Part shown: positions 1 through 64,000 of the stretch, one piece after another
Layout of the letters: each line of letters begins with the position of its first letter
Numbering within the stretch: position 1 is the first letter of the stretch
Notes under the pieces: model-generated
Seen by the model: the letters and a program-made list of their open reading frames with translations, nothing else
What the model was told of the DNA's origin: nothing
Databases searched by the model: none
Source of the DNA: Nitrososphaerales archaeon
GTDB taxonomy: Archaea; Thermoproteota; Nitrososphaeria; Nitrososphaerales; CADDZS01
Assembly: GCA_030041355.1 (NCBI GenBank)
Contig: JASHNZ010000053.1
Location: 1 to 64,000, forward strand
Direction of reading: 5' to 3'
DNA length: 64,000 bases
Position numbers and translations under genes: made by a program

Positions 1-28
1 TTCATACGATTATCTGATGAGAATACCT

Positions 29-94
29 AGATCGCTTCTTGATCTAATGGCTGGAGTAGTGCTCCAGTCGTCTGGATCCTATTTTATCGGATCC
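29..94. repeat. Three adjacent short inverted repeats beside a gene break
   Basis: Three hairpin-forming units lie side by side: AGATC at 29-33 with GATCT at 41-45, CTGGAG at 51-56 with CTCCAG at 62-67, and GGATCC at 74-79 with GGATCC at 89-94, the last forming a 21-nt imperfect palindrome. They begin exactly where the MFS reading frame loses similarity. They could be a terminator cluster or the scar of a rearrangement; the sequence alone does not decide. Confidence 0.5.
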
Positions 95-331
95 GGCACT
101 ACCTACGATGAGATAGGCAGAAGTGATCCAAGCCGCAATTGTCGGCGTTGTTGAGAAAAACTTCTGAATATCTGGGACGCCCGGGATCACCATTGTCTCA
201 ACATAATTGACCAGAAGAGCCACGCCAGTGAGAATGAGTAATGTTCGTGTAGCGTTGCTCGTGCCACTTTTCCCGGAGGTCTGCACAGGCATATCCGTGC
301 TAGTTGTACCTTGGGCAGACTTATTGCTCAA
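44..331 (-). pseudogene. MFS transporter, N-terminal fragment
   Basis: The 95 codons from a TTG start read like the beginning of a major facilitator transporter of the drug:proton antiporter type. There is a polar leader, a first membrane helix at about residues 30-48 followed by the loop ETMVIPGVPDI, and the start of helix 2 (WITSAYLIVGSA, about residues 68-79). Similarity stops after GSA and a stop codon follows 17 residues later, whereas the family normally has 400-500 residues and 12-14 helices. No MFS-like sequence is visible in other frames between the break and the window edge, so I call it a broken gene. An internal ATG at codon 14 is an alternative start. Confidence 0.6.
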
Positions 332-1022
332 AACTAAAACTCTCCGTGGAGGGCTTAATGAAAACTCGAGTTCCTTTCACTCATGTATAAGGAAATACGT
401 GACGAACTAATTTTTCGGTCTTTCTTGTTGAGATGATAGCTGATGTAACAACACGTTAATCAAGCATCAATACTTGGCTTTTCATATTTCATCCAACATC
501 GCGTCTTAATGTAATGCACTGTGATTCCACATTCTCAGCTTCCAAAAATGAAGAATCGCTTGAGTGGGTCCGTGACCAGTAACATTGAGACAATCTGTTA
601 GAATTACGCTATTGGCATGCAATTTCAAGAAATGAGGGTCAAAGCTAGGGCAATTGCACCGATTTGTACACTTGACTTTTGTTTATCAAAATCAAATCTC
701 GAAATATAAGTTGGGAATTAGGACGTGAGGTACTTAGAAGCTCACCTGAATTTGATCCTCTATCCTTTCTGTCGAGGACACTACATGTTATGGCAGTCTC
801 GAAGAGAAAAAGTGCCAAAATTCGTTTGGTTTATCTTCGAGATATTCAATATGTTCGTCGAAATTATTGTTTCGACTGCTCTACAAAACTACCTTGAGCC
901 AAGGCAGTTTTTTCGCGCACATGCATTGTACTCAAACCACTTCCTCAGTGACTCGACTTCCGATACGCAGGTCAATCTTCTCGCCTTAGCCAATCTCGAA
1001 GAGAATCTGACTTTTACTAACA
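332..1022. other. Gene-free stretch
   Basis: About 690 bases lie between the divergent MFS fragment and the end of the leftward VOC gene. Rightward frames at 679-897 and 725-1171 are open but show no recognisable family, no credible ribosome-binding site and composition like the surrounding non-coding DNA. I see no RNA gene here. Confidence 0.5.
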
Positions 1023-1397
1023 TTAAACATGTTGTTCGATTAGAATCGGATTTCCGTCAGGATCGCTCACGAAAAAGCCGGCCGGTCCGCTTTTCGACGT
1101 CAACCCTCCCTCTTCGGTTGTCTCAACGCCTTTGGCTTTCAACTCTCGATGAATTTCGCGTATGTCGGTAAAATCCGCGATAGGTTTTCCGAAGTGTCCT
1201 CCAGGATTAAAGCAGAGAGTATTCCTGTCGAATATGCCCTGGAAAATTCCAATCTCAGTTTCGCCGTTTTTCATGACAAGCCAGTTATTGTGAGAAGGAT
1301 CAGGAGAGGAAGCAGTAAACCCTAGCTTTTCATAAAAACTCTTTGAGGCTTGCAAGTCTTTGACCGCGAGACATATCGTAAATGGACCCAATTCCAT
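1023..1397 (-). CDS. VOC (glyoxalase/bleomycin-resistance fold) protein
   Basis: This complete 124-residue protein has the vicinal-oxygen-chelate layout of two beta-alpha-beta-beta-beta modules. The first opens with FTICLAVKDLQASKSFYEKLGF (given here as a motif region, residues 6-27), and the second ends with FFVSDPDGNPILIEQ, the usual closing strand with its metal-ligand glutamate. The length of about 120 residues is standard for single-chain VOC proteins that act as dimers. Substrate cannot be read from the sequence; lactoylglutathione lyase is unlikely to be the default in an archaeon. It has an ATG start and stands alone, with no neighbour that hints at a pathway. Confidence 0.8.
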   Translation of the reverse strand: MELGPFTICLAVKDLQASKSFYEKLGFTASSPDPSHNNWLVMKNGETEIGIFQGIFDRNTLCFNPGGHFGKPIADFTDIREIHRELKAKGVETTEEGGLTSKSGPAGFFVSDPDGNPILIEQHV

Positions 1398-1521
1398 ATA
1401 GACCGGGTCTATATGATTTGATTTTTCTTAAATAATTTCCTCTTAGAAAAGGAAGAATGCTCTAAGTAAGAATAATGTCTTTCCCATTGTAGACTTTTCT
1501 GAATCCAAAGAATCATCTCGT

Positions 1522-1868
1522 TCATTCATTGTTTGGAGCCCGGGGGCTGCGAGCGGTCATTTTGAGGGAATTTAAGTCATCGGTTCGCTTAACAGCGCGA
1601 ATCAGTTCGTCCAGCTCCGCAGGAGGATCGCGAGGTTTGCGCCTTTCCAAGTCAAACCACACTCCATCCGAAGATATAACCGCCGATATTTCTTCACCCG
1701 GTATCTCGTGCCATCTTGTGACAAGCCGGCGGCTACGAAATCAACTTTAAACTCTTCCATTAGTCTCAATTCCTTTTTGTAAATGAGCTCGCCTTTGAGC
1801 GTTGGGTCCGGCCCCCTCGCCCCTAGGCCCTTCAAATGCCATTCGGATGCCGCTTTTTCACTCATCAT
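1522..1868 (-). pseudogene. Small conserved-looking gene with a one-base frameshift
   Basis: The gene starts ATGATGAGTGA, overlapping the last codons of the upstream prenyltransferase-like gene, the usual sign of translational coupling. The first frame runs to FKVDF at about position 1740. There it loses sense, but the frame one base back continues RSRRLVTRWHEIPGEEISAV and on through SSDGVWFDLERRKPRD to a TGA at 1522-1524. Adding one T to the short T-run at about 1738-1742 would restore a single protein of roughly 115 residues. I do not recognise the family. The change may be a true inactivating mutation or a homopolymer sequencing error; the clean continuation favours either a very recent event or an error. 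Confidence 0.55.
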
Positions 1869-2838
1869 CGATACGGCTCAGAACTTTCATCGCGATCAAC
1901 GTAATCATTTTACTTGGCTCACCGGGCTTCTCGAGAACAAAAGGAGTCAAATCCTTCGAATTTGGATGTTGCTTTCTGAAAGCCGCTAAATCTGGAGATT
2001 CTTCCGGGCGATTTGCATCGAGAATCCATCTTCCATCTTTTCGTCTTTTTTCTTTCAGTAGTGAAATTGCATATTCTAGCCTCTTATCGTTCGAGTAACC
2101 TAGTGCAGTCATGAAATCAAGGCCTACGAGAAGATCATAGTAATAGTGAACGGGATAGTGAAAGCGATACCATGGTTCCCATCGAGCTCCCTGCTTATGC
2201 AGCTCGCGTTCAAGGAAAAACTCGGCCCCTTTTTCGCAGGCGAGTTTCATACTGCGGGTCCATTTTTGACGAGGATACACCGCAAAAGCGCTTAGAGGCT
2301 CCCAAGAATCCAAGGTTCTCCCGGTGCGCTTTTTGCCAAAATTCCAGCAAGACCATCCCCCCTTGTCCGCTTGGTTTTCCACAAGCCACTCGAACGAGCT
2401 TCTCACCTTCGGATGATCCACATATCCTAATTTGACGAGCGCCCTAGCCGAGTTGCCGGTTACGCAAAGATGGCCCCCGGCTTTTCCGCTATAGCTGAAT
2501 CCACCGTCTTTAGTCGCATAGCGTTCCATCCACAGTTCACTGGCTTTGGCGACTCCGGGCTCTTGTTTTGTGAGACCTAGATCCGAGAGGATCATGAGCA
2601 TCCAGAAAGTGGCGTGAAAGGTAGGATTGAAAAGATGTTTTTCATGAACCCAGCATCCGCTTGGCAGTTGTTTGTCAAGTATCTCCTTTGCCCACCCAAC
2701 GCTCGTAATGTTCTTCCTAGCAGACTTTACATCGGAGTCCTTTTCTGGTCTCTCAAGCAATTCGGTTAGCGTAAGGTATCTAACCGAGGGCTGATTTTCT
2801 TCAAGCAGCCATTTAATGACGGATGAATTATTCGGCAA
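1858..2838 (-). CDS. Prenyltransferase/squalene-oxidase-repeat-like protein, copy A
   Basis: This 326-residue soluble protein belongs to the alpha/alpha-toroid group related to prenyltransferase and squalene-cyclase repeats. It shows repeated helix-pair motifs of the type LLEENQPSVRYLTL, GNSARALVKLGY, NQADKGGWSCWNFG and FHYPVHYYYDLLVGLDFMTALGY, with the Q/G/W-rich turns (GGW) typical of these barrels. No DXDD-type cyclase motif is obvious, so a catalytic terpenoid role is not supported. Similar proteins are often left as hypothetical in databases. It starts at TTG, and its 3' end overlaps the frameshifted gene at 1522-1868. The neighbouring upstream gene is a clear paralogue, so the pair probably arose by tandem duplication. 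Confidence 0.65.
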   Translation of the reverse strand: MPNNSSVIKWLLEENQPSVRYLTLTELLERPEKDSDVKSARKNITSVGWAKEILDKQLPSGCWVHEKHLFNPTFHATFWMLMILSDLGLTKQEPGVAKASELWMERYATKDGGFSYSGKAGGHLCVTGNSARALVKLGYVDHPKVRSSFEWLVENQADKGGWSCWNFGKKRTGRTLDSWEPLSAFAVYPRQKWTRSMKLACEKGAEFFLERELHKQGARWEPWYRFHYPVHYYYDLLVGLDFMTALGYSNDKRLEYAISLLKEKRRKDGRWILDANRPEESPDLAAFRKQHPNSKDLTPFVLEKPGEPSKMITLIAMKVLSRIDDE

Positions 2839-2887
2839 GTCACTCTTCCCCTCTTTTCATAGTCGAGCTAAACCCAGTTCTGGAAAG

Positions 2888-3898
2888 TTAGCTAGCATCC
2901 TCAACTCTCTTCAAAACTCGAAGAGCCCTGAGTGTAATCCATTTACTTGGTTCTCCTACTTTCTCCAACGCAAAAGGCTTCGGCCCCTTATCAACGCCAA
3001 ACTCACTCTCGGTAACGCCGGGCCCCAAGTCTGGATGAACCTTGTCAAGAAGCCAAGTCCCGTCGCCCTGTCGCTTCTCTTTGAGAATCTTTAGGGCAGG
3101 ACCAAGACGTTTGTCATTTGCGTATCCTAGTTTCGTAAGCAGGTCCAGACCAATCAAAATGTCGTAATAATAGTGATTGGGATAGTGAAATCTGAACCAG
3201 GGCGAGTACTTTTTCCCTTCTTCAAACAATTTACGCTCGAGGTAAAATTCAGCTCCCCTCGCAACGGATCTTTCGATCTTTCTTGTCCGCTTTGATCTGA
3301 GAAGCGCGTCATATGCCGCCAAAGGCTCCCAGTTATCAAGAGTCCCGCGGTCGGGTCTGAAGCAGTTCCAGCCACCGTCTTCTCTTTGATCTTCGAGCAA
3401 CCTGTCGTACAATTTCTTCACTCGATAGTCGTCGTAGTAACCAAACCTAGTAAGCATGCGAGCCGTGTTTCCGACTATACAGGGTTCCTCTGTGAAAAAA
3501 TTGAACGGAGAACTGAGGCGGAGTTTGTACTCGAAAAAGAGGTCCGCAGTTTTCTTGATTCTCTTATCTTTTGAGGTGAGCCCTAGATCGGCTAAAACCA
3601 GAGCTCTCCAATTAGTTGCGACAAATTTGGGCCGATAGAGAAATTCCATCCACCCGACAGGGTCTTTGCCCCATGAGGGTCTTTCAGGTTCCCAATAGCC
3701 TTCTGGTTTCTGAAGGCTTAGGATCTCATTCGCCCAGCCTCTTTTAGGAATCTGCGAATAGGCTTCTCTTACCTCCGGATAGGTTTCTCTTTGTCCTAAG
3801 ATGTCAATCAAAGTGTAGTAGCGAACTGAGGGCTGGTCTTCTTGCAGGAGCCAGTCGATAACTTCTTGATTCTGGCTGTAGAATTCTGAACTTGGCAA
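2888..3898 (-). CDS. Prenyltransferase/squalene-oxidase-repeat-like protein, copy B
   Basis: This 336-residue paralogue of the next gene downstream shares the same order of elements: WLLQEDQPSVRYYTLIDILG near the N-terminus, GNTARMLTRFGYYDD in the middle, EDQREDGGWNCF, and FHYPNHYYYDILIGLDLLTKLGY towards the C-terminus, with a closing EKVGEPSKWITLRALRVLKR. It is a helical toroid of the prenyltransferase-repeat type and has no signal peptide or membrane segment. The start is TTG, as in copy A. The two genes are separated by 49 bases and are probably co-transcribed. The function is unknown; substrate-binding or scaffolding are both possible. Confidence 0.65.
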   Translation of the reverse strand: MPSSEFYSQNQEVIDWLLQEDQPSVRYYTLIDILGQRETYPEVREAYSQIPKRGWANEILSLQKPEGYWEPERPSWGKDPVGWMEFLYRPKFVATNWRALVLADLGLTSKDKRIKKTADLFFEYKLRLSSPFNFFTEEPCIVGNTARMLTRFGYYDDYRVKKLYDRLLEDQREDGGWNCFRPDRGTLDNWEPLAAYDALLRSKRTRKIERSVARGAEFYLERKLFEEGKKYSPWFRFHYPNHYYYDILIGLDLLTKLGYANDKRLGPALKILKEKRQGDGTWLLDKVHPDLGPGVTESEFGVDKGPKPFALEKVGEPSKWITLRALRVLKRVEDAS

Positions 3899-3984
3899 AT
3901 GGATGAGAGTGATCTAGCAAGTTTGAGGTTAAAGAATTTGTGCATTCAATCAAGAACACGAATGACGCACGGCAATTCTAGGCT

Positions 3985-4380
3985 TTGGAGCTCTCTCAAG
4001 TTTTCTCGCGGCAGGCGATGTCTTGCGTTATTTCCTCATCAGTGCAATATTTAGCACGCATTGAAGCGCTGAAGATCGCGAGCCACTTAAAGGAGCTATC
4101 AAGAGAGAAAATTAAGGGAAGAAGGGTTGAGATGCGAGCTCATCCTAACAACAATAGAATCGAGAGATTAAACGGTACTCTTCGAGAATGGGTGGAGGTT
4201 ACTCGTGGATGGAAAACAATGAAGACACCACTAGCCGAAGGTCAAAGAATCCACTATAACTTTGTCAAGCCTCACACGAGCCTAGAAGGAATGACACCAG
4301 CTCAAAGAGCTGGTCTAGCGATTCCGAATAATTGGATGGTTTTGCTAAAGCAAGCGATTAAGAGGCAAGAGAAAGCGTAA
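3985..4380 (+). mobile_element. DDE transposase/integrase, C-terminal remnant
   Basis: The last two thirds of this 131-codon frame match the C-terminal end of a DDE-family transposase: NNNRIERLNGTLREWVEVTRG, with the catalytic-glutamate helix region, then HYNFVKPHTSLEGMTPAQRAGL. The N-terminal DNA-binding part and the first two catalytic aspartates are absent, and the first roughly 50 codons show no transposase similarity. No terminal inverted repeats or target duplication were found. It is a dead insertion-sequence fragment. Confidence 0.75.
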
Positions 4381-4409
4381 ATCATTGTTTTCGCTTACAA
4401 AAGCCTTAC

Positions 4410-4649
4410 ATGGGAAAAAAATACCTTTATTTTGGAATCCTTCTTCTTATTGTCGGATTCTTAGTCGCTTCTTTTACTGGACTCGGGGTCGCTAATGTAG
4501 TTAATCCCGCAAATGGTACTCACATTGGTTTCCCGGAGACGATTTACGGAGATGTCGTAATGGCACTTGCAATTTGTATTATTGTCTTCAGCATAAGGTC
4601 TAAACCAAGACCACCACCCGAAATTCAACAAGCGGTTTCAACACCCTGA
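4410..4649 (+). CDS. Small two-helix membrane protein
   Basis: A 79-residue protein with an N-terminal hydrophobic helix (about residues 5-28, YLYFGILLLIVGFLVASFTG), a short polar loop and a second helix (about 49-65, VVMALAICIIVFSI), then a proline-rich polar tail. It begins with ATG 29 bases after the transposase remnant. I do not recognise a family. The hydrophobic pattern supports a real membrane protein but gives no function. Confidence 0.45.
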   Translation: MGKKYLYFGILLLIVGFLVASFTGLGVANVVNPANGTHIGFPETIYGDVVMALAICIIVFSIRSKPRPPPEIQQAVSTP

Positions 4650-4881
4650 AGATTCAACAAAACCTGTTTTCTGACGGTATTTATAGCCCCGGCCCCGATC
4701 AATCTACATACACACATTTCGAATAGCCATTGTTGATGCGTTGTGCCCTAAACTCCATCACTTTATATGCCAGAAAATAGTTTGGTGCGAACATATCTAC
4801 CTTCAGAAATTTGCCATTGCTTGTGTTCCCGCGTATTCATACCAAATCTAATGAAATAACGCGGAGGACAAGAAGCTGACT
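4650..4881. other. Gene-free stretch
   Basis: No open frame of note. There are AT-rich, promoter-like patches (for example TTTATATGCC near 4761) but no assigned gene to go with them. Together with the remnant and palindromes that follow, this makes about 700 bases of degraded DNA up to 5352. Confidence 0.4.
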
Positions 4882-5050
4882 ATGGTTGAAACCGGGATAC
4901 CAAAACGTAACCAACTTTTTGGAAAATTTTCCATCTATAGTACTCCGTGTATACCATGTCGTAACCTAGCCTTAAGAACGACTTGACATAGCATATCGGA
5001 AATTGAAATGTCTATTTTTTCATGGTACCCATACAGTACCACTATGGTAA
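4882..5050 (+). pseudogene. Glutaredoxin/mycoredoxin-like remnant
   Basis: A 34-codon frame opens at an ATG (4882-4884), 14 bases after GGAGG. It contains GKFSIYSTPCIPCRNLALR, which matches the first strand and CxxC redox helix of glutaredoxin/thioredoxin-fold proteins (compare the common pattern IYSTPWCPPCRNL). The frame then stops. In a second frame the next bases read ERLDIAYRKL and then HGTHTVPLW, resembling the family's LDxxGIAYREID segment and the cis-proline TVP motif. I therefore read a small thiol-redox gene broken by at least one frameshift and missing its C-terminal end. Confidence is limited because the matching stretches are short. Confidence 0.4.
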
Positions 5051-5152
5051 CTCAGGCGAGTAAAATAGCGCTGTACGTTATATGCAAGGAAGTACCAGAG
5101 AAGATCCAACTAAGAAAGAAGACTTTCGGAGCAGAAAAAGAAGCTTTTCAAG

Positions 5153-5195
5153 AGTTTTGTCAACAAAATACCAGAAGAGTTTTGTTAACAAAACT
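5153..5195. promoter_or_regulatory. Duplicated palindrome
   Basis: A perfect 18-bp palindrome, AGTTTTGTTAACAAAACT, lies at 5178-5195. A near-identical copy with C for T at the centre, AGTTTTGTCAACAAAA, lies at 5153-5168. Two copies of a dyad-symmetric site 25 bases apart look like an operator for a dimeric regulator. The nearest gene downstream is the G1-peptidase-like protein, 158 bases away. Confidence 0.35.
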
Positions 5196-5318
5196 GGAAA
5201 AATCTAGGGAGCACCAACACAAATCAAAAAGTACGCAAAAGACGATCAAGAAAGTCTAGCGAACAAAGGCCTTTTCTGCCCTTTGATCTAAATGCTCCAT
5301 TTCATAACTGCATGCCAA

Positions 5319-5327
5319 CTTAAATAA
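5319..5327 (+). promoter_or_regulatory. TATA box for the G1-peptidase-like gene
   Basis: CTTAAATAA is centred 30 bases upstream of the ATG at 5353, the spacing expected for an archaeal promoter with a very short leader. There is no ribosome-binding site in front of the gene, which agrees with an almost leaderless transcript. Confidence 0.5.
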
Positions 5328-5352
5328 CCAAACCAGTTCAGTTAGTTTCCAA

Positions 5353-6168
5353 ATGTCTGATTACTCAAAGATAGCACTGGGCATCAGCCTTGTCGTTGCA
5401 TTCCTATTCATCTCTCCCTTGATAGTTTCCTCGCAAGCCGTTTCTCCTGCTCACCTGCCTGAGAATAATACAGTTGTAACCATAAAGAATCCCTTCACCG
5501 CAGGGTACGGTGCACTCGGGCCCAATGATTCCGTCACGAACGTCAACGGTTCTTGGATCCAGCCCAAGGTCACATGCGAAAAATTCACGAGCGTTATCTA
5601 CGCCGCAGGGTTCTCTGTCCAAATCGATGGCTTTAACGGTAAAGACTTGGAGCTCGTGGGAACCGGCGGAGGCTGCGAATATGGGGTCACCGAGTATCTC
5701 GCATTCTACGCGTTTTATCCTACTAGTGGTGAGGAAGCTTTCAATCTTGTAATCAACGCAGGGGATAAGATCTTTGCAAGCATGTCCTACTCGAAAGCTA
5801 CCCAGAACTTTACCGCTTTCATCAAAGATCTCACAAGTGGAAAATCTGCTTCGGCAGTTGGAAAAGTGAGCGGAGCCCAGAGAAACTCCGTGGAAGCGGG
5901 AGTGATCTCAATTCCGAAGAATTCCGCCGGGCAATGCTGTTTGCCGTTGATCAAATTCTCGAAAGCGAAATTTGGAATGGACAATACTGAGGTCACAGCC
6001 ACTTGTTACGCGACTATTTCCGGCGAGAGCAGGCCGATCGGATCTTTTAGCAGTGTTTTGAAGCTCGTGATGACCAATGCAAAAGGAAACAGGATTAGGG
6101 CTGTACCCTCAGGACTCTCCCGGGATAACTCTACCTTTGCAGTAACTTGGAAAAGCTCCGGCTCTTAA
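5353..6168 (+). CDS. Exported G1 peptidase-like (eqolisin fold) protein, probably inactive
   Basis: This 271-residue protein has a signal peptide (hydrophobic segment about residues 8-29, then SQA). The mature part follows the peptidase G1 layout: SWIQPKVTC, AAGFSVQIDG, LVGTGGGC, LAFYAFYP, a GDKIFASMSY strand and the late SVEAGVIS strand. Active G1 enzymes use a Gln/Glu pair. The glutamate appears to be kept in VEAGV, but the family pattern EQIGTDxxC reads ELVGTGGGC here, so the catalytic Gln appears to be Leu. Tryptophans of the AWYEMYP motif are also changed. I infer a secreted binding protein or pseudo-enzyme with a beta-sandwich fold. Confidence 0.65.
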   Translation: MSDYSKIALGISLVVAFLFISPLIVSSQAVSPAHLPENNTVVTIKNPFTAGYGALGPNDSVTNVNGSWIQPKVTCEKFTSVIYAAGFSVQIDGFNGKDLELVGTGGGCEYGVTEYLAFYAFYPTSGEEAFNLVINAGDKIFASMSYSKATQNFTAFIKDLTSGKSASAVGKVSGAQRNSVEAGVISIPKNSAGQCCLPLIKFSKAKFGMDNTEVTATCYATISGESRPIGSFSSVLKLVMTNAKGNRIRAVPSGLSRDNSTFAVTWKSSGS

Positions 6169-6236
6169 CTAAGAACTTCCGCTTCGCCTGAAGAAATGAA
6201 AGTTTCAAGTCGGCAGACGATTAAACGCGCTGCTGG

Positions 6237-6479
6237 TTACCCGTGGTTTTCTCTCTGACACTTCCACTTTGATTCTATGAGTTTCGCAAGGATTTCCTGA
6301 GCGGTGGTGAGGGTCTTTTTTCCATGATTAGTCACGACGTAGCTAAACTCTTTATATTCGGCGAGAGATTTCCTCAGCAACCCCCGGTTGATGCAGTTTT
6401 CTGCAAACTTCTTGAATTGTACGCTGTCAATCTCGCAGTATGACTTGATCTGTGAAGGCAGGAGAATTTGAGCTGCCAT
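6237..6479 (-). CDS. Small winged-helix DNA-binding protein
   Basis: This 80-residue protein resembles the archaeal stand-alone winged-helix regulators (HTH_45-like). It has a recognition-helix region, IDSVQFKKFAENCINRGLL, then a wing EFSYVVTNHGKKTL and a terminal helix. It is slightly shorter than typical members (85-95 residues) because the first helix is abbreviated, so an N-terminal loss is possible. An in-frame TGA lies just upstream of the ATG, so the start cannot move further out. No target is evident. Confidence 0.5.
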   Translation of the reverse strand: MAAQILLPSQIKSYCEIDSVQFKKFAENCINRGLLRKSLAEYKEFSYVVTNHGKKTLTTAQEILAKLIESKWKCQRENHG

Positions 6480-6837
6480 TGCTCAAGACAATTATTGCCG
6501 GGCTAAAGGGTCGCGGATACATCACCTTGAGACATAGTTTCTTCGCGACTTCAGCTGGCAAACAGGCAAGGCAGAGTGCTTCATAGTCGCAGGCATGATA
6601 GAGACCGACCTAGTCCTAAGCAGCTTTATATTTTTCGGAAGCGGGAAGGCACTCGTGCGACTCCTTTGTATTTCGCTTATGCTGTCTCAACAAGTCATCT
6701 CGTCACGGTCGTTACAAGTGGCGGGGTAATAGTTTCGAATACTTTCACGACACTCTCGTAGTCTTTGGCAAATGATTAGTATCTGGAATTCCGTGCATCT
6801 TGATGAAAATCTAGATCTAATCTCACGATGGGTCTAA
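6480..6837. other. Gene-free stretch
   Basis: About 360 bases lie between the wHTH gene and the membrane-anchored protein. A 44-codon rightward frame at 6452-6586 with a wHTH-like C-terminus is too weak to call (see rejected items). Nothing else was recognised. Confidence 0.4.
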
Positions 6838-7440
6838 GTGTACTCTCTCGTGTCACTATCGAAACCAGAACTGGCCGTACTAATTATTGCACTCTGGTTT
6901 ACTGGAGTCGTCACCGGGTCGCAGACTCTCTTGACTCAATCTAGCGCCGTAGCTCAGACTGACCAAGGGTATCCTCAAATCCAGAACTTTAGCGTGAACG
7001 TAAATCAAAGTGAGTCTACAACGGTCTTCGTGCCAGTAGATAACTTGGGTTCGCCTATCAACTGGACCGGCCTTCACATATCCTTTCTCAGTTCTGTAAA
7101 CGGAATCAAGATTACAACTGATCCTCTCTTGTTTGAAGATGGATTCATCCAAGCTTACAGCGACAACTATTCACTTCGAATCGGAATATCGGTTGACAAA
7201 AATGTGAGCCTTGGTTCGTATACTCTTCCTTTTACGCTCACAGCAAGATCTACAGCCGGTCCACCCTCTATATTAACCACAGTTAATTTCAACGTAATAA
7301 TCATCGTTTTCAAATCGCCACCCGCGCGCTTTCCAATATTATACTTCTATCTGGCTGTGATCTTCATCATAGCGGTAACTATGATTGGAATCGTGTTGAT
7401 CTGGGGTAGAAACTGGAATATCTCAGAAGTCAAAAAGTGA
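6838..7440 (+). CDS. Membrane-anchored extracellular protein
   Basis: This 200-residue protein starts at GTG. It has an N-terminal hydrophobic signal/anchor (about residues 9-28), an extracellular part of about 130 residues rich in Asn/Ser/Thr with several N-glycosylation sequons (for example NWT and NYS), and a C-terminal membrane helix (about 167-190) followed by a short basic tail. The middle looks like an immunoglobulin-like beta-sandwich of the kind that follows the phrase SLGSYTLPFTLTA, common in archaeal cell-surface proteins. Specific function is unknown. It converges on the acetolactate synthase-like gene. Confidence 0.5.
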   Translation: MYSLVSLSKPELAVLIIALWFTGVVTGSQTLLTQSSAVAQTDQGYPQIQNFSVNVNQSESTTVFVPVDNLGSPINWTGLHISFLSSVNGIKITTDPLLFEDGFIQAYSDNYSLRIGISVDKNVSLGSYTLPFTLTARSTAGPPSILTTVNFNVIIIVFKSPPARFPILYFYLAVIFIIAVTMIGIVLIWGRNWNISEVKK

Positions 7441-7498
7441 AAGTGGAATAATCGTCGCCAACGAGAGACGCTAAATTTTCTATCTTGTTCGATTTCGG

Positions 7499-9139
7499 TT
7501 ATATGCTTTCAGAGAGTTTTACGTTCTCCGAGTAATCAACAGGGCATGCGATGACTGAGACAGTCTTATCATCGAGAGCTTTCTGAAGAGTAGGAAGCAG
7601 TTCATCCACTTTTTTTATTTCATATCCATTGGCTCCATAGCTCTCCGCGTACTTTGCGAAGTCAGGATTTGTAAAATCCACTGAGGAATGACGGCCCAAG
7701 GCGTTGTCCATTTTCCACTTGATCAATCCATAAGAGCCATCAACCCATATCAGGACAACAATTGGGATCTCTTCTCTCATGGCAGTTTCGAGTTCTGACG
7801 CGTTCATCATGAATCCCGCATCGCCGCAGGCGGCGAGGACTTTTCTTTCAGGAAAGGCAAGTTTAACCGCGATCGCCCCCGGGAGCGCGAATGCCATCGT
7901 AGATAGTCCGTTTGAAACTAGGCATGTGTTCGGTTTGAGTGTAGGATAGAGCCTCGCCATCCACATCTTCAATGCCCCTGTGTCAACTAGAACAATGTCA
8001 GATTCTCCTAGCGAAGCTCGGGTGTCAGATACGATTCTCTGAGGCTTCACCGGAAAAGAATCATCTTTTGCCCCACCTCCAAGCTCCTCTTCAATCATAC
8101 TTCTAATTGCAAAGCGATCCATTTCAGGTTCGCTTTTCGGGTTCACTTTTCTTGCAAGTTCATCCAGTGCTTCTGAAAGATTGCTTTCAATTCCAACCGC
8201 GACCGGATAGTGATCATCAACTTCAGCCGGATATTGGGCAACGTGGATGATCTTTTTGTCTGCATTACGATTTATCCTGACTGGGTCAAACTCTTGGAGA
8301 TCGTATCCAACTGAGATTATTACGTCAGATCTGTCGAAACCAAAGTTTGTGTAATCGCGGTCAGCAAAACCCACGGTGCCAAGCGAATATGGATGATTGC
8401 TTGGGAAAACTCCTTTTCCCATGAAAGTAGTTGCAACGGGAATGCGCAAAGTTTCGGAGAATTTGACCAGAGCCTCTTCCGCATTATTTCTCGCAGCTCC
8501 GTGACCTGCTACTACGATTGGGAATTTCGCTTCATCCAGAATCTTAGTTGCGCGGGCTACCTGCGATTGAAGAGGAGCGCTATCATAAACTTTGGAGGGA
8601 GGAAGAGGCGCTAGATTCTTTGGGACCTTCGATCGTTCGATGTCCTCAGGGATAGCTAGGTAACAAGAACCTGGACGAGGTGCTTGGGCTACTTTGAAGG
8701 CTTTTCGTATCATTTCTGGAAGCGCAACGGGCGTTTCAACAATTGCGGACCATTTTGTAATCGGTTTGAACATAGTCAACAGATCCACGAATTGATGAGT
8801 CTCCTTGTACGCGCGATCTAGCCCGACTTGGGCACTCAAGGCCACAAGCGGGGTGCTGTCTGTGAAAGCATCAGCAGTACCTAGAAGGAGATTGATTGCG
8901 CCCGGACCGAGCGTAGCTAAGCATACTCCGGCCATACTGGTTACGCGGCCATACATATCCGCCATAAACGAAGCAGCTTGCTCGTGTCTTACGAGAATGA
9001 AACGAATCGAAGACCCATTTAGCGAGTCAACAATGTGTATGTTTTCTTCGCCGGGCAGACCGAACACGAATTTGACGCCTTCGTTCTCCAAGCACTTTAC
9101 TAGGAGATTTGCGAAAGAAGTAGTTTCTTGATAGGTCAT
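7499..9139 (-). CDS. Acetolactate synthase, catabolic AlsS-like ThDP enzyme
   Basis: This 546-residue thiamine-diphosphate enzyme has three domains: N-terminal Pyr (catalytic Glu in LVRHEQAASFMAD, about residue 53), middle, and C-terminal PP domain with the ThDP/metal motif GDAGFMMN. Its closest pattern is catabolic acetolactate synthase, which condenses two pyruvates to acetolactate and CO2: YDLQEFDP, SSVDFTNPDFAKYAESYGA and the final CPVDYSENVKLSESI follow AlsS. FAD-type anabolic subunits are longer and usually have a regulatory partner, which is absent here. Related ThDP enzymes such as sulfoacetaldehyde acetyltransferase cannot be excluded. It lies 105 bases downstream of etfB in the same direction, so it may be read with the energy operon. 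Confidence 0.75.
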   Translation of the reverse strand: MTYQETTSFANLLVKCLENEGVKFVFGLPGEENIHIVDSLNGSSIRFILVRHEQAASFMADMYGRVTSMAGVCLATLGPGAINLLLGTADAFTDSTPLVALSAQVGLDRAYKETHQFVDLLTMFKPITKWSAIVETPVALPEMIRKAFKVAQAPRPGSCYLAIPEDIERSKVPKNLAPLPPSKVYDSAPLQSQVARATKILDEAKFPIVVAGHGAARNNAEEALVKFSETLRIPVATTFMGKGVFPSNHPYSLGTVGFADRDYTNFGFDRSDVIISVGYDLQEFDPVRINRNADKKIIHVAQYPAEVDDHYPVAVGIESNLSEALDELARKVNPKSEPEMDRFAIRSMIEEELGGGAKDDSFPVKPQRIVSDTRASLGESDIVLVDTGALKMWMARLYPTLKPNTCLVSNGLSTMAFALPGAIAVKLAFPERKVLAACGDAGFMMNASELETAMREEIPIVVLIWVDGSYGLIKWKMDNALGRHSSVDFTNPDFAKYAESYGANGYEIKKVDELLPTLQKALDDKTVSVIACPVDYSENVKLSESI

Positions 9140-9243
9140 CGTTTAATTCTTTTAGAGCTAAATCGAGACCAATAAAGAATTAGGATAAGAGAGCAGCTTT
9201 GATCCCTAAGGAGTAGCTTCGAGATGTCCGTTCGAATTCAACC

Positions 9244-10026
9244 CTACGCACTGGCCTTTATCACTTGAGCTAGTTTCTTTGCGATTTCCTGGGGGCTACC
9301 AGTCACAAACTCGCCTTTCCTAGCGGGGGCCGGGAGACTCTTCAATTCTTTGACGATTGTATATGATCCGAGTAGACCGACATCGTTTGGATTCAATCCC
9401 AGATCTTGTATGTTCCAGACGGTGAGTTTGAACTCTTTGTCGGCCCATCTCTTCCGCCTAAAGTCTGGGAACCGCGGCGTGTTGGCCCCTAGCTCGACGC
9501 TCACCAAGACCGGCAACTGGGATTCTATTATCTCGTATCCACCGGTGATAACTCTCCTGCCGACGACCTTGCTATCTTCTATCTTGATGTTGTTTGCATA
9601 CGTGATCTGTGGCACACCCAGCCATTCGGCGATACTCGAGGGGACTTGTTCCGTGCTTCCATCAGAAGAAGCTTCTCCGCAAAAGACAAGATCAAACAAG
9701 CCTACCTTCTTTATCGCTTGGGCAAGCACGCGAGACGTTGCGAAAGTGTCAGCTGCAGCAAACGCTCTGTCACTCAGCAGAATAGCGTCGTCTGCCCCCA
9801 TCGAAACTGCGAGTCTGAGATATGGTTCAAAAGAAGGAGGTCCCATGGAGATCACGGTGACTGTTCCTCCATGTGTTTCCTTTAGGCTCAACGCTGCTTC
9901 GAGGGCATTCTTGTCAGCCTCGTTGATCTCGTTTTCAACGCCCTCTCGGACGATCGTTTTCTTTACCTCATCGAACTTGATTTGATCGACCTTTGGGGCG
10001 ACCTTCATGCACACTAGCGATTTCAT
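9244..10026 (-). CDS. etfB: Electron transfer flavoprotein, beta subunit
   Basis: This 260-residue EtfB begins MKSLVCMKVAPKVDQIKFD and has the family's central nucleotide-binding region (VFCGEASSDGSTEQVPSSIAEWLG, residues about 112-135) and VTGGYEII/ELGANTPRFPDFRRKR segments. EtfB pairs with EtfA, binds AMP or, in bifurcating forms, a second FAD, and passes electrons between a dehydrogenase and another carrier. The gene is 24 bases after etfA and belongs to the kor-hdr-etf operon. Whether this Etf bifurcates cannot be settled by eye; the co-occurrence with HdrA makes it plausible. Confidence 0.9.
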   Translation of the reverse strand: MKSLVCMKVAPKVDQIKFDEVKKTIVREGVENEINEADKNALEAALSLKETHGGTVTVISMGPPSFEPYLRLAVSMGADDAILLSDRAFAAADTFATSRVLAQAIKKVGLFDLVFCGEASSDGSTEQVPSSIAEWLGVPQITYANNIKIEDSKVVGRRVITGGYEIIESQLPVLVSVELGANTPRFPDFRRKRWADKEFKLTVWNIQDLGLNPNDVGLLGSYTIVKELKSLPAPARKGEFVTGSPQEIAKKLAQVIKASA

Positions 10027-10050
10027 TTTTCCTACTCAACTCCTCTTTTT

Positions 10051-11079
10051 TCATTTAGAAGATGATTCCAGCTCCGCCGTAAGATAGGGCAGTATCTCGA
10101 AGAGATCGCCCTTCACACAGTAATCGGCTAGCTTGAAAATCTGGGAGTTTGAATCTGTGTTTATGGCGATAACCGTTTTCACGTCTCTGATTCCCGAAGA
10201 AAAGTGTGCGGCGCCGCTTACGCCTAATACTATCGCGAGCTTTGCATTGAGACTAGAGCCTGTAGATCCGACAACCTTGTCTTTTGGAACTAGCCCCTTG
10301 TCGGCAAGAGGCCTAGAAACACCTAGACTTCCTCCAATGTCCTCGGCGAGTTCCTTCGGCAGTGACAATTCACCTCTACAGCCAAGGCCTGCGACCACTA
10401 CTCTCTCTGTTCTGGCGAGCTCTTCCGTCCTTTTTACACTTCGCTCAAGGACCTTGCACTTCTTGTCTTCAGGTTTCAGATCAGCTTCGATGCGTTGAAT
10501 CACTCCAATCCGGGAAGTCGAGGGTTCGCGCTGCTTGAATATGCCCGGTCGGACCGTTGCCATCTCGATGTCCCCTTTGCTGCATTTGCACACAGAAACT
10601 ATGCTTCCCCCGAAACCCGGAACTGAGCCTAGGAGCTTTCCTGTGTCGCTCTCAATTTCAAGATCAATAACGTGAGCCATCAGTCCAGAGCCCAATTTGA
10701 TTGCAAGGCTCGCTGCGAGGCTCGCACCATTGTGCGTCGCACCGATAAGGAGGACATCCGGTTTTCTCTTTCTAATCTGGGCTTCGAAGACTTTCGCATA
10801 GGCCTCAGTCGTATAGTCTTTGAGCAGTGACGACTCGCCATAGAGGACGAGGTCTGCACCGCTCTTTGCTACTTCTCCGGTGAGGCTCTCAACATTTTCC
10901 CCAAAGAGGACAGCTGTGACGCTACCTCCGAGCTTATCGGCTATCTCTCTTGCTTTGCCCAGTACTTCTAGCGACACATCCTCGATTGTGCCGTCAGTCT
11001 GCTCGATGAAAACGAATATCTCGTGCCCGTTCATGTTCTCTTCTTTCCCTTCTTCTTTTTGTAATAGAATTTGCGACAT
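10051..11079 (-). CDS. etfA: Electron transfer flavoprotein, alpha subunit
   Basis: This 342-residue EtfA has an N-terminal alpha/beta domain and the C-terminal FAD-binding domain, seen in SRPLADKGLVPKDKVVGSTG, VLGVSGAAHFSSGIRD and AINTDSNSQIFKLADYCVKGDLFEILP (residues about 255-330). These correspond to the conserved FAD-contact segments of EtfA. No extra N-terminal ferredoxin domain is present. There are two possible starts: the ATG at 11079, or an ATG 15 codons later (11034) preceded by GAAGAGAA. The gene lies 14 bases after hdrCB, and with etfB it forms a flavin branch of the operon. Confidence 0.9.
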   Translation of the reverse strand: MSQILLQKEEGKEENMNGHEIFVFIEQTDGTIEDVSLEVLGKAREIADKLGGSVTAVLFGENVESLTGEVAKSGADLVLYGESSLLKDYTTEAYAKVFEAQIRKRKPDVLLIGATHNGASLAASLAIKLGSGLMAHVIDLEIESDTGKLLGSVPGFGGSIVSVCKCSKGDIEMATVRPGIFKQREPSTSRIGVIQRIEADLKPEDKKCKVLERSVKRTEELARTERVVVAGLGCRGELSLPKELAEDIGGSLGVSRPLADKGLVPKDKVVGSTGSSLNAKLAIVLGVSGAAHFSSGIRDVKTVIAINTDSNSQIFKLADYCVKGDLFEILPYLTAELESSSK

Positions 11080-11092
11080 TTTTTTCTCTTAC

Positions 11093-12250
11093 TCATTTCT
11101 TCTTCAGAGATTGGTTCAGGATCTCTGAAACATCCATAACCTTCAGTTCCAAGCCCTTCGTCTTCGTTGCATCCTCAAAATTCTGGATGCAGTAGGGACA
11201 GGACGTCGCCATCACAGAGGCCTTAGTCTCAGACGCTTGGACCACCCTTTCATGGCTCGGCCTCGCGCCGTCGTGATCGGTCCACATCTGACCACCCCCT
11301 CCTCCGCAACAAAGTGCGTTTTCCTTGGTGTCGGACATCTCGGCGAGCGTAATGTTTGGAATGCTCTCAAGGATCTTGCGCGGCTCCTCGTAGATTCCAT
11401 AGTATCTTCCAAGATAGCAGGGGTCGTGGTAGGTTGTCACTGTTTTCTCGCCCGAAGAATTCCCACCATTGGGTTTTAGGGCGTCCTTGTCTAGAAGATT
11501 CGAAAGGAATTCAGTGTAATGCACCACATTGGGCATGCTGCCATAGTTTGGATAGACCGTCTTGAACATGTTAAAGCAGTGGGGCGAAACCGTGATCAGC
11601 GTGTCGGCTCCACTATCCTTGAACGTCTTGATGTTGTTCTGCACCAATTCTTCAAAATAGGCATCCTCTCCAATCTGATAGACGACATCGCCGCAGCAGC
11701 TCTCTCTTTCTCCCAGGATCGCGACATCGACATTGTCCTTCAGGATCTCGGCTAGAGAACGGGCAACGTTTTGGAGCCTCGGATCGTAGGAGACGGCACA
11801 GCCGGCGTATAGCAGGACTTTGGACGATCTATCGCTAGTATTACCGACAACCTTGAGGCCGAGGCCTTCCGCCCACTTGCCCCTCTCGAGTTTCTTACCG
11901 TTCCAAGGGTTACCTTCCTCGTAGACCCCCCACAGAGCCTGCTCAAGTTTTGCGGGCGCCTTCCTTCCCTGGAAGCCCAGTATTCTGAGAGCGTGCAGAA
12001 GATCGGTGATGTTCACGCCTCTGGGGCACCTCAGTTCGCAGAGCTTGCACGTTGCGCAACTCCACAGTGTGTTGTCGCCAACTGCATCTTCCTTTGCCCC
12101 GAGCTGCATCTGTCGCACGAGCTTTCTCACGTGAACCCCAAGGGGACACGCGGCAGTGCAAGTCCCGCACTGGTAGCACACAGACAGAGACTGGCCAGCC
12201 AGTTCTTCGATATTCTCAGAGAGGAGTGGTTCGATCTTTAGAGCACACAT
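11093..12250 (-). CDS. Heterodisulfide reductase-like HdrC-HdrB fusion
   Basis: This 385-residue protein joins an HdrC-type N-terminus, with two [4Fe-4S] motifs (CYQCGTCTAACP and CATCKLCELRCP, residues about 25-76), to an HdrB-type C-terminus with two cysteine-rich CCG domains (ESCCGD and ALCCGGGGGQ, plus HDPCYLGR). In HdrB the CCG domains hold the unusual cubane pair that reduces a disulfide. The layout is that of HdrD/GlpC-like soluble subunits. No membrane helix is present. It follows hdrA by 2 bases and precedes etfA, so it is probably the electron-accepting arm of the complex. Its true substrate (heterodisulfide, other thiol, or none) is unknown. Confidence 0.85.
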   Translation of the reverse strand: MCALKIEPLLSENIEELAGQSLSVCYQCGTCTAACPLGVHVRKLVRQMQLGAKEDAVGDNTLWSCATCKLCELRCPRGVNITDLLHALRILGFQGRKAPAKLEQALWGVYEEGNPWNGKKLERGKWAEGLGLKVVGNTSDRSSKVLLYAGCAVSYDPRLQNVARSLAEILKDNVDVAILGERESCCGDVVYQIGEDAYFEELVQNNIKTFKDSGADTLITVSPHCFNMFKTVYPNYGSMPNVVHYTEFLSNLLDKDALKPNGGNSSGEKTVTTYHDPCYLGRYYGIYEEPRKILESIPNITLAEMSDTKENALCCGGGGGQMWTDHDGARPSHERVVQASETKASVMATSCPYCIQNFEDATKTKGLELKVMDVSEILNQSLKKK

Positions 12251-12252
12251 TT

Positions 12253-15200
12253 TCAGGGCCTCCTCACAGCAGGCATCTTGATCTTCAGCGTAGTAGATGC
12301 TAGCTCCTCACCTGACAATCCATTCACAAACTTGCTCATCTCCACTGCCTTGTCGGCAAACCTCTTTCCTTCGGCCGCGCTCACCCACCACAGTTGCAAC
12401 CTGTCAGGATTGAGTCCTCTAGTCTGAATCATGTGCCTCCAGCGCTCGACTCTCTTCAGTGTCTGTTCATTGGCACTGATGTAATGGCAGTCTCCCGGGT
12501 GGCAACCCGTGACGAGGATCCCTCCCGCACCCTTTGAGAATGCGTATAGCACGAACTTCTGCGAAACTCTGCCCGAGCACATTGTTCGAATTATTCTCGT
12601 GTTGGATGGATACTGGATCTTCATGATTCCAGCCAGGTCGGCTCCCGCGTACGAACACCAGTTGCACGCGAAGATCAATACTTTCTTCGTTGGATTCTCT
12701 TCGAGCGCCGCGTCGATCTGGGTCATTATCTGGTTGTCCGTGAAGCCTTCTTGAGTTAGGGCACCATCCACAGTGCATTCTGCAACGCAGGTGCCACAGC
12801 CCTGGCACATCGCGGAGATGAACTCAATGCTCTTTCCAACCTGTCCCCTGATTGCGCTGTAAGCGCAGACAGGTACGCACCTCTGGCACTTTGTGCACTT
12901 TGCGGGATCGAGTATTGCGACGAAAGGCTCACGCTCTATCTCATCCCTGGAGATTATCGTTGCGGCCTTTGCCGCTGCGGCGAGCGCCTGTATTGCTGAC
13001 TCCCTAACAGTCTTGGGGTACTGGGCGGTGCCCGCAAGCAAAACCCCCTGAACCGCAGCTTCTACAGGACCCAACTTTGGATGACTCTCAAGGAGGAAAC
13101 CCGCTTGGTCAACTGAGACCTTGAGCTGCTGGACCACCCCTCCTTCTTCCTTGATCGGGGCAAGTCCTATGTTTAGGACAGTAATGTCTGTCGGCAGAGA
13201 AACCTCCTTCCCAAGCAGTTCGTCTTTTAGAACCATCGAACCGTTCTCAAAGCGTATTGCACCTTCCGGCGGTAGATCCTGAGGGTATTGAAGGAAGACC
13301 ACGCCTTCCTTGCAGGCCTGATTGTATTCCTCCTCGCCGTACCTAGAAAACGTGCGTATGTCTTTGTAGAGAACCCTTACTTCATTGCCGTTCTCCTTGA
13401 GCCTCTTCGCCTGATTGATCATCGTCTGGCAGCAGAATCTGGAGCAACCTGTTCCATCGTTTCTTGATCCAACGCAGGAAACTATGGAGACCTTCTTGTC
13501 CTTGACGCTGTCAATGCTCTTCTCCATCTCCAAACTAGTCATTATGTTTGGATTTGTTCCATAACCAAATTCGCTTGGCTTGTAAGGATCTGAACCCATT
13601 GCAAGGACAACGGCGCCCGCTGGAATATGCGTGCCATCGGAGAGGTGCACGTCGTAGTTTCCGACAAAGCCAGTGATGCTGTCAACCTTCGTCCCCAAGT
13701 GAACAATGGAGCCGCTCTCGTCCAGTTCCTTGCTTAATTGGTCTAAGAGGTCTTTCGACTTTATTCCAAGAGGTGCAAGTTCTGACATCTCATTGAGAAT
13801 GCCTCCCAGCCTGTCTTTCTTTTCGACAAGGTGGGTCTCGAATCCTTGCCTTGCCAGATTTGCAGCAGCTATCATGCCCGCAACTCCTCCGCCGACAATT
13901 AGAGCGCTCTGCGTAACTGGGAACTTCATCGGTTCAAGCGCTTTCATCATTGACGCCTTGAGCACCGCCATCTTCACCATGTCTTTGGCCTTTGCGAGAG
14001 CTCCGTCCTTGTCGGTCTTGTGGACCCAGCTGTCCATGTTTCGCACGTTGGCCATTTCTAGGACGTAGCGGTTTAGACCGGCTCGACCAAGAGATCCTTG
14101 GAAGGTGGAGTAGTGAGTCTTCGGAGAGCATGCTGCTACGACGACGCGATTGATCTTTTTCTCTTTCAGGACGCCGCTGATGTCGGTAAGAGTGTTAGCG
14201 GCGCAGGAGTAGCGCTGGTCCTGTGCGTGAACAACGCCTGGGAGCGTCTTCGCGTACTCCACGACCTCTTTTACGTCGATTACCCCAGCAATATTCGAAC
14301 CGCAGTGGCAAGCAAAAACGCCAATCCTAGGCTCTCCCTCAGAGCTCAGCTGAACCACCTGCGCGGCCTCGGGCCAATTCTTTGCAGTTGTGTGTGTCAG
14401 GGCCTTTGCGACAGCGGCGCCTGCTTCAGTCACGCTGTCTGGGATGTCCTTTGGTCCCGTTGCGCATCCAGCGAGATACACTCCTGGTCTAGAACTTTCA
14501 ACAAAACCCGCAGTGGAGTCGAGAGTCTTGAAGAATCCATCTTCGCCAACCTCGATTCCCAGAGTTTTTGCAAGCTCCGCTGTTCCAGATGATGGGACCG
14601 CCGCTAGAGCAAGGACAACGAGGTCATACTTTTTCTTCTGAGCCGAACCTTGACTATTTTCAGTGTCCTCGAATGTAACGTCTAGACCAGACTCCCCGCG
14701 AGAAACCTTCGCGGGTCTTCCTCTGATGAATCTAACCCCGGAATCTCTCGTTCTCTCGTAGAATTCGTCAAAACCCTTTCCAAATGCCCTAATATCCATG
14801 TAAGCGACATCGACTTGCTTTATCCCGTGGTCTTTGATTTGGTAGGCTTCTTTGATGCTGTACATGCAGCATATCCTTGAACAGTACTTGCGGTATCTTT
14901 CGTCTCTTGATCCAGCGCAGAGAACAAACAACACATTCTCCGGATGCTTTCGATCTGATGGCTTGATTATCTCACCGAGGCTAGGACCAGATGCTTGGAG
15001 CAATCTTTCGAGTTCCATTGAAGTAATGATGTCGGGGTGCTTTCCGTAACCGAACTCGCCGAGCATCGAGCCATTTAGAATGTCAAAGCCCGTCGCGACA
15101 ATTACTGAAGCAACGTCCCGCTCTATCCTCTTTGGCTTCATGTCAAAGTCTATTGCATTCGGTCCGCACGCATCAGTGCATCTGCTGCAAGGAAGATAGT

Positions 15201-15702
15201 TCGGAGGCTCGTTGAGGCAGTTGTCCTCATCTATAACATAAGGCCCAGGAACTGATTGCTCTATCGGAGTGTATATCGCCTTGCGCGCGGCCATGCCCAC
15301 GTCAAATTCATTTTTTAGAATAACCGGACAGACTGCGATGCAGTCTCCGCAGCGCGTGCAGGCGTCGGTGACGTACCTGGACTTTTGCGTGATTACTGCT
15401 CTAAAGTGCCCTGGCTTACCCTCGAGTCTCTTGAGTTCGGACATTGTGAGAAGTTCGATGTTTGGATGCAGTCCGACCTCGCTCATCTTCGGCGATTCTA
15501 TGCAGATGGAGCAATCAAGCGTCGGAAAGTTCTTGTCCAGAACTGCCATCTTTCCGCCGACGGTTCCCTCCTTCTCAACGAGTACAACCCTCAGGCCAGC
15601 GTTTGCCGCGTCAAGAGCTGCTTGGATGCCCGCTATTCCTCCGCCGATGATCAGAATCGTATCTGCGTTGGACTGCTCCTGGGTAAGGATTTGCTCAGAC
15701 AA
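12253..15702 (-). CDS. hdrA: HdrA-like flavoprotein with two FAD modules and a C-terminal MvhD domain
   Basis: The protein has about 1149 residues, roughly twice a classical HdrA. Order: FAD module 1 (IIGGGIAGIQAAL, with Fe-S cysteines CTRCGDCIAVCP and CSRCTDACG), the HdrA domain with FACHCGSNIAGVIDV and YSCAANT, FAD module 2 (IVGGGVAGMIAAA), two [4Fe-4S] motifs (CTKCQRCVPVC, CQGCGTCVAEC), and an MvhD-like tail (CNWCSYAGADLAG, GCHPGDCHY). This resembles QmoA and QmoB joined in one chain. I chose a TTG start at 15702-15700: it overlaps the korC stop and has GGAGGAGG about 11 bases upstream. An ATG-type start at 15765 would overlap korC by 70 bases and add a non-conserved leader. The role is flavin-based electron confurcation or bifurcation (inference). 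Confidence 0.85.
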   Translation of the reverse strand: MSEQILTQEQSNADTILIIGGGIAGIQAALDAANAGLRVVLVEKEGTVGGKMAVLDKNFPTLDCSICIESPKMSEVGLHPNIELLTMSELKRLEGKPGHFRAVITQKSRYVTDACTRCGDCIAVCPVILKNEFDVGMAARKAIYTPIEQSVPGPYVIDEDNCLNEPPNYLPCSRCTDACGPNAIDFDMKPKRIERDVASVIVATGFDILNGSMLGEFGYGKHPDIITSMELERLLQASGPSLGEIIKPSDRKHPENVLFVLCAGSRDERYRKYCSRICCMYSIKEAYQIKDHGIKQVDVAYMDIRAFGKGFDEFYERTRDSGVRFIRGRPAKVSRGESGLDVTFEDTENSQGSAQKKKYDLVVLALAAVPSSGTAELAKTLGIEVGEDGFFKTLDSTAGFVESSRPGVYLAGCATGPKDIPDSVTEAGAAVAKALTHTTAKNWPEAAQVVQLSSEGEPRIGVFACHCGSNIAGVIDVKEVVEYAKTLPGVVHAQDQRYSCAANTLTDISGVLKEKKINRVVVAACSPKTHYSTFQGSLGRAGLNRYVLEMANVRNMDSWVHKTDKDGALAKAKDMVKMAVLKASMMKALEPMKFPVTQSALIVGGGVAGMIAAANLARQGFETHLVEKKDRLGGILNEMSELAPLGIKSKDLLDQLSKELDESGSIVHLGTKVDSITGFVGNYDVHLSDGTHIPAGAVVLAMGSDPYKPSEFGYGTNPNIMTSLEMEKSIDSVKDKKVSIVSCVGSRNDGTGCSRFCCQTMINQAKRLKENGNEVRVLYKDIRTFSRYGEEEYNQACKEGVVFLQYPQDLPPEGAIRFENGSMVLKDELLGKEVSLPTDITVLNIGLAPIKEEGGVVQQLKVSVDQAGFLLESHPKLGPVEAAVQGVLLAGTAQYPKTVRESAIQALAAAAKAATIISRDEIEREPFVAILDPAKCTKCQRCVPVCAYSAIRGQVGKSIEFISAMCQGCGTCVAECTVDGALTQEGFTDNQIMTQIDAALEENPTKKVLIFACNWCSYAGADLAGIMKIQYPSNTRIIRTMCSGRVSQKFVLYAFSKGAGGILVTGCHPGDCHYISANEQTLKRVERWRHMIQTRGLNPDRLQLWWVSAAEGKRFADKAVEMSKFVNGLSGEELASTTLKIKMPAVRRP

Positions 15703-16267
15703 CTTGCTTCGCCTCCTCCATGTGTTCGCCGGTGGCTTTTGAGGCCAGCTCATAACCAGCATCAAGTGCTTTGAGATTGAATTCTATTGCTTTCGGGAAT
15801 CGATCCGCGAGCGCTTTCTTGAGCGACTCGATGCTCACGGATTCCACGAGCGCCGCAATTGATCCAACCAAGACCACATTCGCCGCGATCTTTCGCCCTA
15901 ATGATTCAGCTATCGAGGTAGCTGGGACCGGAATCATCCTGAGATCCTTCCTTGTAACGCCAGAAAAACTCACAAGTTGTTTTTCTGCAATTACCGCACC
16001 GTTTCCCTTGATCATTTTCAGGTTCAAGTCAAGTCCTTCTTGGTACATCGTAACGAGAAGATCGAGTTTTGTGACTAGAGGATAATCAATTGGCTCAGTG
16101 GAGATCACAATGTCCGCCCTAGACCACCCTCCTGTGACATATGGGCTGTAGCCCTCTGTCATTACTGCCTCCTTACCCTCATAGAGCACGGCAGCCCTGG
16201 CTAGGATGTTCCCCGCGGTAATTGCTCCCTGCCCGCCGAGTCCAGTTATTCTGATCTCTGAACGCAT
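15695..16267 (-). CDS. korC: 2-oxoacid:ferredoxin oxidoreductase, gamma subunit
   Basis: This 190-residue gamma subunit opens with the family motif RITGLGGQGAITAGNILA and has the YSPYVTGGWSRADIVIS segment, both typical of the gamma chain that docks CoA in 2-oxoglutarate/2-oxoacid ferredoxin oxidoreductases. The gene is separated from korB by 7 bases, and its stop overlaps the TTG start of hdrA. It works with korA, korB and korD to oxidise a 2-oxoacid plus CoA to acyl-CoA, CO2 and reduced ferredoxin. Confidence 0.9.
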   Translation of the reverse strand: MRSEIRITGLGGQGAITAGNILARAAVLYEGKEAVMTEGYSPYVTGGWSRADIVISTEPIDYPLVTKLDLLVTMYQEGLDLNLKMIKGNGAVIAEKQLVSFSGVTRKDLRMIPVPATSIAESLGRKIAANVVLVGSIAALVESVSIESLKKALADRFPKAIEFNLKALDAGYELASKATGEHMEEAKQVV

Positions 16268-16274
16268 CTTTTTT

Positions 16275-17174
16275 CTACGCCTCTGTTAGTGCTCCGGACT
16301 TCTTCCCAGTCCTTGCCTGCAACTCCGTAAGAAGTTCATCATATGAAGGACGCTTCCTGTCAACGAAATTCCCAACCACGATTCTGTCATCGGCTCCTGT
16401 GGCGACTGAGACCGTGGAGAGATCTGCCCCATTGTCTACGACGCTCCTCTCGCGGAAGTGTTTCATCATATCTAGGGCAGCAGGATATCCGTTGTATTCT
16501 CCATACGTCGGAGGACACGGAGAGAGAACCTCAAGAAATGCGAACCCCTTGATCTCCATCATACGCTTGATGGCCTTCGTCACTTGTATCACGTGAAGGG
16601 CTGTCCAACGAGCGACGAAGGAAGCCCCCGCAGCTGAAACGAGGTATGGTACGTTGAACGGTGACTCGACGTTTCCATACGGAGAAGTGTGGGTCCTCGC
16701 GTTGAGCGGAGTGGTCGCTCCGTGTTGCCCTCCAGTCATTCCATAGTTGAAATTGTTCACCATGATTACGTTGATGTCCACGTTTCTCCTCGCAGCGTGA
16801 ATCAGATGGTTGCCCCCGATCGTCGAGATGTCTCCGTCTCCGGCGATTACGAATACTTCGAGGTCTGGCTTTGCAACGGCCATTCCGGTCGCAAAGGGTA
16901 TAGCTCTCCCATGGGTTGTGTGATACGTGTCGAGGTTAAGATATCCTGCTATTCTGCCCGTGCACCCAATCCCTGAAATGCAGACGTTCTTCTCGTGAGG
17001 CTTGGTCGACTTTGTTAGGGCATTTACGTACGCGGCAAGTACTATCCCAATGCCACACCCGGGGCACCAGATGTTAGGCAACCTTTCCGCGCGTATCATC
17101 GGGTCTAAGGGATGTTTGGTTGCAATCATTTCTCGTCCCCCATCAGTGACTGGGCGGCTCATTTCTGTGGTCAA
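16275..17174 (-). CDS. korB: 2-oxoacid:ferredoxin oxidoreductase, beta subunit
   Basis: This 299-residue ThDP-binding beta subunit has IWCPGCGIGIVLAA near the N-terminus (Fe-S-coordinating CxxC of archaeal Kor/Por), the ThDP/Mg motif GDGDISTIGGNH followed by NNFNYGMTGGQ, and a C-terminal segment CPPTYGEYNGYP. Its start overlaps the korA stop by four bases (ATGA), so translation is coupled. The oxoglutarate rather than pyruvate assignment rests on the separate alpha/beta/gamma/delta arrangement and the overall Kor-like alpha chain; specificity remains open. Confidence 0.9.
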   Translation of the reverse strand: MTTEMSRPVTDGGREMIATKHPLDPMIRAERLPNIWCPGCGIGIVLAAYVNALTKSTKPHEKNVCISGIGCTGRIAGYLNLDTYHTTHGRAIPFATGMAVAKPDLEVFVIAGDGDISTIGGNHLIHAARRNVDINVIMVNNFNYGMTGGQHGATTPLNARTHTSPYGNVESPFNVPYLVSAAGASFVARWTALHVIQVTKAIKRMMEIKGFAFLEVLSPCPPTYGEYNGYPAALDMMKHFRERSVVDNGADLSTVSVATGADDRIVVGNFVDRKRPSYDELLTELQARTGKKSGALTEA

Positions 17175-18343
17175 TTCGCGACAACCTCCAGGGCATCAAC
17201 TATTGTAGTCGGATCCATGAGTGCTCCGGGAGCACGGTTTATCCCAATGACAGGGCACTGGGCATTCTCTCTCACCGGATGAACAATCTGGCCGTAGTTC
17301 AGTTCGGGAACGACTATGTTGTGGACCCTTCTGCTGTATCTCTCTATGATTGCGTCAGGAAATGGCCAAGGAGTGATAAGTCTTAGAAGCCCAGCCTTTA
17401 TCCCATTCGCACGAGCTTGCTTTACTGCAGCCAGCGCAGATCGCGCTGTAGACCCGTAAGCCACAACGAGCTCCTCCGCATCATCAAGCAGGTACCCGTC
17501 CCACTTCCAGATTTCTTCTGCGTGACGCCTTATCTTTCCTAGAAGATGACCAATCATACTTTCAGATACGGTGTAGTCGGTGCTCGGATAGCCCCTGTAG
17601 TCATGAGTAAGGCTGTCTACGTTGATATTTGTGCCAGTGCCCACGATCGGCATCGGGATGAAATCGTTTGCATAATCAAACGGCTTTGCTCTTGTCTTCG
17701 CATCCATCACTTTCCTTTGAAGCACTTCGACTCCTTCAATTGAAGGAATCTTTAGGCGCTCCCACATCATTCCGATCACTTGGTCAGCCATGACAAAGAC
17801 GGGGGTACGAAATCTCTCGGCAGTGTTGAAAGCTGTTATCGTTAAGTCGAAGAACTCTTGAACGCTGCTCGGAGAATAGGCTATAGTCTCAAGATCCCCG
17901 TGCGAACCCCACCTAGCCTGCATCATGTCGCCTTGACCGACAAGTGTAGGAATCCCCGTGCTAGGACCAGCCCTCTGAACGTTGACTATGACAAGTGGGG
18001 CCTCGGTTATGAATGCAAGACCGATATTTTCCATCATCAGGCTGAAACCCGGTCCCGAAGTTGCGGTCATCGCCTTGCTTCCGGCATACGATGCTCCGAT
18101 CAGCGCCGCAGCACTCGCAACCTCGTCTTCCATCTCAATCGCGGATCCGCCGACCTCCGGGAACCTCACGCAGGCTCGCTCGAAAATCTCCGAGGATGGC
18201 GTAATTGGGTAGCCAGCATAGAACCTGCAGCCAGCCATGATTGCTGCTTCGACGCACGCAAAGTTGCCCATCATGAAGTAAGTGCCGGGCTTTAGAGCGC
18301 CGCTGCTCGTGTTCTTTTTATTAATCGTCGTCGTTGCGCTCAC
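17171..18343 (-). CDS. korA: 2-oxoacid:ferredoxin oxidoreductase, alpha subunit
   Basis: This alpha chain of about 390 residues carries the pyrimidine-domain signature GNFACVEAAIMAGCRFYAGYPITPSSEI (as a region, residues about 25-53), IEMEDEVASAAALIGASYAG with the catalytic-type glutamate, and TATSGPGFSLMMENIG. I chose GTG at 18343-18341 because GGAGGT sits about 10 bases upstream and the start follows the korD stop by one base. A TTG eight codons earlier lies inside the ribosome-binding site itself. The gene is the second of the korDABC set. Confidence 0.88.
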   Translation of the reverse strand: MSATTTINKKNTSSGALKPGTYFMMGNFACVEAAIMAGCRFYAGYPITPSSEIFERACVRFPEVGGSAIEMEDEVASAAALIGASYAGSKAMTATSGPGFSLMMENIGLAFITEAPLVIVNVQRAGPSTGIPTLVGQGDMMQARWGSHGDLETIAYSPSSVQEFFDLTITAFNTAERFRTPVFVMADQVIGMMWERLKIPSIEGVEVLQRKVMDAKTRAKPFDYANDFIPMPIVGTGTNINVDSLTHDYRGYPSTDYTVSESMIGHLLGKIRRHAEEIWKWDGYLLDDAEELVVAYGSTARSALAAVKQARANGIKAGLLRLITPWPFPDAIIERYSRRVHNIVVPELNYGQIVHPVRENAQCPVIGINRAPGALMDPTTIVDALEVVAN

Positions 18344-18344
18344 T

Positions 18345-18665
18345 TTAACTTCGCCTGACCTCCTCAATGAAAATTGCGAATTCTGGACAGATCCCTTCGC
18401 ACATCCCGCAGTTTACGCAGTCATTTTCTTTCCCGGCCTTCACCCTCGGATGCCTGTAACCATTCGCGTTTACCTCATCTGAGAGCTCAAGTACCTCTTC
18501 GGGGCAAAATGTCCAGCAGTAGTTGCACTCCTTGCATCTCTCTGGAATTATGAATACGCGTCCGAGCGGTCTTGCGAACTGGCTTTGGTTGAGCGGTTCT
18601 CGAATGAGGCTGCTTGGTATGGTCGCGGGCGAGCTCGCAACATGCGGCGATTGTATTGCCTTCAA
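18345..18665 (-). CDS. korD: 2-oxoacid:ferredoxin oxidoreductase, delta (ferredoxin) subunit
   Basis: This 106-residue ferredoxin-type delta subunit has two [4Fe-4S] motifs, [15 protein letters not shown] and [15 protein letters not shown], after an N-terminal tail of about 40 residues that is longer than usual. The reading frame opens with TTG, and a later in-frame start closer to the first cluster is possible. It is the first gene of the leftward operon. Its promoter shares a 135-base divergent region with the gene at 18801, which contains a perfect inverted repeat. Confidence 0.88.
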
Positions 18666-18737
18666 AACTTGGTCTGAAGCAATGAAGTTTCCAATCGCGG
18701 TATTGAGCCTTTATTGGAAGGGATATTCCAGAATCCT

Positions 18738-18758
18738 ATATTCGATAAATTCGAATAT
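18738..18758. promoter_or_regulatory. Inverted-repeat operator in the kor/regulator divergent promoter
   Basis: ATATTCGA at 18738-18745 and TCGAATAT at 18751-18758 form a perfect 8-bp inverted repeat with a 5-base spacer. It lies about 10 bases upstream of an AAGCTTAATC element that is placed as a TATA box for the rightward gene (31 bases before the ATG), and about 73 bases upstream of korD. The half-site recurs downstream at 19875-19925 in front of the zinc-ribbon pair. This suggests one regulator for all three units. Confidence 0.5.
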
Positions 18759-18800
18759 TAGGGATAAGCTTAATCTGTATGTTCTTCCAATATTCAAGAG

Positions 18801-19874
18801 ATGGCCGCGGGTAACTTACAAGGACTTCTTGGCCTCCTTGGTTCTTTTTCTCCGGGTCAGTGGACTGAGGATGTCTATGTCAAGAGTCCTCCATACTTGG
18901 TTGAGAACTCCTCCGGTAAGGTGACCTTGATTACGCAAGACTCTGAAGCGGAGCTTGTTCTCGACAAGCTGACCAAGTTGCTTGGGCTGACCAAGATAAA
19001 ACAGGGTCACACTTTTTACTCCGTGACTCGCTTTAAATCAATTAGGGCGTTCCGGCTTTTTGATTGGTACGTCCGGAGAAGCTGGCAACATAAGGACTTT
19101 GCTGTGCTTTGGGCGATAATATTCATCGCAGAGACCAAGAGCTGGTCCCGTAGCAAGATTTCAATGGAATCGGTGGCAGAACTCACAAACTGCGACATGA
19201 GGCTGTGCGCCGAAATCATGCAAGAAATACTTGACGGAGAAGCCTCACCGGCGAGTGTGCAAGGCTTCACGGAATACACGCTTAACAAACAAAGAGTCAT
19301 GGCTAGTCTAGCAGAACACATCGAGGCCCTCCCGACCTGGACAGAAGAACTCGTCATGCGCGCGCTGTGCACAGAAACGGGAGGATCGGTCGAGGAGATA
19401 CACGAGCAGATAATTACTCAAGGGGTGGGACTTGCAGCCGCATACAAAGTCGCAGAGCGATTGAAGCATGAGGGATATCTCTATCCTTCAAGGCATTTTC
19501 GAGTGGCTGAAAAAGGGCCGATGCGAGAGTATCTCTCAGCAAATTGCCGCAATTGCTTTTATGGGTATACGAGCGAGGAAAAGTGCCTCCTCGACGTTTT
19601 TAAGCAGTTGGAGGACACACTTTCAAGGCACTACGGGCGCAAGCTAACTAACGAGGAGAGGATAGCCCTCTTTACTTCAATAAAATCGGTTCCGTTCAGC
19701 TCAAGGATTGGAAGGAGAGTGCTAGAGTCCCTTGGGTTGATTCATCAGGTCGAAGTGCTGATGGGTGAAAGACGAGTCCTTGGCATGTTGAAGAAGATCG
19801 AACAACAGTACAAGATAGAGTTTCCAATCGCAAAACACGAGATCGAGGACGCGGAGCCTCGCAGTAGTAGATAA
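18801..19874 (+). CDS. Unrecognised protein with Cys cluster, divergent from the energy operon
   Basis: This 357-residue soluble, mostly helical protein belongs to no family I recognise. It has charged helical segments throughout and possible winged-helix-like stretches (SISMESVAELTNCDMRLCAEIM-type region around residues 118-140, and GVGLAAAYKVAERLKHEGYLYPSRHFRV around 205-232). A cysteine motif, CRNCFYGYTSEEKC (residues about 250-263), could bind zinc or an Fe-S cluster. Its position, divergent from kor-hdr-etf with a shared inverted repeat, fits a redox-sensing autoregulator. That role is inference from context. The ATG is preceded by a TATA-like element at leaderless spacing. Confidence 0.6.
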   Translation: MAAGNLQGLLGLLGSFSPGQWTEDVYVKSPPYLVENSSGKVTLITQDSEAELVLDKLTKLLGLTKIKQGHTFYSVTRFKSIRAFRLFDWYVRRSWQHKDFAVLWAIIFIAETKSWSRSKISMESVAELTNCDMRLCAEIMQEILDGEASPASVQGFTEYTLNKQRVMASLAEHIEALPTWTEELVMRALCTETGGSVEEIHEQIITQGVGLAAAYKVAERLKHEGYLYPSRHFRVAEKGPMREYLSANCRNCFYGYTSEEKCLLDVFKQLEDTLSRHYGRKLTNEERIALFTSIKSVPFSSRIGRRVLESLGLIHQVEVLMGERRVLGMLKKIEQQYKIEFPIAKHEIEDAEPRSSR

Positions 19875-19925
19875 TTTCGAATATTGTCCGAATGTCATAA
19901 TATTACCATCCTTTAATATTTCGAA
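19875..19925. promoter_or_regulatory. Second pair of TTCGAATATT half-sites
   Basis: TTTCGAATATT at 19875-19885 and AATATTTCGAA at 19915-19925 are oppositely oriented copies of the half-site found in the operator at 18738-18758. The pair lies between the Cys-cluster gene and the zinc-ribbon gene that starts at 19974, in the expected promoter position for the latter. Confidence 0.4.
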
Positions 19926-19973
19926 GCGCCTTTAGACTCCGCAACAGAAAATTGTGGGAGTCAGCGGAGTCAA

Positions 19974-20147
19974 ATGTCATCGATTATTGTTGAGACGCTG
20001 GACGGCGGAGCAGTCTACTTTGTTAGCCACTGCCCTAAGTGCGGCGGTGAACTTGATGGTGAGAAGCAATGCGTTGATTGCATGTATTCGGAAGACACTT
20101 CTATGACAGCAGAAGAAGCCAGAGAGTTCACCATGGCTGGAGATTAA
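19974..20147 (+). CDS. Zinc-ribbon microprotein 1
   Basis: This 57-residue protein starts with ATG at 19974 and ends with TAA at 20145-20147. It has two CxxC knuckles, CPKC (residues 20-23) and CVDC (33-36), spaced by nine residues as in zinc ribbons, and a C-terminal segment TAEEAREFTMAGD. The gene that follows has the same architecture and the same ending, which confirms both as real genes rather than chance frames. No family name is offered. The zinc ribbon suggests nucleic-acid or protein binding. It may share a regulator with the upstream gene through the TTCGAATATT sites. Confidence 0.7.
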   Translation: MSSIIVETLDGGAVYFVSHCPKCGGELDGEKQCVDCMYSEDTSMTAEEAREFTMAGD

Positions 20148-20154
20148 TGCTAAA

Positions 20155-20325
20155 ATGGAGCCAGTGCTAGAAAGAAAGGAATCAACGAGAGGTTTCTATT
20201 CCACTTACTGTCCTAAGTGCGGCTTGACTGTGCCGCGTCCCGATGCACCCTGTCCGTGGTGTCATTATTCAATTGAAACAGAGCTGACTCCCGCGGAAGC
20301 AAGAGAATTTACTTACGCCGGTTAG
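20155..20325 (+). CDS. Zinc-ribbon microprotein 2
   Basis: This 56-residue paralogue of the preceding gene starts at ATG 20155, seven bases after its stop, and ends at TAG 20323-20325. Its knuckles are CPKC (19-22) and CPWC (33-36), and the tail TPAEAREFTYAG copies the TAEEAREFTMAG tail of its neighbour. The N-terminal 15 residues differ. The shared tail next to two different N-termini suggests that the tail is the functional docking part. The two genes form a translationally linked pair. Confidence 0.7.
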   Translation: MEPVLERKESTRGFYSTYCPKCGLTVPRPDAPCPWCHYSIETELTPAEAREFTYAG

Positions 20326-20554
20326 AGTGGCATCTGCAGGATATCTGTTAACGCCCTAACTGGCAAAGCGATTATCTTCACCGCCCGACACCATTAAGTA
20401 TCGCACATCAAAGATTAGATGTAGTTTCTTTGCTGGCTCATTTGGTTTGATTCTTTTCGGCATAAATTGATGCCAAAAAGGAATTAGGTTAACAGAGAAG
20501 CGCTTTGGTCCTTATGAGTAGTGTGTCGAGGCTTCTATTCCAATTCCAAGAAGT

Positions 20555-20827
20555 TCAGGATCTCTTTCGTAGCCAAGCCACAATGTATCCTATCAAGACC
20601 GAAAGCCCTAGCGCCTCAAGTATGGCGGCGATATAGATGCTTACAACTACGCCTCGACCAAATACCGCAGAAACGTAATACTGGAGCTCAATTGAAACTG
20701 TATTTTTCGCATAAGCTTCGATAAACACATCAAACAGGTACATATTTGTCGCAGCAACAAATAGGATCACAAATGAGCGAGAAACCAACCGATTCCTGAG
20801 AAAAACCCAGGCGCTCAAAAATGACAT
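20555..20827 (-). CDS. Small membrane protein
   Basis: This 90-residue hydrophobic protein has about three membrane segments (residues about 15-34, 46-63 and 66-84) and a basic C-terminal tail WLRKRS, which suggests a cytoplasmic C-terminus. It starts with ATG and lies 94 bases downstream of the ankyrin regulator in the same direction. No family was recognised. The order regulator-regulator-membrane protein could be an operon, but the spacing leaves this open. Confidence 0.5.
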   Translation of the reverse strand: MSFLSAWVFLRNRLVSRSFVILFVAATNMYLFDVFIEAYAKNTVSIELQYYVSAVFGRGVVVSIYIAAILEALGLSVLIGYIVAWLRKRS

Positions 20828-20921
20828 TGAAAGAAAATGCGCAAGTTGTTCAATTAAGTAAATTTGCCGGTTTCACGAAGGCCTCTCAATTGGAATTCCT
20901 TCTTTTTCATCAAACAAGACC

Positions 20922-22427
20922 TCACTCTCGAGGATATTGCAGAAGGAGTTTAGACACTTGCTCCCTCTTCTCTTTTGGCCCAGCTTCTCGATTTTCCTCC
21001 TTCGTCATATCGAGAGGTGTTTTGCCTTTGTCTGTCTTGGCATTGACGTCAGCTCCATGCTCCAACAGTAGTGTTGCCAACTCCAGATTTCCACTTTGGG
21101 CTGCGGCATGGAGTGGAGTAAATCCGCCTTCCTGCCTTGCGTTGACTTGCGCACCGTGATTTAGTAGGAGTTTTGGTATCGCTACTTGACTTTGAGCCAC
21201 TGCGGAATGTAGTGGCATAACTTTCATCATATTTTTCGCGATTGCATTGACGTCGGCTCCTTTTTCGATCAAGTAGCTTGTTACGTCAAGCTGTCCAAAG
21301 AACGCGGCTAGGTGCAGTGCCGTAAAGCCATCGATCGAGAACGAATTTACAGCTCTCGGATCTTTTGCAAGAGTATCCCTTACTATCTCTAATCTCCCAG
21401 TCATCGCTGCTTCGAAAAGATTTAGCGTTGCTCCTTTCGAAATTAGCATCTCTGCAATTTTGGGCTGACCGTAATAAGTTGCGACTATAACGGGAGTCAT
21501 GCCCTGCAAATCTCTCACGTTGGCCAAGCTAGAGTTCCTTTCGATCATCTGCTCCGCTTTTGCTACTTCCCCTTGCTTTATCGCTTTGAAGAATTCATCG
21601 GACATTATTTGTACTTCCTTCGGAATCTTTCCGTGTATGCGAGGGTAAAAGAGTTCGGCGGTCAAATGACTGCCGTCGGTTTTGACTAACACGCTTGGGA
21701 AAGGCCTGTTTTTCGATTCACTTGTTTTCCGAAAATTGACGCTCATGTAAGGCGCGAGACTATTCAAAATTTTGTTTTCGGCTTTTCTAACGTGAGTCTC
21801 AAATGTTGTCCGCGGAATACCGGCTAGCTGTGACATGCTTTCGAATTTGGTATCTCTTGGAACTCTGAAGTACCCAAGCTCAATAGCAGTAAGCAACGCC
21901 TGCGCTTGTCGATCAGTAATCTTGGAAAAAAGCTCACTTGTCGAAAACGTCAAAGACTGCTCCATTGGAATACCCTTGACCGGAATCCGCGTTGTCACCC
22001 GAAGAGTTCCTCTCTTTTCGAGTTCGGAAAACATTCTTGGCAACAGCGATTCATCGATTCCAATGATCCTATAGTGAGCCCAACCCTTTTCGTAAGTAAT
22101 TGGCATTAGGCAAAGCGATCCAAATTCACTAATAGAATCAAGAATACTTTTTCTCTTTTCGAAATTCTTGAGAGCGGCTATGATAACGTCATGGTAAGAT
22201 AGCACGCTCGCACGTATGGCCAGTTGTCGCTTCTTTTCGAGTTGCTCGAGATCTGCCCGGAGATGTCTCATAACTATCGGCTCTCGGCAAAAGAACTGGA
22301 GAACTTCGTCCCTCTTCGATCCTCCGTTGTTTAACCAACGGGCGACCAATAGAGTAGGGTACTTGAATGCCAGCTTGCCGAAGAGGTCCTGCCTAGCATC
22401 ACGATAATCGAACGAGATCGACTGCAC
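20922..22427 (-). CDS. HTH_10 (bacterio-opsin-activator type) regulator fused to ankyrin repeats
   Basis: The 501-residue protein starts at GTG. Residues about 1-165 form a Bat-like sensor region of the usual archaeal kind. Residues about 168-225 are a classical HTH_10 DNA-binding domain: ITDRQAQALLTAIELGYFRVPR, then LAGIPRTTFETHVRKAENKIL. After a linker with FYPRIHGKIPKEVQ, about six ankyrin repeats follow (for example GFTALHLAAFFGQLDVTSYLIEKGADVNA and GFTPLHAAAQSGNLELATLLLEHGADVNA, given as regions). HTH_10 proteins are common in archaea, but a C-terminal ankyrin array is unusual and implies control by protein-protein contact. It is 66 bases downstream of a second scaffolded regulator. Confidence 0.8.
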   Translation of the reverse strand: MQSISFDYRDARQDLFGKLAFKYPTLLVARWLNNGGSKRDEVLQFFCREPIVMRHLRADLEQLEKKRQLAIRASVLSYHDVIIAALKNFEKRKSILDSISEFGSLCLMPITYEKGWAHYRIIGIDESLLPRMFSELEKRGTLRVTTRIPVKGIPMEQSLTFSTSELFSKITDRQAQALLTAIELGYFRVPRDTKFESMSQLAGIPRTTFETHVRKAENKILNSLAPYMSVNFRKTSESKNRPFPSVLVKTDGSHLTAELFYPRIHGKIPKEVQIMSDEFFKAIKQGEVAKAEQMIERNSSLANVRDLQGMTPVIVATYYGQPKIAEMLISKGATLNLFEAAMTGRLEIVRDTLAKDPRAVNSFSIDGFTALHLAAFFGQLDVTSYLIEKGADVNAIAKNMMKVMPLHSAVAQSQVAIPKLLLNHGAQVNARQEGGFTPLHAAAQSGNLELATLLLEHGADVNAKTDKGKTPLDMTKEENREAGPKEKREQVSKLLLQYPRE

Positions 22428-22493
22428 ATTTTGTTACAACTAGGTGATCTGATTTAAGGAGATTTCAACCAGTCTTTGTAACAAGTTTGAAAC

Positions 22494-24389
22494 TCACTCA
22501 AGATTCAGTTTTCTCAGAAGACTCTGATACCTCGCATCAGAGCGTAGGTCATCTATGAGCGGAGAATTCTTTATGTCTAGGATGAAGGACGACCGTTTCA
22601 TGATAGCTACTTCGAGCCATTCGAAGGCCTTGTCTTTGTCACCAAGAGCATTATACAGGATTGCGAACAATTCAGGTGGAACATATTTCTTTTCCCTTTC
22701 TCCCTTCTCGCCAAGATAATCGAAAAGCACTCTCTTGGCCTCCTCTTTCCTTCCTGAGCATGCTGCAATAAAACCAAGGAAAATCTCGAATGGCGCCCTA
22801 ACCGAAGTAAACGACATTACTTTTTGGATTTCTTGCTCTGCTTCCGAAAACATGAACTTTATCACGTAGAGTTCGGCCAGGTTCATGCGGGCTGGAATGA
22901 AGCTTGGGTCGAGCTCCAGTGACCTCTTGTGCATCTCAATTGATAGATCGTATTGGCGCAAAGCTTCGTATGCGTTCCCAAAAGTTGTCGCGGTCTGCTG
23001 CGACAGAGGGTCGAGCTCATGCGCCTTTCTTATTTCCACAAACGCTTCTTCATGACGCCCCAGATGGAGAAGAAGGGATCCGTACCAGAGGTGAGCGTTC
23101 GAATAGTTTGGGTTCAGGTCGATGGCCCGTTTGAATTCTACTTCCGCTTCTCGCCAATCCCAGTCGTAGTTTGCAAGAAGGGCTGCAAGAGTAGTGTGAG
23201 CTTCTACAAGCATGTCGTCAAGTTCCAGAGCTTTCAGAGCCTCAAATTTTGCCTTTGGATACGCCTCCTCGGGGGGCATGTAACCATGTGCTGTTAATTG
23301 GAAGTACGAGTCGGCCAGTCCCACATGTGCGAGAGCATACTCCGGGTCGTTTTTAAGGGCCTGCTCAAAGCACTCGACTGCTTTCTTGATGGACTCTCTG
23401 TTTCTCTGATTCCAGAAAAATCTACCTTTCAGGTACTGGGTGTAGGCTTCCATTTTGACGAAGGGTTCTTTATTGAGAGCTACCTTCTCCGCAAACAGAA
23501 GCTGTACTTTAGTGGCTTGTGCGACGCTTTGCGCAATTTCACTCTGTATTGCAAACACATCTCTTAGTTCTTTATCATAGCTTTCAGACCAAAGATGTCG
23601 GCTGTCTTGGGAATCTATTAGCTGCGCAGTAACTCGCAGTTTCTCCCCTACTTTTCTGACACTCCCTTCGAGGATGGTACCAACTTTCAGCTCTTTTCCA
23701 ATTTCGTCAATGCTCTTGCTTCCTCCCTTATAGCGGAGAACCGAGGTTCTCGCGATCACTTGGAGCCCGCTTATTTTTGATAGAGCAGAGGTGAGCTCTT
23801 CGGTCATACCATCTGCGAAATACTCGTCGTTCGGATTGGGGCTGATGTTAGAAAATGGGAGAATTGCGATTCTTTTCTTGTCGAATATCGTGTGCTGGCT
23901 TTGAGCTGCAATTTCATTGGCTTGACTAGCGTTAATGTTGGTAGCGAAGGGATCTGAATCAGTCGTAGGCTTGAGTATGATTGGAGCGTCTACTTCTTGC
24001 GTTTTGGCCAAACTGCGGCCTGTCATAATTCTTCGGTTTACAAAATCTCTGATCGGTTCCTTGTCATACGCGATGCGTAGACGCAAGACCTCTCCGCCAC
24101 GTCCTCTCTCACCAGGAAAAATTCTGGTTTCGATCAATCCTCTGCGAACTGGCTCGTCCAAAGCTGAACCCATGGTAGAATGCTTTCCGTAAAGGAGAGA
24201 TGTTGAGACTTGAGCTTCTTGCGCAATTTCGCTTAGTGACCTCCAACCGGATTTTTCAGCGACATACTTCTTTGCCATGTAGTCTTCGATGAAAGAATCG
24301 ACAAGTGAGTCAAAGACTTTCTTCGTACTCTCTGACTTGAACTGAACGAGTGAGTCTTTGGAGGAGTCGTTCGGCAGCATTTCATCCAA
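22494..24389 (-). CDS. wHTH / FlgO-like / TPR regulator
   Basis: The 631-residue protein has three parts. Residues about 10-110 look like a winged helix-turn-helix (LSEIAQEAQVSTSLLYGKHSTMG, then LVRRGLIETRIFPGERGRGG-type wing). Residues about 175-310 form the domain found with TPRs in bacterial adenylate-cyclase and FlgO-like proteins (IAILPFSNISPNPNDEYFADG, KVGTILEGSVRKVGEKLRVTAQLID, HLWSESYDKEL). The rest is a TPR array (AYTQYLKGRF, AHVGLADSYFQLTAHG, AHLWYGSLLLHLGRHEEA and others). No membrane helix is present. It is probably a cytoplasmic regulator that binds a partner by its TPRs. Together with the ankyrin regulator downstream it makes a pair of DNA-binding proteins with protein-interaction tails. 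Confidence 0.75.
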   Translation of the reverse strand: MDEMLPNDSSKDSLVQFKSESTKKVFDSLVDSFIEDYMAKKYVAEKSGWRSLSEIAQEAQVSTSLLYGKHSTMGSALDEPVRRGLIETRIFPGERGRGGEVLRLRIAYDKEPIRDFVNRRIMTGRSLAKTQEVDAPIILKPTTDSDPFATNINASQANEIAAQSQHTIFDKKRIAILPFSNISPNPNDEYFADGMTEELTSALSKISGLQVIARTSVLRYKGGSKSIDEIGKELKVGTILEGSVRKVGEKLRVTAQLIDSQDSRHLWSESYDKELRDVFAIQSEIAQSVAQATKVQLLFAEKVALNKEPFVKMEAYTQYLKGRFFWNQRNRESIKKAVECFEQALKNDPEYALAHVGLADSYFQLTAHGYMPPEEAYPKAKFEALKALELDDMLVEAHTTLAALLANYDWDWREAEVEFKRAIDLNPNYSNAHLWYGSLLLHLGRHEEAFVEIRKAHELDPLSQQTATTFGNAYEALRQYDLSIEMHKRSLELDPSFIPARMNLAELYVIKFMFSEAEQEIQKVMSFTSVRAPFEIFLGFIAACSGRKEEAKRVLFDYLGEKGEREKKYVPPELFAILYNALGDKDKAFEWLEVAIMKRSSFILDIKNSPLIDDLRSDARYQSLLRKLNLE

Positions 24390-24502
24390 TCTCCTGTCTT
24401 TGGGTCTTTTCTGGTCTGGACTCTAGGCAACTCCATCTCGATATCATTATCAAAATTTGAACCAGCTTTGGGCTATAAAGTGCCTTTTCAGACGCTTAAC
24501 GC

Positions 24503-25234
24503 CTAGTATTGGTCGCCGTCCCACACTATCACTCCCGTGAATTTCTCTGCGGCTTCCAAAGTCCCGTTGATGTAAGTAGCGGACCAATGCTTTTGAAATG
24601 AAGTCGGATGCTCGTACAGCAGCACAAACACGTTGCTGAACCTGTATGCCTTGCCTGTCGAAATTTCTTGGATCGATCTTGTTTGATTAACGTAGCTGAT
24701 TACAGTTTGGTTCCACGCCGCTGTGCTTGCGGATTGCGGCAAGTCTGGATAGTCCGCATAACCTATTGCCACTATGACCGAACTGGAATATTTCAAGGCA
24801 TAGTAATCATAGCTCGGATAATACATGACAGGAATTACTGGAAGGATAGCCGAAAAATTAGCATAGTAAGGTCCAAAATAATAACTGGAATAGTCGTCGA
24901 AGATCACAGCGTCCAGTTGCGTGGAGTGAGATTCAACAAAGGTCAGGGCTGAGGTGATGTTTGCAACATCCACTGAGAGTAACAGGCCTCTGCAACTTCC
25001 CCTAGCAAGGTCTGTTTCATTGCCCAAGTAATAGATTACCGCATATTGCACACGAGAATTGCATGCGGAATTTGAATTGTCCCAAGCAATGAAAATGTAT
25101 TTCGATATGTGAAATTGTGCGAAGACATTTGGAATGGCTGAAGTGCTTTCGTAGATTCCCGCGCCGATTGCGCCACCCAAAATTATGAAGAAGAAAAGGC
25201 TAGCCGTCATGCGCTTAGTCTTGTTCTTGATCAC
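24503..25234 (-). CDS. Exported protein, possibly a TIM-barrel-like enzyme
   Basis: This 243-residue protein has an N-terminal signal/anchor (about residues 11-30) and an extracellular domain rich in Tyr, Ser and Asn with several glycosylation sequons. The alternation of strands and helices (YIFIAWDN, DAVIFDDYSSYYFG, LPVIPVMYYPSYDYYA, SVIVAIGYADYPD, FVLLYEHPT, TGVIVWDGDQY) resembles the beta/alpha core of glycoside-hydrolase-like or secreted barrel proteins; the aspartates in IFDDYS are candidate active-site residues. No family can be named with confidence. Confidence 0.5.
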   Translation of the reverse strand: MIKNKTKRMTASLFFFIILGGAIGAGIYESTSAIPNVFAQFHISKYIFIAWDNSNSACNSRVQYAVIYYLGNETDLARGSCRGLLLSVDVANITSALTFVESHSTQLDAVIFDDYSSYYFGPYYANFSAILPVIPVMYYPSYDYYALKYSSSVIVAIGYADYPDLPQSASTAAWNQTVISYVNQTRSIQEISTGKAYRFSNVFVLLYEHPTSFQKHWSATYINGTLEAAEKFTGVIVWDGDQY

Positions 25235-25328
25235 GTTGACGCTTGACTCTCTTAGGACTACGGCAAGATTAGATTAGAAGGGAGTCCCTATCCACAATTA
25301 ATTCAAAATCAAGAAAGACAAAACAGGC

Positions 25329-25679
25329 CTAGCTTGTAGGCGCATTTCCTTTTTTGTCAATGTTCGAGCCGGGTTTTGTTGTGCCGCCACTCTGTCCCAA
25401 ACCGGAAGAAGTGCTTTGAGTGCTAGGTTTAGTGGGAGCAGGCTGGCTTTTCATACGATAGTACATTGTTATTCCCGCAATCAGCAAAATGACACCGATG
25501 ATTCCTAATGCATCGACAATCGGGTTAAACGCAAGTTTGGATAGATGAGTCGGGGGAGTAACAACATATCTCTCGTAAAGAGCATAGGACCCGCCCGCAA
25601 TTATCAGGACAATGCCTACAACTGTGATTATGATACCTAAGATTGATGACGAGCTCTTCATGCCTTGTTTATTTTCCAT
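25329..25679 (-). CDS. Two-helix membrane protein with low-complexity tail
   Basis: The 116-residue protein has a first helix at about residues 12-32 (ILGIIITVVGIVLIIAGGSYAL), an external loop of about 25 residues, and a second helix at about 55-73 (ALGIIGVILLIAGITMYY). The tail of about 40 residues is rich in Pro/Ser/Thr/Gly and is probably cytoplasmic or disordered. No family was recognised. Confidence 0.5.
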   Translation of the reverse strand: MENKQGMKSSSSILGIIITVVGIVLIIAGGSYALYERYVVTPPTHLSKLAFNPIVDALGIIGVILLIAGITMYYRMKSQPAPTKPSTQSTSSGLGQSGGTTKPGSNIDKKGNAPTS

Positions 25680-25755
25680 TGCTACTAACCCCTTGATGTT
25701 TTAGGTTGCCGTTATAAGAGGATAATAAAGCATATTGAATTAGGCGGAAAATCCA

Positions 25756-26052
25756 TCAGGTGAGGGAACCAAGCAGTTCCTTGTCGTACTCCATGCTGGA
25801 AGTCACAAGGCACTTGTGGCCAATGATATGGTAGGTGCATAGAAAAGAACCGCATGGACAGTAGAAACCTGCTGTCTCCTTTGACGCCGGATCGGCTGCG
25901 AGACATTTTGAGCAATAAATCGTCCTAGCCAGAACCCTTATGCTCTGTCGCACTTTCTTTAGTGGCTCCATGTCTTCTTCCGAACCGGCTCCGGAAACAG
26001 AGTTCGCGCGCGCGTTCACGTTTGTCTCAACGCTGTCCTGTTGGCCGCACAC
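25756..26052 (-). CDS. Zinc-finger protein (AN1/B-box-like Cys-His pattern)
   Basis: The 98-residue frame holds a clear Cys/His cluster: CSKC, then FYCPCGSFLC, then TYHIIGHKC, which could bind two zinc ions as in AN1- or B-box-type fingers. The N-terminal 30 residues are polar and low in pattern, so translation may begin at an internal ATG (MEPLKKV, codon 28). The role is unknown; such fingers usually mediate protein contacts. Confidence 0.5.
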   Translation of the reverse strand: MCGQQDSVETNVNARANSVSGAGSEEDMEPLKKVRQSIRVLARTIYCSKCLAADPASKETAGFYCPCGSFLCTYHIIGHKCLVTSSMEYDKELLGSLT

Positions 26053-26234
26053 CTCAACAGTTTTGATAAAAAGACTTGTGAGGGCTGGTATAGTACGGGA
26101 GCTTAGTGCTCTGGATTCATACCCTGCTCAGTGAAGGATTGCCATAAAATTATGCGAAGAAATCTACGTTTGCAGCCGGGATTTGCACTCCATTTTCGGA
26201 ATGTGTATTAGGACAATGCCATTTTCCACATGTC

Positions 26235-26564
26235 ATGACAACCTATTTCGGAATATGGAAACTCAATGCGAGCATTCCGCCTGCGCAGGATCCCAAAGTC
26301 GAACTGCAAATGAATCTGGCCTTTCAGGCAATGATTAAACAAGATCTGGAATCCGGAGTAATCAAAGAAGGGTATACGTTCCTTGAAGGGGGCCAAGGCT
26401 ACTTCCTAACAGGCGATGTTACGGAAGAAAAACTGCATGAATCCTTGATCCAATGGTCGCCCTACGTAACCTTTGAACTGCACAAAACTATCCCACTCGT
26501 AAAGTCGATCGAAAGCGCCGTAAGCGTATCTAGGGCTCGTGTGGCAATGATAGTACCTGCCTGA
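26235..26564 (+). CDS. Small conserved-type protein, probable ferredoxin-like alpha/beta fold
   Basis: This 109-residue soluble protein starts with ATG and the strand MTTYFGIWKLNAS, then a helix after PPAQDPKVELQMNLAFQAMIKQDLESG, then GYTFLEGGQGYFLTGDVTEEKL and WSPYVTFELHKTIPLVKSIE. The beta-alpha-beta pattern with the YxxWSPYVxFE phrase is like short DUF3303-type dimeric alpha/beta-barrel proteins. It has no signal peptide. It lies upstream of acs but 156 bases away, so it is probably transcribed separately. The function is unknown. Confidence 0.55.
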   Translation: MTTYFGIWKLNASIPPAQDPKVELQMNLAFQAMIKQDLESGVIKEGYTFLEGGQGYFLTGDVTEEKLHESLIQWSPYVTFELHKTIPLVKSIESAVSVSRARVAMIVPA

Positions 26565-26719
26565 AGACAGCACCTCAAAGTAAAGAGACAACGAGCGATT
26601 CTATCGTTGCCTCTTTCACTTCTTTTTGCGTTTGGCATAACGAATAGCTTAAACCGTGAAAGAGTAGATATTGGCCGATTGGCAAGAGAATATTAGTTTC
26701 TTATTACCTCCCTTAGACT

Positions 26720-28771
26720 ATGCCTACAGCCGGATCCGACTCAACCAGTGAGACTGAGATAGGGGTTTACTGGAAAGAAGAGGAATTAATTCATCCTCCG
26801 ACAAGGTTCATCGCCCAAGCCAATATGGCTGATCCGAATATCTTTGAGAGATTCAAAGAAGAGAATTTTCCAGAATGTTTCAAAGAATATGCCGATCTTC
26901 TCAGTTGGGATCGATACTGGAGTACGACTTTGGATACAAGCAATCCGCCGTTTTGGAAATGGTTTGTTGGAGGCAAATTAAATGCATCATACAACTGCGT
27001 CGACAGGCACCTTAGGAAATACAAGAACAAGGCTGCAATTATCTGGATCCCCGAACAAGAAGACGAACCGGATCAAGTTCTAACCTATCAGGAGCTCCAT
27101 AACAGGGTAAACGAATTCGCGCTTGTGCTTCGTGACTTTGCCGGACTGAAGAAAGGTGATAGAGTAACTTTTCACCTGCCAATGATTCCTGCCCTTCCAA
27201 TCTCCATGCTGGCCGCCGCCCGGCTTGGTATCATTCATAACCAAGTTTTCGGGGGATTTAGTGCAAAAGCTTGCGCGGAGAGGATACAAGATTCGGAGAG
27301 CCATGTTCTGGTTACGTGTGATGGATACTGTAGGAATGGTCAACTGCTTGATAAAAAAATGGATGCAGATCTGACTGTTGAAGAAGCAAAGAAACTTGGG
27401 AGCGACGTAAAGAAAGTTCTAGTGTGGCGTCGTTATCCAGACAAATATCTTTCGAAGTCACCCATGGTCGCAGGTCGAGATTATTTCATTGACGATTTAT
27501 TGAAAGAGTTTCGTGGGAAGCGAGCTGAACCTGTGTCGATGGACGCAGAAGATCCTCTGTTCCTGATGTATTCGAGTGGCTCTACAGGCCGCCCCAAAGG
27601 ATGTCAGCACAGGACAGGAGGATATCTTGCCTATGTCGCCGGTACTTCAAAGTATGTTCAGGATATCCATCCTGAAGACGTTTACTGGTGCTTTGCCGAC
27701 ATTGGATGGATCACCGGTCACTCATACATAGTTTACGGACCTCTGAGCTTGGCTGCGACGACCGTGATGTACGAAGGTGTTCCGCTATTTCCCGATGCAG
27801 GTCGCCCTTGGAGGATCGCTGAGCGATTGGGCGTAGATATCTTCCATACAGCGCCTACCACCATTCGCATGATGAGAAAAGCTGGCTCAAACGAACCTAA
27901 AAAGTACAATTATCATTTCAAATGCATGACGACAGTCGGCGAGCCCATCGAACCAGAAGTATGGAGATGGTACTACTATGTGGTGGGAAAGGGGGAGGCC
28001 ATCATTACTGACACTTGGTGGCTTACAGAGAGCGGGGGATTCCTTTGCAGTACTTTGCCTGCCTTACAACCTATGAAGCCTGGGAGTGCGGGAACAGGAA
28101 TGCCAGGCATATATCCTGTGATCTACGATGACGGAGGAAAAGAAATCAGGCGTGGACAGGGAAGAGCCGGAAACATCTGCATAAGAAACCCATGGCCTGG
28201 AATAATGCAAACTATTTGGGGCGATCCTGAGAGATTTGTGAGACAGTATTATTCCAAGTACTGCATGAACCCCAATAGCACAAACTGGAAGGACTGGCCG
28301 TGGATGGCTGGTGACGGTGCAGTCCAAGCTGAGGACGGATATTATCGAATCTTGGGAAGAATTGATGACGTAATAAAAGTGGCAGGGCACAGACTCGGCA
28401 CTAAAGAGCTTGAAAATGCGAGTCTAACGACCCCGGAAATCTCAGAAGCCGCGGCCATAGCTCTTACGGATGAGCTCAGAGGCCATGTCCCCGTCATCTA
28501 TGCCTCTCTCAAACCGGGCATAATTCCCAGCAAAGAAATCGCGGAAAAGGTGGTAGCAAATATTGCAAAGGAGCTGGGGCCAATCGCGAAACCAAGAGCA
28601 GTTTACCTAGTCCCCGACCTTCCTAAGACGAGATCCGGGAAGATCATGCGTCGCGTACTTGCGTCCATCTCCAACTCCAAAGACTATGGAGACATTACAA
28701 CGCTTGCAAACCCGGACATCGTCGAAACGATACGTAAGATGGTGCAGGGAGATAAGGCGGTCAACAAGTAA
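26720..28771 (+). CDS. acs: Acetyl-CoA synthetase (AMP-forming)
   Basis: This 683-residue ANL-superfamily enzyme makes acetyl-CoA from acetate, ATP and CoA. It shows the P-loop YSSGSTGRPKGCQH, the acyl-pocket segment TDTWWLTESGG (the Trp typical of acetate/propionate-specific enzymes), GRIDDVIKVAGHRLGT, and the C-terminal PKTRSGKIMRR, whose lysine is the catalytic residue for adenylation and the site that protein acetyltransferases modify in other organisms. The N-terminus is about 25 residues longer than the average Acs. It converges, 48 bases apart, on a GNAT-containing protein of the type that acetylates Acs, which suggests post-translational control (inference). Confidence 0.93.
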   Translation: MPTAGSDSTSETEIGVYWKEEELIHPPTRFIAQANMADPNIFERFKEENFPECFKEYADLLSWDRYWSTTLDTSNPPFWKWFVGGKLNASYNCVDRHLRKYKNKAAIIWIPEQEDEPDQVLTYQELHNRVNEFALVLRDFAGLKKGDRVTFHLPMIPALPISMLAAARLGIIHNQVFGGFSAKACAERIQDSESHVLVTCDGYCRNGQLLDKKMDADLTVEEAKKLGSDVKKVLVWRRYPDKYLSKSPMVAGRDYFIDDLLKEFRGKRAEPVSMDAEDPLFLMYSSGSTGRPKGCQHRTGGYLAYVAGTSKYVQDIHPEDVYWCFADIGWITGHSYIVYGPLSLAATTVMYEGVPLFPDAGRPWRIAERLGVDIFHTAPTTIRMMRKAGSNEPKKYNYHFKCMTTVGEPIEPEVWRWYYYVVGKGEAIITDTWWLTESGGFLCSTLPALQPMKPGSAGTGMPGIYPVIYDDGGKEIRRGQGRAGNICIRNPWPGIMQTIWGDPERFVRQYYSKYCMNPNSTNWKDWPWMAGDGAVQAEDGYYRILGRIDDVIKVAGHRLGTKELENASLTTPEISEAAAIALTDELRGHVPVIYASLKPGIIPSKEIAEKVVANIAKELGPIAKPRAVYLVPDLPKTRSGKIMRRVLASISNSKDYGDITTLANPDIVETIRKMVQGDKAVNK

Positions 28772-28819
28772 TCCTTTGAATAAGGCTCAAACTCATAGAA
28801 CTGCCGACAAAGTGAGATC

Positions 28820-31258
28820 TCAGCGCTTGGCTCCAAGCGGTGTTTGGTGAGCAGCGGGGCCGATCCTAATTTTTGCATCGCCGACATATGCTCCTCCTCC
28901 ATTACTGCGAACAATGATGGGGCTAAGATCCACTTCTGTGATTTCTTGGAGTTCATCTGCAAGCTTCCCTACGCGCAAAATAATCTCGCGTAAGGCTCGA
29001 ATGTCTGAGGGAGGTGCTCCTCTATAGCCGGTGAGGATCGGATAAGCCCTGAGAGAGGATAACACTTCATCCACATCTTTCTCGGTTAGCGGGGTCAAGC
29101 GAATTGACACATCTTTGAAAAGTTCGATGTAAGGGCCTCCAACGCTACATGCTATAATGGGACCAAAAATGGAATCGTGAGTAATTCCAACAAACATCTC
29201 TATAGAATTGTCTTGCATGGATTGCCCTCCCGATGTTTCGGATCTTGGAATGCGATAGCAATCTAGCAACAATGCGACTTCTTCGGGCGTAAGCCAAGGT
29301 TCTCCGTCTTTCATCGCCTTTGCTACTATGGCTGCCGCTTCGCTCTTTCTAGAGTCATCAAATTGCGGAACACGTCCAACCGGCTTTCGAACCCAGATGC
29401 CATAATAGACTGCGTGTGACAAAGCTCTCGCAGCTGACTCGGGGAAGGGATAAGAAGGCATATGGATCTCTCCGTCCGAGAGAATATTGGTGATTCCACG
29501 GCTTGCCATGAAGGTAGCCGCGAGAGGTAAACTTCTGCTTAATTGTTTCTCAGCTTTCAAGATCTCACTTGCAACCTCCTCAGATTTTGCCCCGAGAGAA
29601 GGAATAAAGATAACAATCAAGGCGTCGACATTTGGATCCCTAGCAATGCTCCGGATCGCGTTTCCGTAATCTGCAGCTTCAGCATTTCTAGTTAGATCAA
29701 TGGGATTTCGTACACTCGTCGCCCTTGAAACAGAAGCTTGCAGCGCTTTTTGCGTGTCTTCACATAGTTCTGGTACTTCCAACCCTTGCGATTCACACGC
29801 ATCGGTTGCAAGAATACCAGCTCCTCCTGTGTTCGTGATGATCCCAACGCGGTTTCCTTTTATGATCGGTTGAGTCGAAAGAAAGGCGGCAGCGTCAAAC
29901 ATTTCTTCTAGTGTTTCCGTGCGAATAACGCCTGCCTGTTTGAAAAGTGCGTCCACAGTGACATCTGAAGAAGCTAACAATGTGCCCGTGTGGGATTGAG
30001 TCGCGCGAAAACCAGCCGGAGAGCGTCCACTCTTTACAACGAAAATGGGCTTTTTCTTTGTCACGCGCTTGGTTATTGTTCCAAATTTTCTTGGGTTTCC
30101 GAAGGATTCAAGATAAAGTAGGATGAGGTCGGTATTGCTGTCAGCCTCCCAGTACTGGATCAGGTCATTTCCTGAAATATCTGCCTTGTTGCCGACAGTG
30201 ACAAAACTCGACATTCCCAAACCCAATTTGTTGGATGTATCAATGACTGCAATTCCGAGTGCGCCTGATTGACTAAGGAACCCCATTTTTCCTCGGAAAG
30301 GTTTCACAGAGGAGAGCTGTCCGTTCAATCTAACCGTGGGGTCGGTGTTCACGATCCCAATGCAATTTGGACCAACGAGCCTCATTCCGGACTCCCTACA
30401 AACTTCAACAAGCTGATTTTGTAATTCTGCACCTCTCTCGCCAGATTCGGCAAAGCCTGAAGAAAGGACTACGAGGGAGCTAACCCCTTTCTTCGCACAT
30501 TCTTTTGCAACTGAAATTACGTCTTTGGCCGAGACGGTGACGAAAGCTAGTTCCACGTTTTCAGGAAGCGATCCCGGATTCACAGGATATAGAGTCCCTT
30601 GGAAATCGCCTTCCTTAAGATTGCGGAGCAGCTGTCCCTCCATGGAGTTTTGGTCAAAAGAGTTTCCAATTATAGCGATGGTTTTTGGGCGTAGTATGTG
30701 ACGCACGGCCGCAGTAGTTGCGATCGCCTCTCTGCGTTCAAAACTTTCGAGCGCTTCTGGAAGAAGAGATGTGGGATAAGTGATTCGAACCGCTCCAGGT
30801 TCTATTTTCTGAACGATTGGAAAACCAAGACTCCGAAGCATCTCGATCATTCGATAGTTTTCGGGCACAACTATGGCTTGAAACGTCATGACTCCATTAC
30901 GGCTCGCGATTTCGGCGAGCTCACCCAAAAGAAGGCTGCCCAGGCCCTTCTGTCTGTACTCGTCAGCTACTAGGACGCCGATCTCCGCTGTGCCAGGACT
31001 TGAAATATAGTATCCTGCATGAGCAATAATTTCTTGGTCGCGTAACGCAACGATCGCGAGTCCTTCTTGTTCACGATTCATTAGAGCATGGACCGCAGAC
31101 TCTTTGCTGATTCCAGATCCAAAGAAGCGAAAGTAAATCGCTTCCTCCGATAAGCGTTCGACGAATTTTAGCAGCAACGGTTCATCTTCGGGGTGTAAAG
31201 ATCTTACATGCGCAAGCGAACCGTCCTTGATTACGATGTCAGCTTCGAAATTAATCAC
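28820..31258 (-). CDS. GNAT - NDP-forming acyl-CoA synthetase fusion with deletions; Pat-like
   Basis: The 812-residue chain has an N-terminal GNAT acetyltransferase (residues about 8-165; acetyl-CoA motif RQKGLGSLLLG), a CoA-binding domain, a succinyl-CoA-ligase-like domain with the phosphohistidine-type SHTGTL motif, and a C-terminal ATP-grasp region. Compared with ADP-forming acyl-CoA synthetases it is short in two places. YPVNP runs straight into SLPENVELAF, lacking the usual segment of about 17 residues. LLDCYRIPRSETS runs into NSIEMFVGITHD, lacking about 60-70 residues that carry ATP-binding lysines. The frame is open throughout. I infer that synthetase activity is lost and that the protein acts as a lysine acetyltransferase sensing acetyl-CoA or CoA, with the adjacent Acs as a likely target. 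Confidence 0.75.
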   Translation of the reverse strand: MINFEADIVIKDGSLAHVRSLHPEDEPLLLKFVERLSEEAIYFRFFGSGISKESAVHALMNREQEGLAIVALRDQEIIAHAGYYISSPGTAEIGVLVADEYRQKGLGSLLLGELAEIASRNGVMTFQAIVVPENYRMIEMLRSLGFPIVQKIEPGAVRITYPTSLLPEALESFERREAIATTAAVRHILRPKTIAIIGNSFDQNSMEGQLLRNLKEGDFQGTLYPVNPGSLPENVELAFVTVSAKDVISVAKECAKKGVSSLVVLSSGFAESGERGAELQNQLVEVCRESGMRLVGPNCIGIVNTDPTVRLNGQLSSVKPFRGKMGFLSQSGALGIAVIDTSNKLGLGMSSFVTVGNKADISGNDLIQYWEADSNTDLILLYLESFGNPRKFGTITKRVTKKKPIFVVKSGRSPAGFRATQSHTGTLLASSDVTVDALFKQAGVIRTETLEEMFDAAAFLSTQPIIKGNRVGIITNTGGAGILATDACESQGLEVPELCEDTQKALQASVSRATSVRNPIDLTRNAEAADYGNAIRSIARDPNVDALIVIFIPSLGAKSEEVASEILKAEKQLSRSLPLAATFMASRGITNILSDGEIHMPSYPFPESAARALSHAVYYGIWVRKPVGRVPQFDDSRKSEAAAIVAKAMKDGEPWLTPEEVALLLDCYRIPRSETSGGQSMQDNSIEMFVGITHDSIFGPIIACSVGGPYIELFKDVSIRLTPLTEKDVDEVLSSLRAYPILTGYRGAPPSDIRALREIILRVGKLADELQEITEVDLSPIIVRSNGGGAYVGDAKIRIGPAAHQTPLGAKR

Positions 31259-31320
31259 TAAACTTCACTGGATATGCAGCTGAAAGGAAGCTTGTTCCGA
31301 GCAAAAAACGAGATTTTTGT

Positions 31321-31593
31321 TTGCTATATCAATTTCCCACGGCACTGATTTCCTTCCAGTTGATATTGCTCCTTTATTCCGGAGACTTCGTTTCTGTGTG
31401 CACGATGGAAGCACCTGAATTCGCTCGACAGTACCAAAAGTTCAAGGAATTGAATGCTGAAGTCCTTAGAATCAATGCCGATTATTCTGTTATCACGTTT
31501 CTGTCATGGTTGATCCAATATTCGTGCAGACATAGTCCTAAAAGTGTCATCGAAGAGGGCATGATTAGTAAGATAGAAAATACAGCAAAGTAG
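31321..31593 (+). pseudogene. Peroxiredoxin remnant
   Basis: Codons about 18-65 of this frame match the centre of a 1-Cys/2-Cys peroxiredoxin: LLLYSGDFVSVCTMEAPEFARQYQKFKELNAEVLRI. The peroxidatic cysteine is in VCT, where functional proteins read PGDFTPVCT. The N-terminal strands are missing and the C-terminal half is replaced by unrelated sequence. Two substitutions at the active-site loop also point to decay. A normal gene would have 150-220 codons. Confidence 0.65.
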
Positions 31594-31827
31594 GTCAACT
31601 CGACTGGCAAAGCTATAGAAAGGGAGTCAATACTGATTCTGTCGCCACTGGCGCAGGAATCTGGAGATGGCCAGAGCACTGGTCTTAGGCAGTGAGTAAC
31701 AACGGACCAGCTCGATGAACTGACAAGCGCATAAAAGGAAATGAGCCCAATAAAGATGCCGAACATGCAAAGTGGGACTAATATCTTGTAATGACGAGCA
31801 AGAAGAGTCCTGATTCCTATAGTTAAC

Positions 31828-32712
31828 TCAATCCCCGAGAAATTTGGCCACAGTTTCCATATATTTTTGGCGTTCCTCCCAAAATGGAAGATGCGCGCTC
31901 TTTCCAAAAATCACGAGCTTAGACCCCTTGATCCTCCTATGAATATCCTTCGCCACATTTGGTGTCATCTCATCAAATTTCCCTCCTGTCACCAATGTCC
32001 TGACATGAATGGAAGAAAGCTGATCTGAAACATCCCAGTACCTCGTGTTTCCAATAATCGTAAACTCATTAGGGCCGTTCATCGTAAAGTAAACAGGTTT
32101 ACTCAAATGATCCAAGCTATGGTTTACTTCAGCTGGCCATCTAGAGAGACGGCAAAAGTGTCTTTGATAGAACACTTTGATTGCATCGATATACTTTGGA
32201 TTTTCGTAGTCGCCACGTTCTTCGAGCTTTCTCATAACACCTCTAACCTTTGGAGGGAGCTTCGCCTTTAGTCGCTCCATCTCATGAAGGGCGAAAGGGA
32301 CATTTGGATAAGCACCTGCTAGTAGCAAGCTCGATAGATTTCTTTGATATCTGAGCGCATAGGCGATAGCAAGCAGTCCTCCCCAGCTCGATCCAAAAAG
32401 ATCCACTTTTCCTAGGCGCATGGTTGTCCTGAAAGTTTCAACTTCTTCTACAGCTCGTTCCACAGTGAACAATGCACTGTTCCTAGGTAAATCGGATTTG
32501 CCGCATCCTAACTGATCATAGAACACTACTCGGTATCCTTTGACTGCCAAATCGGACAAAGGAAGAATGTAATCATGCGTCATACCAGGTCCGCCATGTA
32601 AACAAAGGATAGTGCTTCGATTTTCTTTAGGGCCAAAGATTTTGTAGTATAAATCATACCCGAGAACTTTTGTGTAACCCTCCTGAAAGGCTCGATTAAT
32701 ACTGAAAGCCAA
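31828..32712 (-). CDS. Proline-iminopeptidase-like alpha/beta hydrolase
   Basis: This 294-residue protein has the S33 peptidase layout: oxyanion-hole motif HGGPG (residues 39-43), DQLGCGKSD (66-74), nucleophile motif GSSWGG (107-112), an alpha-helical cap, then the acid GGKFDEMTP and the histidine KSAHLPFWE near the end. These enzymes remove N-terminal proline or act on other small peptides or amides, so substrate is not fixed. It is cytoplasmic, with no signal peptide. The next gene upstream encodes an amino-acid permease, which fits use of imported peptides or amino acids. Confidence 0.82.
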   Translation of the reverse strand: MAFSINRAFQEGYTKVLGYDLYYKIFGPKENRSTILCLHGGPGMTHDYILPLSDLAVKGYRVVFYDQLGCGKSDLPRNSALFTVERAVEEVETFRTTMRLGKVDLFGSSWGGLLAIAYALRYQRNLSSLLLAGAYPNVPFALHEMERLKAKLPPKVRGVMRKLEERGDYENPKYIDAIKVFYQRHFCRLSRWPAEVNHSLDHLSKPVYFTMNGPNEFTIIGNTRYWDVSDQLSSIHVRTLVTGGKFDEMTPNVAKDIHRRIKGSKLVIFGKSAHLPFWEERQKYMETVAKFLGD

Positions 32713-32826
32713 GGACTTTCTCCAAGGAATAGTAAAAATCGTTGTTCTTATAAGTCTCCAGAAGCACTGCGTGAGGAGACCTTGCGATTTCCTCTTTTTC
32801 AGTGCCCTAATAATCCTAAAGAAGAT

Positions 32827-34443
32827 CTAGGTCGGAGGCAGCTCAGTCATAGCCATTTCAAGCGGCATGCCCCTAGACTTGTGATAAAAGTGCGACGCCA
32901 CGTAAATCAAGATAGCCGCAACAAAGACTAGAAGGATGTCCAGAGCGTAGAGCGGATCGAAAGCTGCTCCAGTATAAGAAGGCAATATTGCTGAATATGA
33001 CACAAAGAGTGAAAGAGCTCCAGCCACAGATCCTAAAATGGTGATCGCGGGTATCGGCCCTAGCATCGTTCGGACGATACCTGGCGCACTGGCCCAGATT
33101 CCCTTAGTCTTCTTTATGAAAGGAAAAGAAGCACCCGCAAACATGACAATAGCAACCGCCAGCCACCATCCAAAGTTAGTATAACCGAGATCCGTGAACA
33201 CTGGAGTATAGAGCGCGAGATAGAGTGACAGATAGGCTATGAAGGCGAACAAGAGAACTGCAGCCCATGGGACCCCTCTTCTGTTGACGCTTGCAAACCT
33301 CACAGGAACAATCCTGTCGAAGGCGTATGCGAATAGCTGCCTTATTGGAACGAACATGTAGATTACTGCAAAACCGAACATTGTCAACATGAGGCCAAAC
33401 GGCACGAGTACCAGAAACAGCGGATTGGTTGAAATGAAAGCAATCAAGTAAGCAGGTGTAGGAAGTACAGAAGCGGTCCAAGCGGCGTTCCCACTGGTTG
33501 CAAGAGTTCCGGACGCGACTAGAAAGTCGTGCCCGAAAATGTTGTAGGACAGCTGGTACTCCAAAAATATCACAACTGCGAAGATCAACGGAGATATCAT
33601 GATAGCAATTCCTTGTGCGCTTTTTGGATTTCCGCGAAGTTCGCCTGCAAAGTAGGAGCTGTTTGCATAACCGATGTAGCTGAGCATCGTATACACGATG
33701 CCGATTGCCGTTGCCCCCAGAGTTACTGGATAAACAAGTGATCCAGTAACCTTTGAAGCGGACTGCAAGATTGAATTGTATGCGTTTGCCGTTCCAAACT
33801 CCGCGCTAAAGTTTGTGACAAAGGTGGCGTGAGAGGTTGTCGCCATGACAACAGCCCACCAGACCACAATGCCTAGCTCAACGATCACTATCGATGCGAG
33901 CGTTCTGAATATCCATTTCACTGGGGACATTACAAGGCCGATCGCTACAGCAATGATGATCGCCCCAACTACAAATTCGCCAAATGCAGACGTTAACCAA
34001 GGAACGTCGGTGAGATATCCAGAATTGTGAGTCGCGATAGCCAGGTTCGACAGCATTGTGCCGATCCCCTGCGAGCCAGCGAGAGGAGCAAAGAACCCAA
34101 CCCAAGTAGTTACGATAACTACGAACATCAAGTTTGCCATGAACCCAATTGATGGGTGGAAAATTCTGCTAACGTAAATGTAGTCGCCCCCGGTTCTCGG
34201 CATTGCCGTAGACAAAAGCCAGTAAACGGAAGCTATTGTGAGTGTCAGCAGCAGTCCGAATACGACAGTCAGAGGGAGGCTAGCGTGCGGGTACAGATCT
34301 GAAGCTCCCGGCATGTAATAGAAGTTGATGAAGACTCCCATCCCGATGACGTTTCCAAGCATCGCAGCTGGACCGGAAATCGATCTGATTAATCCTGAAC
34401 TCTTCCTAACGTACGTTGTTGGAACAGGTTGGTCGGTAGTCAA
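32827..34443 (-). CDS. APC-family amino-acid permease
   Basis: This 538-residue integral membrane protein has about 12-14 helices. It opens with SGLIRSISGPAAMLGNVIGMGVFI, the unwound TM1 substrate-binding signature (G-x-G) of the amino acid-polyamine-organocation family. Helix 2 contains AMPRTGGDYIYVSRIF, a strong APC hallmark. The C-terminal helices end in VAAILIYVASHFYHKSRG and a short cytoplasmic tail. Substrate cannot be read directly; amino acids are most likely. It lies 114 bases upstream of the iminopeptidase-like gene in the same direction. Confidence 0.85.
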   Translation of the reverse strand: MTTDQPVPTTYVRKSSGLIRSISGPAAMLGNVIGMGVFINFYYMPGASDLYPHASLPLTVVFGLLLTLTIASVYWLLSTAMPRTGGDYIYVSRIFHPSIGFMANLMFVVIVTTWVGFFAPLAGSQGIGTMLSNLAIATHNSGYLTDVPWLTSAFGEFVVGAIIIAVAIGLVMSPVKWIFRTLASIVIVELGIVVWWAVVMATTSHATFVTNFSAEFGTANAYNSILQSASKVTGSLVYPVTLGATAIGIVYTMLSYIGYANSSYFAGELRGNPKSAQGIAIMISPLIFAVVIFLEYQLSYNIFGHDFLVASGTLATSGNAAWTASVLPTPAYLIAFISTNPLFLVLVPFGLMLTMFGFAVIYMFVPIRQLFAYAFDRIVPVRFASVNRRGVPWAAVLLFAFIAYLSLYLALYTPVFTDLGYTNFGWWLAVAIVMFAGASFPFIKKTKGIWASAPGIVRTMLGPIPAITILGSVAGALSLFVSYSAILPSYTGAAFDPLYALDILLVFVAAILIYVASHFYHKSRGMPLEMAMTELPPT

Positions 34444-34563
34444 ACCAACGTGGGCCGCTGAGAGCGCCTATAAATTCTTTATCAGAAGATTCTCTGCGTA
34501 TTTGAGTCTTCTTGGGAATAATCGGGGAAAAAGGCCGCAGGCTGAATAAACGGCCCCACAAAT

Positions 34564-35520
34564 TTAGCCAGTGGTAAAAACGTGGCTCTCCATCTTGTTT
34601 TCGGAGATATCTACCGCCAGCCCCTTCAGAACTCCGGTAGTATACTCGCTGCCGGGATTGAAACAGTGAGTACGACCGATCTTAGCATATCCTTTGGATT
34701 CGTGGATGTGTCCGTGTAGGCTCATCAAGGGTTGGTACTTTTCGATAGCTGCTCTAACAGCGGTGCTGCCCACGTGCGCCATCTCTGGCTCTCCCCCGGT
34801 AGATATGATCGGCGTCAAGTTGCTGTCGAGCTTTGGAGCTATGTCAAGGTGTGTGTTTATTGGAGGAACGTGTATGTTGAAGATCGAGCTCTTAACGTTT
34901 TTTAGTCCGGCTGCAAGCGTGTCGATTTTTGCAGCCAGCACATCTTCCGGAAGATCCCCTGGAAGGTTCCAAGGCGTCATATTTGCGTAACCCAGACTTA
35001 TCATCTCGTGGGTTGAATCAATATAAATCGCCTTCTCGTTCGGATACTCTACGTATCCAGATTTCTTGATCGTCTCTTCCAGAATCAAAGGATCGTCGTT
35101 TCCCTTGTTTACGAAAATTCTCACGCCTAGTGGCTTCAGCCTCTCCTGGGCAACCCTGCACCACCTTTCAACACTTTCGTTGATCAACTCGTCGAATATG
35201 GCATCCATCTTGGCAGTGTCCTTTACAATTTCTTTCCATTCCTCTTCGGTTGTCATGTAAGGATAGTTCCCTATTGACCGGATGTCTCGATCTAAGCCTT
35301 CGATTTCCTCTCTAGACTTTGGATATCGCCAAACTGCCTGATGCTCGGCCGCAAGCCCCCCGTCCTTTCTAAAGATGGGAGTTATCGCCTTTCCTGCGAT
35401 GTCGCCGCCAATTATGAGAACGTTCGCTTTGTAGATCGGAGCGGCGTTGATGAATTTGAAAAACAAGCGGTCAGACCCGTGAACGTCAGATACGAAAAAT
35501 ATTCTAGTCTTGGACACCAT
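34564..35520 (-). CDS. Calcineurin-like metallophosphoesterase
   Basis: The 318-residue cytoplasmic protein shows the five metal-binding blocks of the family in order: FVSDVHGSDRLFF (DxH), IIGGDIAGK (GGD), NKGNDD (GNxD), FNIHVPP (H) and LHGHIHES (GHxH). An insert of about 70 residues lies between the second and third blocks. The substrate is unknown; these proteins may be phosphodiesterases or nucleases. It is followed closely in the operon by the nucleotidyltransferase-like gene, whose end is only 11 bases upstream, and the two are probably translated from one mRNA. Confidence 0.82.
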   Translation of the reverse strand: MVSKTRIFFVSDVHGSDRLFFKFINAAPIYKANVLIIGGDIAGKAITPIFRKDGGLAAEHQAVWRYPKSREEIEGLDRDIRSIGNYPYMTTEEEWKEIVKDTAKMDAIFDELINESVERWCRVAQERLKPLGVRIFVNKGNDDPLILEETIKKSGYVEYPNEKAIYIDSTHEMISLGYANMTPWNLPGDLPEDVLAAKIDTLAAGLKNVKSSIFNIHVPPINTHLDIAPKLDSNLTPIISTGGEPEMAHVGSTAVRAAIEKYQPLMSLHGHIHESKGYAKIGRTHCFNPGSEYTTGVLKGLAVDISENKMESHVFTTG

Positions 35521-35531
35521 TATTCACCGAT

Positions 35532-36377
35532 TCACCTTTGCACTTCCTCGACTTCTTTGAACCAAGGTTTTGTAGTCCCCACTCTAGAGCGTACCTTCCA
35601 TTTGTCAGTTTTTGGAGTCTTTTCAACTATTGAATTCAATTTTGCAATGCCGTTTAAAGCTCTTTTCACTTGCTCGTGGGTAAGCTTTCTGGAGTTTTCG
35701 AACTCAACAGCTAAAGATTTTACCTTATCCAAGTTTGTAGTCGCATCAAACCAGAATCCCCAGTCTTCTGATAGCACGCTCGCGATGTAACTTCCTGCGA
35801 CCATATCCTTCGTGCTCTGTTCTGCCACTTCGTGGCCTATGAAAAGGACTATCAAATCGATCAGGTCTTTCCGATTAATCTGATGGATCTGAAGCTTTTC
35901 CAAAACAATGTCTTCAAGAGTTATCGTAGGATAGTCCAGTTCGAGTCTTCCCGAGCCCGGCTTTTCGCCGAATCTGACGTCATGACTAAACTCAAGCTTG
36001 TCGAGAAAGATGTCTACGTGAAAGATATTGTGTGGATGATAGAAGATCAGTCTCCTATTTCCAAAAAAGGCGTTGACCATTATGTCCGGTTTGAACTTTA
36101 GGTCTTGAAAGACCTTGTTTGTCTGGTTCTTCTGTTTCCCATATGCAGCCAAATCCAGATCGGTGAAAGTTGGGTTACCCTCCCCGAATCGGCCGAGGCT
36201 TTTGAAAGCATCGGTACATTCGCTCTTATCGAGAGAATGCACGTAAACTGCGAGAGCCCCAAGTATTCGCAAGCAAACTTGGCGTGAGTTGGCAGTTTCC
36301 ACTATCTTCAGAGCTTCATTTACGAAGTCGCTCTCGCCGAGTTTGACAAATTCCCTCGGACCGCTATCGACACTCAA
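35532..36377 (-). CDS. Nucleotidyltransferase-fold protein
   Basis: The 281-residue protein has the elements of a minimal nucleotidyltransferase palm: a helix ending RILGALAVYVHS, followed by FTDLDLAAYGK (the D-x-D metal pair) and a later acidic strand NIFHVDIFLDK. LEDIVLEKLQIHQINRKDLIDLIVLF resembles the helical part of AbiEii/DUF1814-like enzymes. Such proteins are often toxin halves, but no antitoxin is adjacent; the partner gene here is a phosphoesterase. I regard the fold as likely and the function as unknown. Confidence 0.6.
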   Translation of the reverse strand: MSVDSGPREFVKLGESDFVNEALKIVETANSRQVCLRILGALAVYVHSLDKSECTDAFKSLGRFGEGNPTFTDLDLAAYGKQKNQTNKVFQDLKFKPDIMVNAFFGNRRLIFYHPHNIFHVDIFLDKLEFSHDVRFGEKPGSGRLELDYPTITLEDIVLEKLQIHQINRKDLIDLIVLFIGHEVAEQSTKDMVAGSYIASVLSEDWGFWFDATTNLDKVKSLAVEFENSRKLTHEQVKRALNGIAKLNSIVEKTPKTDKWKVRSRVGTTKPWFKEVEEVQR

Positions 36378-36492
36378 CTGATACCGTCTGAATTAGATGA
36401 GGGTTCAATTTCCTCCATATAAATGAGAGCCAAGCGGACTGCAGACTTTGGACGTTGAAATTATCAGGAGAATAATTTGCTGTAATACGTCA

Positions 36493-36505
36493 TTTACAAA
36501 GTAAA
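36493..36505. promoter_or_regulatory. Small inverted repeat at a promoter
   Basis: TTTAC at 36493-36497 and GTAAA at 36501-36505 form a short dyad that runs into AAATATAAG, a TATA-like element. It lies in the divergent region between the nucleotidyltransferase-like gene and the CBS gene. It may be an operator or simply part of the promoter. Confidence 0.25.
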
Positions 36506-36583
36506 TATAAGACAGAATTTCAAGAAAGGTGGGTGGTGACATGATATCTGCCACAATCTGCAAATGACACATTAGCTTCAATA

Positions 36584-36991
36584 ATGTCCAAAAAAGTTCA
36601 AACACTTTCATCCGATGCTCCCATCAAGAATGCACTCAAGCTCATGAAAAAATTCGCCATTGGTTCCATTGTAGTCACTAGTGATTCAAAGATTGTCGGT
36701 ATAATTACCGAAAGAGATATTGTCAGAAAAATGTCTCAAAGTGGGGGTATCGATCTGACAAAGCCCGTAATCGAAATAGCATCGAAACCTGTAGTTACAG
36801 CAGAACCAAGCACGGAAGTCTGGGAGGCGTTCACTCTGATGCTTAAAAGAAAATTCAGGCGCCTGCCGGTTGTTCAGGATAAAAAACTAGTAGGAATCGT
36901 AACTGAAAGAGACCTCTTCAAATGGGTCGTTCGAGTCGTTTATGAGCCGAATATTCCCGACGATCTCGCCAAGCTGATTCTACAGAGCTAA
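36584..36991 (+). CDS. CBS-domain pair protein
   Basis: The 135-residue protein is two CBS motifs and nothing else: PIKNALKLMKKFAIGSIVVTSDSKIVGIITERDIV (region about 13-48) and STEVWEAFTLMLKRKFRRLPVVQDKKLVGIVTERDLF (about 80-116). Bateman modules of this kind bind adenosyl nucleotides and report energy state to a partner. The gene precedes gcvPA by 49 bases in the same direction, so it may be the first gene of the glycine-decarboxylase unit. Confidence 0.85.
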   Translation: MSKKVQTLSSDAPIKNALKLMKKFAIGSIVVTSDSKIVGIITERDIVRKMSQSGGIDLTKPVIEIASKPVVTAEPSTEVWEAFTLMLKRKFRRLPVVQDKKLVGIVTERDLFKWVVRVVYEPNIPDDLAKLILQS

Positions 36992-37040
36992 CAACAAAAA
37001 CAGAAATGATTATGAGAACGAGGACTTTTTTCAATCAGCA

Positions 37041-38432
37041 ATGAGCAAAGAAAGGACCATCGTTTTTCCGTACGTTCCTAATTCAGTTCCATCCGTCAAA
37101 GCTGAGATGCTTAAGGAAGTCAATGCCAAGGACGAAATGGAGCTTTACAACGAGATACCCGAACATTTGAGGTTCAAGCGCAAGCTAAAGCTGCCTGAAC
37201 CCATCCTTGATGAGTACGATATTAGAAGACATGTTGAGGGCCTTCTCGAAAAAAACAAGAACTGCAAGGAATACCTGAATTTCTTGGGTGCTGGGTGTGC
37301 CCAACATTTTGTCCCAGCCGTTTGCGACGAAATTAATGGCAGAGGAGAATTCCTAACAGCTTACGTGGGCGAGTCGTACGCCGACCACGGCAAGTGGCAG
37401 GCTCTCTTTGAATATTGCAGTCTCATGGGAGAGCTGCTCGATATGGATGTCTTGAGCGTTCCACTTTATGACGGTGGTCAGGCTGCCGCAACTTCGATAC
37501 GAATGGCTTCACGTATCACAGGAAGAAATGAAGTGGTGGTTCCACGTTCCATGAATCCAGAAGTCAGAATGGTTCTTGGAAATTATCTAAAGCCCGACAT
37601 AACGATAAAGGACGTAGACTTTGATCCAAGAAGTGGGCTAATAGACTCTAAAGATCTAAATTCAAAAGTGTCGGCAAAAACCGCTGCGGTTTTCTTAGAG
37701 AATCCAAACTATTTTGGTTGCTTGGAAAGCCAAGCGTCTGAAATAGGAAAACTTGCTCGCGAGAGAGGAGCTGAATTTGTCGTTTATTGCGATCCAATTT
37801 CTTTAGGCGTCCTTGCCCCGCCGTCTCAATATGGGGCTACCATTGCCTGCGGTGAGTATCACACGCTTGGCATACCTATGGTAGCTGGTGGAGGAGTAGG
37901 AGGGTTCATCGCTACCAAAGATGACATGAAATATGTGAGGGAATTCAAAGATTTGATGTTTGGAATAACAGAGACAAATACACCTGGCGAGTACGGTTTC
38001 GGCGAAGTTTTGTTTGAACGCACGTCTTACGGTTCTCGGGAAAAGGGGAAAGAATTTACAGGAACCAGCACTGGAATCTGGGCAATAACCGCGGGAGTCT
38101 ATCTTTCACTCATGGGTCCGAAGGGAATGAAGGAGACGGGAACTACAATAATGCAAATGTCTCACTTTGCTGCGAGAGAACTCGCGAAATTGAAGGGGAT
38201 CTCTTTGAAATTCAAGACTCCTTTCTTCAAGGAATTTGTCTTGAATTTTGACAAGAGCGGCAAAAAGGTATCAAAAATAAATAAGATGCTTTTGAAGAAC
38301 GGGATTATCGGAGGAAAGGATCTGTCTAGAGATTTTCCAAAGCTAGGGCAAAGTGCTCTTTATTGCGTGACCGAGATAAAGACGGAAGATGATATCCAGA
38401 AACTTGTGGAAGCCTTGAAGGAGGCCCTTTAG
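37041..38432 (+). CDS. gcvPA: Glycine dehydrogenase (decarboxylating), subunit 1
   Basis: This 463-residue N-terminal half of the split P-protein is recognised by FLGAGCAQHFVPAVCDEI, LDMDVLSVPLYDGGQAAATSIRMA, GGGVGGFIATKDD and PGEYGFGEVLFERTSYGSREKGKEFTGT. With subunit 2 it decarboxylates glycine on pyridoxal phosphate and hands the aminomethyl group to the H-protein. It is 18 bases upstream of gcvPB. The T and H proteins are not in the window. The chain is 10-20 residues longer than usual, mainly in its leader. Confidence 0.92.
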   Translation: MSKERTIVFPYVPNSVPSVKAEMLKEVNAKDEMELYNEIPEHLRFKRKLKLPEPILDEYDIRRHVEGLLEKNKNCKEYLNFLGAGCAQHFVPAVCDEINGRGEFLTAYVGESYADHGKWQALFEYCSLMGELLDMDVLSVPLYDGGQAAATSIRMASRITGRNEVVVPRSMNPEVRMVLGNYLKPDITIKDVDFDPRSGLIDSKDLNSKVSAKTAAVFLENPNYFGCLESQASEIGKLARERGAEFVVYCDPISLGVLAPPSQYGATIACGEYHTLGIPMVAGGGVGGFIATKDDMKYVREFKDLMFGITETNTPGEYGFGEVLFERTSYGSREKGKEFTGTSTGIWAITAGVYLSLMGPKGMKETGTTIMQMSHFAARELAKLKGISLKFKTPFFKEFVLNFDKSGKKVSKINKMLLKNGIIGGKDLSRDFPKLGQSALYCVTEIKTEDDIQKLVEALKEAL

Positions 38433-38449
38433 GGAGCAAGTGATAGAAT

Positions 38450-40063
38450 ATGCCCAGAGACGAAAAAACTCTTCTTCGCAAATTCCACGAGGCAAAGTGG
38501 GATGAGCAGATTATCTTTGAGATGAGCGTGCCTGGGGAAAGAGGGATTCTTGTTCGTGAAGTCGAACCGTCAGTAAGTAAGAAAGTAGGGGAGGTGTTGG
38601 ATTCGATACCTCTCGCACTTCGAAGAAAGTCTCCACCAAAACTCCCAGAAATAAACCAGATGCGTGTAATGAGGCATTTTCTACATCTCTCGCAAGAGAC
38701 CATGGGAGCCGATCTAACAATTGATATCAGCGAAGGGACATGCACGATGAAATACAGTCCGAAGGTTCAAGAACATGTAGCGGCCCGACATCCGGGCATC
38801 AGAGAAATCCATCCATTACAGCCTGCTGAAACGATACAAGGAACGCTCGAAATTATCTACAAGTTAGAGCAGTTCCTCAAGGAAATTTCTGGGATGGACA
38901 AATTCTCATTCCAGCCCGGTGGCGGAGCTCAAGCCGCATATACAGCCGCTTCTGTAATTAGGGCATATCACGCTTCAAGAGGAGATACAGATAGAACGGA
39001 GACAATCACGACGATGTTTTCGCATCCGTGTGATGCGGCAGGTCCAGCAACAGCGGGATTCAAGGTAGTTACCCTCATGCCAAACGAGGAAGGCTATGTA
39101 GATGTAGATGCTTTCAAGGCTGCTTTATCTGATCGTACGGCAGCTATATTCATAACGAATCCTGAGGATACCGGGATCTATAACCCTAGAATAGATGAGT
39201 TCGTCAGGGCTGCCCACAAAGCAGGAGCTCTTTGCTACTACGATCAAGCCAACGCGAACGGAATGCTTGGAATTACAAGGGCAAGGGATGCGGGCTTTGA
39301 TCTATGCCACTTCAATTTGCACAAGACTTTCTCGGTTCCGCATGGAAGCATGGGAGGAGCAGTCGGAGCATTGGGATGTACTAATGACATTGCGAAATAC
39401 TTCCCGGTTCCCAGAGTAGAGTTTGACAGAAAGAAAAAGGCGTACTTCTTGGATTATGATGCTCCTGAATCCATCGGCAAAGTGAGAACGTTCATGGGGA
39501 ACGTTCAGAGTCTAGTGAAATCGTACACTTGGATCATGCAACACGGAGCGCAAGGGCTCCACGAAGTTGCCGTCTGCTCTGTTCTTAACAACCAGTACAT
39601 GTTGAAGAAACTGAATGAGATTCCTGGAGTTGTTGTGCGCTATGCTCCTGGAAAAAGAAGACTGGAGCAAGTGCGGTACAGTTGGGAGAAACTAAAGGCG
39701 GATACGGGTGTTGGAACTGACGATGTCATGAGAAGAATGGCAGACTTTGGTTTGCAGCACTACTGGACGAGCCACCATCCGTGGGTAGTTCCCGAGCCGT
39801 TTACACTTGAGCCCTGCGAGTCCTACTCCAAGGATGATATCGATGAATATGTTGCAGTGTTCCGTCAGATTTCGAAGGAAGCGTACGAAAATCCTGAATT
39901 CGTGAAGAACGCTCCGTACAATTCGGTCGTTCATAAGGTGCCTAATCCGAGCATTGATGAACCTGAGAGAATCGCAGTTACTTGGAGACAGTACCTCAAA
40001 AAGAAGGAGAAAGCCCGAGAAGGTTTGGCGACTCGCCAGCTAACCGTTGAGAAAACGCATTAA
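38450..40063 (+). CDS. gcvPB: Glycine dehydrogenase (decarboxylating), subunit 2
   Basis: This 537-residue catalytic half carries the pyridoxal-phosphate lysine in HFNLHKTFSVPHG (about residue 289) and the cofactor-loop segments SFQPGGGAQAAYTAAS and FSHPCDAAGPATAGF. Many bacterial GcvPB proteins have about 490 residues; this one has extra N-terminal and C-terminal residues (KKKEKAREGLATRQL tail). GGG in the usual HxGGGGPG phrase reads GSMGGAVG here, a modest departure. It forms an alpha2-beta2 complex with GcvPA. Confidence 0.9.
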   Translation: MPRDEKTLLRKFHEAKWDEQIIFEMSVPGERGILVREVEPSVSKKVGEVLDSIPLALRRKSPPKLPEINQMRVMRHFLHLSQETMGADLTIDISEGTCTMKYSPKVQEHVAARHPGIREIHPLQPAETIQGTLEIIYKLEQFLKEISGMDKFSFQPGGGAQAAYTAASVIRAYHASRGDTDRTETITTMFSHPCDAAGPATAGFKVVTLMPNEEGYVDVDAFKAALSDRTAAIFITNPEDTGIYNPRIDEFVRAAHKAGALCYYDQANANGMLGITRARDAGFDLCHFNLHKTFSVPHGSMGGAVGALGCTNDIAKYFPVPRVEFDRKKKAYFLDYDAPESIGKVRTFMGNVQSLVKSYTWIMQHGAQGLHEVAVCSVLNNQYMLKKLNEIPGVVVRYAPGKRRLEQVRYSWEKLKADTGVGTDDVMRRMADFGLQHYWTSHHPWVVPEPFTLEPCESYSKDDIDEYVAVFRQISKEAYENPEFVKNAPYNSVVHKVPNPSIDEPERIAVTWRQYLKKKEKAREGLATRQLTVEKTH

Positions 40064-40089
40064 CTGAGCGACGTTAAAGAGTTTGACTA

Positions 40090-41229
40090 ATGGGCTCAAT
40101 TGTGGTTTCGAATACTAAGAAGAAGCTTGGCCTGATTGTGAATCCCGTTGCTGGGATCGGAGGTAGGGTCGGACTCAAGGGTTCAGACGGAGCTAGTATC
40201 TTAGATGAAGCGATACAGTTAGGCGCCATTCCAGAATCTCCTCAAAGAGCTTCGGAAGCTCTCCGAGTATTGGCAAGAATCAAGGAGAATATCGATCTCT
40301 ACTGCTATCCTTTCGATATGGGTGAATCGGAAGCGAGAGAATGCGGCTTCCTTCCTATCGTAGTCGGTTCAATCCAAAGAGGACACACCACTTCCGAAGA
40401 CACATTTAGAGCGGCACAAGAAATGAGAGACATCGGAACCGATCTCTTGCTCTTTGCCGGTGGAGATGGTACGGCAAGGGACATTTACAGATCTGTTGGT
40501 CGCACACTTACTGTTCTTGGCATACCCGCAGGCGTTAAAATGCATTCAGCAGTTTTCGCCTTGAATGCGAGAAACGCCGGAGAAGCAGCTCTTACATTTC
40601 TCACAGATTCTGATCAAGCTTATGTCGAGGAAGAAGTTATGGACATCGACGAGGCTTCATTTAGAAGAGGAGTAGTAGCCGCGAAACTCTACGGATATCT
40701 GCGCGTTCCTCAGGCACAACGTTATATGCAAAGTGCCAAGTCTGGAGGGTTTCAAACAGAGAAGCAAGTAATTCAGGGGATGGCATCCGAGCTCGCAAGT
40801 AGCATTGAGAAGGACTGTTTATCCGTCTATGGGCCGGGCACAACTACGAGGGACATTTTGGCGGAATTTGGCTTGGATAAGACTCTTCTCGGTGTCGACG
40901 TAATCTTGGGAGATAAAATTGTTGCAAGAGATGTAAACGAACAAGAGCTTTTGGATTTTCTCAAAGCAAAGAAAGCGAAGATAGTCGTCACAATAATTGG
41001 GCAACAGGGATACATCTTTGGAAGAGGGAATCAGCAAATAAGCCCTAAAATAATACAAAGAGTTGGCAAGGACAATATCTTAGTTGTAGCGAGTAAACAA
41101 AAATTGGCCTCGCTTCAAGGCAGACCGCTACTCGTTGATACTGGAAATGAGACTGTTGATGCGGAATTGCGAGGTTATATGCGCGTCATAACTGGGTACA
41201 AAGATTATGTGGTTTACAGAGTCAACTAA
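40090..41229 (+). CDS. ATP-NAD kinase, AcoX type
   Basis: The 379-residue protein has the diacylglycerol/NAD-kinase signature: LGLIVNPVAGIGGRVGLKGSDG at the N-terminus, AGGDGTARD at residues 123-131 and GIPAGVKMHSAVFA. The C-terminal third (IVTIIGQQGYIFGRGNQQISP) is typical of the AcoX-like branch found with acetoin or glycine-cleavage genes rather than of housekeeping NadK. The likely reaction is phosphorylation of NAD or a related substrate. It follows gcvPB by 26 bases and is probably co-transcribed. Confidence 0.8.
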   Translation: MGSIVVSNTKKKLGLIVNPVAGIGGRVGLKGSDGASILDEAIQLGAIPESPQRASEALRVLARIKENIDLYCYPFDMGESEARECGFLPIVVGSIQRGHTTSEDTFRAAQEMRDIGTDLLLFAGGDGTARDIYRSVGRTLTVLGIPAGVKMHSAVFALNARNAGEAALTFLTDSDQAYVEEEVMDIDEASFRRGVVAAKLYGYLRVPQAQRYMQSAKSGGFQTEKQVIQGMASELASSIEKDCLSVYGPGTTTRDILAEFGLDKTLLGVDVILGDKIVARDVNEQELLDFLKAKKAKIVVTIIGQQGYIFGRGNQQISPKIIQRVGKDNILVVASKQKLASLQGRPLLVDTGNETVDAELRGYMRVITGYKDYVVYRVN

Positions 41230-41269
41230 AATTTACTTGATTCAGGAGTACCATTTTTGAAAGTGTAAC

Positions 41270-41629
41270 TTGATGCAATCGACAAAAGAAAACAATACCT
41301 TCAGTGATCAGAACGCACTCTACCTCGACACGGTTCGAGAGCGCAACCCGGTTCTCATAGAATTTTCTGCGGAGCTCCATAGGCGAAACGAATTGCCAGT
41401 CGGAACGTATGTGTTAGATCTGGGTGCGCACAAGAACAATGCACGAGCTGTGAGGGCTGAGGCAGACAAGTATGGAATAAAGCTCTACTACATGAGTAAG
41501 CAGATAGCGAGGAACCCACTCGTCACGCAAACAGTTGTCAACGAAGGATTTCATGGGGTCGTCGCAGTCGAGCTTCTGAAAAAAATGTCTGGTTTTCCAG
41601 AACATTCTTGCAGTGGTTCAATTCTTTAG
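41270..41629 (+). pseudogene. Alanine-racemase-fold (YhfX-like) protein, truncated
   Basis: The first 105 codons match the N-terminus of PLP-dependent racemase-fold proteins: RNPVLIEFSAELHRRNELPVGTYVLDLGAHKNNA and then IKLYYMSKQIARNPLVTQ, where the lysine in SKQ is the expected PLP-binding residue. After GFHGVVAVELLKK, a run of seven A precedes unrelated sequence and a stop. The functional family has 350-390 residues, so the barrel is lost. The break lies against the 3' end of the convergent aldehyde dehydrogenase gene, as if a deletion joined the two. The fragment follows the AcoX-type kinase by 40 bases. Confidence 0.65.
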
Positions 41630-41676
41630 GGCGCGAAGACCTTGAATTTTCTTCTGGCGGGTCAACAGGCCTTCGT

Positions 41677-43158
41677 CTATTCAGAAAGGACAAGTCCGTA
41701 TGCAACATCGTCGATCTCTCCGGTTTCATTTACGAAGATGTGCCTTGTTTGAGTGAACTCTAGCATTCCCTCGAGGCCAAGTTCCCTCCCAATTCCACTT
41801 TTCTTGAAACCGCCCCTAGGCGCTGCGGCAGAGAGTAAATGATATTCATTAACCCAAACAGTTCCTGCTTCAATTCTGCTGGCTATCCGCTTCGCCTTGT
41901 CAAGATCCTTCGACCAGACTCCAGCGGCCAAGCCATAGGCTGTGTCGTTCGCAATATCCAAAGCGTCATCTTCTCTTTCAAAGTCGAGTGCTACGAGCAC
42001 CGGTCCAAAGACTTCTTCTCTACCTATTTCGATGTCATTGGAGACTTCGGTGAGAAGAGTCGGCGCGTAGTACATGCCTCCCGCCGGGACAACTCGCGCA
42101 ATCTGCTTCTGGTAATACATGGTCGCGCCCCGTTTCACACCGTCGTCTACCATGCTCTCGATCTTCTTCTTTTGCTCTGCCGTGGTTATGGCACTCAAAT
42201 CTGTCTCCATGTCTAGAGGGTTACCTGCCCGCATCTTCTCCAGTTTTTCTTTTAGTATTGAAAGGAACTTTTCTCTTATCGAAGCTTGCACTATTAGCCT
42301 ACTACCTGACTCGCAGAGCTGACCGGAGTTCAGGTAGATCCCAAAGAGCACTCCATTTACCGCCTTGTTCAAGTTAGCATCCTCAAAGACTATATTGGGA
42401 GACTTGCCTCCGAGCTCCAGCGTGAATTTTTTCACTCCTTTGGAACTTGACAGCAACTTTTCCCCCGTGCTTGTCGAACCGGTGAAGCTGATCATGTTGA
42501 CCTTAGGGCTGCTCACCAGCGTCTCCCCAACTGTAGAGCCCCGACCTGTTAGAGTGTTAACCACCCCGTCTGGGAAACCAGCTTCTTTGATGTCTCGAGC
42601 CAACTCAAGTGCAGTGAGAGGGGTGTAGTGTGAGGGCTTTAGAACGACGGTATTGCCTGCAAGAAGCGGGGGTGCGAGCTTCCAAACCGCCATTAAGAAC
42701 GGGACATTCCAAGGCGCGATAGCGCCCACGACGCCAATGGGCTCGTATTGCACTATCCCTCTTGTGCCGGGGTACTCAGGGTGCTCTATCTCTCTAGAGA
42801 TTGGGAAGTCCTTAGTTGTTGCAAAGTACCTTATGTGTTCGATTCCAAGCGGGATGTCCATGAGAGTACTTTGCCGGATCGTCTTTCCGGTGTTCAAAGA
42901 CTCTAGTTGAGAATAATCCTCCGCTCTTGACTGAACCCTCTCTGCGAGCTTCAGCAGGAGCGCCTGCCTTTCCGGAAGACTAGTTTTGGACCACTTACCG
43001 AAGGCCTCAGAAGCCGCATCAATAGCCTCCTTGGTCTTTTCCGAAGTAGCTAGGGCAACAGTTGCAATGGAGGTTCCATCAGCGGGGCTTTTTAGTACGA
43101 GCTCTTCTCCCTCGAAATCTTCTTGACCGCTGATGAAGTTGCCGTACCGCCCGTTCAT
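41677..43158 (-). CDS. Aldehyde dehydrogenase (NAD(P)+)
   Basis: The 493-residue enzyme has the full ALDH set: PWNVPFLMAVWKLAPPLLAGNTVVLKPS (cofactor and Asn/Lys residues), SFTGSTSTGEKLL, catalytic Glu in TLELGGKSPNIVFEDA, catalytic Cys in NSGQLCESGSRLIVQ and the late EVFGPVLVALDFE and KSGIGRELG motifs. It oxidises an aldehyde to a carboxylate in the cytoplasm. It starts 4 bases after the alcohol dehydrogenase stop. Together they would turn a primary alcohol into an acid. The substrate is not readable. Confidence 0.92.
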   Translation of the reverse strand: MNGRYGNFISGQEDFEGEELVLKSPADGTSIATVALATSEKTKEAIDAASEAFGKWSKTSLPERQALLLKLAERVQSRAEDYSQLESLNTGKTIRQSTLMDIPLGIEHIRYFATTKDFPISREIEHPEYPGTRGIVQYEPIGVVGAIAPWNVPFLMAVWKLAPPLLAGNTVVLKPSHYTPLTALELARDIKEAGFPDGVVNTLTGRGSTVGETLVSSPKVNMISFTGSTSTGEKLLSSSKGVKKFTLELGGKSPNIVFEDANLNKAVNGVLFGIYLNSGQLCESGSRLIVQASIREKFLSILKEKLEKMRAGNPLDMETDLSAITTAEQKKKIESMVDDGVKRGATMYYQKQIARVVPAGGMYYAPTLLTEVSNDIEIGREEVFGPVLVALDFEREDDALDIANDTAYGLAAGVWSKDLDKAKRIASRIEAGTVWVNEYHLLSAAAPRGGFKKSGIGRELGLEGMLEFTQTRHIFVNETGEIDDVAYGLVLSE

Positions 43159-43162
43159 GACT

Positions 43163-44302
43163 TTAGGTCCCTCGATACGCTTTGATGAAAAGGTTCCTCA
43201 GGTCCGCGGAACTCGAATCCTTTGGGTTTGTTACCATGCCTGTGGACTCTCCCGCGAGCGTGACTAGGGCGTCCAAGTTCGAGAAATACTCCTTTTCGTC
43301 GATCCCAGCCTCTTTGATAGTCTGGGCCTGACCTATCGCTTTGAGGATGGTCCGAATCGAGTCAGAGAGTCTTCCCACTCTATACTTATCAGGGAAGAGG
43401 CGATTTAGCTTGTCGTACCTCTCCGTGCAAGAGTCGTAATTATAGTCCACAACGCATGGAAGAAATAGACCCACCGTTTTTCCGTGCGGGAGCTTAAAAC
43501 GAGCTCCCAGAGAGTGGGCTAACGCGTGCACGAGACCGATCTGAGAATTTGAAAAGGCAAGACCGGCCATCGATGCGCCAATATGAACTTGATTGCGGAA
43601 CGCCGGGTTTTTCATATCTTTGATGACACTTTCAATGTTGCCAAGAATTAACTCCAGTGCTTTCTCTGCCATAGCATCTGAGAAGGGATTGTGCCATGTG
43701 CTCCCGTATGCTTCGACCGCGTGCCCTATCGCGTCGGTGGCTGTGTTCCTCGTCTGCTCTAAAGGGAGTGATAGGACGAGGGCCGGATCGAGTATGGCAT
43801 AGTCTGGCAAAATTTCTCTCGAAGCAAGCTCGTGTTTTCTTTTTTCATTTTCTTCAGAGAGCACCGCTGCCCACGTACATTCCGAGCCAGTGCCGCTTGT
43901 AGATGGAATGGCAATGAGCCTGCTCTTCTTCCTCAGTCCAAGCTGGACGAGAGGAGTGACATCGTAGACAGTGAGATCTGGTCGTTCGTAAAGGAAAAAG
44001 AGTATTTTGGTAGTGTCTATCGCCGAGCCTCCGCCCACTGCTATGAACCAATCCGGTGAGAATTCATTGATGCGCCCCAAGTGCGCCGTCATCTCGGATA
44101 AGGGAGGCTCTTCCGAAACATCCCCGACTATCAACGACTCGACTCCTTCACCAAGAGCTCGACGTACACGCTCTGGGATATCCGTCTTGAGCAAATTGCG
44201 ATCAGTAATTATTGTGGCACGCTTGATGCTGAGCAAGGAAAGAAAGGAAAGAGAGTCTTCGCCAAACACTATCTCGGGAGACCGAAAGTACCACATTCGC
44301 AA
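43163..44302 (-). CDS. Iron-containing alcohol dehydrogenase
   Basis: The 379-residue family III dehydrogenase has the N-terminal nucleotide domain GGGSAIDTTKIL and the metal ligands in ATDAIGHAVEAYGS (Asp, His), GLVHALAHSLGARFKLPHGKTVG (His, His). GTGSECTWAAVLS is the usual substrate-site loop. It oxidises an alcohol or reduces an aldehyde with NAD(P). It sits in the middle of an SCP2 - ADH - ALDH operon, with 3 and 4 base gaps to its neighbours. Confidence 0.9.
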   Translation of the reverse strand: MRMWYFRSPEIVFGEDSLSFLSLLSIKRATIITDRNLLKTDIPERVRRALGEGVESLIVGDVSEEPPLSEMTAHLGRINEFSPDWFIAVGGGSAIDTTKILFFLYERPDLTVYDVTPLVQLGLRKKSRLIAIPSTSGTGSECTWAAVLSEENEKRKHELASREILPDYAILDPALVLSLPLEQTRNTATDAIGHAVEAYGSTWHNPFSDAMAEKALELILGNIESVIKDMKNPAFRNQVHIGASMAGLAFSNSQIGLVHALAHSLGARFKLPHGKTVGLFLPCVVDYNYDSCTERYDKLNRLFPDKYRVGRLSDSIRTILKAIGQAQTIKEAGIDEKEYFSNLDALVTLAGESTGMVTNPKDSSSADLRNLFIKAYRGT

Positions 44303-44305
44303 ACA

Positions 44306-44710
44306 TCAGAATTGTGTGTCGACTGTAGCCGCTGTGCTTACCATCTCTTTTGCGGCCTTTGTGAACCTCATTATTTTTATCATGGAACCTTGAAGCTTGA
44401 ATTTGCCGGTCAGCAATCCCTGTATCGGATCGATTTCCTTATTGATAAGCCTCCTCCAGTTCGCATAAGGACCGATGTACTTGAATTCCGAATGGGGCAA
44501 CTCCGATTCAGTGAATGAGAACTTCGTATCCCTGCATTTGCCGTGATAAAGATCAAGATACAGGTAGGCGTCCTTATTGAACGACTCGTCTTTCTGAATG
44601 ACGAATGTTATCGCGCCTTCCCAGTTCTTCCCAGCATCTTCATAGTTAGAGTTTGAGTTAAGCTTCTCTACATACTCTTTACCCCATTCCTCGGTAGCAA
44701 ATTTTGGCAA
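44306..44710 (-). CDS. SCP2-like sterol/lipid-binding domain protein
   Basis: This 134-residue single-domain protein has the SCP2 pattern: LYLDLYHGKCRDTKFSFTE, FKYIGPYANWRRLINKEIDPIQGLLTGKFKLQGSMIKIMRFTKAAKEMV (regions about 48-66 and 76-125). Such stand-alone SCP2 proteins bind hydrophobic ligands, often lipid or acyl compounds. As the first gene before the alcohol and aldehyde dehydrogenases it may present a lipophilic alcohol or aldehyde to them; this is inference from position. Confidence 0.85.
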   Translation of the reverse strand: MPKFATEEWGKEYVEKLNSNSNYEDAGKNWEGAITFVIQKDESFNKDAYLYLDLYHGKCRDTKFSFTESELPHSEFKYIGPYANWRRLINKEIDPIQGLLTGKFKLQGSMIKIMRFTKAAKEMVSTAATVDTQF

Positions 44711-44948
44711 TTTGATCCGCGTCCTTAACTAAATGTGTTCTCAGTTATTAAGAGACCGGAGATGTGCAAGCTAACCGAAAAGCTCCTGCCTGTCTTCTTA
44801 CTTTTGTCGTGCTCAACACCTGCACGACTTTGGGCACCTGGACGGAATCTTTCACAATCTCGACATAGCCTAAAGGCAGACCGTCTTCGCGGTTGCTCAG
44901 GCTGCGATTCAGGGCGACGTCGTAGCAGGTTTCCAAGACCAAGTGCAG

Positions 44949-45446
44949 CTATTGTTCAATAATTACTTCCTTTCCAGCTTTGACCATACTCGGATCAAGA
45001 GCTTTGGAGTAGAGAAAATAACTGATTACCCCAAAGTCAGTGAGGATAGCTCCATGCATTATGGTGCAGTAGATGCATATGGCGTGTATCACGAACACTT
45101 CGAGGCTTATCAAATACAAGACCAGAGGAACCCCAAGGAATCTCCAGAAGAATAGGAAACTGAGGGAGTACCTGAACCAGTCAGCTCTTCCAAATACGAC
45201 GAGATATATCAAGAACAGGCTCACCATGAAATAAGCTATAGCAAACAGCTCAAGGGGGATTCCCAGGAATTGACTGTACTTGCTTTCTAGAACAGCTGCG
45301 CAGTTAATCCAACCAGTTGGTTTAGAGGGGCAGCCAAGGGGAAGCTTCTTTAGAGCATTGAAGATTATGAGCACGTACGTGGACGCTGTAATACCCACAA
45401 CGGACATTGCCACCAGAATAGCGAACTTTGCCTTGCTTACTCTCAC
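44949..45446 (-). CDS. VKOR-family disulfide-forming membrane enzyme
   Basis: The 165-residue protein has four or five membrane helices and the vitamin-K-epoxide-reductase cysteines: the loop pair in LGCPSKPTGWINCAAVLESKY and the quinone-proximal CIYCTIMH pair, plus the SKYSQFLGIPLELF helix. VKOR homologues oxidise thiols of a thioredoxin-like partner on the outer face and pass electrons to quinone, so they act as the archaeal/bacterial DsbB equivalent. No thioredoxin domain is fused. It is a candidate source of disulfides for the Cys-rich exported proteins encoded 7-16 kb away. Confidence 0.88.
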   Translation of the reverse strand: MRVSKAKFAILVAMSVVGITASTYVLIIFNALKKLPLGCPSKPTGWINCAAVLESKYSQFLGIPLELFAIAYFMVSLFLIYLVVFGRADWFRYSLSFLFFWRFLGVPLVLYLISLEVFVIHAICIYCTIMHGAILTDFGVISYFLYSKALDPSMVKAGKEVIIEQ

Positions 45447-45778
45447 TTGGAATCGCCTTCAATGAACTCCAGGCAACGCAAAGACCAGCTATGTTCAGAG
45501 TCGTGATAGTCTTATGGCCCTCGATTTCAAAAATATGTGATTAGAACATATAAGCTTAGAATACAATTATCATAATTGAGAATCATCGTCTGATAATTAC
45601 CACGAACCGTATCGAAAATTCACTTTGGAATTCATTTTACCTGCAAGGCTTTACCCTCTTCTTGACGCAGCTGAAATGGTTCTTCCCGATTTTGGATTCC
45701 TGTCAAGGAAGCACCAAGGAAATGTGAATCTAGAATCGTAGTCCTTATCACAGTGACCAGCTAGCCAATAGTCAAACG
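45447..45778. other. Gene-free divergent promoter region
   Basis: About 330 bases separate VKOR and the Mth938-like gene. AATTATCA near 45563 and TGATAATT near 45590 form an 8-bp inverted repeat around GAGAATCATCG. A similar stretch (ATTATCA..GAGAATC..CGTCT) recurs at about 47656. TATA-like CATATAAG lies near 45546. No gene was seen. Confidence 0.35.
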
Positions 45779-46126
45779 ATGCGTTTCGAAGCGTTTTCCT
45801 TTGGTTCGATCACAATTGATGGAACCAGGTACGAGCACGATGTTACTATCGACCGAGGAAAAGTGAGCAAGCGCAAGAAAAAACCATCGAAAAAGTTCCG
45901 CAACGAGTTTGGACACACTCCCTTGTCCATAGAGGAGGAGATACCCTGGAAGTGCAGCCGGCTAGTGATTGGCACGGGGGGAGGAGCGCTGCCGATTATG
46001 GAAGAGGTGAAAAGAGAGGCTCAGCGACGCAAAGTCAAATTGGTGATAGTGCCAACAGCGGAAGCTGTCGCGGAGCTAAATCGAAACTCAAGCGAAACAA
46101 ACGCGATCCTACATGTGACATGTTGA
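45779..46126 (+). CDS. Mth938-like (AAMDC/DUF498) domain protein
   Basis: The 115-residue protein starts MRFEAFSFGSITIDGTRYEHDVTID and has SRLVIGTGGGALPIMEEVKREAQRRKVKLVIVPTAEAVAELN, the typical core of the Mth938 family (respiratory-chain assembly factor relatives in other organisms). The glycine-rich GTGGG loop and the PTAEAVA helix are standard. Length is normal. The molecular function is not settled for archaeal members. Confidence 0.85.
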   Translation: MRFEAFSFGSITIDGTRYEHDVTIDRGKVSKRKKKPSKKFRNEFGHTPLSIEEEIPWKCSRLVIGTGGGALPIMEEVKREAQRRKVKLVIVPTAEAVAELNRNSSETNAILHVTC

Positions 46127-46385
46127 GACACACTCTCTGTTCTATCGAGACATCCTGGGCCTCAAAGTTCGCTTGGATGCGCGACGATACAGATGGGTAG
46201 AATTGGGGCCAGATGAGCCGCTCGCGAAAGTCGGCCTCAGAGAACTGCCCGAAGGGGAGAGCAAGGTTGGAGTCGTAACAGGAATCGTGTGTGAGACTGA
46301 TGATATTTTCAACCTACACGAGCGACTCTCGAGACAAGGCGTTAGATTCACTAGAGAACCATCTAAGACACCCCGGGTGGCATAA
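46119..46385 (+). pseudogene. VOC-family remnant
   Basis: Starting at HVETHSLFYRDILGLKVRLDARRYRW the frame follows a VOC protein (compare AxxFYRDVLGLKV), through VELGPDEPLAKVGLREL and GIVCETDDIFNLHERLSRQGVRF to a stop after SKTPRVA. No start codon precedes the first helix because an in-frame TGA stands directly before it. One base further on, a second frame reads GGIIAEL, as expected for the missing last strand, so a frameshift also occurred near 46362. It overlaps the end of the Mth938-like gene by 8 bases. Both ends are therefore defective. Confidence 0.6.
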
Positions 46386-46432
46386 TTGCTGAGTTGAGCG
46401 TCCAGCTAGAGATCTGCATTAGATATTTTGGT

Positions 46433-46774
46433 TTAGTGGAGCGCTACGGCCTGTGCAGGCGAGGTGTCAGGCTCCACAACCACTGCGGTCCCGTAGGCGA
46501 GAACCTCCGTCATCGATCCGCCCATCTCCGATGTATCAAAGCCGACAGAGAGGACCGCGTTCGCTCCTAGGCTCTTTGCATGATCAGCGAGCCGCTGTAA
46601 GGCTTGGTGACGCACTTGTTCGAGAAGATTTGTGTACACCTTGATCTCTCCACCACCCCAAGCTCGGAAGTAAGCAAAGATGTTCTGTCCCAGTCCCCGG
46701 GACCTTACAATTAATCCAAACGTCGCACCAATGATGCGAGTCACGCGATACCCTGATACGAACGGCGTCGTCAC
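46433..46774 (-). CDS. YbjQ/UPF0145 heavy-metal-binding-like protein
   Basis: The 113-residue protein matches the YbjQ family: YRVTRIIGATFGLIVRSRGLGQNIFAYFRAWGGGEIK, HQALQRLADHAKSLGANAVLSVGFDTSEMGG and EVLAYGTAVVVE. These form pentameric rings in known structures. A metal role has been proposed but is not proven. Length is normal and the start is ATG. Confidence 0.85.
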   Translation of the reverse strand: MTTPFVSGYRVTRIIGATFGLIVRSRGLGQNIFAYFRAWGGGEIKVYTNLLEQVRHQALQRLADHAKSLGANAVLSVGFDTSEMGGSMTEVLAYGTAVVVEPDTSPAQAVALH

Positions 46775-46927
46775 GATAATCAGGTCAGTCGGAGGCTTGA
46801 ACGGTTCTGCACTGCGTTGTCGGAGGGCTTCATCATTCAGCGTGATTACCGATTTTTCTTCCGAGAACCCTAGCTATTTACATCTTAATCAAGGATCAAA
46901 AGATTTTCAATTGAATCAAAAGCGCTT

Positions 46928-47569
46928 ATGAGTCAGATGAAGACAAGCGCGAGCATGGCAAAGATCCGTCCTGTCACAGAGAAGGAGGAATCGGACTTTG
47001 GGACATATCATTACTCCACAGCCAAGGATTCGGCAAAGGCAAGGAAGAAGGCGAAGACTTTGTTTACAAAGGCGTTTGACGGCCTGCCTTTCTCGCGAGA
47101 CGACAAGCTGAAGATACTGGACGTGGGCTGTGGGTTAGGATTTCTCTCGTGCGTCTGTGCCGAATTCTACCCAAACTCATCAGTTACTGGTTTTGATACC
47201 TTTGAGCATGCGAGTCTCAAAGATTCTAGCATCGGGATGGCAAGGAGGAACGCAAGAATTCTCGGATTCTCAGATAGGATAGTTTTCCAGAAAGGGGACA
47301 TCTTTCTTTCCGACTTTCGTAGTAAGAAGTTCGACCTTCTGGTCTCCAGTCTTGTGTTCCACAATTTTGGGAAGAAAAGATTCGACGCATATGAAAGGCT
47401 GGCACACTGGGCGACGTCCAAGTCTTTTGTGGTACTGGGAGATCTTTTCTTTGATTATGAGACAGACATCAGGAGCCTCTCGAGTATTTTTGGTGGCGTT
47501 GAGCGGATATCTGGCTCCGCCATGGGATCGGCGTACAAAATTCTGGTGCTTTCAAACCCAAAAATGTAG
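46928..47569 (+). CDS. Class I SAM-dependent methyltransferase
   Basis: This 213-residue protein has the Rossmann methyltransferase motifs: motif I ILDVGCGLGFLSCV (residues about 60-73), the acidic loop GFDTFE after strand 2, motif post-I/II IVFQKGDIFLSDF and motif III-like FDLLVSSLVFHNFG. An N-terminal helical extension of about 55 residues contains EESDFGTYHYSTAKDSAKA. The substrate is unknown. The asymmetric VFHNFG following strand 4 is like small-molecule methyltransferases. Confidence 0.8.
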   Translation: MSQMKTSASMAKIRPVTEKEESDFGTYHYSTAKDSAKARKKAKTLFTKAFDGLPFSRDDKLKILDVGCGLGFLSCVCAEFYPNSSVTGFDTFEHASLKDSSIGMARRNARILGFSDRIVFQKGDIFLSDFRSKKFDLLVSSLVFHNFGKKRFDAYERLAHWATSKSFVVLGDLFFDYETDIRSLSSIFGGVERISGSAMGSAYKILVLSNPKM

Positions 47570-47916
47570 ACTTCGCGCAGGAAGATATCGCATTTGTACT
47601 TACTTTGGGAATTTTCAAAATCCTTGAAGAACGGGTGACTTATTTGAGCATGCATTATCAATTATGAGAATCGTCTCCATCATCTATAAGCAGCCTTTTC
47701 TGAAAATCAAATTGTAGTGCTGTTCTGCAATTCGAGCCGCTTGTCTCAATAGATGGCTCCTATCCTAGTGATCAGAATGCCCTAATCTGCATCTTACTCG
47801 CTCTTCATTTTGAAGATTTTAATTTCGGTTCCAGTTTTTCTCCGCGTACCTCCAGCGGCTGTGCAGATCTCTTCCTATCGCAAAGCTTCAACAATACACA
47901 TTGGACGAATAAATTC
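47570..47916. other. Gene-free convergent region
   Basis: About 350 bases between the ends of the methyltransferase and the next leftward gene. It has a copy of the ATTATCA..GAGAATC motif at about 47656 but no open frame with support. Confidence 0.4.
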
Positions 47917-48204
47917 TCAGACAGCTGCGATTATATGAGTGGACTCGCCACCCATATGCCCTCTCCTTGTTATAGTAATGTTCCCCTTGAACCCCGCCGT
48001 GCGGAGCATTTTCCCGATTGGAGAATCAGCTAGTGCCTGTTCTTCCGACTGCCCTGATTTCTGTAAGGAAACTACGTGCATTTTTGTCGGTGAAATGATC
48101 TCGACCGTTCCGCCTGCTTCTAACAGTTTCCTAGAATCATTTAGGAGGACTAGCAGCTCCTCAGTAGGCGGCTTCGAAAGTTCGATCAGAATGCTCTTAA
48201 TCAT
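47917..48204 (-). CDS. Small hypothetical protein
   Basis: The 95-residue protein starts MIKSILIELSKPPTEELLVLLNDSRKLLEAGG and ends GHMGGESTHIIAAV. The strand-helix-strand arrangement and balanced charge look like a real small alpha/beta protein, but I do not recognise a family. It has no signal peptide or metal motif and no informative neighbours. Confidence 0.45.
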   Translation of the reverse strand: MIKSILIELSKPPTEELLVLLNDSRKLLEAGGTVEIISPTKMHVVSLQKSGQSEEQALADSPIGKMLRTAGFKGNITITRRGHMGGESTHIIAAV

Positions 48205-48759
48205 AAACCAATGCTCGAATTAAGGTTGAAATAAACTTTGAGAAAGGCACTTGTCCAATAGGACCGCACTCACGCATCAATTTTATCGAATCTTTTGAGG
48301 ATTGTGGATTGGAAAGAGGATGTTTCGCCAGGTACCTCTACCTGAGGTTCAGATCGCCTTCAAACGAATTTGACATATCAAAGATGGCAAAGAAGGTACG
48401 AAATTAGTTTTTCCACATCAGAGGCTGGGCTATTCCATTCCTTCTTATTAGACCTAGGCAGTGAGAAAGTCTCACTGTTAAGGCGCGGGGAATTCTCATC
48501 CATGAAATGTAATCTCTTTTCTCTCAACTTTTCTCTTGTTCGACTGTTTTTCGCCCCAGCTCAAACTTCAGTTTCCTTCAACCGAATCCCATATTTGTGA
48601 TGATTGTCCAGCGATTCTCAGAAGATTTGTATATGAAAAAAAGTGTTGAACTTGTTTAAATGTTGACTCGCCTACCTTTATCGAAAAGGCACCCCGAAGT
48701 AATCACTTGGGCAAAATAAATTCGAGTTTAGGGCTTCTCAAGATAGATGGACAGGAGGA
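48205..48759. other. Gene-free divergent region
   Basis: About 550 bases upstream of the exported protein at 48760. Short rightward frames exist but lack starts or family features. GTTTAAATG near 48655 is a TATA-like element, about 100 bases upstream of the gene. Confidence 0.35.
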
Positions 48760-50013
48760 ATGAGAATTATCTCAAAAATGAGCAGGATCAAGGACGTATT
48801 TACCAGGGTCAGTACCTGGTTTGTAATTGTTATTCTTGTTATCGCTGGTGCTTCATCTTACATTGGCTACGTTTATCTCCATCAGCATTCAGTTTCAACA
48901 ACTTCTACGAGTACGACAACAACTAGTACTACAACAACTTCTTCTTACACGACTACTCAATACCCCAACATCGGGCAAAAGTTCATAGAGATAAAGGCGT
49001 TTGACGTAACTAAAGGTAGTAATGGAGGAACAACAGTTCAGTTCATAGCTGGGAATGATTATTCAGCTACTCAACTTCTTAGTTTGGTTGAGAGTATTCA
49101 TAGTCAAATTGGTAATTTCAGTTTAATTCGCTTCGTCAGAACTGAGTGTCAGGGTGGAATTGTCAATCCTAATCTCACGGCTTCACAAATCCAAGCTCAG
49201 AGTTATTCTGGCAATTCTAACTATAATTGGAATGGCACATTGAATTCTTACTTCACTGCAATCCAGAAAGCAGCAGGTGGGCAAATCATCCCGGACGCTG
49301 ATATGGACATTTACTTCGGGGACACAGATTGCCTTTCGCAATTCAAAACGGATCAGACTAACAATCCTGTTTATGAGCAAGATTATTTTACAGATGCTGC
49401 TAGTCTACTAACCTTGAATGCAATAGCTGATGGCGATAGATACGTTATGTTAGAGTCTTGGGATGCATATTATGCTCAAGATAATCCAAGTCAAAATCAG
49501 GTGGAGACTTTCTTTCAAAAGATGCAAGCTCTAGGATGGACTGAATTTATGCCGCAAGCCAATAATCCAGCAGCAACCGGGCAAGGCCCTCAAACTTGCA
49601 GTTCTAAAAATGCCCCGTTTCCAGATTTTGGTTATGGCGGCTATGTGAGAAACGGGCTCTTTTGGATCAATTCAACGGCTCCCTATGTGTTTCCACATTT
49701 CAACACAATTTGTTCGATAGAAAAGTCGGAGCCCTATCTTAACGGAGTGGTTTTGGCAATGGAATCACAATCTCAGGGTTCTCCAGCAGACCAAGCATAT
49801 TGTGATGGAAATTATATGACAGCGGGTGGATGTTTTAACAGTCTTTCCCAATCTGAACAAGAAACGGCTTTAACATATTTGGCATCAAATCAAGCAAAGT
49901 ATGATTACATTTGGGTATATCCTGTTTTGATTGGAGAGCATGGCGTGGAATATGACGCAGGAAAAGCCGGAACCTTGACCTTTATGGAATCGCTGATAAA
50001 TCAGTACAATTAA
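48760..50013 (+). CDS. Large exported protein with Ser/Thr-rich stalk
   Basis: The 417-residue protein has an N-terminal membrane anchor (about residues 20-41), then a stalk of about 25 residues almost entirely Ser and Thr, then a globular domain of about 350 residues rich in Asn, Tyr, Gln and aromatic residues. Blocks such as FSLIRFVRTECQG, IIPDADMDIYFGDTDCL, DRYVMLESWDAYYAQD and YIWVYPVLIGEHGVEYD suggest a beta/alpha barrel, perhaps a glycan-active enzyme, but no catalytic motif can be assigned. AGGAGG ends two bases before the first ATG, so the second ATG (codon 7, MSRIKDV) may be used. Confidence 0.5.
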   Translation: MRIISKMSRIKDVFTRVSTWFVIVILVIAGASSYIGYVYLHQHSVSTTSTSTTTTSTTTTSSYTTTQYPNIGQKFIEIKAFDVTKGSNGGTTVQFIAGNDYSATQLLSLVESIHSQIGNFSLIRFVRTECQGGIVNPNLTASQIQAQSYSGNSNYNWNGTLNSYFTAIQKAAGGQIIPDADMDIYFGDTDCLSQFKTDQTNNPVYEQDYFTDAASLLTLNAIADGDRYVMLESWDAYYAQDNPSQNQVETFFQKMQALGWTEFMPQANNPAATGQGPQTCSSKNAPFPDFGYGGYVRNGLFWINSTAPYVFPHFNTICSIEKSEPYLNGVVLAMESQSQGSPADQAYCDGNYMTAGGCFNSLSQSEQETALTYLASNQAKYDYIWVYPVLIGEHGVEYDAGKAGTLTFMESLINQYN

Positions 50014-50185
50014 TTTCTGTGTTCAAGTGTCGCCTTGCGCGCGTATTCAAATCAAAAAGACTTTACGGTTGCAAATTCTCGTATAATTGCGGGTCGCTTG
50101 CATATCGAACACCGATACGTGACGCATGAAAAAAGCCTTTTATCTGTCCTTTTATAGAACGCAGGTACATATTACTGATCCCTAT

Positions 50186-50929
50186 ATGAAAGCCCCGAAA
50201 AGTATTGGAATAATTGCAGTCTTAGTTGCAATTCTGTTTCTGATTAGCGCAGTCGGTACTATCCAGGCGGGTTTTGCACAGTCCGGCGGTGCTTATAGTG
50301 CTCCGAGTGTCACATACTTTACTGCCCGTTGGGGCTGCGGCGTGAGAATCAACCTTACCTGCGGACTAGGATACGAACACAGGCTTACCCCCACTAATGG
50401 CAAAGGTTTTGATTTGAACATTCCAGGCGATTTTGCCACCTCTCAGCAGATTGAAGAGAACAGTTCGGTCTATGACGCCCTAACTAACTACAACGGTCAA
50501 GCTGGTCTCGAGCTCGGCTTTGTCGATTACAATATTGGAACGATTAGTCAAATCAACAACATTACGATAAGCGGCTATGGGAATTATACCGTAAAACTAT
50601 GGTTTGACGTTACCGGTAGCGGTTACGGGGTTTGGAACTCAAGCAACCAGAGGATCAGCATGGCAAACGATTCGTACGCAATTGTCCAAACAGACCGCCG
50701 TACCGGGCCTCAGTTCATAGGGCCCGATACGCGACTGCAGCTTACTTTCGTCGACGGGGACAAGTGCACCAACAGCAACTTCAATTGCATTTACACCCTT
50801 GGAACTCTCAAATCGTTGTGGGGAGGTTTGGGTGTGGATCCCGAAGTAGCTTTTCTCGTGGTCCTGGATTCGCAGCAAAGCGGCGAAATATCGTTCATGA
50901 TAAATTCGGTAACGTTCAACCTGAGCTAG
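50186..50929 (+). CDS. Exported protein of unknown function
   Basis: Translation probably starts at the ATG at 50186, just before a standard signal peptide (MKAPKSIGIIAVLVAILFLI.. ending AQA/GFAQ), which gives about 247 residues. An ATG 20 codons earlier would place polar residues in front of the signal. The mature part is all-beta in appearance, with WGCGVRINLTCGLGYEH (a Cys pair) and DGDKCTNSNFNCIYTLG (a second Cys pair) that could form disulfides, and several sequons. No family was recognised; a lectin-like sandwich is possible. Confidence 0.5.
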   Translation: MKAPKSIGIIAVLVAILFLISAVGTIQAGFAQSGGAYSAPSVTYFTARWGCGVRINLTCGLGYEHRLTPTNGKGFDLNIPGDFATSQQIEENSSVYDALTNYNGQAGLELGFVDYNIGTISQINNITISGYGNYTVKLWFDVTGSGYGVWNSSNQRISMANDSYAIVQTDRRTGPQFIGPDTRLQLTFVDGDKCTNSNFNCIYTLGTLKSLWGGLGVDPEVAFLVVLDSQQSGEISFMINSVTFNLS

Positions 50930-50993
50930 ATAGTCCTACGAATGTGAAACCAGCTTCATAGTTCGAAGCTGAAATACGCTGTTAGGGCAGTCG

Positions 50994-52415
50994 CTATGAC
51001 GCGTTGCTTGAATTCTCGTCTGCCACGTTGTAGTACGAAGGAATCGCATAACTTGGCGGGTCACTGACAGAAACCGGCGAAAGTCCGAAGCCCACTCTGC
51101 AAAGGTTGCAATCGCTCAAGGGAAAAGTCGCCAGTATGTTGCTAGGCAACATGAGCGGCGGGCGAGGAGACTCGCTAAAGTTAAGCATGTAAAATAATGA
51201 ATATTCGCTTTTGTCCCTGTTGGTCAGGTGTCCCAGATGCCAGTTTTGCTCGATAGTCGTTAGCAGAGAAGAGAAATCCTCCTGGACGCCAGCTTCTCCA
51301 TAGTAAATGGCGCCCCGGACAGTGTAGGGCGAGATAACGAGCAACGGCACCCTAAATCCGTATCCGAGAGCATCCACTTGATCAGGAACGACCTGGTCCG
51401 AGTAGCCGCCGAATTCATCCCAGGTAATGAAAATTGCAGTGCTCTTCCATAAAGTCGCGTTTGCTGAAATCGCGTTGAGGATCTTGGTGATGTATAATTG
51501 GCTTGCCGCCAGAGTCGACTCTGAGGGATGGTCCGAAACATTGTCGTACGGGGTCACAAAGGCTACACTCGGCAAATACCCCTTCGTCAGATTACTGAAG
51601 AGATCATTCAAGTTCTGTATATTCGAGCATTCGCTAGGGTTGAGTTCTACCGCGGGAAAGTCCGGAACAACATTCCAAAATACCTGAGATAGAGACGAAA
51701 AATCGCCTTTCGTAACTTTCGTGCAATCATAATTGGTGTTCCAGTCGCCCGCATAGGATCTCCAGGCAAGCTTGGCTTTGTCTAGCTCGCTGAGAATAGT
51801 TTCAAATTTGAGGCTGAAGGAGGGGCTGCACTGTGCGCACCCTCCGGACTGTGCCGCGACCAGGAAAAGATGATTTGGATAACTGTACGAGAGCTCGCTA
51901 GAAAAGAAATTCGCGTCCAAGCTGTAATAGCTCGCGTAATCCCAGTAGTTCGGTATAGTGGCATTGGTGTAATATGCCATGGCATCCTGCGGATCCTCCT
52001 GATGATTAAGAAGCTGTGCGTAGACAAAGCCGTTCATGGAACCGTTGTTGTATGCGACGTGCGAGGCGTTCCAATTATGGATCAGATCGTTTCCCTGAAT
52101 TTGCGCACTATCATTGTCGGCATTGAAGGGCTTGATGCACGGCGAATCAGCCTGGGTCAAGTTCAACGGATCGCATTCAGTCATGTTTAGAGCATACGGC
52201 GGTGAGAGCCCCGGATAGGTCCCGAAGAAATTGTCAAAGGCGTGATTTTCCTGCATTATTATGACGATGTGCTTGATGGGCGTGGACACCTTCGAATCTG
52301 CGCCAGACTGTATAGAAAATGCGGATGCTGCTGAAATTGCTGTGGAAAATAGTAAGACTATTCCCACGATTATTGATAAACTGGTTTTAATTCTTCGATG
52401 ACTCTCTCGTGACAC
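50994..52415 (-). CDS. Exported phosphoesterase (phospholipase C / acid phosphatase family)
   Basis: The 473-residue protein has a signal peptide (about residues 10-33) and the alkaline-phosphatase-like phosphoesterase domain seen in bacterial phospholipase C and AcpA: IKHIVIIMQENHAFDNFFGTYPG with the metal and nucleophile region, HNWNASHVAYNNGSMNGFV, YSYPNHLFLVAAQSGG, and ITWDEFGGYSDQVVPDQVD with Asp/Glu metal ligands. GFRVPLLVISPY is the usual late strand. It acts outside the cell on phosphate esters and may scavenge phosphate or lipid. Confidence 0.85.
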   Translation of the reverse strand: MSRESHRRIKTSLSIIVGIVLLFSTAISAASAFSIQSGADSKVSTPIKHIVIIMQENHAFDNFFGTYPGLSPPYALNMTECDPLNLTQADSPCIKPFNADNDSAQIQGNDLIHNWNASHVAYNNGSMNGFVYAQLLNHQEDPQDAMAYYTNATIPNYWDYASYYSLDANFFSSELSYSYPNHLFLVAAQSGGCAQCSPSFSLKFETILSELDKAKLAWRSYAGDWNTNYDCTKVTKGDFSSLSQVFWNVVPDFPAVELNPSECSNIQNLNDLFSNLTKGYLPSVAFVTPYDNVSDHPSESTLAASQLYITKILNAISANATLWKSTAIFITWDEFGGYSDQVVPDQVDALGYGFRVPLLVISPYTVRGAIYYGEAGVQEDFSSLLTTIEQNWHLGHLTNRDKSEYSLFYMLNFSESPRPPLMLPSNILATFPLSDCNLCRVGFGLSPVSVSDPPSYAIPSYYNVADENSSNAS

Positions 52416-52774
52416 GACGGGCTAAGAAAACTCACTTGCTTAAAAGAACATTCTTTGAAAAGTTTCTGCCGTTAGGCTAGGCATGTTTTGTATTCATTTC
52501 ACAGTGATGGGAATTAGTCTTAATAAAATTGAAGCGTTAGTTATCGGCGAAAACGACTAAGCGAGAGCAAGATAGCTTGAGCTCCTGCACGAGTCTCCTA
52601 TGACAACTTGATAGACAATCTCAAGTTGCCCTTGCGATCCTAGTTCCTTAAGAGCCCCGCAGTACTTGCAAAGAAGTTGAAAGGCCTCTCACCGGGCTTC
52701 GTCTTTCTTTCCCATAATGATCACGCGTCTTGCTGCTGTACTTGTCCTTCGAGATTCTGGCTCATGACAGATCT
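52416..52774. other. Gene-free stretch
   Basis: About 360 bases between the phosphoesterase start and the end of the first Tat-signal repeat protein. Some inverted complementarity is visible (CAACTTGATAG with CTCAAGTTG near 52600-52630), but I see no gene or RNA. Confidence 0.35.
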
Positions 52775-54679
52775 TTACTTGCTGGTAGACACGATATACC
52801 AAGTCGCTGGCGAGTTGCCACCGGCAATCAACTGGACTCCATTTTCCTTGGGAAGTGATTTGGAAGACGCTCCTTCGATCGTATCTCCACTCTTCGGTTT
52901 TATTGTGACTGCAAAATCCGTGCCAGTGTTTTTGATGTACAGGATCATTCCTTGTATCGCTTTAGGCAAATTGACAGTTTTCGCTGCCGCAGAAGCATTT
53001 ACCAGCACTGCAAAGCAATTATCTGCAACGCAGTAAGTTGAACAAGACGGTGTAACCACCTTCGCGCCTATGCTTCCTTTTACCTGTAGTGTCGTCGTCG
53101 GAGAGCAAGTTCCTATCCCAAACCATCCGCATTTGTTCACGACGGAGAGAGGGGTGCACGAGCTGTTGCGCCACTGCTGAAGATTCGCGCTTTGGGATGA
53201 TGCACCTCTTGCCACGATTGGAATCGCGCCAGAACCGCACGCGAACGCTTCGACACCGATGCCAGTGCAACTCCCGGCAGCGACGCCTACTTCTTTACAA
53301 GAATATCCCACTACACCGTAGTGACATAAACTCCTCCCATAGACGCCTATGGATTTGGGAGAATATCCCAATACACCGTAGGAAGAGCAACTCGAGCCGT
53401 AGACGCCTATTGATTTGGGAGAATATCCCGTAATTTGTTTAGCAGAAATGTTGCCAGCTGCGTCCACAAAAGCAAGAGTCGCATTGCAATGGTTTCGCCA
53501 GTCTTGCAAATGGGAAGTCTGACATACTGCACCCGTTGCCACGATTGGAATCGCGCTAGGACCACAAGCAAGTCCTCGAACACCTATGTCATACAAAGAC
53601 GATCCGCATACTCCTATGGAACAGATACTGCCCGCGCAGACGCCTACTGATTTACAAGAATATCCCCCTACGCCTACTGAATTAGGAGAATGTCCTCGTA
53701 CACCGAAGTTACTAGAAGAATATCCTTCTACACCTACGGAACAGCAACTCACGCCATAGACGCCTGCACCTTTCGGAGAGGTGCCGTAGACACCCCATCC
53801 GTATCCATTCTGAGATCCGTAGACACCGATGCCTGACCCACCAGTTCCCTCATTTACCCCACGCACGCCCGCAGAATAGGCTCCTGGCGTTGAACTGGAA
53901 ACAACGCCGAGGACCCCCGCTGCAAAGGCAGACGAACTCGCGGTGGTTCCCTCAACACCATAGGAACACTCACTAGAGCCATAGACGCCTACGCATTTGG
54001 GAGAATATCCCTGCACACCGTAGGAAGAGCAACTCGAGCCATAGACGCCTGCTGATTTAGGAGAACATCCCTCGACACCGTAGGAACAGCAACTCTTTCC
54101 TTGTACACCGTAGGAAGTGTGACTATGCCCATAGACGCCTGTTGATTCGAAAGAATATCCCTCTACGCCGTAGGAAAAGCCACTACGCCCATAGACGCCT
54201 GCTGAATCATTAGAACATCCCTTTACTCCGTACGAAGAGCAGCTAAACCCACAGACGCCTACGCCGCTAATCGATGTTCCCTCTACACCTATTCCAGTTT
54301 CTGCGACTCCTGCGACACCTGCTACCGAACAAGTTTTTCCTTCAATGGCAATTCCTGTCGGACAGCAGTAGACTACATGAGATTCCGGATGAATGCTAGA
54401 GCCTTTTGTACACGAAGTGGCGGAAGATTCAGGAATTATCTTGCTCCCTAAGAGAGTACCTCCAACCGCGGCTGCAGCCCCAAACAATGCAGCTTTCTTG
54501 AGAAAGCCCCTTCTGTTTGCAGAATCGATTGTGGATTCGCAGGCAAGCTTGCTCTCACCTTTGAAGAGACTCTTGTCATTGCTGTTACTAACAGGGGGTA
54601 CGACTTTTCTCGGAGGAGGATTTCTCTGAATTGCAGACTCAATCGTAGATTCTGGACAAACGTTCTGCTGAACTTCCAT
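52775..54679 (-). CDS. Tat-exported Cys-rich repeat protein, paralogue 1
   Basis: About 634 residues from the ATG at 54679. The conserved N-region MEVQQNVCPEST.. is followed by the Tat motif NRRGFLKKAAL and a hydrophobic stretch at about 60-77. After a CCPTGIAIEGKTCS segment come decamer repeats (GVYGxSxxSY alternating with GVxGYSPKSV) in two blocks. They are interrupted and followed by a fibre-type module SAIPIVA/VRGASxQxxxLQxWRN, with GIGTCSPTTTLQVKGSIGAK leading to the conserved C-terminal domain (ending GGNSPATWYIVSTSK). The paralogues share this end almost unchanged. It is a probable surface fibre or adhesin. The gene is directly downstream of tatA. Confidence 0.75.
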   Translation of the reverse strand: MEVQQNVCPESTIESAIQRNPPPRKVVPPVSNSNDKSLFKGESKLACESTIDSANRRGFLKKAALFGAAAAVGGTLLGSKIIPESSATSCTKGSSIHPESHVVYCCPTGIAIEGKTCSVAGVAGVAETGIGVEGTSISGVGVCGFSCSSYGVKGCSNDSAGVYGRSGFSYGVEGYSFESTGVYGHSHTSYGVQGKSCCSYGVEGCSPKSAGVYGSSCSSYGVQGYSPKCVGVYGSSECSYGVEGTTASSSAFAAGVLGVVSSSTPGAYSAGVRGVNEGTGGSGIGVYGSQNGYGWGVYGTSPKGAGVYGVSCCSVGVEGYSSSNFGVRGHSPNSVGVGGYSCKSVGVCAGSICSIGVCGSSLYDIGVRGLACGPSAIPIVATGAVCQTSHLQDWRNHCNATLAFVDAAGNISAKQITGYSPKSIGVYGSSCSSYGVLGYSPKSIGVYGRSLCHYGVVGYSCKEVGVAAGSCTGIGVEAFACGSGAIPIVARGASSQSANLQQWRNSSCTPLSVVNKCGWFGIGTCSPTTTLQVKGSIGAKVVTPSCSTYCVADNCFAVLVNASAAAKTVNLPKAIQGMILYIKNTGTDFAVTIKPKSGDTIEGASSKSLPKENGVQLIAGGNSPATWYIVSTSK

Positions 54680-54730
54680 GGCTCTGTGGCCAGAGTTCAA
54701 GACTTAGTTAAACTTTCTCATTTTCATAAG
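54680..54730 (-). promoter_or_regulatory. Shared promoter block, paralogue 1
   Basis: About 50 bases upstream of the ATG are identical to the block before paralogue 3 (58364-58414). On the coding strand it has TTTAACTAAG 33 bases before the ATG, placed as a TATA box, and the dyad CTCTGGCCACAGAG directly before the start. Confidence 0.55.
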
Positions 54731-54739
54731 GGTAACAGA

Positions 54740-55078
54740 CTAGGCTTTATTTAATTTGAACGATAGCTCGGACGCAATCTGCTCTCGAGTCTTACCTTCG
54801 GTTACAATGCCTTCTCTTTGAGCCGCAAGGATCAGAGGATCATTAGCTTGGACATTTGTTTGCGGTTGATTTGTGTTATTGAGGTTATTTGGGGTAGTTC
54901 TGCTTTCTCCGGGAGTTGGTGGCGCTCTTGTTCCCTTCCACGCACTTTCAAACTCTCGTCGTGCCTGCCCTAAAGATTTCGCGAACTGCGGAATCTTGCT
55001 GGCTCCGAATAGAAAGACTACTACGGCAGCTATCAGTATCCAAACGACAGGATCATCCCAAGCCAACTCACTAATCAC
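54740..55078 (-). CDS. tatA: Twin-arginine translocase subunit TatA
   Basis: The 112-residue protein begins at GTG with a short N-terminus, a membrane helix (about residues 11-26, VVWILIAAVVVFLFGAS), and the hallmark FGASKIPQFAKSLGQARREFESAWKG amphipathic helix. The tail has an Asn/Gln/Pro linker and a small helical end, LAAQREGIVTEGKTREQIASELSFKL, which is not part of ordinary TatA. TatA forms the Tat pore with TatC, which is not in this window. It lies 69 bases after paralogue 2 and about 60 bases before paralogue 1, all in the same direction, next to four proteins carrying Tat signals. Confidence 0.9.
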   Translation of the reverse strand: MISELAWDDPVVWILIAAVVVFLFGASKIPQFAKSLGQARREFESAWKGTRAPPTPGESRTTPNNLNNTNQPQTNVQANDPLILAAQREGIVTEGKTREQIASELSFKLNKA

Positions 55079-55147
55079 TGCTCAGCTAACTATTTTGTGT
55101 TCGAAGAAGGAAGCTATCAAGGGAGCTTATCATCCCAAAAACAAAAA

Positions 55148-56677
55148 CTACGAGATGTACGAGATGATATACCAGGTCGCAGGGGAGTTGCCTCCGGCAA
55201 TGAGTTGGACTCCAAATTTCTTCTTTAGTAATTTGGATGTTGCTCCTTCAATGGTGTCTCCGCTTTTAGGCACTATTGTGACTGCAAAATCCGTGCCCGT
55301 ATTCTTGATGTACAGGATCATTCCCTGTATCGCCTTGGGAAGATTGACAGTTTTTGCAGCCGCAGTAGCATTTACTAGCACTGCGAAGCAATTATCTGCA
55401 ACGCAGTAAGTTGAGCAAGACGGTGTAACCACCTTCGCGCCTATGCTTCCTTTTACCTGTAGTGTCGTCGTCGGAGAGCATGTGCCCAACCCAAGCCATC
55501 CGCACTTGTTTACAACGCTCAATGGCGTGCCTGAACCGTTCTGCCATTCTTGCAGGGGCGCAATTTGACTAGAGCTTCCCTTTGTGACAAGTGGTATAAC
55601 GCTAGCTGCATCTGAAGCAGCAAAGACACCGATTCCGCAAGCGACTCCCGAGCAACCCTGTACACCGATCTTCCCTCCGGTACCTCTGACGCCTTGGGTC
55701 ACTCCCACGCCGTACAGTCCAGAATACCCGCAAGCCGTTGAGCAACCAAAGACCCCGTTTCCCCCGGCTGAGACGCCAACTACACCGCCCTTGACTCCGG
55801 TTCCAAAAACTCCCTCGCTATAGGTCGAGTCCGCATAGATTGCATGGCTACCTTCGGAATATGCCGCGAGACCTACCCCGTTTACAGAGCATGCGACAAT
55901 AGCGCTACCGCAAATCACACTTGTTATCGCTTCAAGCTTTGCGCCTGGTGCACTAGTTCCTATTCCGAAGTTGCCTTCCTTGTCTACAACACTCATCGGT
56001 GTTCCATAACAGTTTTGCCATTCCTGCAGATGTGAAGATTGGCATTTCGATCCTCTCGCAACAAGGGGAATCGCGCTAGGACTACCCGCGACCCCTTCGA
56101 CAGCGATGCTACAGCAACTTGTGCCATAGACGCCTACGTTTTTAGGAGAATAGCCATAGACGCCTATGTTTTTAGGAGAGTACCCTTGTACACCGGGGTT
56201 TGAGCAACTCCAACCAAAGACGCCTACGCCTTTGGGAGAATATCCCAATACACCGTAGTAAGAGTAACTCTCGCCATAGACGCCTATTCCACTCGTCGCC
56301 GCGCATCCAAACACACCTTGTCCTGAACAAGTTTTTCCTTCAATGGCAATTCCTGTCGGACAGCAGTAGACTACATGAGAATCCGGGTGAACGCTAGAAC
56401 CTTTTGTACAGGAACTAGCAGAAGATTCAGGAATTATTTTGCTTCCCAGAAGAGTGCTTCCAACCGCAGCCGCCACGCCTATTAGGGCAGTCTTTTTGAG
56501 AAAGCCTCTTCTGTTTGCAGAATCAATTGTAGATTCGCAAACGAGCTCGCTTTCCCCTTTGATAGTACTCTTGTCACTACTGATACTAGCAGAGGGTACG
56601 ACTTTCTTTGGAGGAAAATTTCTTTGATTCGCAGACTCCATCGTAGATTCGGGACAAACAGGCTCTTGAACTTCCAT
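55148..56677 (-). CDS. Tat-exported Cys-rich repeat protein, paralogue 2
   Basis: The shortest copy has 509 residues. It has the same N-region (MEVQEPVCPEST), Tat motif NRRGFLKKTAL and CCPTGIAIEGKTCSGQ segment, but only six or so decamers before a fibre module (SAIPLVARGSKCQSSHLQEWQN, GNFGIGTSAPGAKLEAI). A second, divergent block follows with GVGLAAYSEG, GVFGTGVKGGVVGVSAGGNGVFG and GVRGTGGKIGVQG, where the decamer is Gly-rich and lacks Cys. Then a second copy of the fibre module and the common C-terminal domain (ending WYIISYIS, as in paralogue 4). It starts at ATG 56677; the TTG seven codons upstream that other copies have is out of frame here, which supports the ATG for all. Confidence 0.75.
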   Translation of the reverse strand: MEVQEPVCPESTMESANQRNFPPKKVVPSASISSDKSTIKGESELVCESTIDSANRRGFLKKTALIGVAAAVGSTLLGSKIIPESSASSCTKGSSVHPDSHVVYCCPTGIAIEGKTCSGQGVFGCAATSGIGVYGESYSYYGVLGYSPKGVGVFGWSCSNPGVQGYSPKNIGVYGYSPKNVGVYGTSCCSIAVEGVAGSPSAIPLVARGSKCQSSHLQEWQNCYGTPMSVVDKEGNFGIGTSAPGAKLEAITSVICGSAIVACSVNGVGLAAYSEGSHAIYADSTYSEGVFGTGVKGGVVGVSAGGNGVFGCSTACGYSGLYGVGVTQGVRGTGGKIGVQGCSGVACGIGVFAASDAASVIPLVTKGSSSQIAPLQEWQNGSGTPLSVVNKCGWLGLGTCSPTTTLQVKGSIGAKVVTPSCSTYCVADNCFAVLVNATAAAKTVNLPKAIQGMILYIKNTGTDFAVTIVPKSGDTIEGATSKLLKKKFGVQLIAGGNSPATWYIISYIS

Positions 56678-56727
56678 GGCTCTTTGGTCGAAGTTCCAGA
56701 CTTAGATAAGCTTTTACCTTTTCATGA
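56678..56727 (-). promoter_or_regulatory. Shared promoter block, paralogue 2 (diverged)
   Basis: This copy keeps the layout, with CTTATCTAAG in place of TTTAACTAAG and CATGAAAAGG further out, but the dyad before the start has decayed and the spacing differs by one base. It lies in the 57 bases between paralogues 3 and 2. Confidence 0.45.
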
Positions 56728-56734
56728 GAGCAAA

Positions 56735-58363
56735 TTACGTGGAGGACGAGACGATATACCAGGTCGCCGGGGAGTTGCCTCCAGCGATGAGAGTGACACC
56801 GTCTTTCTTCGCAAGAGATTTTGATGTTGCTCCCTCAATGGTGTCTCCGCTTTTCGGTTTTATTGTGACTCCAAAGTCCGTGCCCGTATTTTTGATGTAC
56901 AGGATCATTCCCTGTATCGCTTTAGGCAAGTTGACAGTTTTTGCAGCCGAGGTAGCGTTTACTAGTACTGCAAAGCAATTATCCTGGACGCAGTAAGTTG
57001 AGCAAGACGGAGCAGCCACTTTCGCGCCTACACTTCCATTCACCTGAAGAGTAGTCGCGGGAGAAAGAGTTCCGACTCCGAAGTTTCCGCAGCTGTTCAC
57101 GACGACCCTTGGCTTGGCTGGTTGTCCGACATAGAACGATCCGTCAGGAATCTTGCAAGCATTGCAAACGCCGGCCACGCCCGCGTTCCAATCGACTGGA
57201 GAGCTGTCTGCGTTCTCAAACTTTACGATGGAACTTCGATCGCCAGAGCAAGTAGAATTCTTGAACTCGGCGACGAGCGGGGTGAAGGCGGTCGCTTGAA
57301 TGGCGAGGCCTCGTGTACTCTCCGCGAGCACTCCGGGCCCATTACAGAAAGAAAAGCCCTCCACACCGGGGCTGTGGTATGAAAACCCTACAACTCCCGC
57401 TTGGCAAACCGAAAATCCCTCTACGGATGGATGGGAGCTAGAAGACGCAAAGATCCCGCCGTTGACGCAGAGCGTTCGGCAGGGAGTAACAGTGCCGATG
57501 CCCACCTTCCCAGCATTGGTGATGCTCATTCTTTTTGCAGAGCCTGTGTAAAAATCCAACCCGTATTGGTTTGGGGAGCCACAAGCGCGTGCGTCGGCGA
57601 TTCCCTCCCCACTACCACATCCTCCAAAGACTATTCCCGGATACAAGGAACTGCCGTTGTTTGTATGGTCGGTGTTAACAAAGACGTTCTTGGAAGCAGC
57701 GGAAGAGCCCACGACACAAACAGCGGTAGCGTGACAGTTACCGACGGCCTTTATCGCATTTCCGAAGTATGATACTGCGTACACGCCGGGTCCACAATTG
57801 GACACTCCCTGAACACCAGGCCCACGCCAAGAGAACCCACAGACCCCTGTTCCAGGAGCATTGTTGCACGGGTAGTTGCATGCGGAGCCCCTGACGGCCA
57901 CTCCGCAAATTGTCCCTCCATTGACCGCGATCGACCCCAGGCTGGCTGCATATCCACAAAAGGCCCCTCCGATAATGCGAGACTCTCCTCTGAAGGCAGG
58001 CCCGTAACATGTGAAAGCCTCAACCACCGGTCCTGAAACACAACAATAGAATACATGATCATCTGGATGGACGGAAGCTCCTTTCGAGCTCTCGCAGGAG
58101 CTCATAGAGGATTCGGGAATTATTCTGCTACCTAGAAGAGTGCTTCCAACCGCAGCCGCCGCGCCTATTAGGGCAGCCTTCTTGAGAAAACCCCTTCTCA
58201 AGGATGAATCGATGGTAGACTCGCACGCGAGCTTGCGCTCTCCTTTGAAGGTACTCTCGTCATTACTGATACTAACAGGGGGTAGAACTTTTTTTGGAGG
58301 AGCATTTCTTTGAACCGCAGACTCGATCGTGGATTCTGGACAAACAGGCTCTTGAACTTCCAT
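56735..58363 (-). CDS. Tat-exported Cys-rich protein, paralogue 3 (mosaic)
   Basis: About 542 residues from the ATG at 58363. The N-region and Tat motif (SLRRGFLKKAAL) and the last 110 residues match the other copies. The centre is different. It has few regular decamers (GVCGFSWRG, GVQGVSNCG, GVYAVSYFG), then an insert DHTNNGSSLYPGIVFGG.. YGLDFYTGSAKRMSITNAGKVGIGT of the type seen in phage tail-fibre and S74-chaperone-associated proteins, then VEGFSVCQAGVVGFSYHSPGV. It shows that one signal and one C-terminal domain serve exchangeable central modules. Confidence 0.72.
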   Translation of the reverse strand: MEVQEPVCPESTIESAVQRNAPPKKVLPPVSISNDESTFKGERKLACESTIDSSLRRGFLKKAALIGAAAAVGSTLLGSRIIPESSMSSCESSKGASVHPDDHVFYCCVSGPVVEAFTCYGPAFRGESRIIGGAFCGYAASLGSIAVNGGTICGVAVRGSACNYPCNNAPGTGVCGFSWRGPGVQGVSNCGPGVYAVSYFGNAIKAVGNCHATAVCVVGSSAASKNVFVNTDHTNNGSSLYPGIVFGGCGSGEGIADARACGSPNQYGLDFYTGSAKRMSITNAGKVGIGTVTPCRTLCVNGGIFASSSSHPSVEGFSVCQAGVVGFSYHSPGVEGFSFCNGPGVLAESTRGLAIQATAFTPLVAEFKNSTCSGDRSSIVKFENADSSPVDWNAGVAGVCNACKIPDGSFYVGQPAKPRVVVNSCGNFGVGTLSPATTLQVNGSVGAKVAAPSCSTYCVQDNCFAVLVNATSAAKTVNLPKAIQGMILYIKNTGTDFGVTIKPKSGDTIEGATSKSLAKKDGVTLIAGGNSPATWYIVSSST

Positions 58364-58420
58364 GGCTCTGTGGCCAGAGTTCAAGACTTAGTTAAACTTT
58401 CTCATTTTCATAAGAGTCAT
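58364..58420 (-). promoter_or_regulatory. Shared promoter block, paralogue 3
   Basis: Identical to the paralogue 1 block over about 50 bases, and matching the paralogue 4 block for about 20 bases further upstream (CATCC.GTGCTCAAGCTTC). It contains TTTAACTAAG and the dyad CTCTGGCCACAGAG before the start. Confidence 0.55.
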
Positions 58421-58557
58421 CCAGTGCTCAAGCTTCAATCTGTCGGGATTTAGTTTTGATACGACGACTTCAAAGCCATTGTTTCCCCTGAAGACTAGCA
58501 TACTAAGGCCTAGTTTATCTACTCGAGAGAAAGTGCTTCTGGAGAAGATATTCGATT

Positions 58558-59262
58558 ATGAGCCAAAATCTTGAATCTCAATTTCAGTCGCAACAAGCTC
58601 TTCAGCAGCAAGGGGTTGGGGGCGCTCAGGCAGTTGGGGTTGTCCCGCCACAACAGGGAGACGTTCTGTGGGAGTTTGCAGACATAGGTTACGACACCGG
58701 GAAAAAATTATGGTTCGTGCAGCTGTTTGATTCGGTCAATCAGAACGTGGGTTTCTACACTGCAAAGAACATCACAATGAACAACGGATGCGCCATACAA
58801 TACCAGTGGAAGGATATGCAGGGGAGACCCTTCTGGCACGTGAGAGAGCGTTTTCAATCTTCAGAGGTCGAAGGCTTTCAGATCGATATGAAAGGTAATC
58901 TGATCATTAATTTCAAAAGGAACCACGTTGAAAATGACAGTAGCATTCCAAAGAATTTCGCATATCTGCAGTATGCTTATCATCTCACTACAAAAGAAAC
59001 TCCACAATCTGTTGACAGGTCTCCTATGGGCTTTGTAGAGTTTTGTAATCAAGCAGAAGATGTCATAGGGCGCTTGAACAACAGGTGGATAATCGTCGAA
59101 GATGTCAATCGAAGGACAACTGGCGAGTTGCCTAAAATTAGGATAAGAGTAGATAGGAAGGATATTGGCAGGATCATAGTCAGTAGAAGTTCCGTAATCA
59201 TAATGAGTAAAGAGGGACGCCCTAGCCAGCAGCTAGATGTGAGTCAAAATCCGAAGGATTGA
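58558..59262 (+). CDS. Unrecognised protein within the repeat-protein cluster
   Basis: The 234-residue soluble protein has a Gln-rich N-terminus (residues 1-35, many QQ), then an all-beta-looking body: GDVLWEFADIGYDTGKKLWFVQLFD, NVGFYTAKNITMNNGCAIQYQWKD, FWHVRERF, FQIDMKGNLIINF. A helical stretch (GFVEFCNQAEDVIGRLNNRW) and a C-terminal strand pair (IRIRVDRKDIGRIIVSRSSVIIM) follow. It has no signal peptide or membrane helix. It is transcribed against the repeat genes on either side. I do not recognise the family; context suggests, but does not prove, a role with the exported fibres. Confidence 0.55.
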   Translation: MSQNLESQFQSQQALQQQGVGGAQAVGVVPPQQGDVLWEFADIGYDTGKKLWFVQLFDSVNQNVGFYTAKNITMNNGCAIQYQWKDMQGRPFWHVRERFQSSEVEGFQIDMKGNLIINFKRNHVENDSSIPKNFAYLQYAYHLTTKETPQSVDRSPMGFVEFCNQAEDVIGRLNNRWIIVEDVNRRTTGELPKIRIRVDRKDIGRIIVSRSSVIIMSKEGRPSQQLDVSQNPKD

Positions 59263-59390
59263 ATCGGACTCAGATAGATCTTTACGCAATCCTAGAGCTT
59301 CCCTTTGTTTTTGAAGATTTCTTGCAAAACTCAACACTATCTGGCCCGGACAAATCACTTTAAAGTCACATGAGCAGATGAGAAAAAACC

Positions 59391-59702
59391 ATGACCGATG
59401 CCAATATGAAAATGAGAATTACGAGTGTCACGCAAGAAGACCCTTCAATGCGCGTGATGCCCGGGCCACTTGTGCCGAATAGAATTTACCTTTCGGTCGT
59501 AAGAGAAGACCTTTCTCAACAGAAAGCTGACGAATCAAATATGCCAAGGCGAGAATTAGAGCGCCCACTTGGGCCTCAAATGATGAGACAGAGGAATCCC
59601 CTTGTGATCCCCGTCAGTATGGAAGAGTACGAAGGGCTGGGGAGACCAACTGTGGGAGACGTGCTTGATGTCATCGTCAAACATCGCACAAAGGAATCAT
59701 GA
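59391..59702 (+). CDS. Small unrecognised protein within the repeat-protein cluster
   Basis: The 103-residue basic protein begins MTDANMKMRITSVTQEDPSMRVMPGPLVPNR and ends with a strand-helix VSMEEYEGLGRPTVGDVLDVIVKHR. The latter resembles the GRPTVGDxLxV phrase of small archaeal DNA/RNA-associated proteins, but I make no assignment. It starts 128 bases after the preceding rightward gene and ends at a strong hairpin. The two rightward genes probably form one unit. Confidence 0.5.
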   Translation: MTDANMKMRITSVTQEDPSMRVMPGPLVPNRIYLSVVREDLSQQKADESNMPRRELERPLGPQMMRQRNPLVIPVSMEEYEGLGRPTVGDVLDVIVKHRTKES

Positions 59703-59723
59703 GCTGCAAATCAAAAAAATTGC

Positions 59724-59762
59724 TTCCAATCTACAGCTAAAACAAGCCACTGTAGATTGGAA
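59724..59762 (-). terminator. Hairpin terminator between convergent genes
   Basis: TTCCAATCTACAG at 59724-59736 and CTGTAGATTGGAA at 59750-59762 form a perfect 13-bp stem with a 13-base loop. On the minus strand it is followed by a run of seven T (59713-59719), as in an intrinsic-type terminator for paralogue 4. It also separates the convergent rightward gene. Confidence 0.7.
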
Positions 59763-59781
59763 TGAGTCGAAAAAGGTTTCA

Positions 59782-61761
59782 TTATGAGATGTACGAGATG
59801 ATGTACCAGGTCGCAGGGGAGTTGCCTCCGGCAATGAGTTGGACTCCAAATTTCTTCTTAAGAGATTTGGATGTTGCTCCTTCAATCGTGTCTCCGCTTT
59901 TCGGTTTTATGGTAACTTCAAAATCGGTGCCCGTGTTTTTGACGTACAAGATCATTCCCTTTATTGCACTGGGCAGGTTAACTGTCTTTGCCGCTGAAGT
60001 AGCGTTTACCAAGACTGCGAAGCAACTATCTCCCACGCAGTAAGTTGAGCAACACGGAGTAGCTACTTTCGCGCCTATGCTTCCATTCACCTGTAGCGTC
60101 GTCGCCGGAGAGCATGTGCCTATTCCAAACCATCCGCACTTGTTCACGACGGAGAGAGGAGTACAAGAATTATTGCGCCACTGTTGAAGATTCGCACTTT
60201 GGCATGATGCGCCTTTCGCAACGACTGGAATCGCGCTAGGATTACCAGCAAGTCCTTGAACACCTATGTGATTAAAAGACGATCCGCGTACTCCTATGGA
60301 ACAACAACTGGTCGCACAGACGCCTACTGACTTTGTAGAGGATCCCGCCACGCCTACTGAATTAGGAGAATATCCCACTACACCGGAACTACAGGTACTC
60401 TGCCCATAGACGCCTATGTATCTGGGAGAAAGTCCCTTTACACCGAAGAAACAGCAACTCTGCCCATAGACGCCTACTGATTTCGAAGAAAATCCATAGA
60501 CGCCTACTGATTTGGGAGAAAATCCTTGTACACCGTAGGAACAGCAACTCTGCCCATAGACGCCTGCTAATTTGGAAGAAGATCCATAGACGCCTACTGA
60601 TCTGGGAGAATGTCCCTCTACACCGTAGGAACAGCAACTAATCCCGTAGACGCCTACTGATTTCGAAGAAGATCCCATTACACCATCCCCACAGGAACTC
60701 TGCCCATAGACGGCTACGTTTTTGGGAGAATGTCCCCATACACCGTAGGAACAGGAACTCTGCCCATAGACGCCTGCTAATTTGGAAGAAGTTCCTTGTA
60801 CACCGTAGTAAGAGCAACTCTGGCCCAAGACGCCTATTGATTTAGAAGAAGATCCTTTTACACCGATGCTACAGTTACTCTTGCCGTAGACGCCTACGTT
60901 AGAAGGAGAACATCCTTCCACACCGTACAAAGAGCAACTCGAACCGTAGACGCCTACGCATTTGGGAGAATATCCTACGACACCAATGTTAGAGCAGCTC
61001 TCGCCATAGACGCCTATTGATCTAGAAGAAAATCCTTGAACACCTATTCCAAAACACGTGCTTCCCTTGACTCCACAGCCACCGACGGAAGATCCGAAGA
61101 CGCCTAGTTTAGGAGAAGATCCGTATACACCGTAGGAACAGCAACTCTGCCCGTGGACGCCTACGTCAAAAGGAGAATATCCTTCTACACCGTAGGAAGA
61201 GCAACTCTGCCCATAGACGCCTACGCTTTTGGGAGAATGTCCCTCTACACCGTAGGAAGAGCAACTCTCCCCTTTAACGCCTACACAACAGGCACTCGTG
61301 CCATACACGCCATATGATTTGGAAGAAGCTCCATTTACACCGAAGAGAGTGCAACTATACCCATAGACGCCCCTTCCAGACACGGAGCATCCGTAGAGAC
61401 CAATTCCTGAACAAGTTTTTCCTTCAATGGCAACTCCACTAGGGCAGCATTCGAATAACTTTGCGTCTGGACGAGCAGACGACTCTCTGACGCAGGATCT
61501 AGCCGAGGATTCAGGAACTAATCTGCTTCCCAGAAAAGTACTTCCAACCGCAGCTGCAGCTCCCAGCAATGCAGCTTTTTTGATAAAGTCCCTTCTCAAT
61601 GATGAATCGATGGTAGACTCACAGGCAAGCTTGCTCTCCCCTTTGGAAGTACTCTTGTCACTACTGATACTAGCAGAGGGTACGACTTTTCTCGGAGGAG
61701 CATTTCTCTGAACTGCAGACTCCATCGTGGACTCGGGACAAACAGGCTCTTGAACTTCCAT
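59782..61761 (-). CDS. Tat-exported Cys-rich repeat protein, paralogue 4 (longest)
   Basis: About 659 residues from the ATG at 61761. Layout: N-region with an internal half-repeat (PESTMESAVQRN at 9-20 and CESTIDSSLRRD at 47-58), Tat arginines at 56-57 followed by DFIKKAAL and a hydrophobic core to about 77, the CCPSGVAIEGKTCS segment, then about 38 decamers in a row (counted by eye). The decamers alternate between GVYGQSCCSY and GVEGHSPKSV types, so Cys recur every 20 residues. The fibre module NPSAIPVVAKGASCQSANLQQWRN, GIGTCSPATTLQVNGSIGAK and the common C-terminal domain follow. I infer a beta-solenoid or trimeric fibre exported already folded. Confidence 0.78.
   Translation of the reverse strand: MEVQEPVCPESTMESAVQRNAPPRKVVPSASISSDKSTSKGESKLACESTIDSSLRRDFIKKAALLGAAAAVGSTFLGSRLVPESSARSCVRESSARPDAKLFECCPSGVAIEGKTCSGIGLYGCSVSGRGVYGYSCTLFGVNGASSKSYGVYGTSACCVGVKGESCSSYGVEGHSPKSVGVYGQSCSSYGVEGYSPFDVGVHGQSCCSYGVYGSSPKLGVFGSSVGGCGVKGSTCFGIGVQGFSSRSIGVYGESCSNIGVVGYSPKCVGVYGSSCSLYGVEGCSPSNVGVYGKSNCSIGVKGSSSKSIGVLGQSCSYYGVQGTSSKLAGVYGQSSCSYGVWGHSPKNVAVYGQSSCGDGVMGSSSKSVGVYGISCCSYGVEGHSPRSVGVYGSSSKLAGVYGQSCCSYGVQGFSPKSVGVYGFSSKSVGVYGQSCCFFGVKGLSPRYIGVYGQSTCSSGVVGYSPNSVGVAGSSTKSVGVCATSCCSIGVRGSSFNHIGVQGLAGNPSAIPVVAKGASCQSANLQQWRNNSCTPLSVVNKCGWFGIGTCSPATTLQVNGSIGAKVATPCCSTYCVGDSCFAVLVNATSAAKTVNLPSAIKGMILYVKNTGTDFEVTIKPKSGDTIEGATSKSLKKKFGVQLIAGGNSPATWYIISYIS
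60360..61390. repeat. Coding 60-bp/30-bp tandem repeats
   Basis: At the DNA level the region is a chain of about 60-base units, each with CATAGACGCCTA, then GGGAGAAT or GGAAGAA, then CACCGTAGGAACAG. Each unit is two 30-base halves that encode one Cys-type and one SPKS-type decamer. Neighbouring units are often near-identical (for example 60540-60560 and 60720-60780), which points to recent unit gain or gene conversion. Similar, shorter arrays occur in paralogues 1 and 2. Confidence 0.75.
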
Positions 61762-61822
61762 GGCTCTCTGGCCAGAATTCAAGACTTAGTTAAACTTTCG
61801 CATTTTCATAAGGGTCATCCGG
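61762..61822 (-). promoter_or_regulatory. Shared promoter block, paralogue 4
   Basis: It differs from the paralogue 1/3 block at only about three positions over 50 bases and matches paralogue 3 for roughly 20 bases more. TTTAACTAAG is 33 bases before the ATG, and the dyad reads TCTGGCCAGA here. Confidence 0.55.
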
Positions 61823-61876
61823 TGCTCAAGCTTCCCTTCCCATTTTTCTTTTTTGGTGGTACAGCCTTGAAGGTTC

Positions 61877-61913
61877 GATTATACAAAGTACTGTTTAGTT
61901 TTGTTGTATAATC
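61877..61913. repeat. 10-bp inverted repeat
   Basis: GATTATACAA at 61877-61886 and TTGTATAATC at 61904-61913 are perfect inverted copies with a 17-base spacer. The site is between the paralogue 4 promoter and the zinc-ribbon gene, near a transposase remnant. It could be a terminator for the leftward zinc-ribbon gene or a leftover of a small mobile element. Confidence 0.4.
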
Positions 61914-62000
61914 TAACAGAGCCTGCTTGCTCTAATCTCTTCTTTTGATACCAAAGAGTAGATTTGTTCAATTCCTTTGATAATTGTCCATTTTCAGAAA

Positions 62001-62217
62001 TTAGCCGACAGGGAATTTGTAATTGGGCGTGGGTATTAGCTTAAGCAGTCGATGACACTTTGGGCATTTAACAAAAACAAAGACCGCGGTTCCCAAAATC
62101 TATTTGGGAGTCCTCCAGAATAAAGTAATGCCAACAACGTTCGCAAATGATGTCCCATATTCCGCTTGGACTCCTTGTGAATGGCAGGAGCTTCGCCAGT
62201 TTGCGAAATGTGCTCAT
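62001..62217 (-). pseudogene. Small zinc-ribbon gene with a one-base frameshift
   Basis: From the ATG at 62217 the frame reads MSTFRKLAKLLPFTRSPSG and IWDIICERCWHYFILEDSQIDFG, with the first CxxC. Near 62092-62094 a run of three G (coding strand) seems to hold one base too many. In the shifted frame the protein continues TAVFVFVKCPKCHRLLKLIPTPNYKF to TAA at 62001-62003, which supplies the second CxxC. Joined, the product is a 70-residue zinc ribbon (CERC...CPKC). It may be a real frameshift or a homopolymer error. I do not recognise the family. Confidence 0.5.
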
Positions 62218-62253
62218 TGCCGAAATATGTGTTTCCTGAAGTAGACGGGATTC

Positions 62254-62443
62254 TGCCCCATCAGTCCATACTTGATGGCGACCATATTTTCTGATGAGCT
62301 CCCGAAGATACATTTCAACGGATCTTGAATTATGATTCCATGCAAAATACAATCCGAGTATTCTGTTAGCACATGGCTCGTAAGCTACGAACAGCCAGGC
62401 AGCTTCTCCGGCTACCCTCGGGCCGATCGGTTCAATCCACGCT
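62254..62443 (-). mobile_element. DDE transposase remnant
   Basis: The frame reads AWIEPIGPRVAGEAAWLFVAYEP, then ILGLYFAWNHNSRSVEMYLRELIRKYGRHQVWTDGA. This is the central strand of an archaeal DDE transposase, with the second catalytic aspartate expected in the TDG motif. A stop codon immediately precedes it, and similarity ends after TDGA, where the zinc-ribbon gene begins. Only about 63 codons of a typical 200-350 remain. Confidence 0.65.
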
Positions 62444-62472
62444 TAACTTAACGCGGGAGAAAAGTTGCCAGG

Positions 62473-63144
62473 CTATAGTTGAATGAAATGATAATGGAGC
62501 TCGTAGGTATATCCGTTGAGATTTGTCGACTCAAAGAAATACAGGTACCCGCTGTTAAACTTGAGTCCCAATGAATCAGTGCTGAATACTAGCTGATCAT
62601 TGATGTAAACACGGATCGAGTTCCTGCTCAAAAAGTCTATTCGCCAGTGCAGGGGGAAGGTACCGGTATACTGCTGGTTGTAGAGACGACTTTCACCGAC
62701 TCCGCCGACGTTTCTCGCGACTTGAGCATACCAGCTTCCGAATTCATAGTTGCCGGTAACTATGAATCCAACCCAGTTAGCCATTCCTCTGTAAGGATCT
62801 GTATTGTTCGAGAAGGTTGGCGAGATATAGAAATTAGCAACGTATCTGTTCTGGCCACTTAACATGCTTGCATTGAATTCGATGTTTCCCGAAAGAGGAT
62901 ATTTCATGGTTGAAACTATTCCAAAATCAGTCCAAGTTTCGTAATACTTCGTGGCATCGATGATGTCAACCCCGCTCCCGTTTTGATTGAAATGCAATAA
63001 TGTGTGTATAGTGGGCCCCCACGACATGGTCTGCCATTTTGAATTTGCAGAACTGCTCGAAGCCGCAGCAGTGCTCGGTAGAGTTGATATTAACAAGACC
63101 GATAACAGAGCAAAAACAATGAAAATGCTGAATCGATGTTGCAT
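62473..63144 (-). CDS. Exported lectin-like protein
   Basis: Translation most likely starts at ATG 63144 (MQHRFSIFIVF), just before a classical signal peptide, which gives about 223 residues. A TATA box (TTAAATA, 63168-63174) is 27 bases upstream, the leaderless distance; an ATG-type start 45 codons further upstream would lie upstream of the promoter. The mature part looks like a concanavalin-type beta-sandwich: WTDFGIVSTMKYPLSGNIEFNASM, GYLYFFESTNLNGYTYELHYHF, with INDQLVFSTDS as the usual penultimate strand pair. Family assignment is not firm; it may bind carbohydrate. Confidence 0.6.
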   Translation of the reverse strand: MQHRFSIFIVFALLSVLLISTLPSTAAASSSSANSKWQTMSWGPTIHTLLHFNQNGSGVDIIDATKYYETWTDFGIVSTMKYPLSGNIEFNASMLSGQNRYVANFYISPTFSNNTDPYRGMANWVGFIVTGNYEFGSWYAQVARNVGGVGESRLYNQQYTGTFPLHWRIDFLSRNSIRVYINDQLVFSTDSLGLKFNSGYLYFFESTNLNGYTYELHYHFIQL

Positions 63145-63167
63145 AGTTGAGGAGGCCAGTCGTCTCG

Positions 63168-63174
63168 TATTTAA
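63168..63174 (-). promoter_or_regulatory. TATA box for the exported lectin-like gene
   Basis: TTAAATA on the coding strand is centred about 27 bases upstream of the ATG at 63144. This spacing puts transcription start on or next to the start codon and decides the start of the gene. Confidence 0.55.
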
Positions 63175-63495
63175 GGAAAAACTGATTATGACCTCGCAAA
63201 AGAGTTTACGAAATCCAAGGATCGTAAGGCAAGAAGGAAGTGGGGGAGATGGGCTCTCTATAATAGTCCTCGAAAGCAAAAGCAGAATTTTAGGGCATTC
63301 AATCTAGAATCGCTCTTCTTAGCGGAAATGGAGCTTTATTTGAGCTTCTAGCAAGCACTCACTTCGCTTGATACCGAATTCATACAAGAACTCCAGCAAA
63401 TAATAATAGCGATGGTTTGCTAAACCGAGGCTGCTGAAGGGGCAAACAAACAAAACCGTACGTGTGTGGCAGGCTGCCAACGAAATTCTCTCGGG

Positions 63496-63754
63496 ATGTC
63501 AGGGCACTTCGAAATTTCCGTCATTCGTTTAGGCGTTGTCGAAGGAGAATACCACTGGCAAACACGAAAAGGATGACGAATTCTTCTATGTTGTCGAAGG
63601 AAGTTTCTTTATTGATCTAGAAGATCGAGTGATTGAACTCAAACCTAGACAGGGAGTCGTCGTTCGAAAGGGCATCATGCATCGGGCACGAGCACCAACA
63701 AGGACTGTAATTCTAATGTCTGAAACCGCAACCATAGTTCCAACAGGTGATTGA
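63496..63754 (+). pseudogene. Cupin protein with a one-base frameshift
   Basis: From the ATG at 63496 one frame reads MSGHFEISVIRLGVVEGEYHWQ and then stops. The frame one base on reads KHEKDDEFFYVVEGSFFIDLEDRVIELKPRQGVVVRKGIMHRARAPTRTVILMSETATIVPTGD. Removing one A from the AAA at about 63562-63564 joins them as GEYHWQHEKDDEFFYVVEG, the standard cupin motif 1, with PRQGVVVRKGIMHRA as motif 2 (metal His). The product would have about 85 residues, possibly more if the start is further upstream. It is either a recent pseudogene or a sequencing error. A second cupin gene begins 70 bases downstream. Confidence 0.6.
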
Positions 63755-63823
63755 AGATGTTTGAACAGATTGTGGCCTTTAAGACACAATAATGTAAATA
63801 TGCACAACGACTTTTGATTAAAT

Positions 63824-64000
63824 ATGAATTCCATTCAAGTTTTTCATAAAGCGGAGCTGAAGAAGGGGAATGTCACGCCGGGTATAACGCGGGATAAGGC
63901 GGTTGAGAGCGAGACGATTCTGTTTGGTAGAACCACAATCCACGCAGGGGCAAAATCCGGCTGGCATCATCACGGCAAACGAGACCTGTATGGATTTCTA
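63824..64000 (+). CDS. Cupin-domain protein, cut by the window end
   Basis: From ATG 63824 the first 59 codons read MNSIQVFHKAELKKGNVTPG and continue to HAGAKSGWHHHGKRDLYGFL, the first cupin motif with its histidine cluster. TGTAAATATG at 63793-63802 is placed as a TATA box at leaderless distance. The rest lies outside the window. The metal-binding beta-barrel is evident, but its substrate is not. Confidence 0.7.
   Translation, partial: MNSIQVFHKAELKKGNVTPGITRDKAVESETILFGRTTIHAGAKSGWHHHGKRDLYGFL

Follow-up and report, generated by a model that had tools for sequence, protein, structure and literature searches.

A lineage-restricted archaeal protein family with Tat-type signals, cysteine-rich repeats and a phage tailspike-type C-terminal domain

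How would an archaeon deliver large, cysteine-rich repeat proteins to its surface, and does a tatA gene that lies among four such genes serve them specifically? This question is raised by a locus within a 64,000-nucleotide stretch of DNA from a Nitrososphaerales archaeon, the whole of which is called the window here. The reading that we favour, with a probability of about two in three, is that the four genes encode secreted surface fibres of a family that is specific to the lineage and has expanded; the fibres would be exported in the folded state by Tat via the general TatA/TatC pool. Within this combined explanation, the assignment of the proteins as Tat substrates is the strongest part and their role in binding is the weakest.

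Layout of the locus

The four paralogues (P1 to P4) are all encoded on the minus strand, and a gene matching the TatA family PF02416 (E 1e-11) is placed between P3 and P4 on the same strand (Table 1). The minus-strand ORFs and the PF02416 match confirm the original prediction of four paralogues with a tatA embedded among them. Its description of the set as co-directional holds in part. P2, P3, tatA and P4 form a compact co-directional block, with spacers of 57 nt (P2-P3), 69 nt (P3-tatA) and 60 nt (tatA-P4), whereas P1 is split off by two plus-strand ORFs, neither of which has a family match in Pfam, NCBIfam or PHROGs.

Three of the four paralogues (P1, P2 and P4) share an identical TATA-like element of 16 bases, which lies about 30 nt ahead of a conserved ATG and was not found before tatA. 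It would act as a promoter. The true start is likely the conserved ATG (MEVQ...), a choice based on the conserved upstream elements and the alignment only. Translation from this ATG places the twin arginine at about residue 56, behind a long conserved n-region.

Table 1 Features of the fibre locus (window coordinates) and relics of the family in other loci (coordinates of the named locus).
Feature	Coordinates	Strand	Details
Paralogue P1 (P0001)	59782..61782	-	666 aa from TTG; probable ATG at 61761; RRDFIKK, 34 decapeptide repeats, CTD
Paralogue P2 (P0002)	56735..58384	-	549 aa; probable ATG at 58363; RRGFLKK, few repeats, internal tail-fibre-like segment, CTD
Paralogue P3 (P0003)	55148..56677	-	509 aa, ATG start; RRGFLKK, repeats, CTD
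Paralogue P4 (P0004)	52775..54700	-	641 aa; probable ATG at 54679; RRGFLKK, repeats, CTD
tatA (P0005)	54740..55078	-	112 aa, GTG start; PF02416
P1 Tat signal with extended n-region motif	61495..61626	-	ACESTIDSSLRRDFIKK
P2 Tat signal	58097..58228	-	ACESTIDSSLRRGFLKK
P3 Tat signal	56411..56542	-	VCESTIDSANRRGFLKK
P4 Tat signal	54413..54544	-	ACESTIDSANRRGFLKK
P1 C-terminal phage-tailspike-type beta domain (CTD)	59794..60138	-	
P2 CTD	56747..57091	-	
P3 CTD	55160..55504	-	
P4 CTD	52787..53131	-	Copy modelled and fold-searched
Putative promoter element, P1	61783..61798	-	AAAGTTTAACTAAGTC; TATA-box-like, about 30 nt before the ATG
Same element upstream of P2	58385..58400	-	AAAGTTTAACTAAGTC
Same element upstream of P4	54701..54716	-	AAAGTTTAACTAAGTC; between tatA and P4
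Opposite-strand ORF between P1 and P2	58558..59262	+	234 aa; breaks the co-directional run
Opposite-strand ORF between P1 and P2	59391..59702	+	103 aa; breaks the co-directional run
Family relics	L139 321-392; L140 7103-7159; L055 10020-10220; L054 628-852; L048 4154-4237		Isolated signals, isolated CTD ends, signal-CTD fusion

Elsewhere in the window, a 1170-aa protein with FAD and 4Fe-4S domains and a C-terminal FlpD domain (12253-15765) is encoded next to a cysteine-rich ORF (11093-12250, 4.7% Cys). A single protein at 20922-22427 combines an HTH_10 DNA-binding domain with ankyrin repeats.

Signals, repeat centre and C-terminal domain

All four window paralogues scored above the curated cut-off of the Tat-signal model TIGR01409, with RRDFIKK in P1 and RRGFLKK in the other three. 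The RRxF motif is present in each of the 25 genes of the family that carry the C-terminal domain (CTD) and have their 5' end present. In these 25 genes the h-region is only moderately hydrophobic (mean Kyte-Doolittle 1.15) and is always followed by K or R, and a basic residue at this position is a Sec-avoidance feature. When contig-end pieces were included, 27 signals were available, all of them different in DNA sequence and with several Arg codons in use, so it is at the protein level that selection keeps the twin arginine. The genome encodes both TatA and TatC (four tatA and one tatC). Computation thus supports the window paralogues as Tat substrates, in line with the twin-arginine signals originally ascribed to them.

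The signal forms part of a longer conserved motif of an unusual kind, C(P)ESTI[ED]SANRRxFIKKAA. Its CPESTIES part occurs twice in many genes, and the upstream copy lacks a functional RR context. A profile of the signal was searched against 61 related genomes, and all strong matches were members of the CTD family, its contig-end pieces or relics. The conserved n-region around the twin arginine probably serves in targeting, proofreading, docking or chaperone binding, and it offers a clear, testable Tat n-region motif. A bolder proposal treats C(P)ESTI[ED]SANRR as a docking tag peculiar to the family: a dedicated chaperone, or specialised TatA paralogues, would read it, and a phage-derived fibre repertoire would thereby be committed to folded export; this would amount to a lineage-specific Tat sub-pathway whose fibre centres are shuffled. 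We put it forward tentatively and think it rather improbable.

The variable centre is built of GVxGxSxxxx decapeptides in an alternating 20-residue pattern. In P1, 34 units are perfect decapeptides of this type, and the autocorrelation peaks at 10, 20, 30, 40 and 50 residues. Cysteine makes up 4.5-6.3% of the four paralogues, compared with a median of 0.79% in 85 nearby ORFs. The cysteine content and the decapeptides, both computed here, bear out the initial description of cysteine-rich repeat proteins, and the cysteine pattern could give disulfide ladders. A full-length AlphaFold model of P3, made with an eight-row alignment, had a pLDDT of 37 and was not used, so the stalk fold is proposed from the repeat pattern alone. 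Literature searches on GVYG repeats and on the CTD fibre family found nothing relevant. Secreted proteins of Deinococcus (CP058535 and NZ_CP083459 plasmids) have the same GVxG type of decapeptide repeat but differ from the archaeal family in their Sec-type signals and C-terminus and are not cysteine-rich. The decapeptide repeats alone therefore do not demand Tat.

Judged by profile comparisons and structure prediction, the CTD is a phage tailspike or tail-fibre beta module. It was aligned by hhalign to a Microcystis phage protein (98.4% probability, E 7e-15) that is encoded near tail tubular protein A, and by sequence profile to the solved tailspike PDB 24qj (E 1e-4). Matches to several PHROG tail families and to PF25692 were weak. 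An internal segment of P2 also resembles tail-fibre families. The predicted structure of the P4 CTD (pLDDT 73.5, pTM 0.69) was compared with the PDB using Foldseek, and the top matches included 24qj (E 2.5e-5), a Klebsiella phage KP1-type baseplate part, TSP4 and T4 gp9; 305 viral models were matched at E<=0.001. Together with the beta-type decapeptide repeats, this predicted fold gives substance to the earlier view of the proteins as fibre-like. Known tailspike and fibre modules akin to the CTD are parts of trimeric fibres or spikes.

The archaeal CTD is thus homologous by profile and fold to modules of the Acinetobacter phage Solidus tailspike (24qj), TSP4 of CBA120 and T4 gp9. Unlike these, it is found on chromosomal genes with Tat signals and cysteine-rich repeats, in a multi-copy expansion. 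A scan of viral contigs with one CTD and a tblastn search of phages with the window CTD as query returned no match, and weak matches to tail proteins were obtained by phage tblastn with a divergent CTD paralogue. Matches of the CTD profile to polyubiquitin entries in the PDB were discarded as an artefact, as they add up weak matches to the repeated ubiquitin units, and hardly any of these was significant singly.

Distribution and divergence of the family

Within the taxonomic family of the archaeon, three of nine genomes were hit by the CTD profile, with 7, 18 and 11 matches when fragments are counted, but these copy numbers are uncertain, as the draft genomes are fragmented and several matches sit at contig ends. 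The CTD was not found in the remaining six genomes. The 18 matches are scattered over ten contigs of one genome, among ordinary chromosomal genes. In a phylum-wide sample of 398 genomes, CTD matches occurred solely in the window genome and in three genomes of another family of the order. By these sequence comparisons, the CTD family is real and lineage-restricted. The lineage would correspond to soil group I.1c/Gagatemarchaeaceae, in which genome expansion was reportedly driven by gene duplication (PMC10640624).

The matches in the other family of the order are secreted fibre-like proteins (L131 9612-11234, L132 6653-8539 and L133 9059-11659) of extracellular type that share the same module (E 1e-10 to 1e-14). 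They differ from the window proteins in that no Tat motif, CPESTIES region or decapeptide repeats were seen and each genome has a single match. Sec-type N-termini were found in L131 and L132.

Within the genome, the segments of the copies have diverged at quite unequal rates. Identity between copies was 82-90% in the CTD (five copies), 73-86% in the n-region and 28-58% in the centre. For the four paralogues by themselves the values were 82-89% in the CTD and 31-58% in the centre, and the predicted combination of a variable centre with a nearly invariant C-terminus was therefore upheld. Two copies are mosaics by sequence. On contig C70, a window-like N-terminal half (h-region up to 91% identical) is joined to a CTD that is only 42-46% identical, and the copy on contig C23 has a divergent h-region flanked by conserved ends. 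Relics of the family were also present, including 5' ends alone, CTD ends alone and one case in which the signal runs straight into a CTD fragment that contains stops. These relics show birth and death of copies, and the fibre genes look like a mosaic family of the birth-and-death type.

In two genomes of the genus, a fibre gene is adjoined by an array of KaiC-like ATPase genes (PF06745), each paired with a gene for a membrane protein (L057, G000 contig C23, 118-6155; L039, G004 contig C276, 3015-4452).

Role of tatA and the export route

The original prediction was that of a dedicated, self-contained export module for surface fibres, in which the embedded TatA serves the four window fibres specifically. 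The gene does have two paralogues of its own orientation less than 70 nt away, and there are precedents. In Bacillus subtilis, phoD-tatAdCd also has a tatA beside the gene of a Tat substrate, and strict dependence of the substrate was demonstrated experimentally (PMC3068169). Campylobacter jejuni also has more than one TatA per genome, and mutants showed that TatA1 and TatA2 are functionally distinct paralogues with non-identical substrate sets (PMC4148689). However, no fibre substrates are involved in C. jejuni, and tatC is linked in B. subtilis, whereas the sole tatC of the archaeal genome is on contig C20, unlinked to the window, and the linkage of tatA to fibre genes is unique to the window. 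On the approximately 22 other CTD contigs in three genomes, tatA was not found, and in G004 and G007 the tatA matches fall on other contigs. The number of tatA expected by chance within 3 kb of CTD genes in the three genomes is about 0.14, with P(>=1) of about 0.13; this was computed with three tatA for G007, where two are supported, and the true figure is slightly lower. The linkage in the window is thus near chance for the family, and the CTD occurs repeatedly without a tatA nearby, an outcome that the original prediction had itself named as refuting it. The dedicated exporter therefore fails as a feature of the family and is not supported beyond this one locus. The window tatA also lacks the upstream element shared by its neighbours and is one of four in its genome. 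Between one and five tatA matches were found in each of 21 genomes searched (the window genome and 20 relatives), and several tatA also occur in CTD-free genomes, such as G002 with four to five tatA and no CTD. The extra C-terminal helical tail noted in the window TatA is real but not special, as it is common to TatA across the order. We consider a dedicated module decidedly unlikely.

A weaker relation is seen in the position of tatA copies in general. Of 25 copies in nine genomes, four lie within 3 kb of an above-cut-off Tat-signal gene, with 0.32 expected (P = 0.00025), and three remain when the window locus is left out (P 0.004); these P values are indicative, since the test was devised after the neighbourhoods were seen. 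This excess counts in favour of a dedicated module and leaves room for a more specific role of tatA. The partners differ: in G004 the neighbour is a divergently oriented gene for a 119-residue Tat-signal protein, and in the window genome one partner is a 2Fe-2S protein. A modest functional link between tatA and substrates is possible, and this archaeal family may tend to keep extra tatA copies close to substrate genes. The TatA tree did not resolve and gives no ancestry for the window tatA.

Ends that are conserved and centres that diverge among the copies of one genome also fit a variable-surface system with programmed recombination, in which the 5' and 3' ends would act as tracts for swapping centres between expressed genes and silent fragments. 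The mosaic C70 and C23 copies and the truncated 5' and CTD relics, including the signal fused to a CTD piece, would be expected of such a system, but the same pattern can come from ordinary duplication and gene conversion. Moreover, neither a recombinase nor a common flanking site was recognised beside the copies, which are dispersed among ordinary chromosomal genes, and the n-region motif is kept at the protein level with synonymous variation and not as a fixed DNA site. We regard programmed recombination as unlikely. The resemblance of the CTD and the internal P2 segment to tail-fibre families could further point to provirus or tailocin fibre genes, that is, structural parts of a virus-derived particle with an incidental Tat-like signal. 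However, an export-type signal is present in every gene that has its 5' end, and up to 18 CTD matches are spread over ten contigs in one genome. The neighbours look chromosomal, and phage structural genes were not recognised beside the family among the window neighbours (by Pfam and partly by PHROGs) or in the ORF lists by which the other contigs were read. We give a viral particle very little credence.

We return to an expanded fibre family that would use the general Tat machinery. Assembly would take place in the cytoplasm and, by analogy, yield a trimer with a cysteine-rich stalk of beta repeats, capped by the phage-tailspike-type beta-sandwich module. The folded fibre would leave by Tat, with its signal recognised by the single TatC and its passage aided by the general pool of TatA paralogues, and would then be displayed on the surface. 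The variable centres would set the length and the binding surface of the fibre, and their diversity would arise as copies are duplicated, exchange segments or are lost. The clustered tatA may raise the local supply of TatA but is not a defining part of the family. The Tat route is better known for cofactor enzymes. If this reading is true, an archaeal lineage displays diversified phage-spike-like fibres via Tat, which would explain how pre-folded beta-fibres reach the surface and suggest a candidate surface-recognition system in uncultivated archaea.

Other tatA neighbourhoods had features of their own. The window encodes a secreted-type protein without a Pfam match (50126-50929), whose only paralogue (67% identical) is near another tatA of the same genome (G000 contig C80, 24887-25693), with none in eight relatives. 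A segmental duplication of the tatA loci was considered for this shared gene and rejected, as its two copies are oriented differently and no others are found. In two genera, tatA is preceded by the same two conserved genes, in unchanged order and without a Pfam match (L061, G000 contig C80, 7270-10467; L146, G006 contig C22, 2-2148), and on contig C80 these two genes are themselves preceded by a gene with a Tat-like signal.
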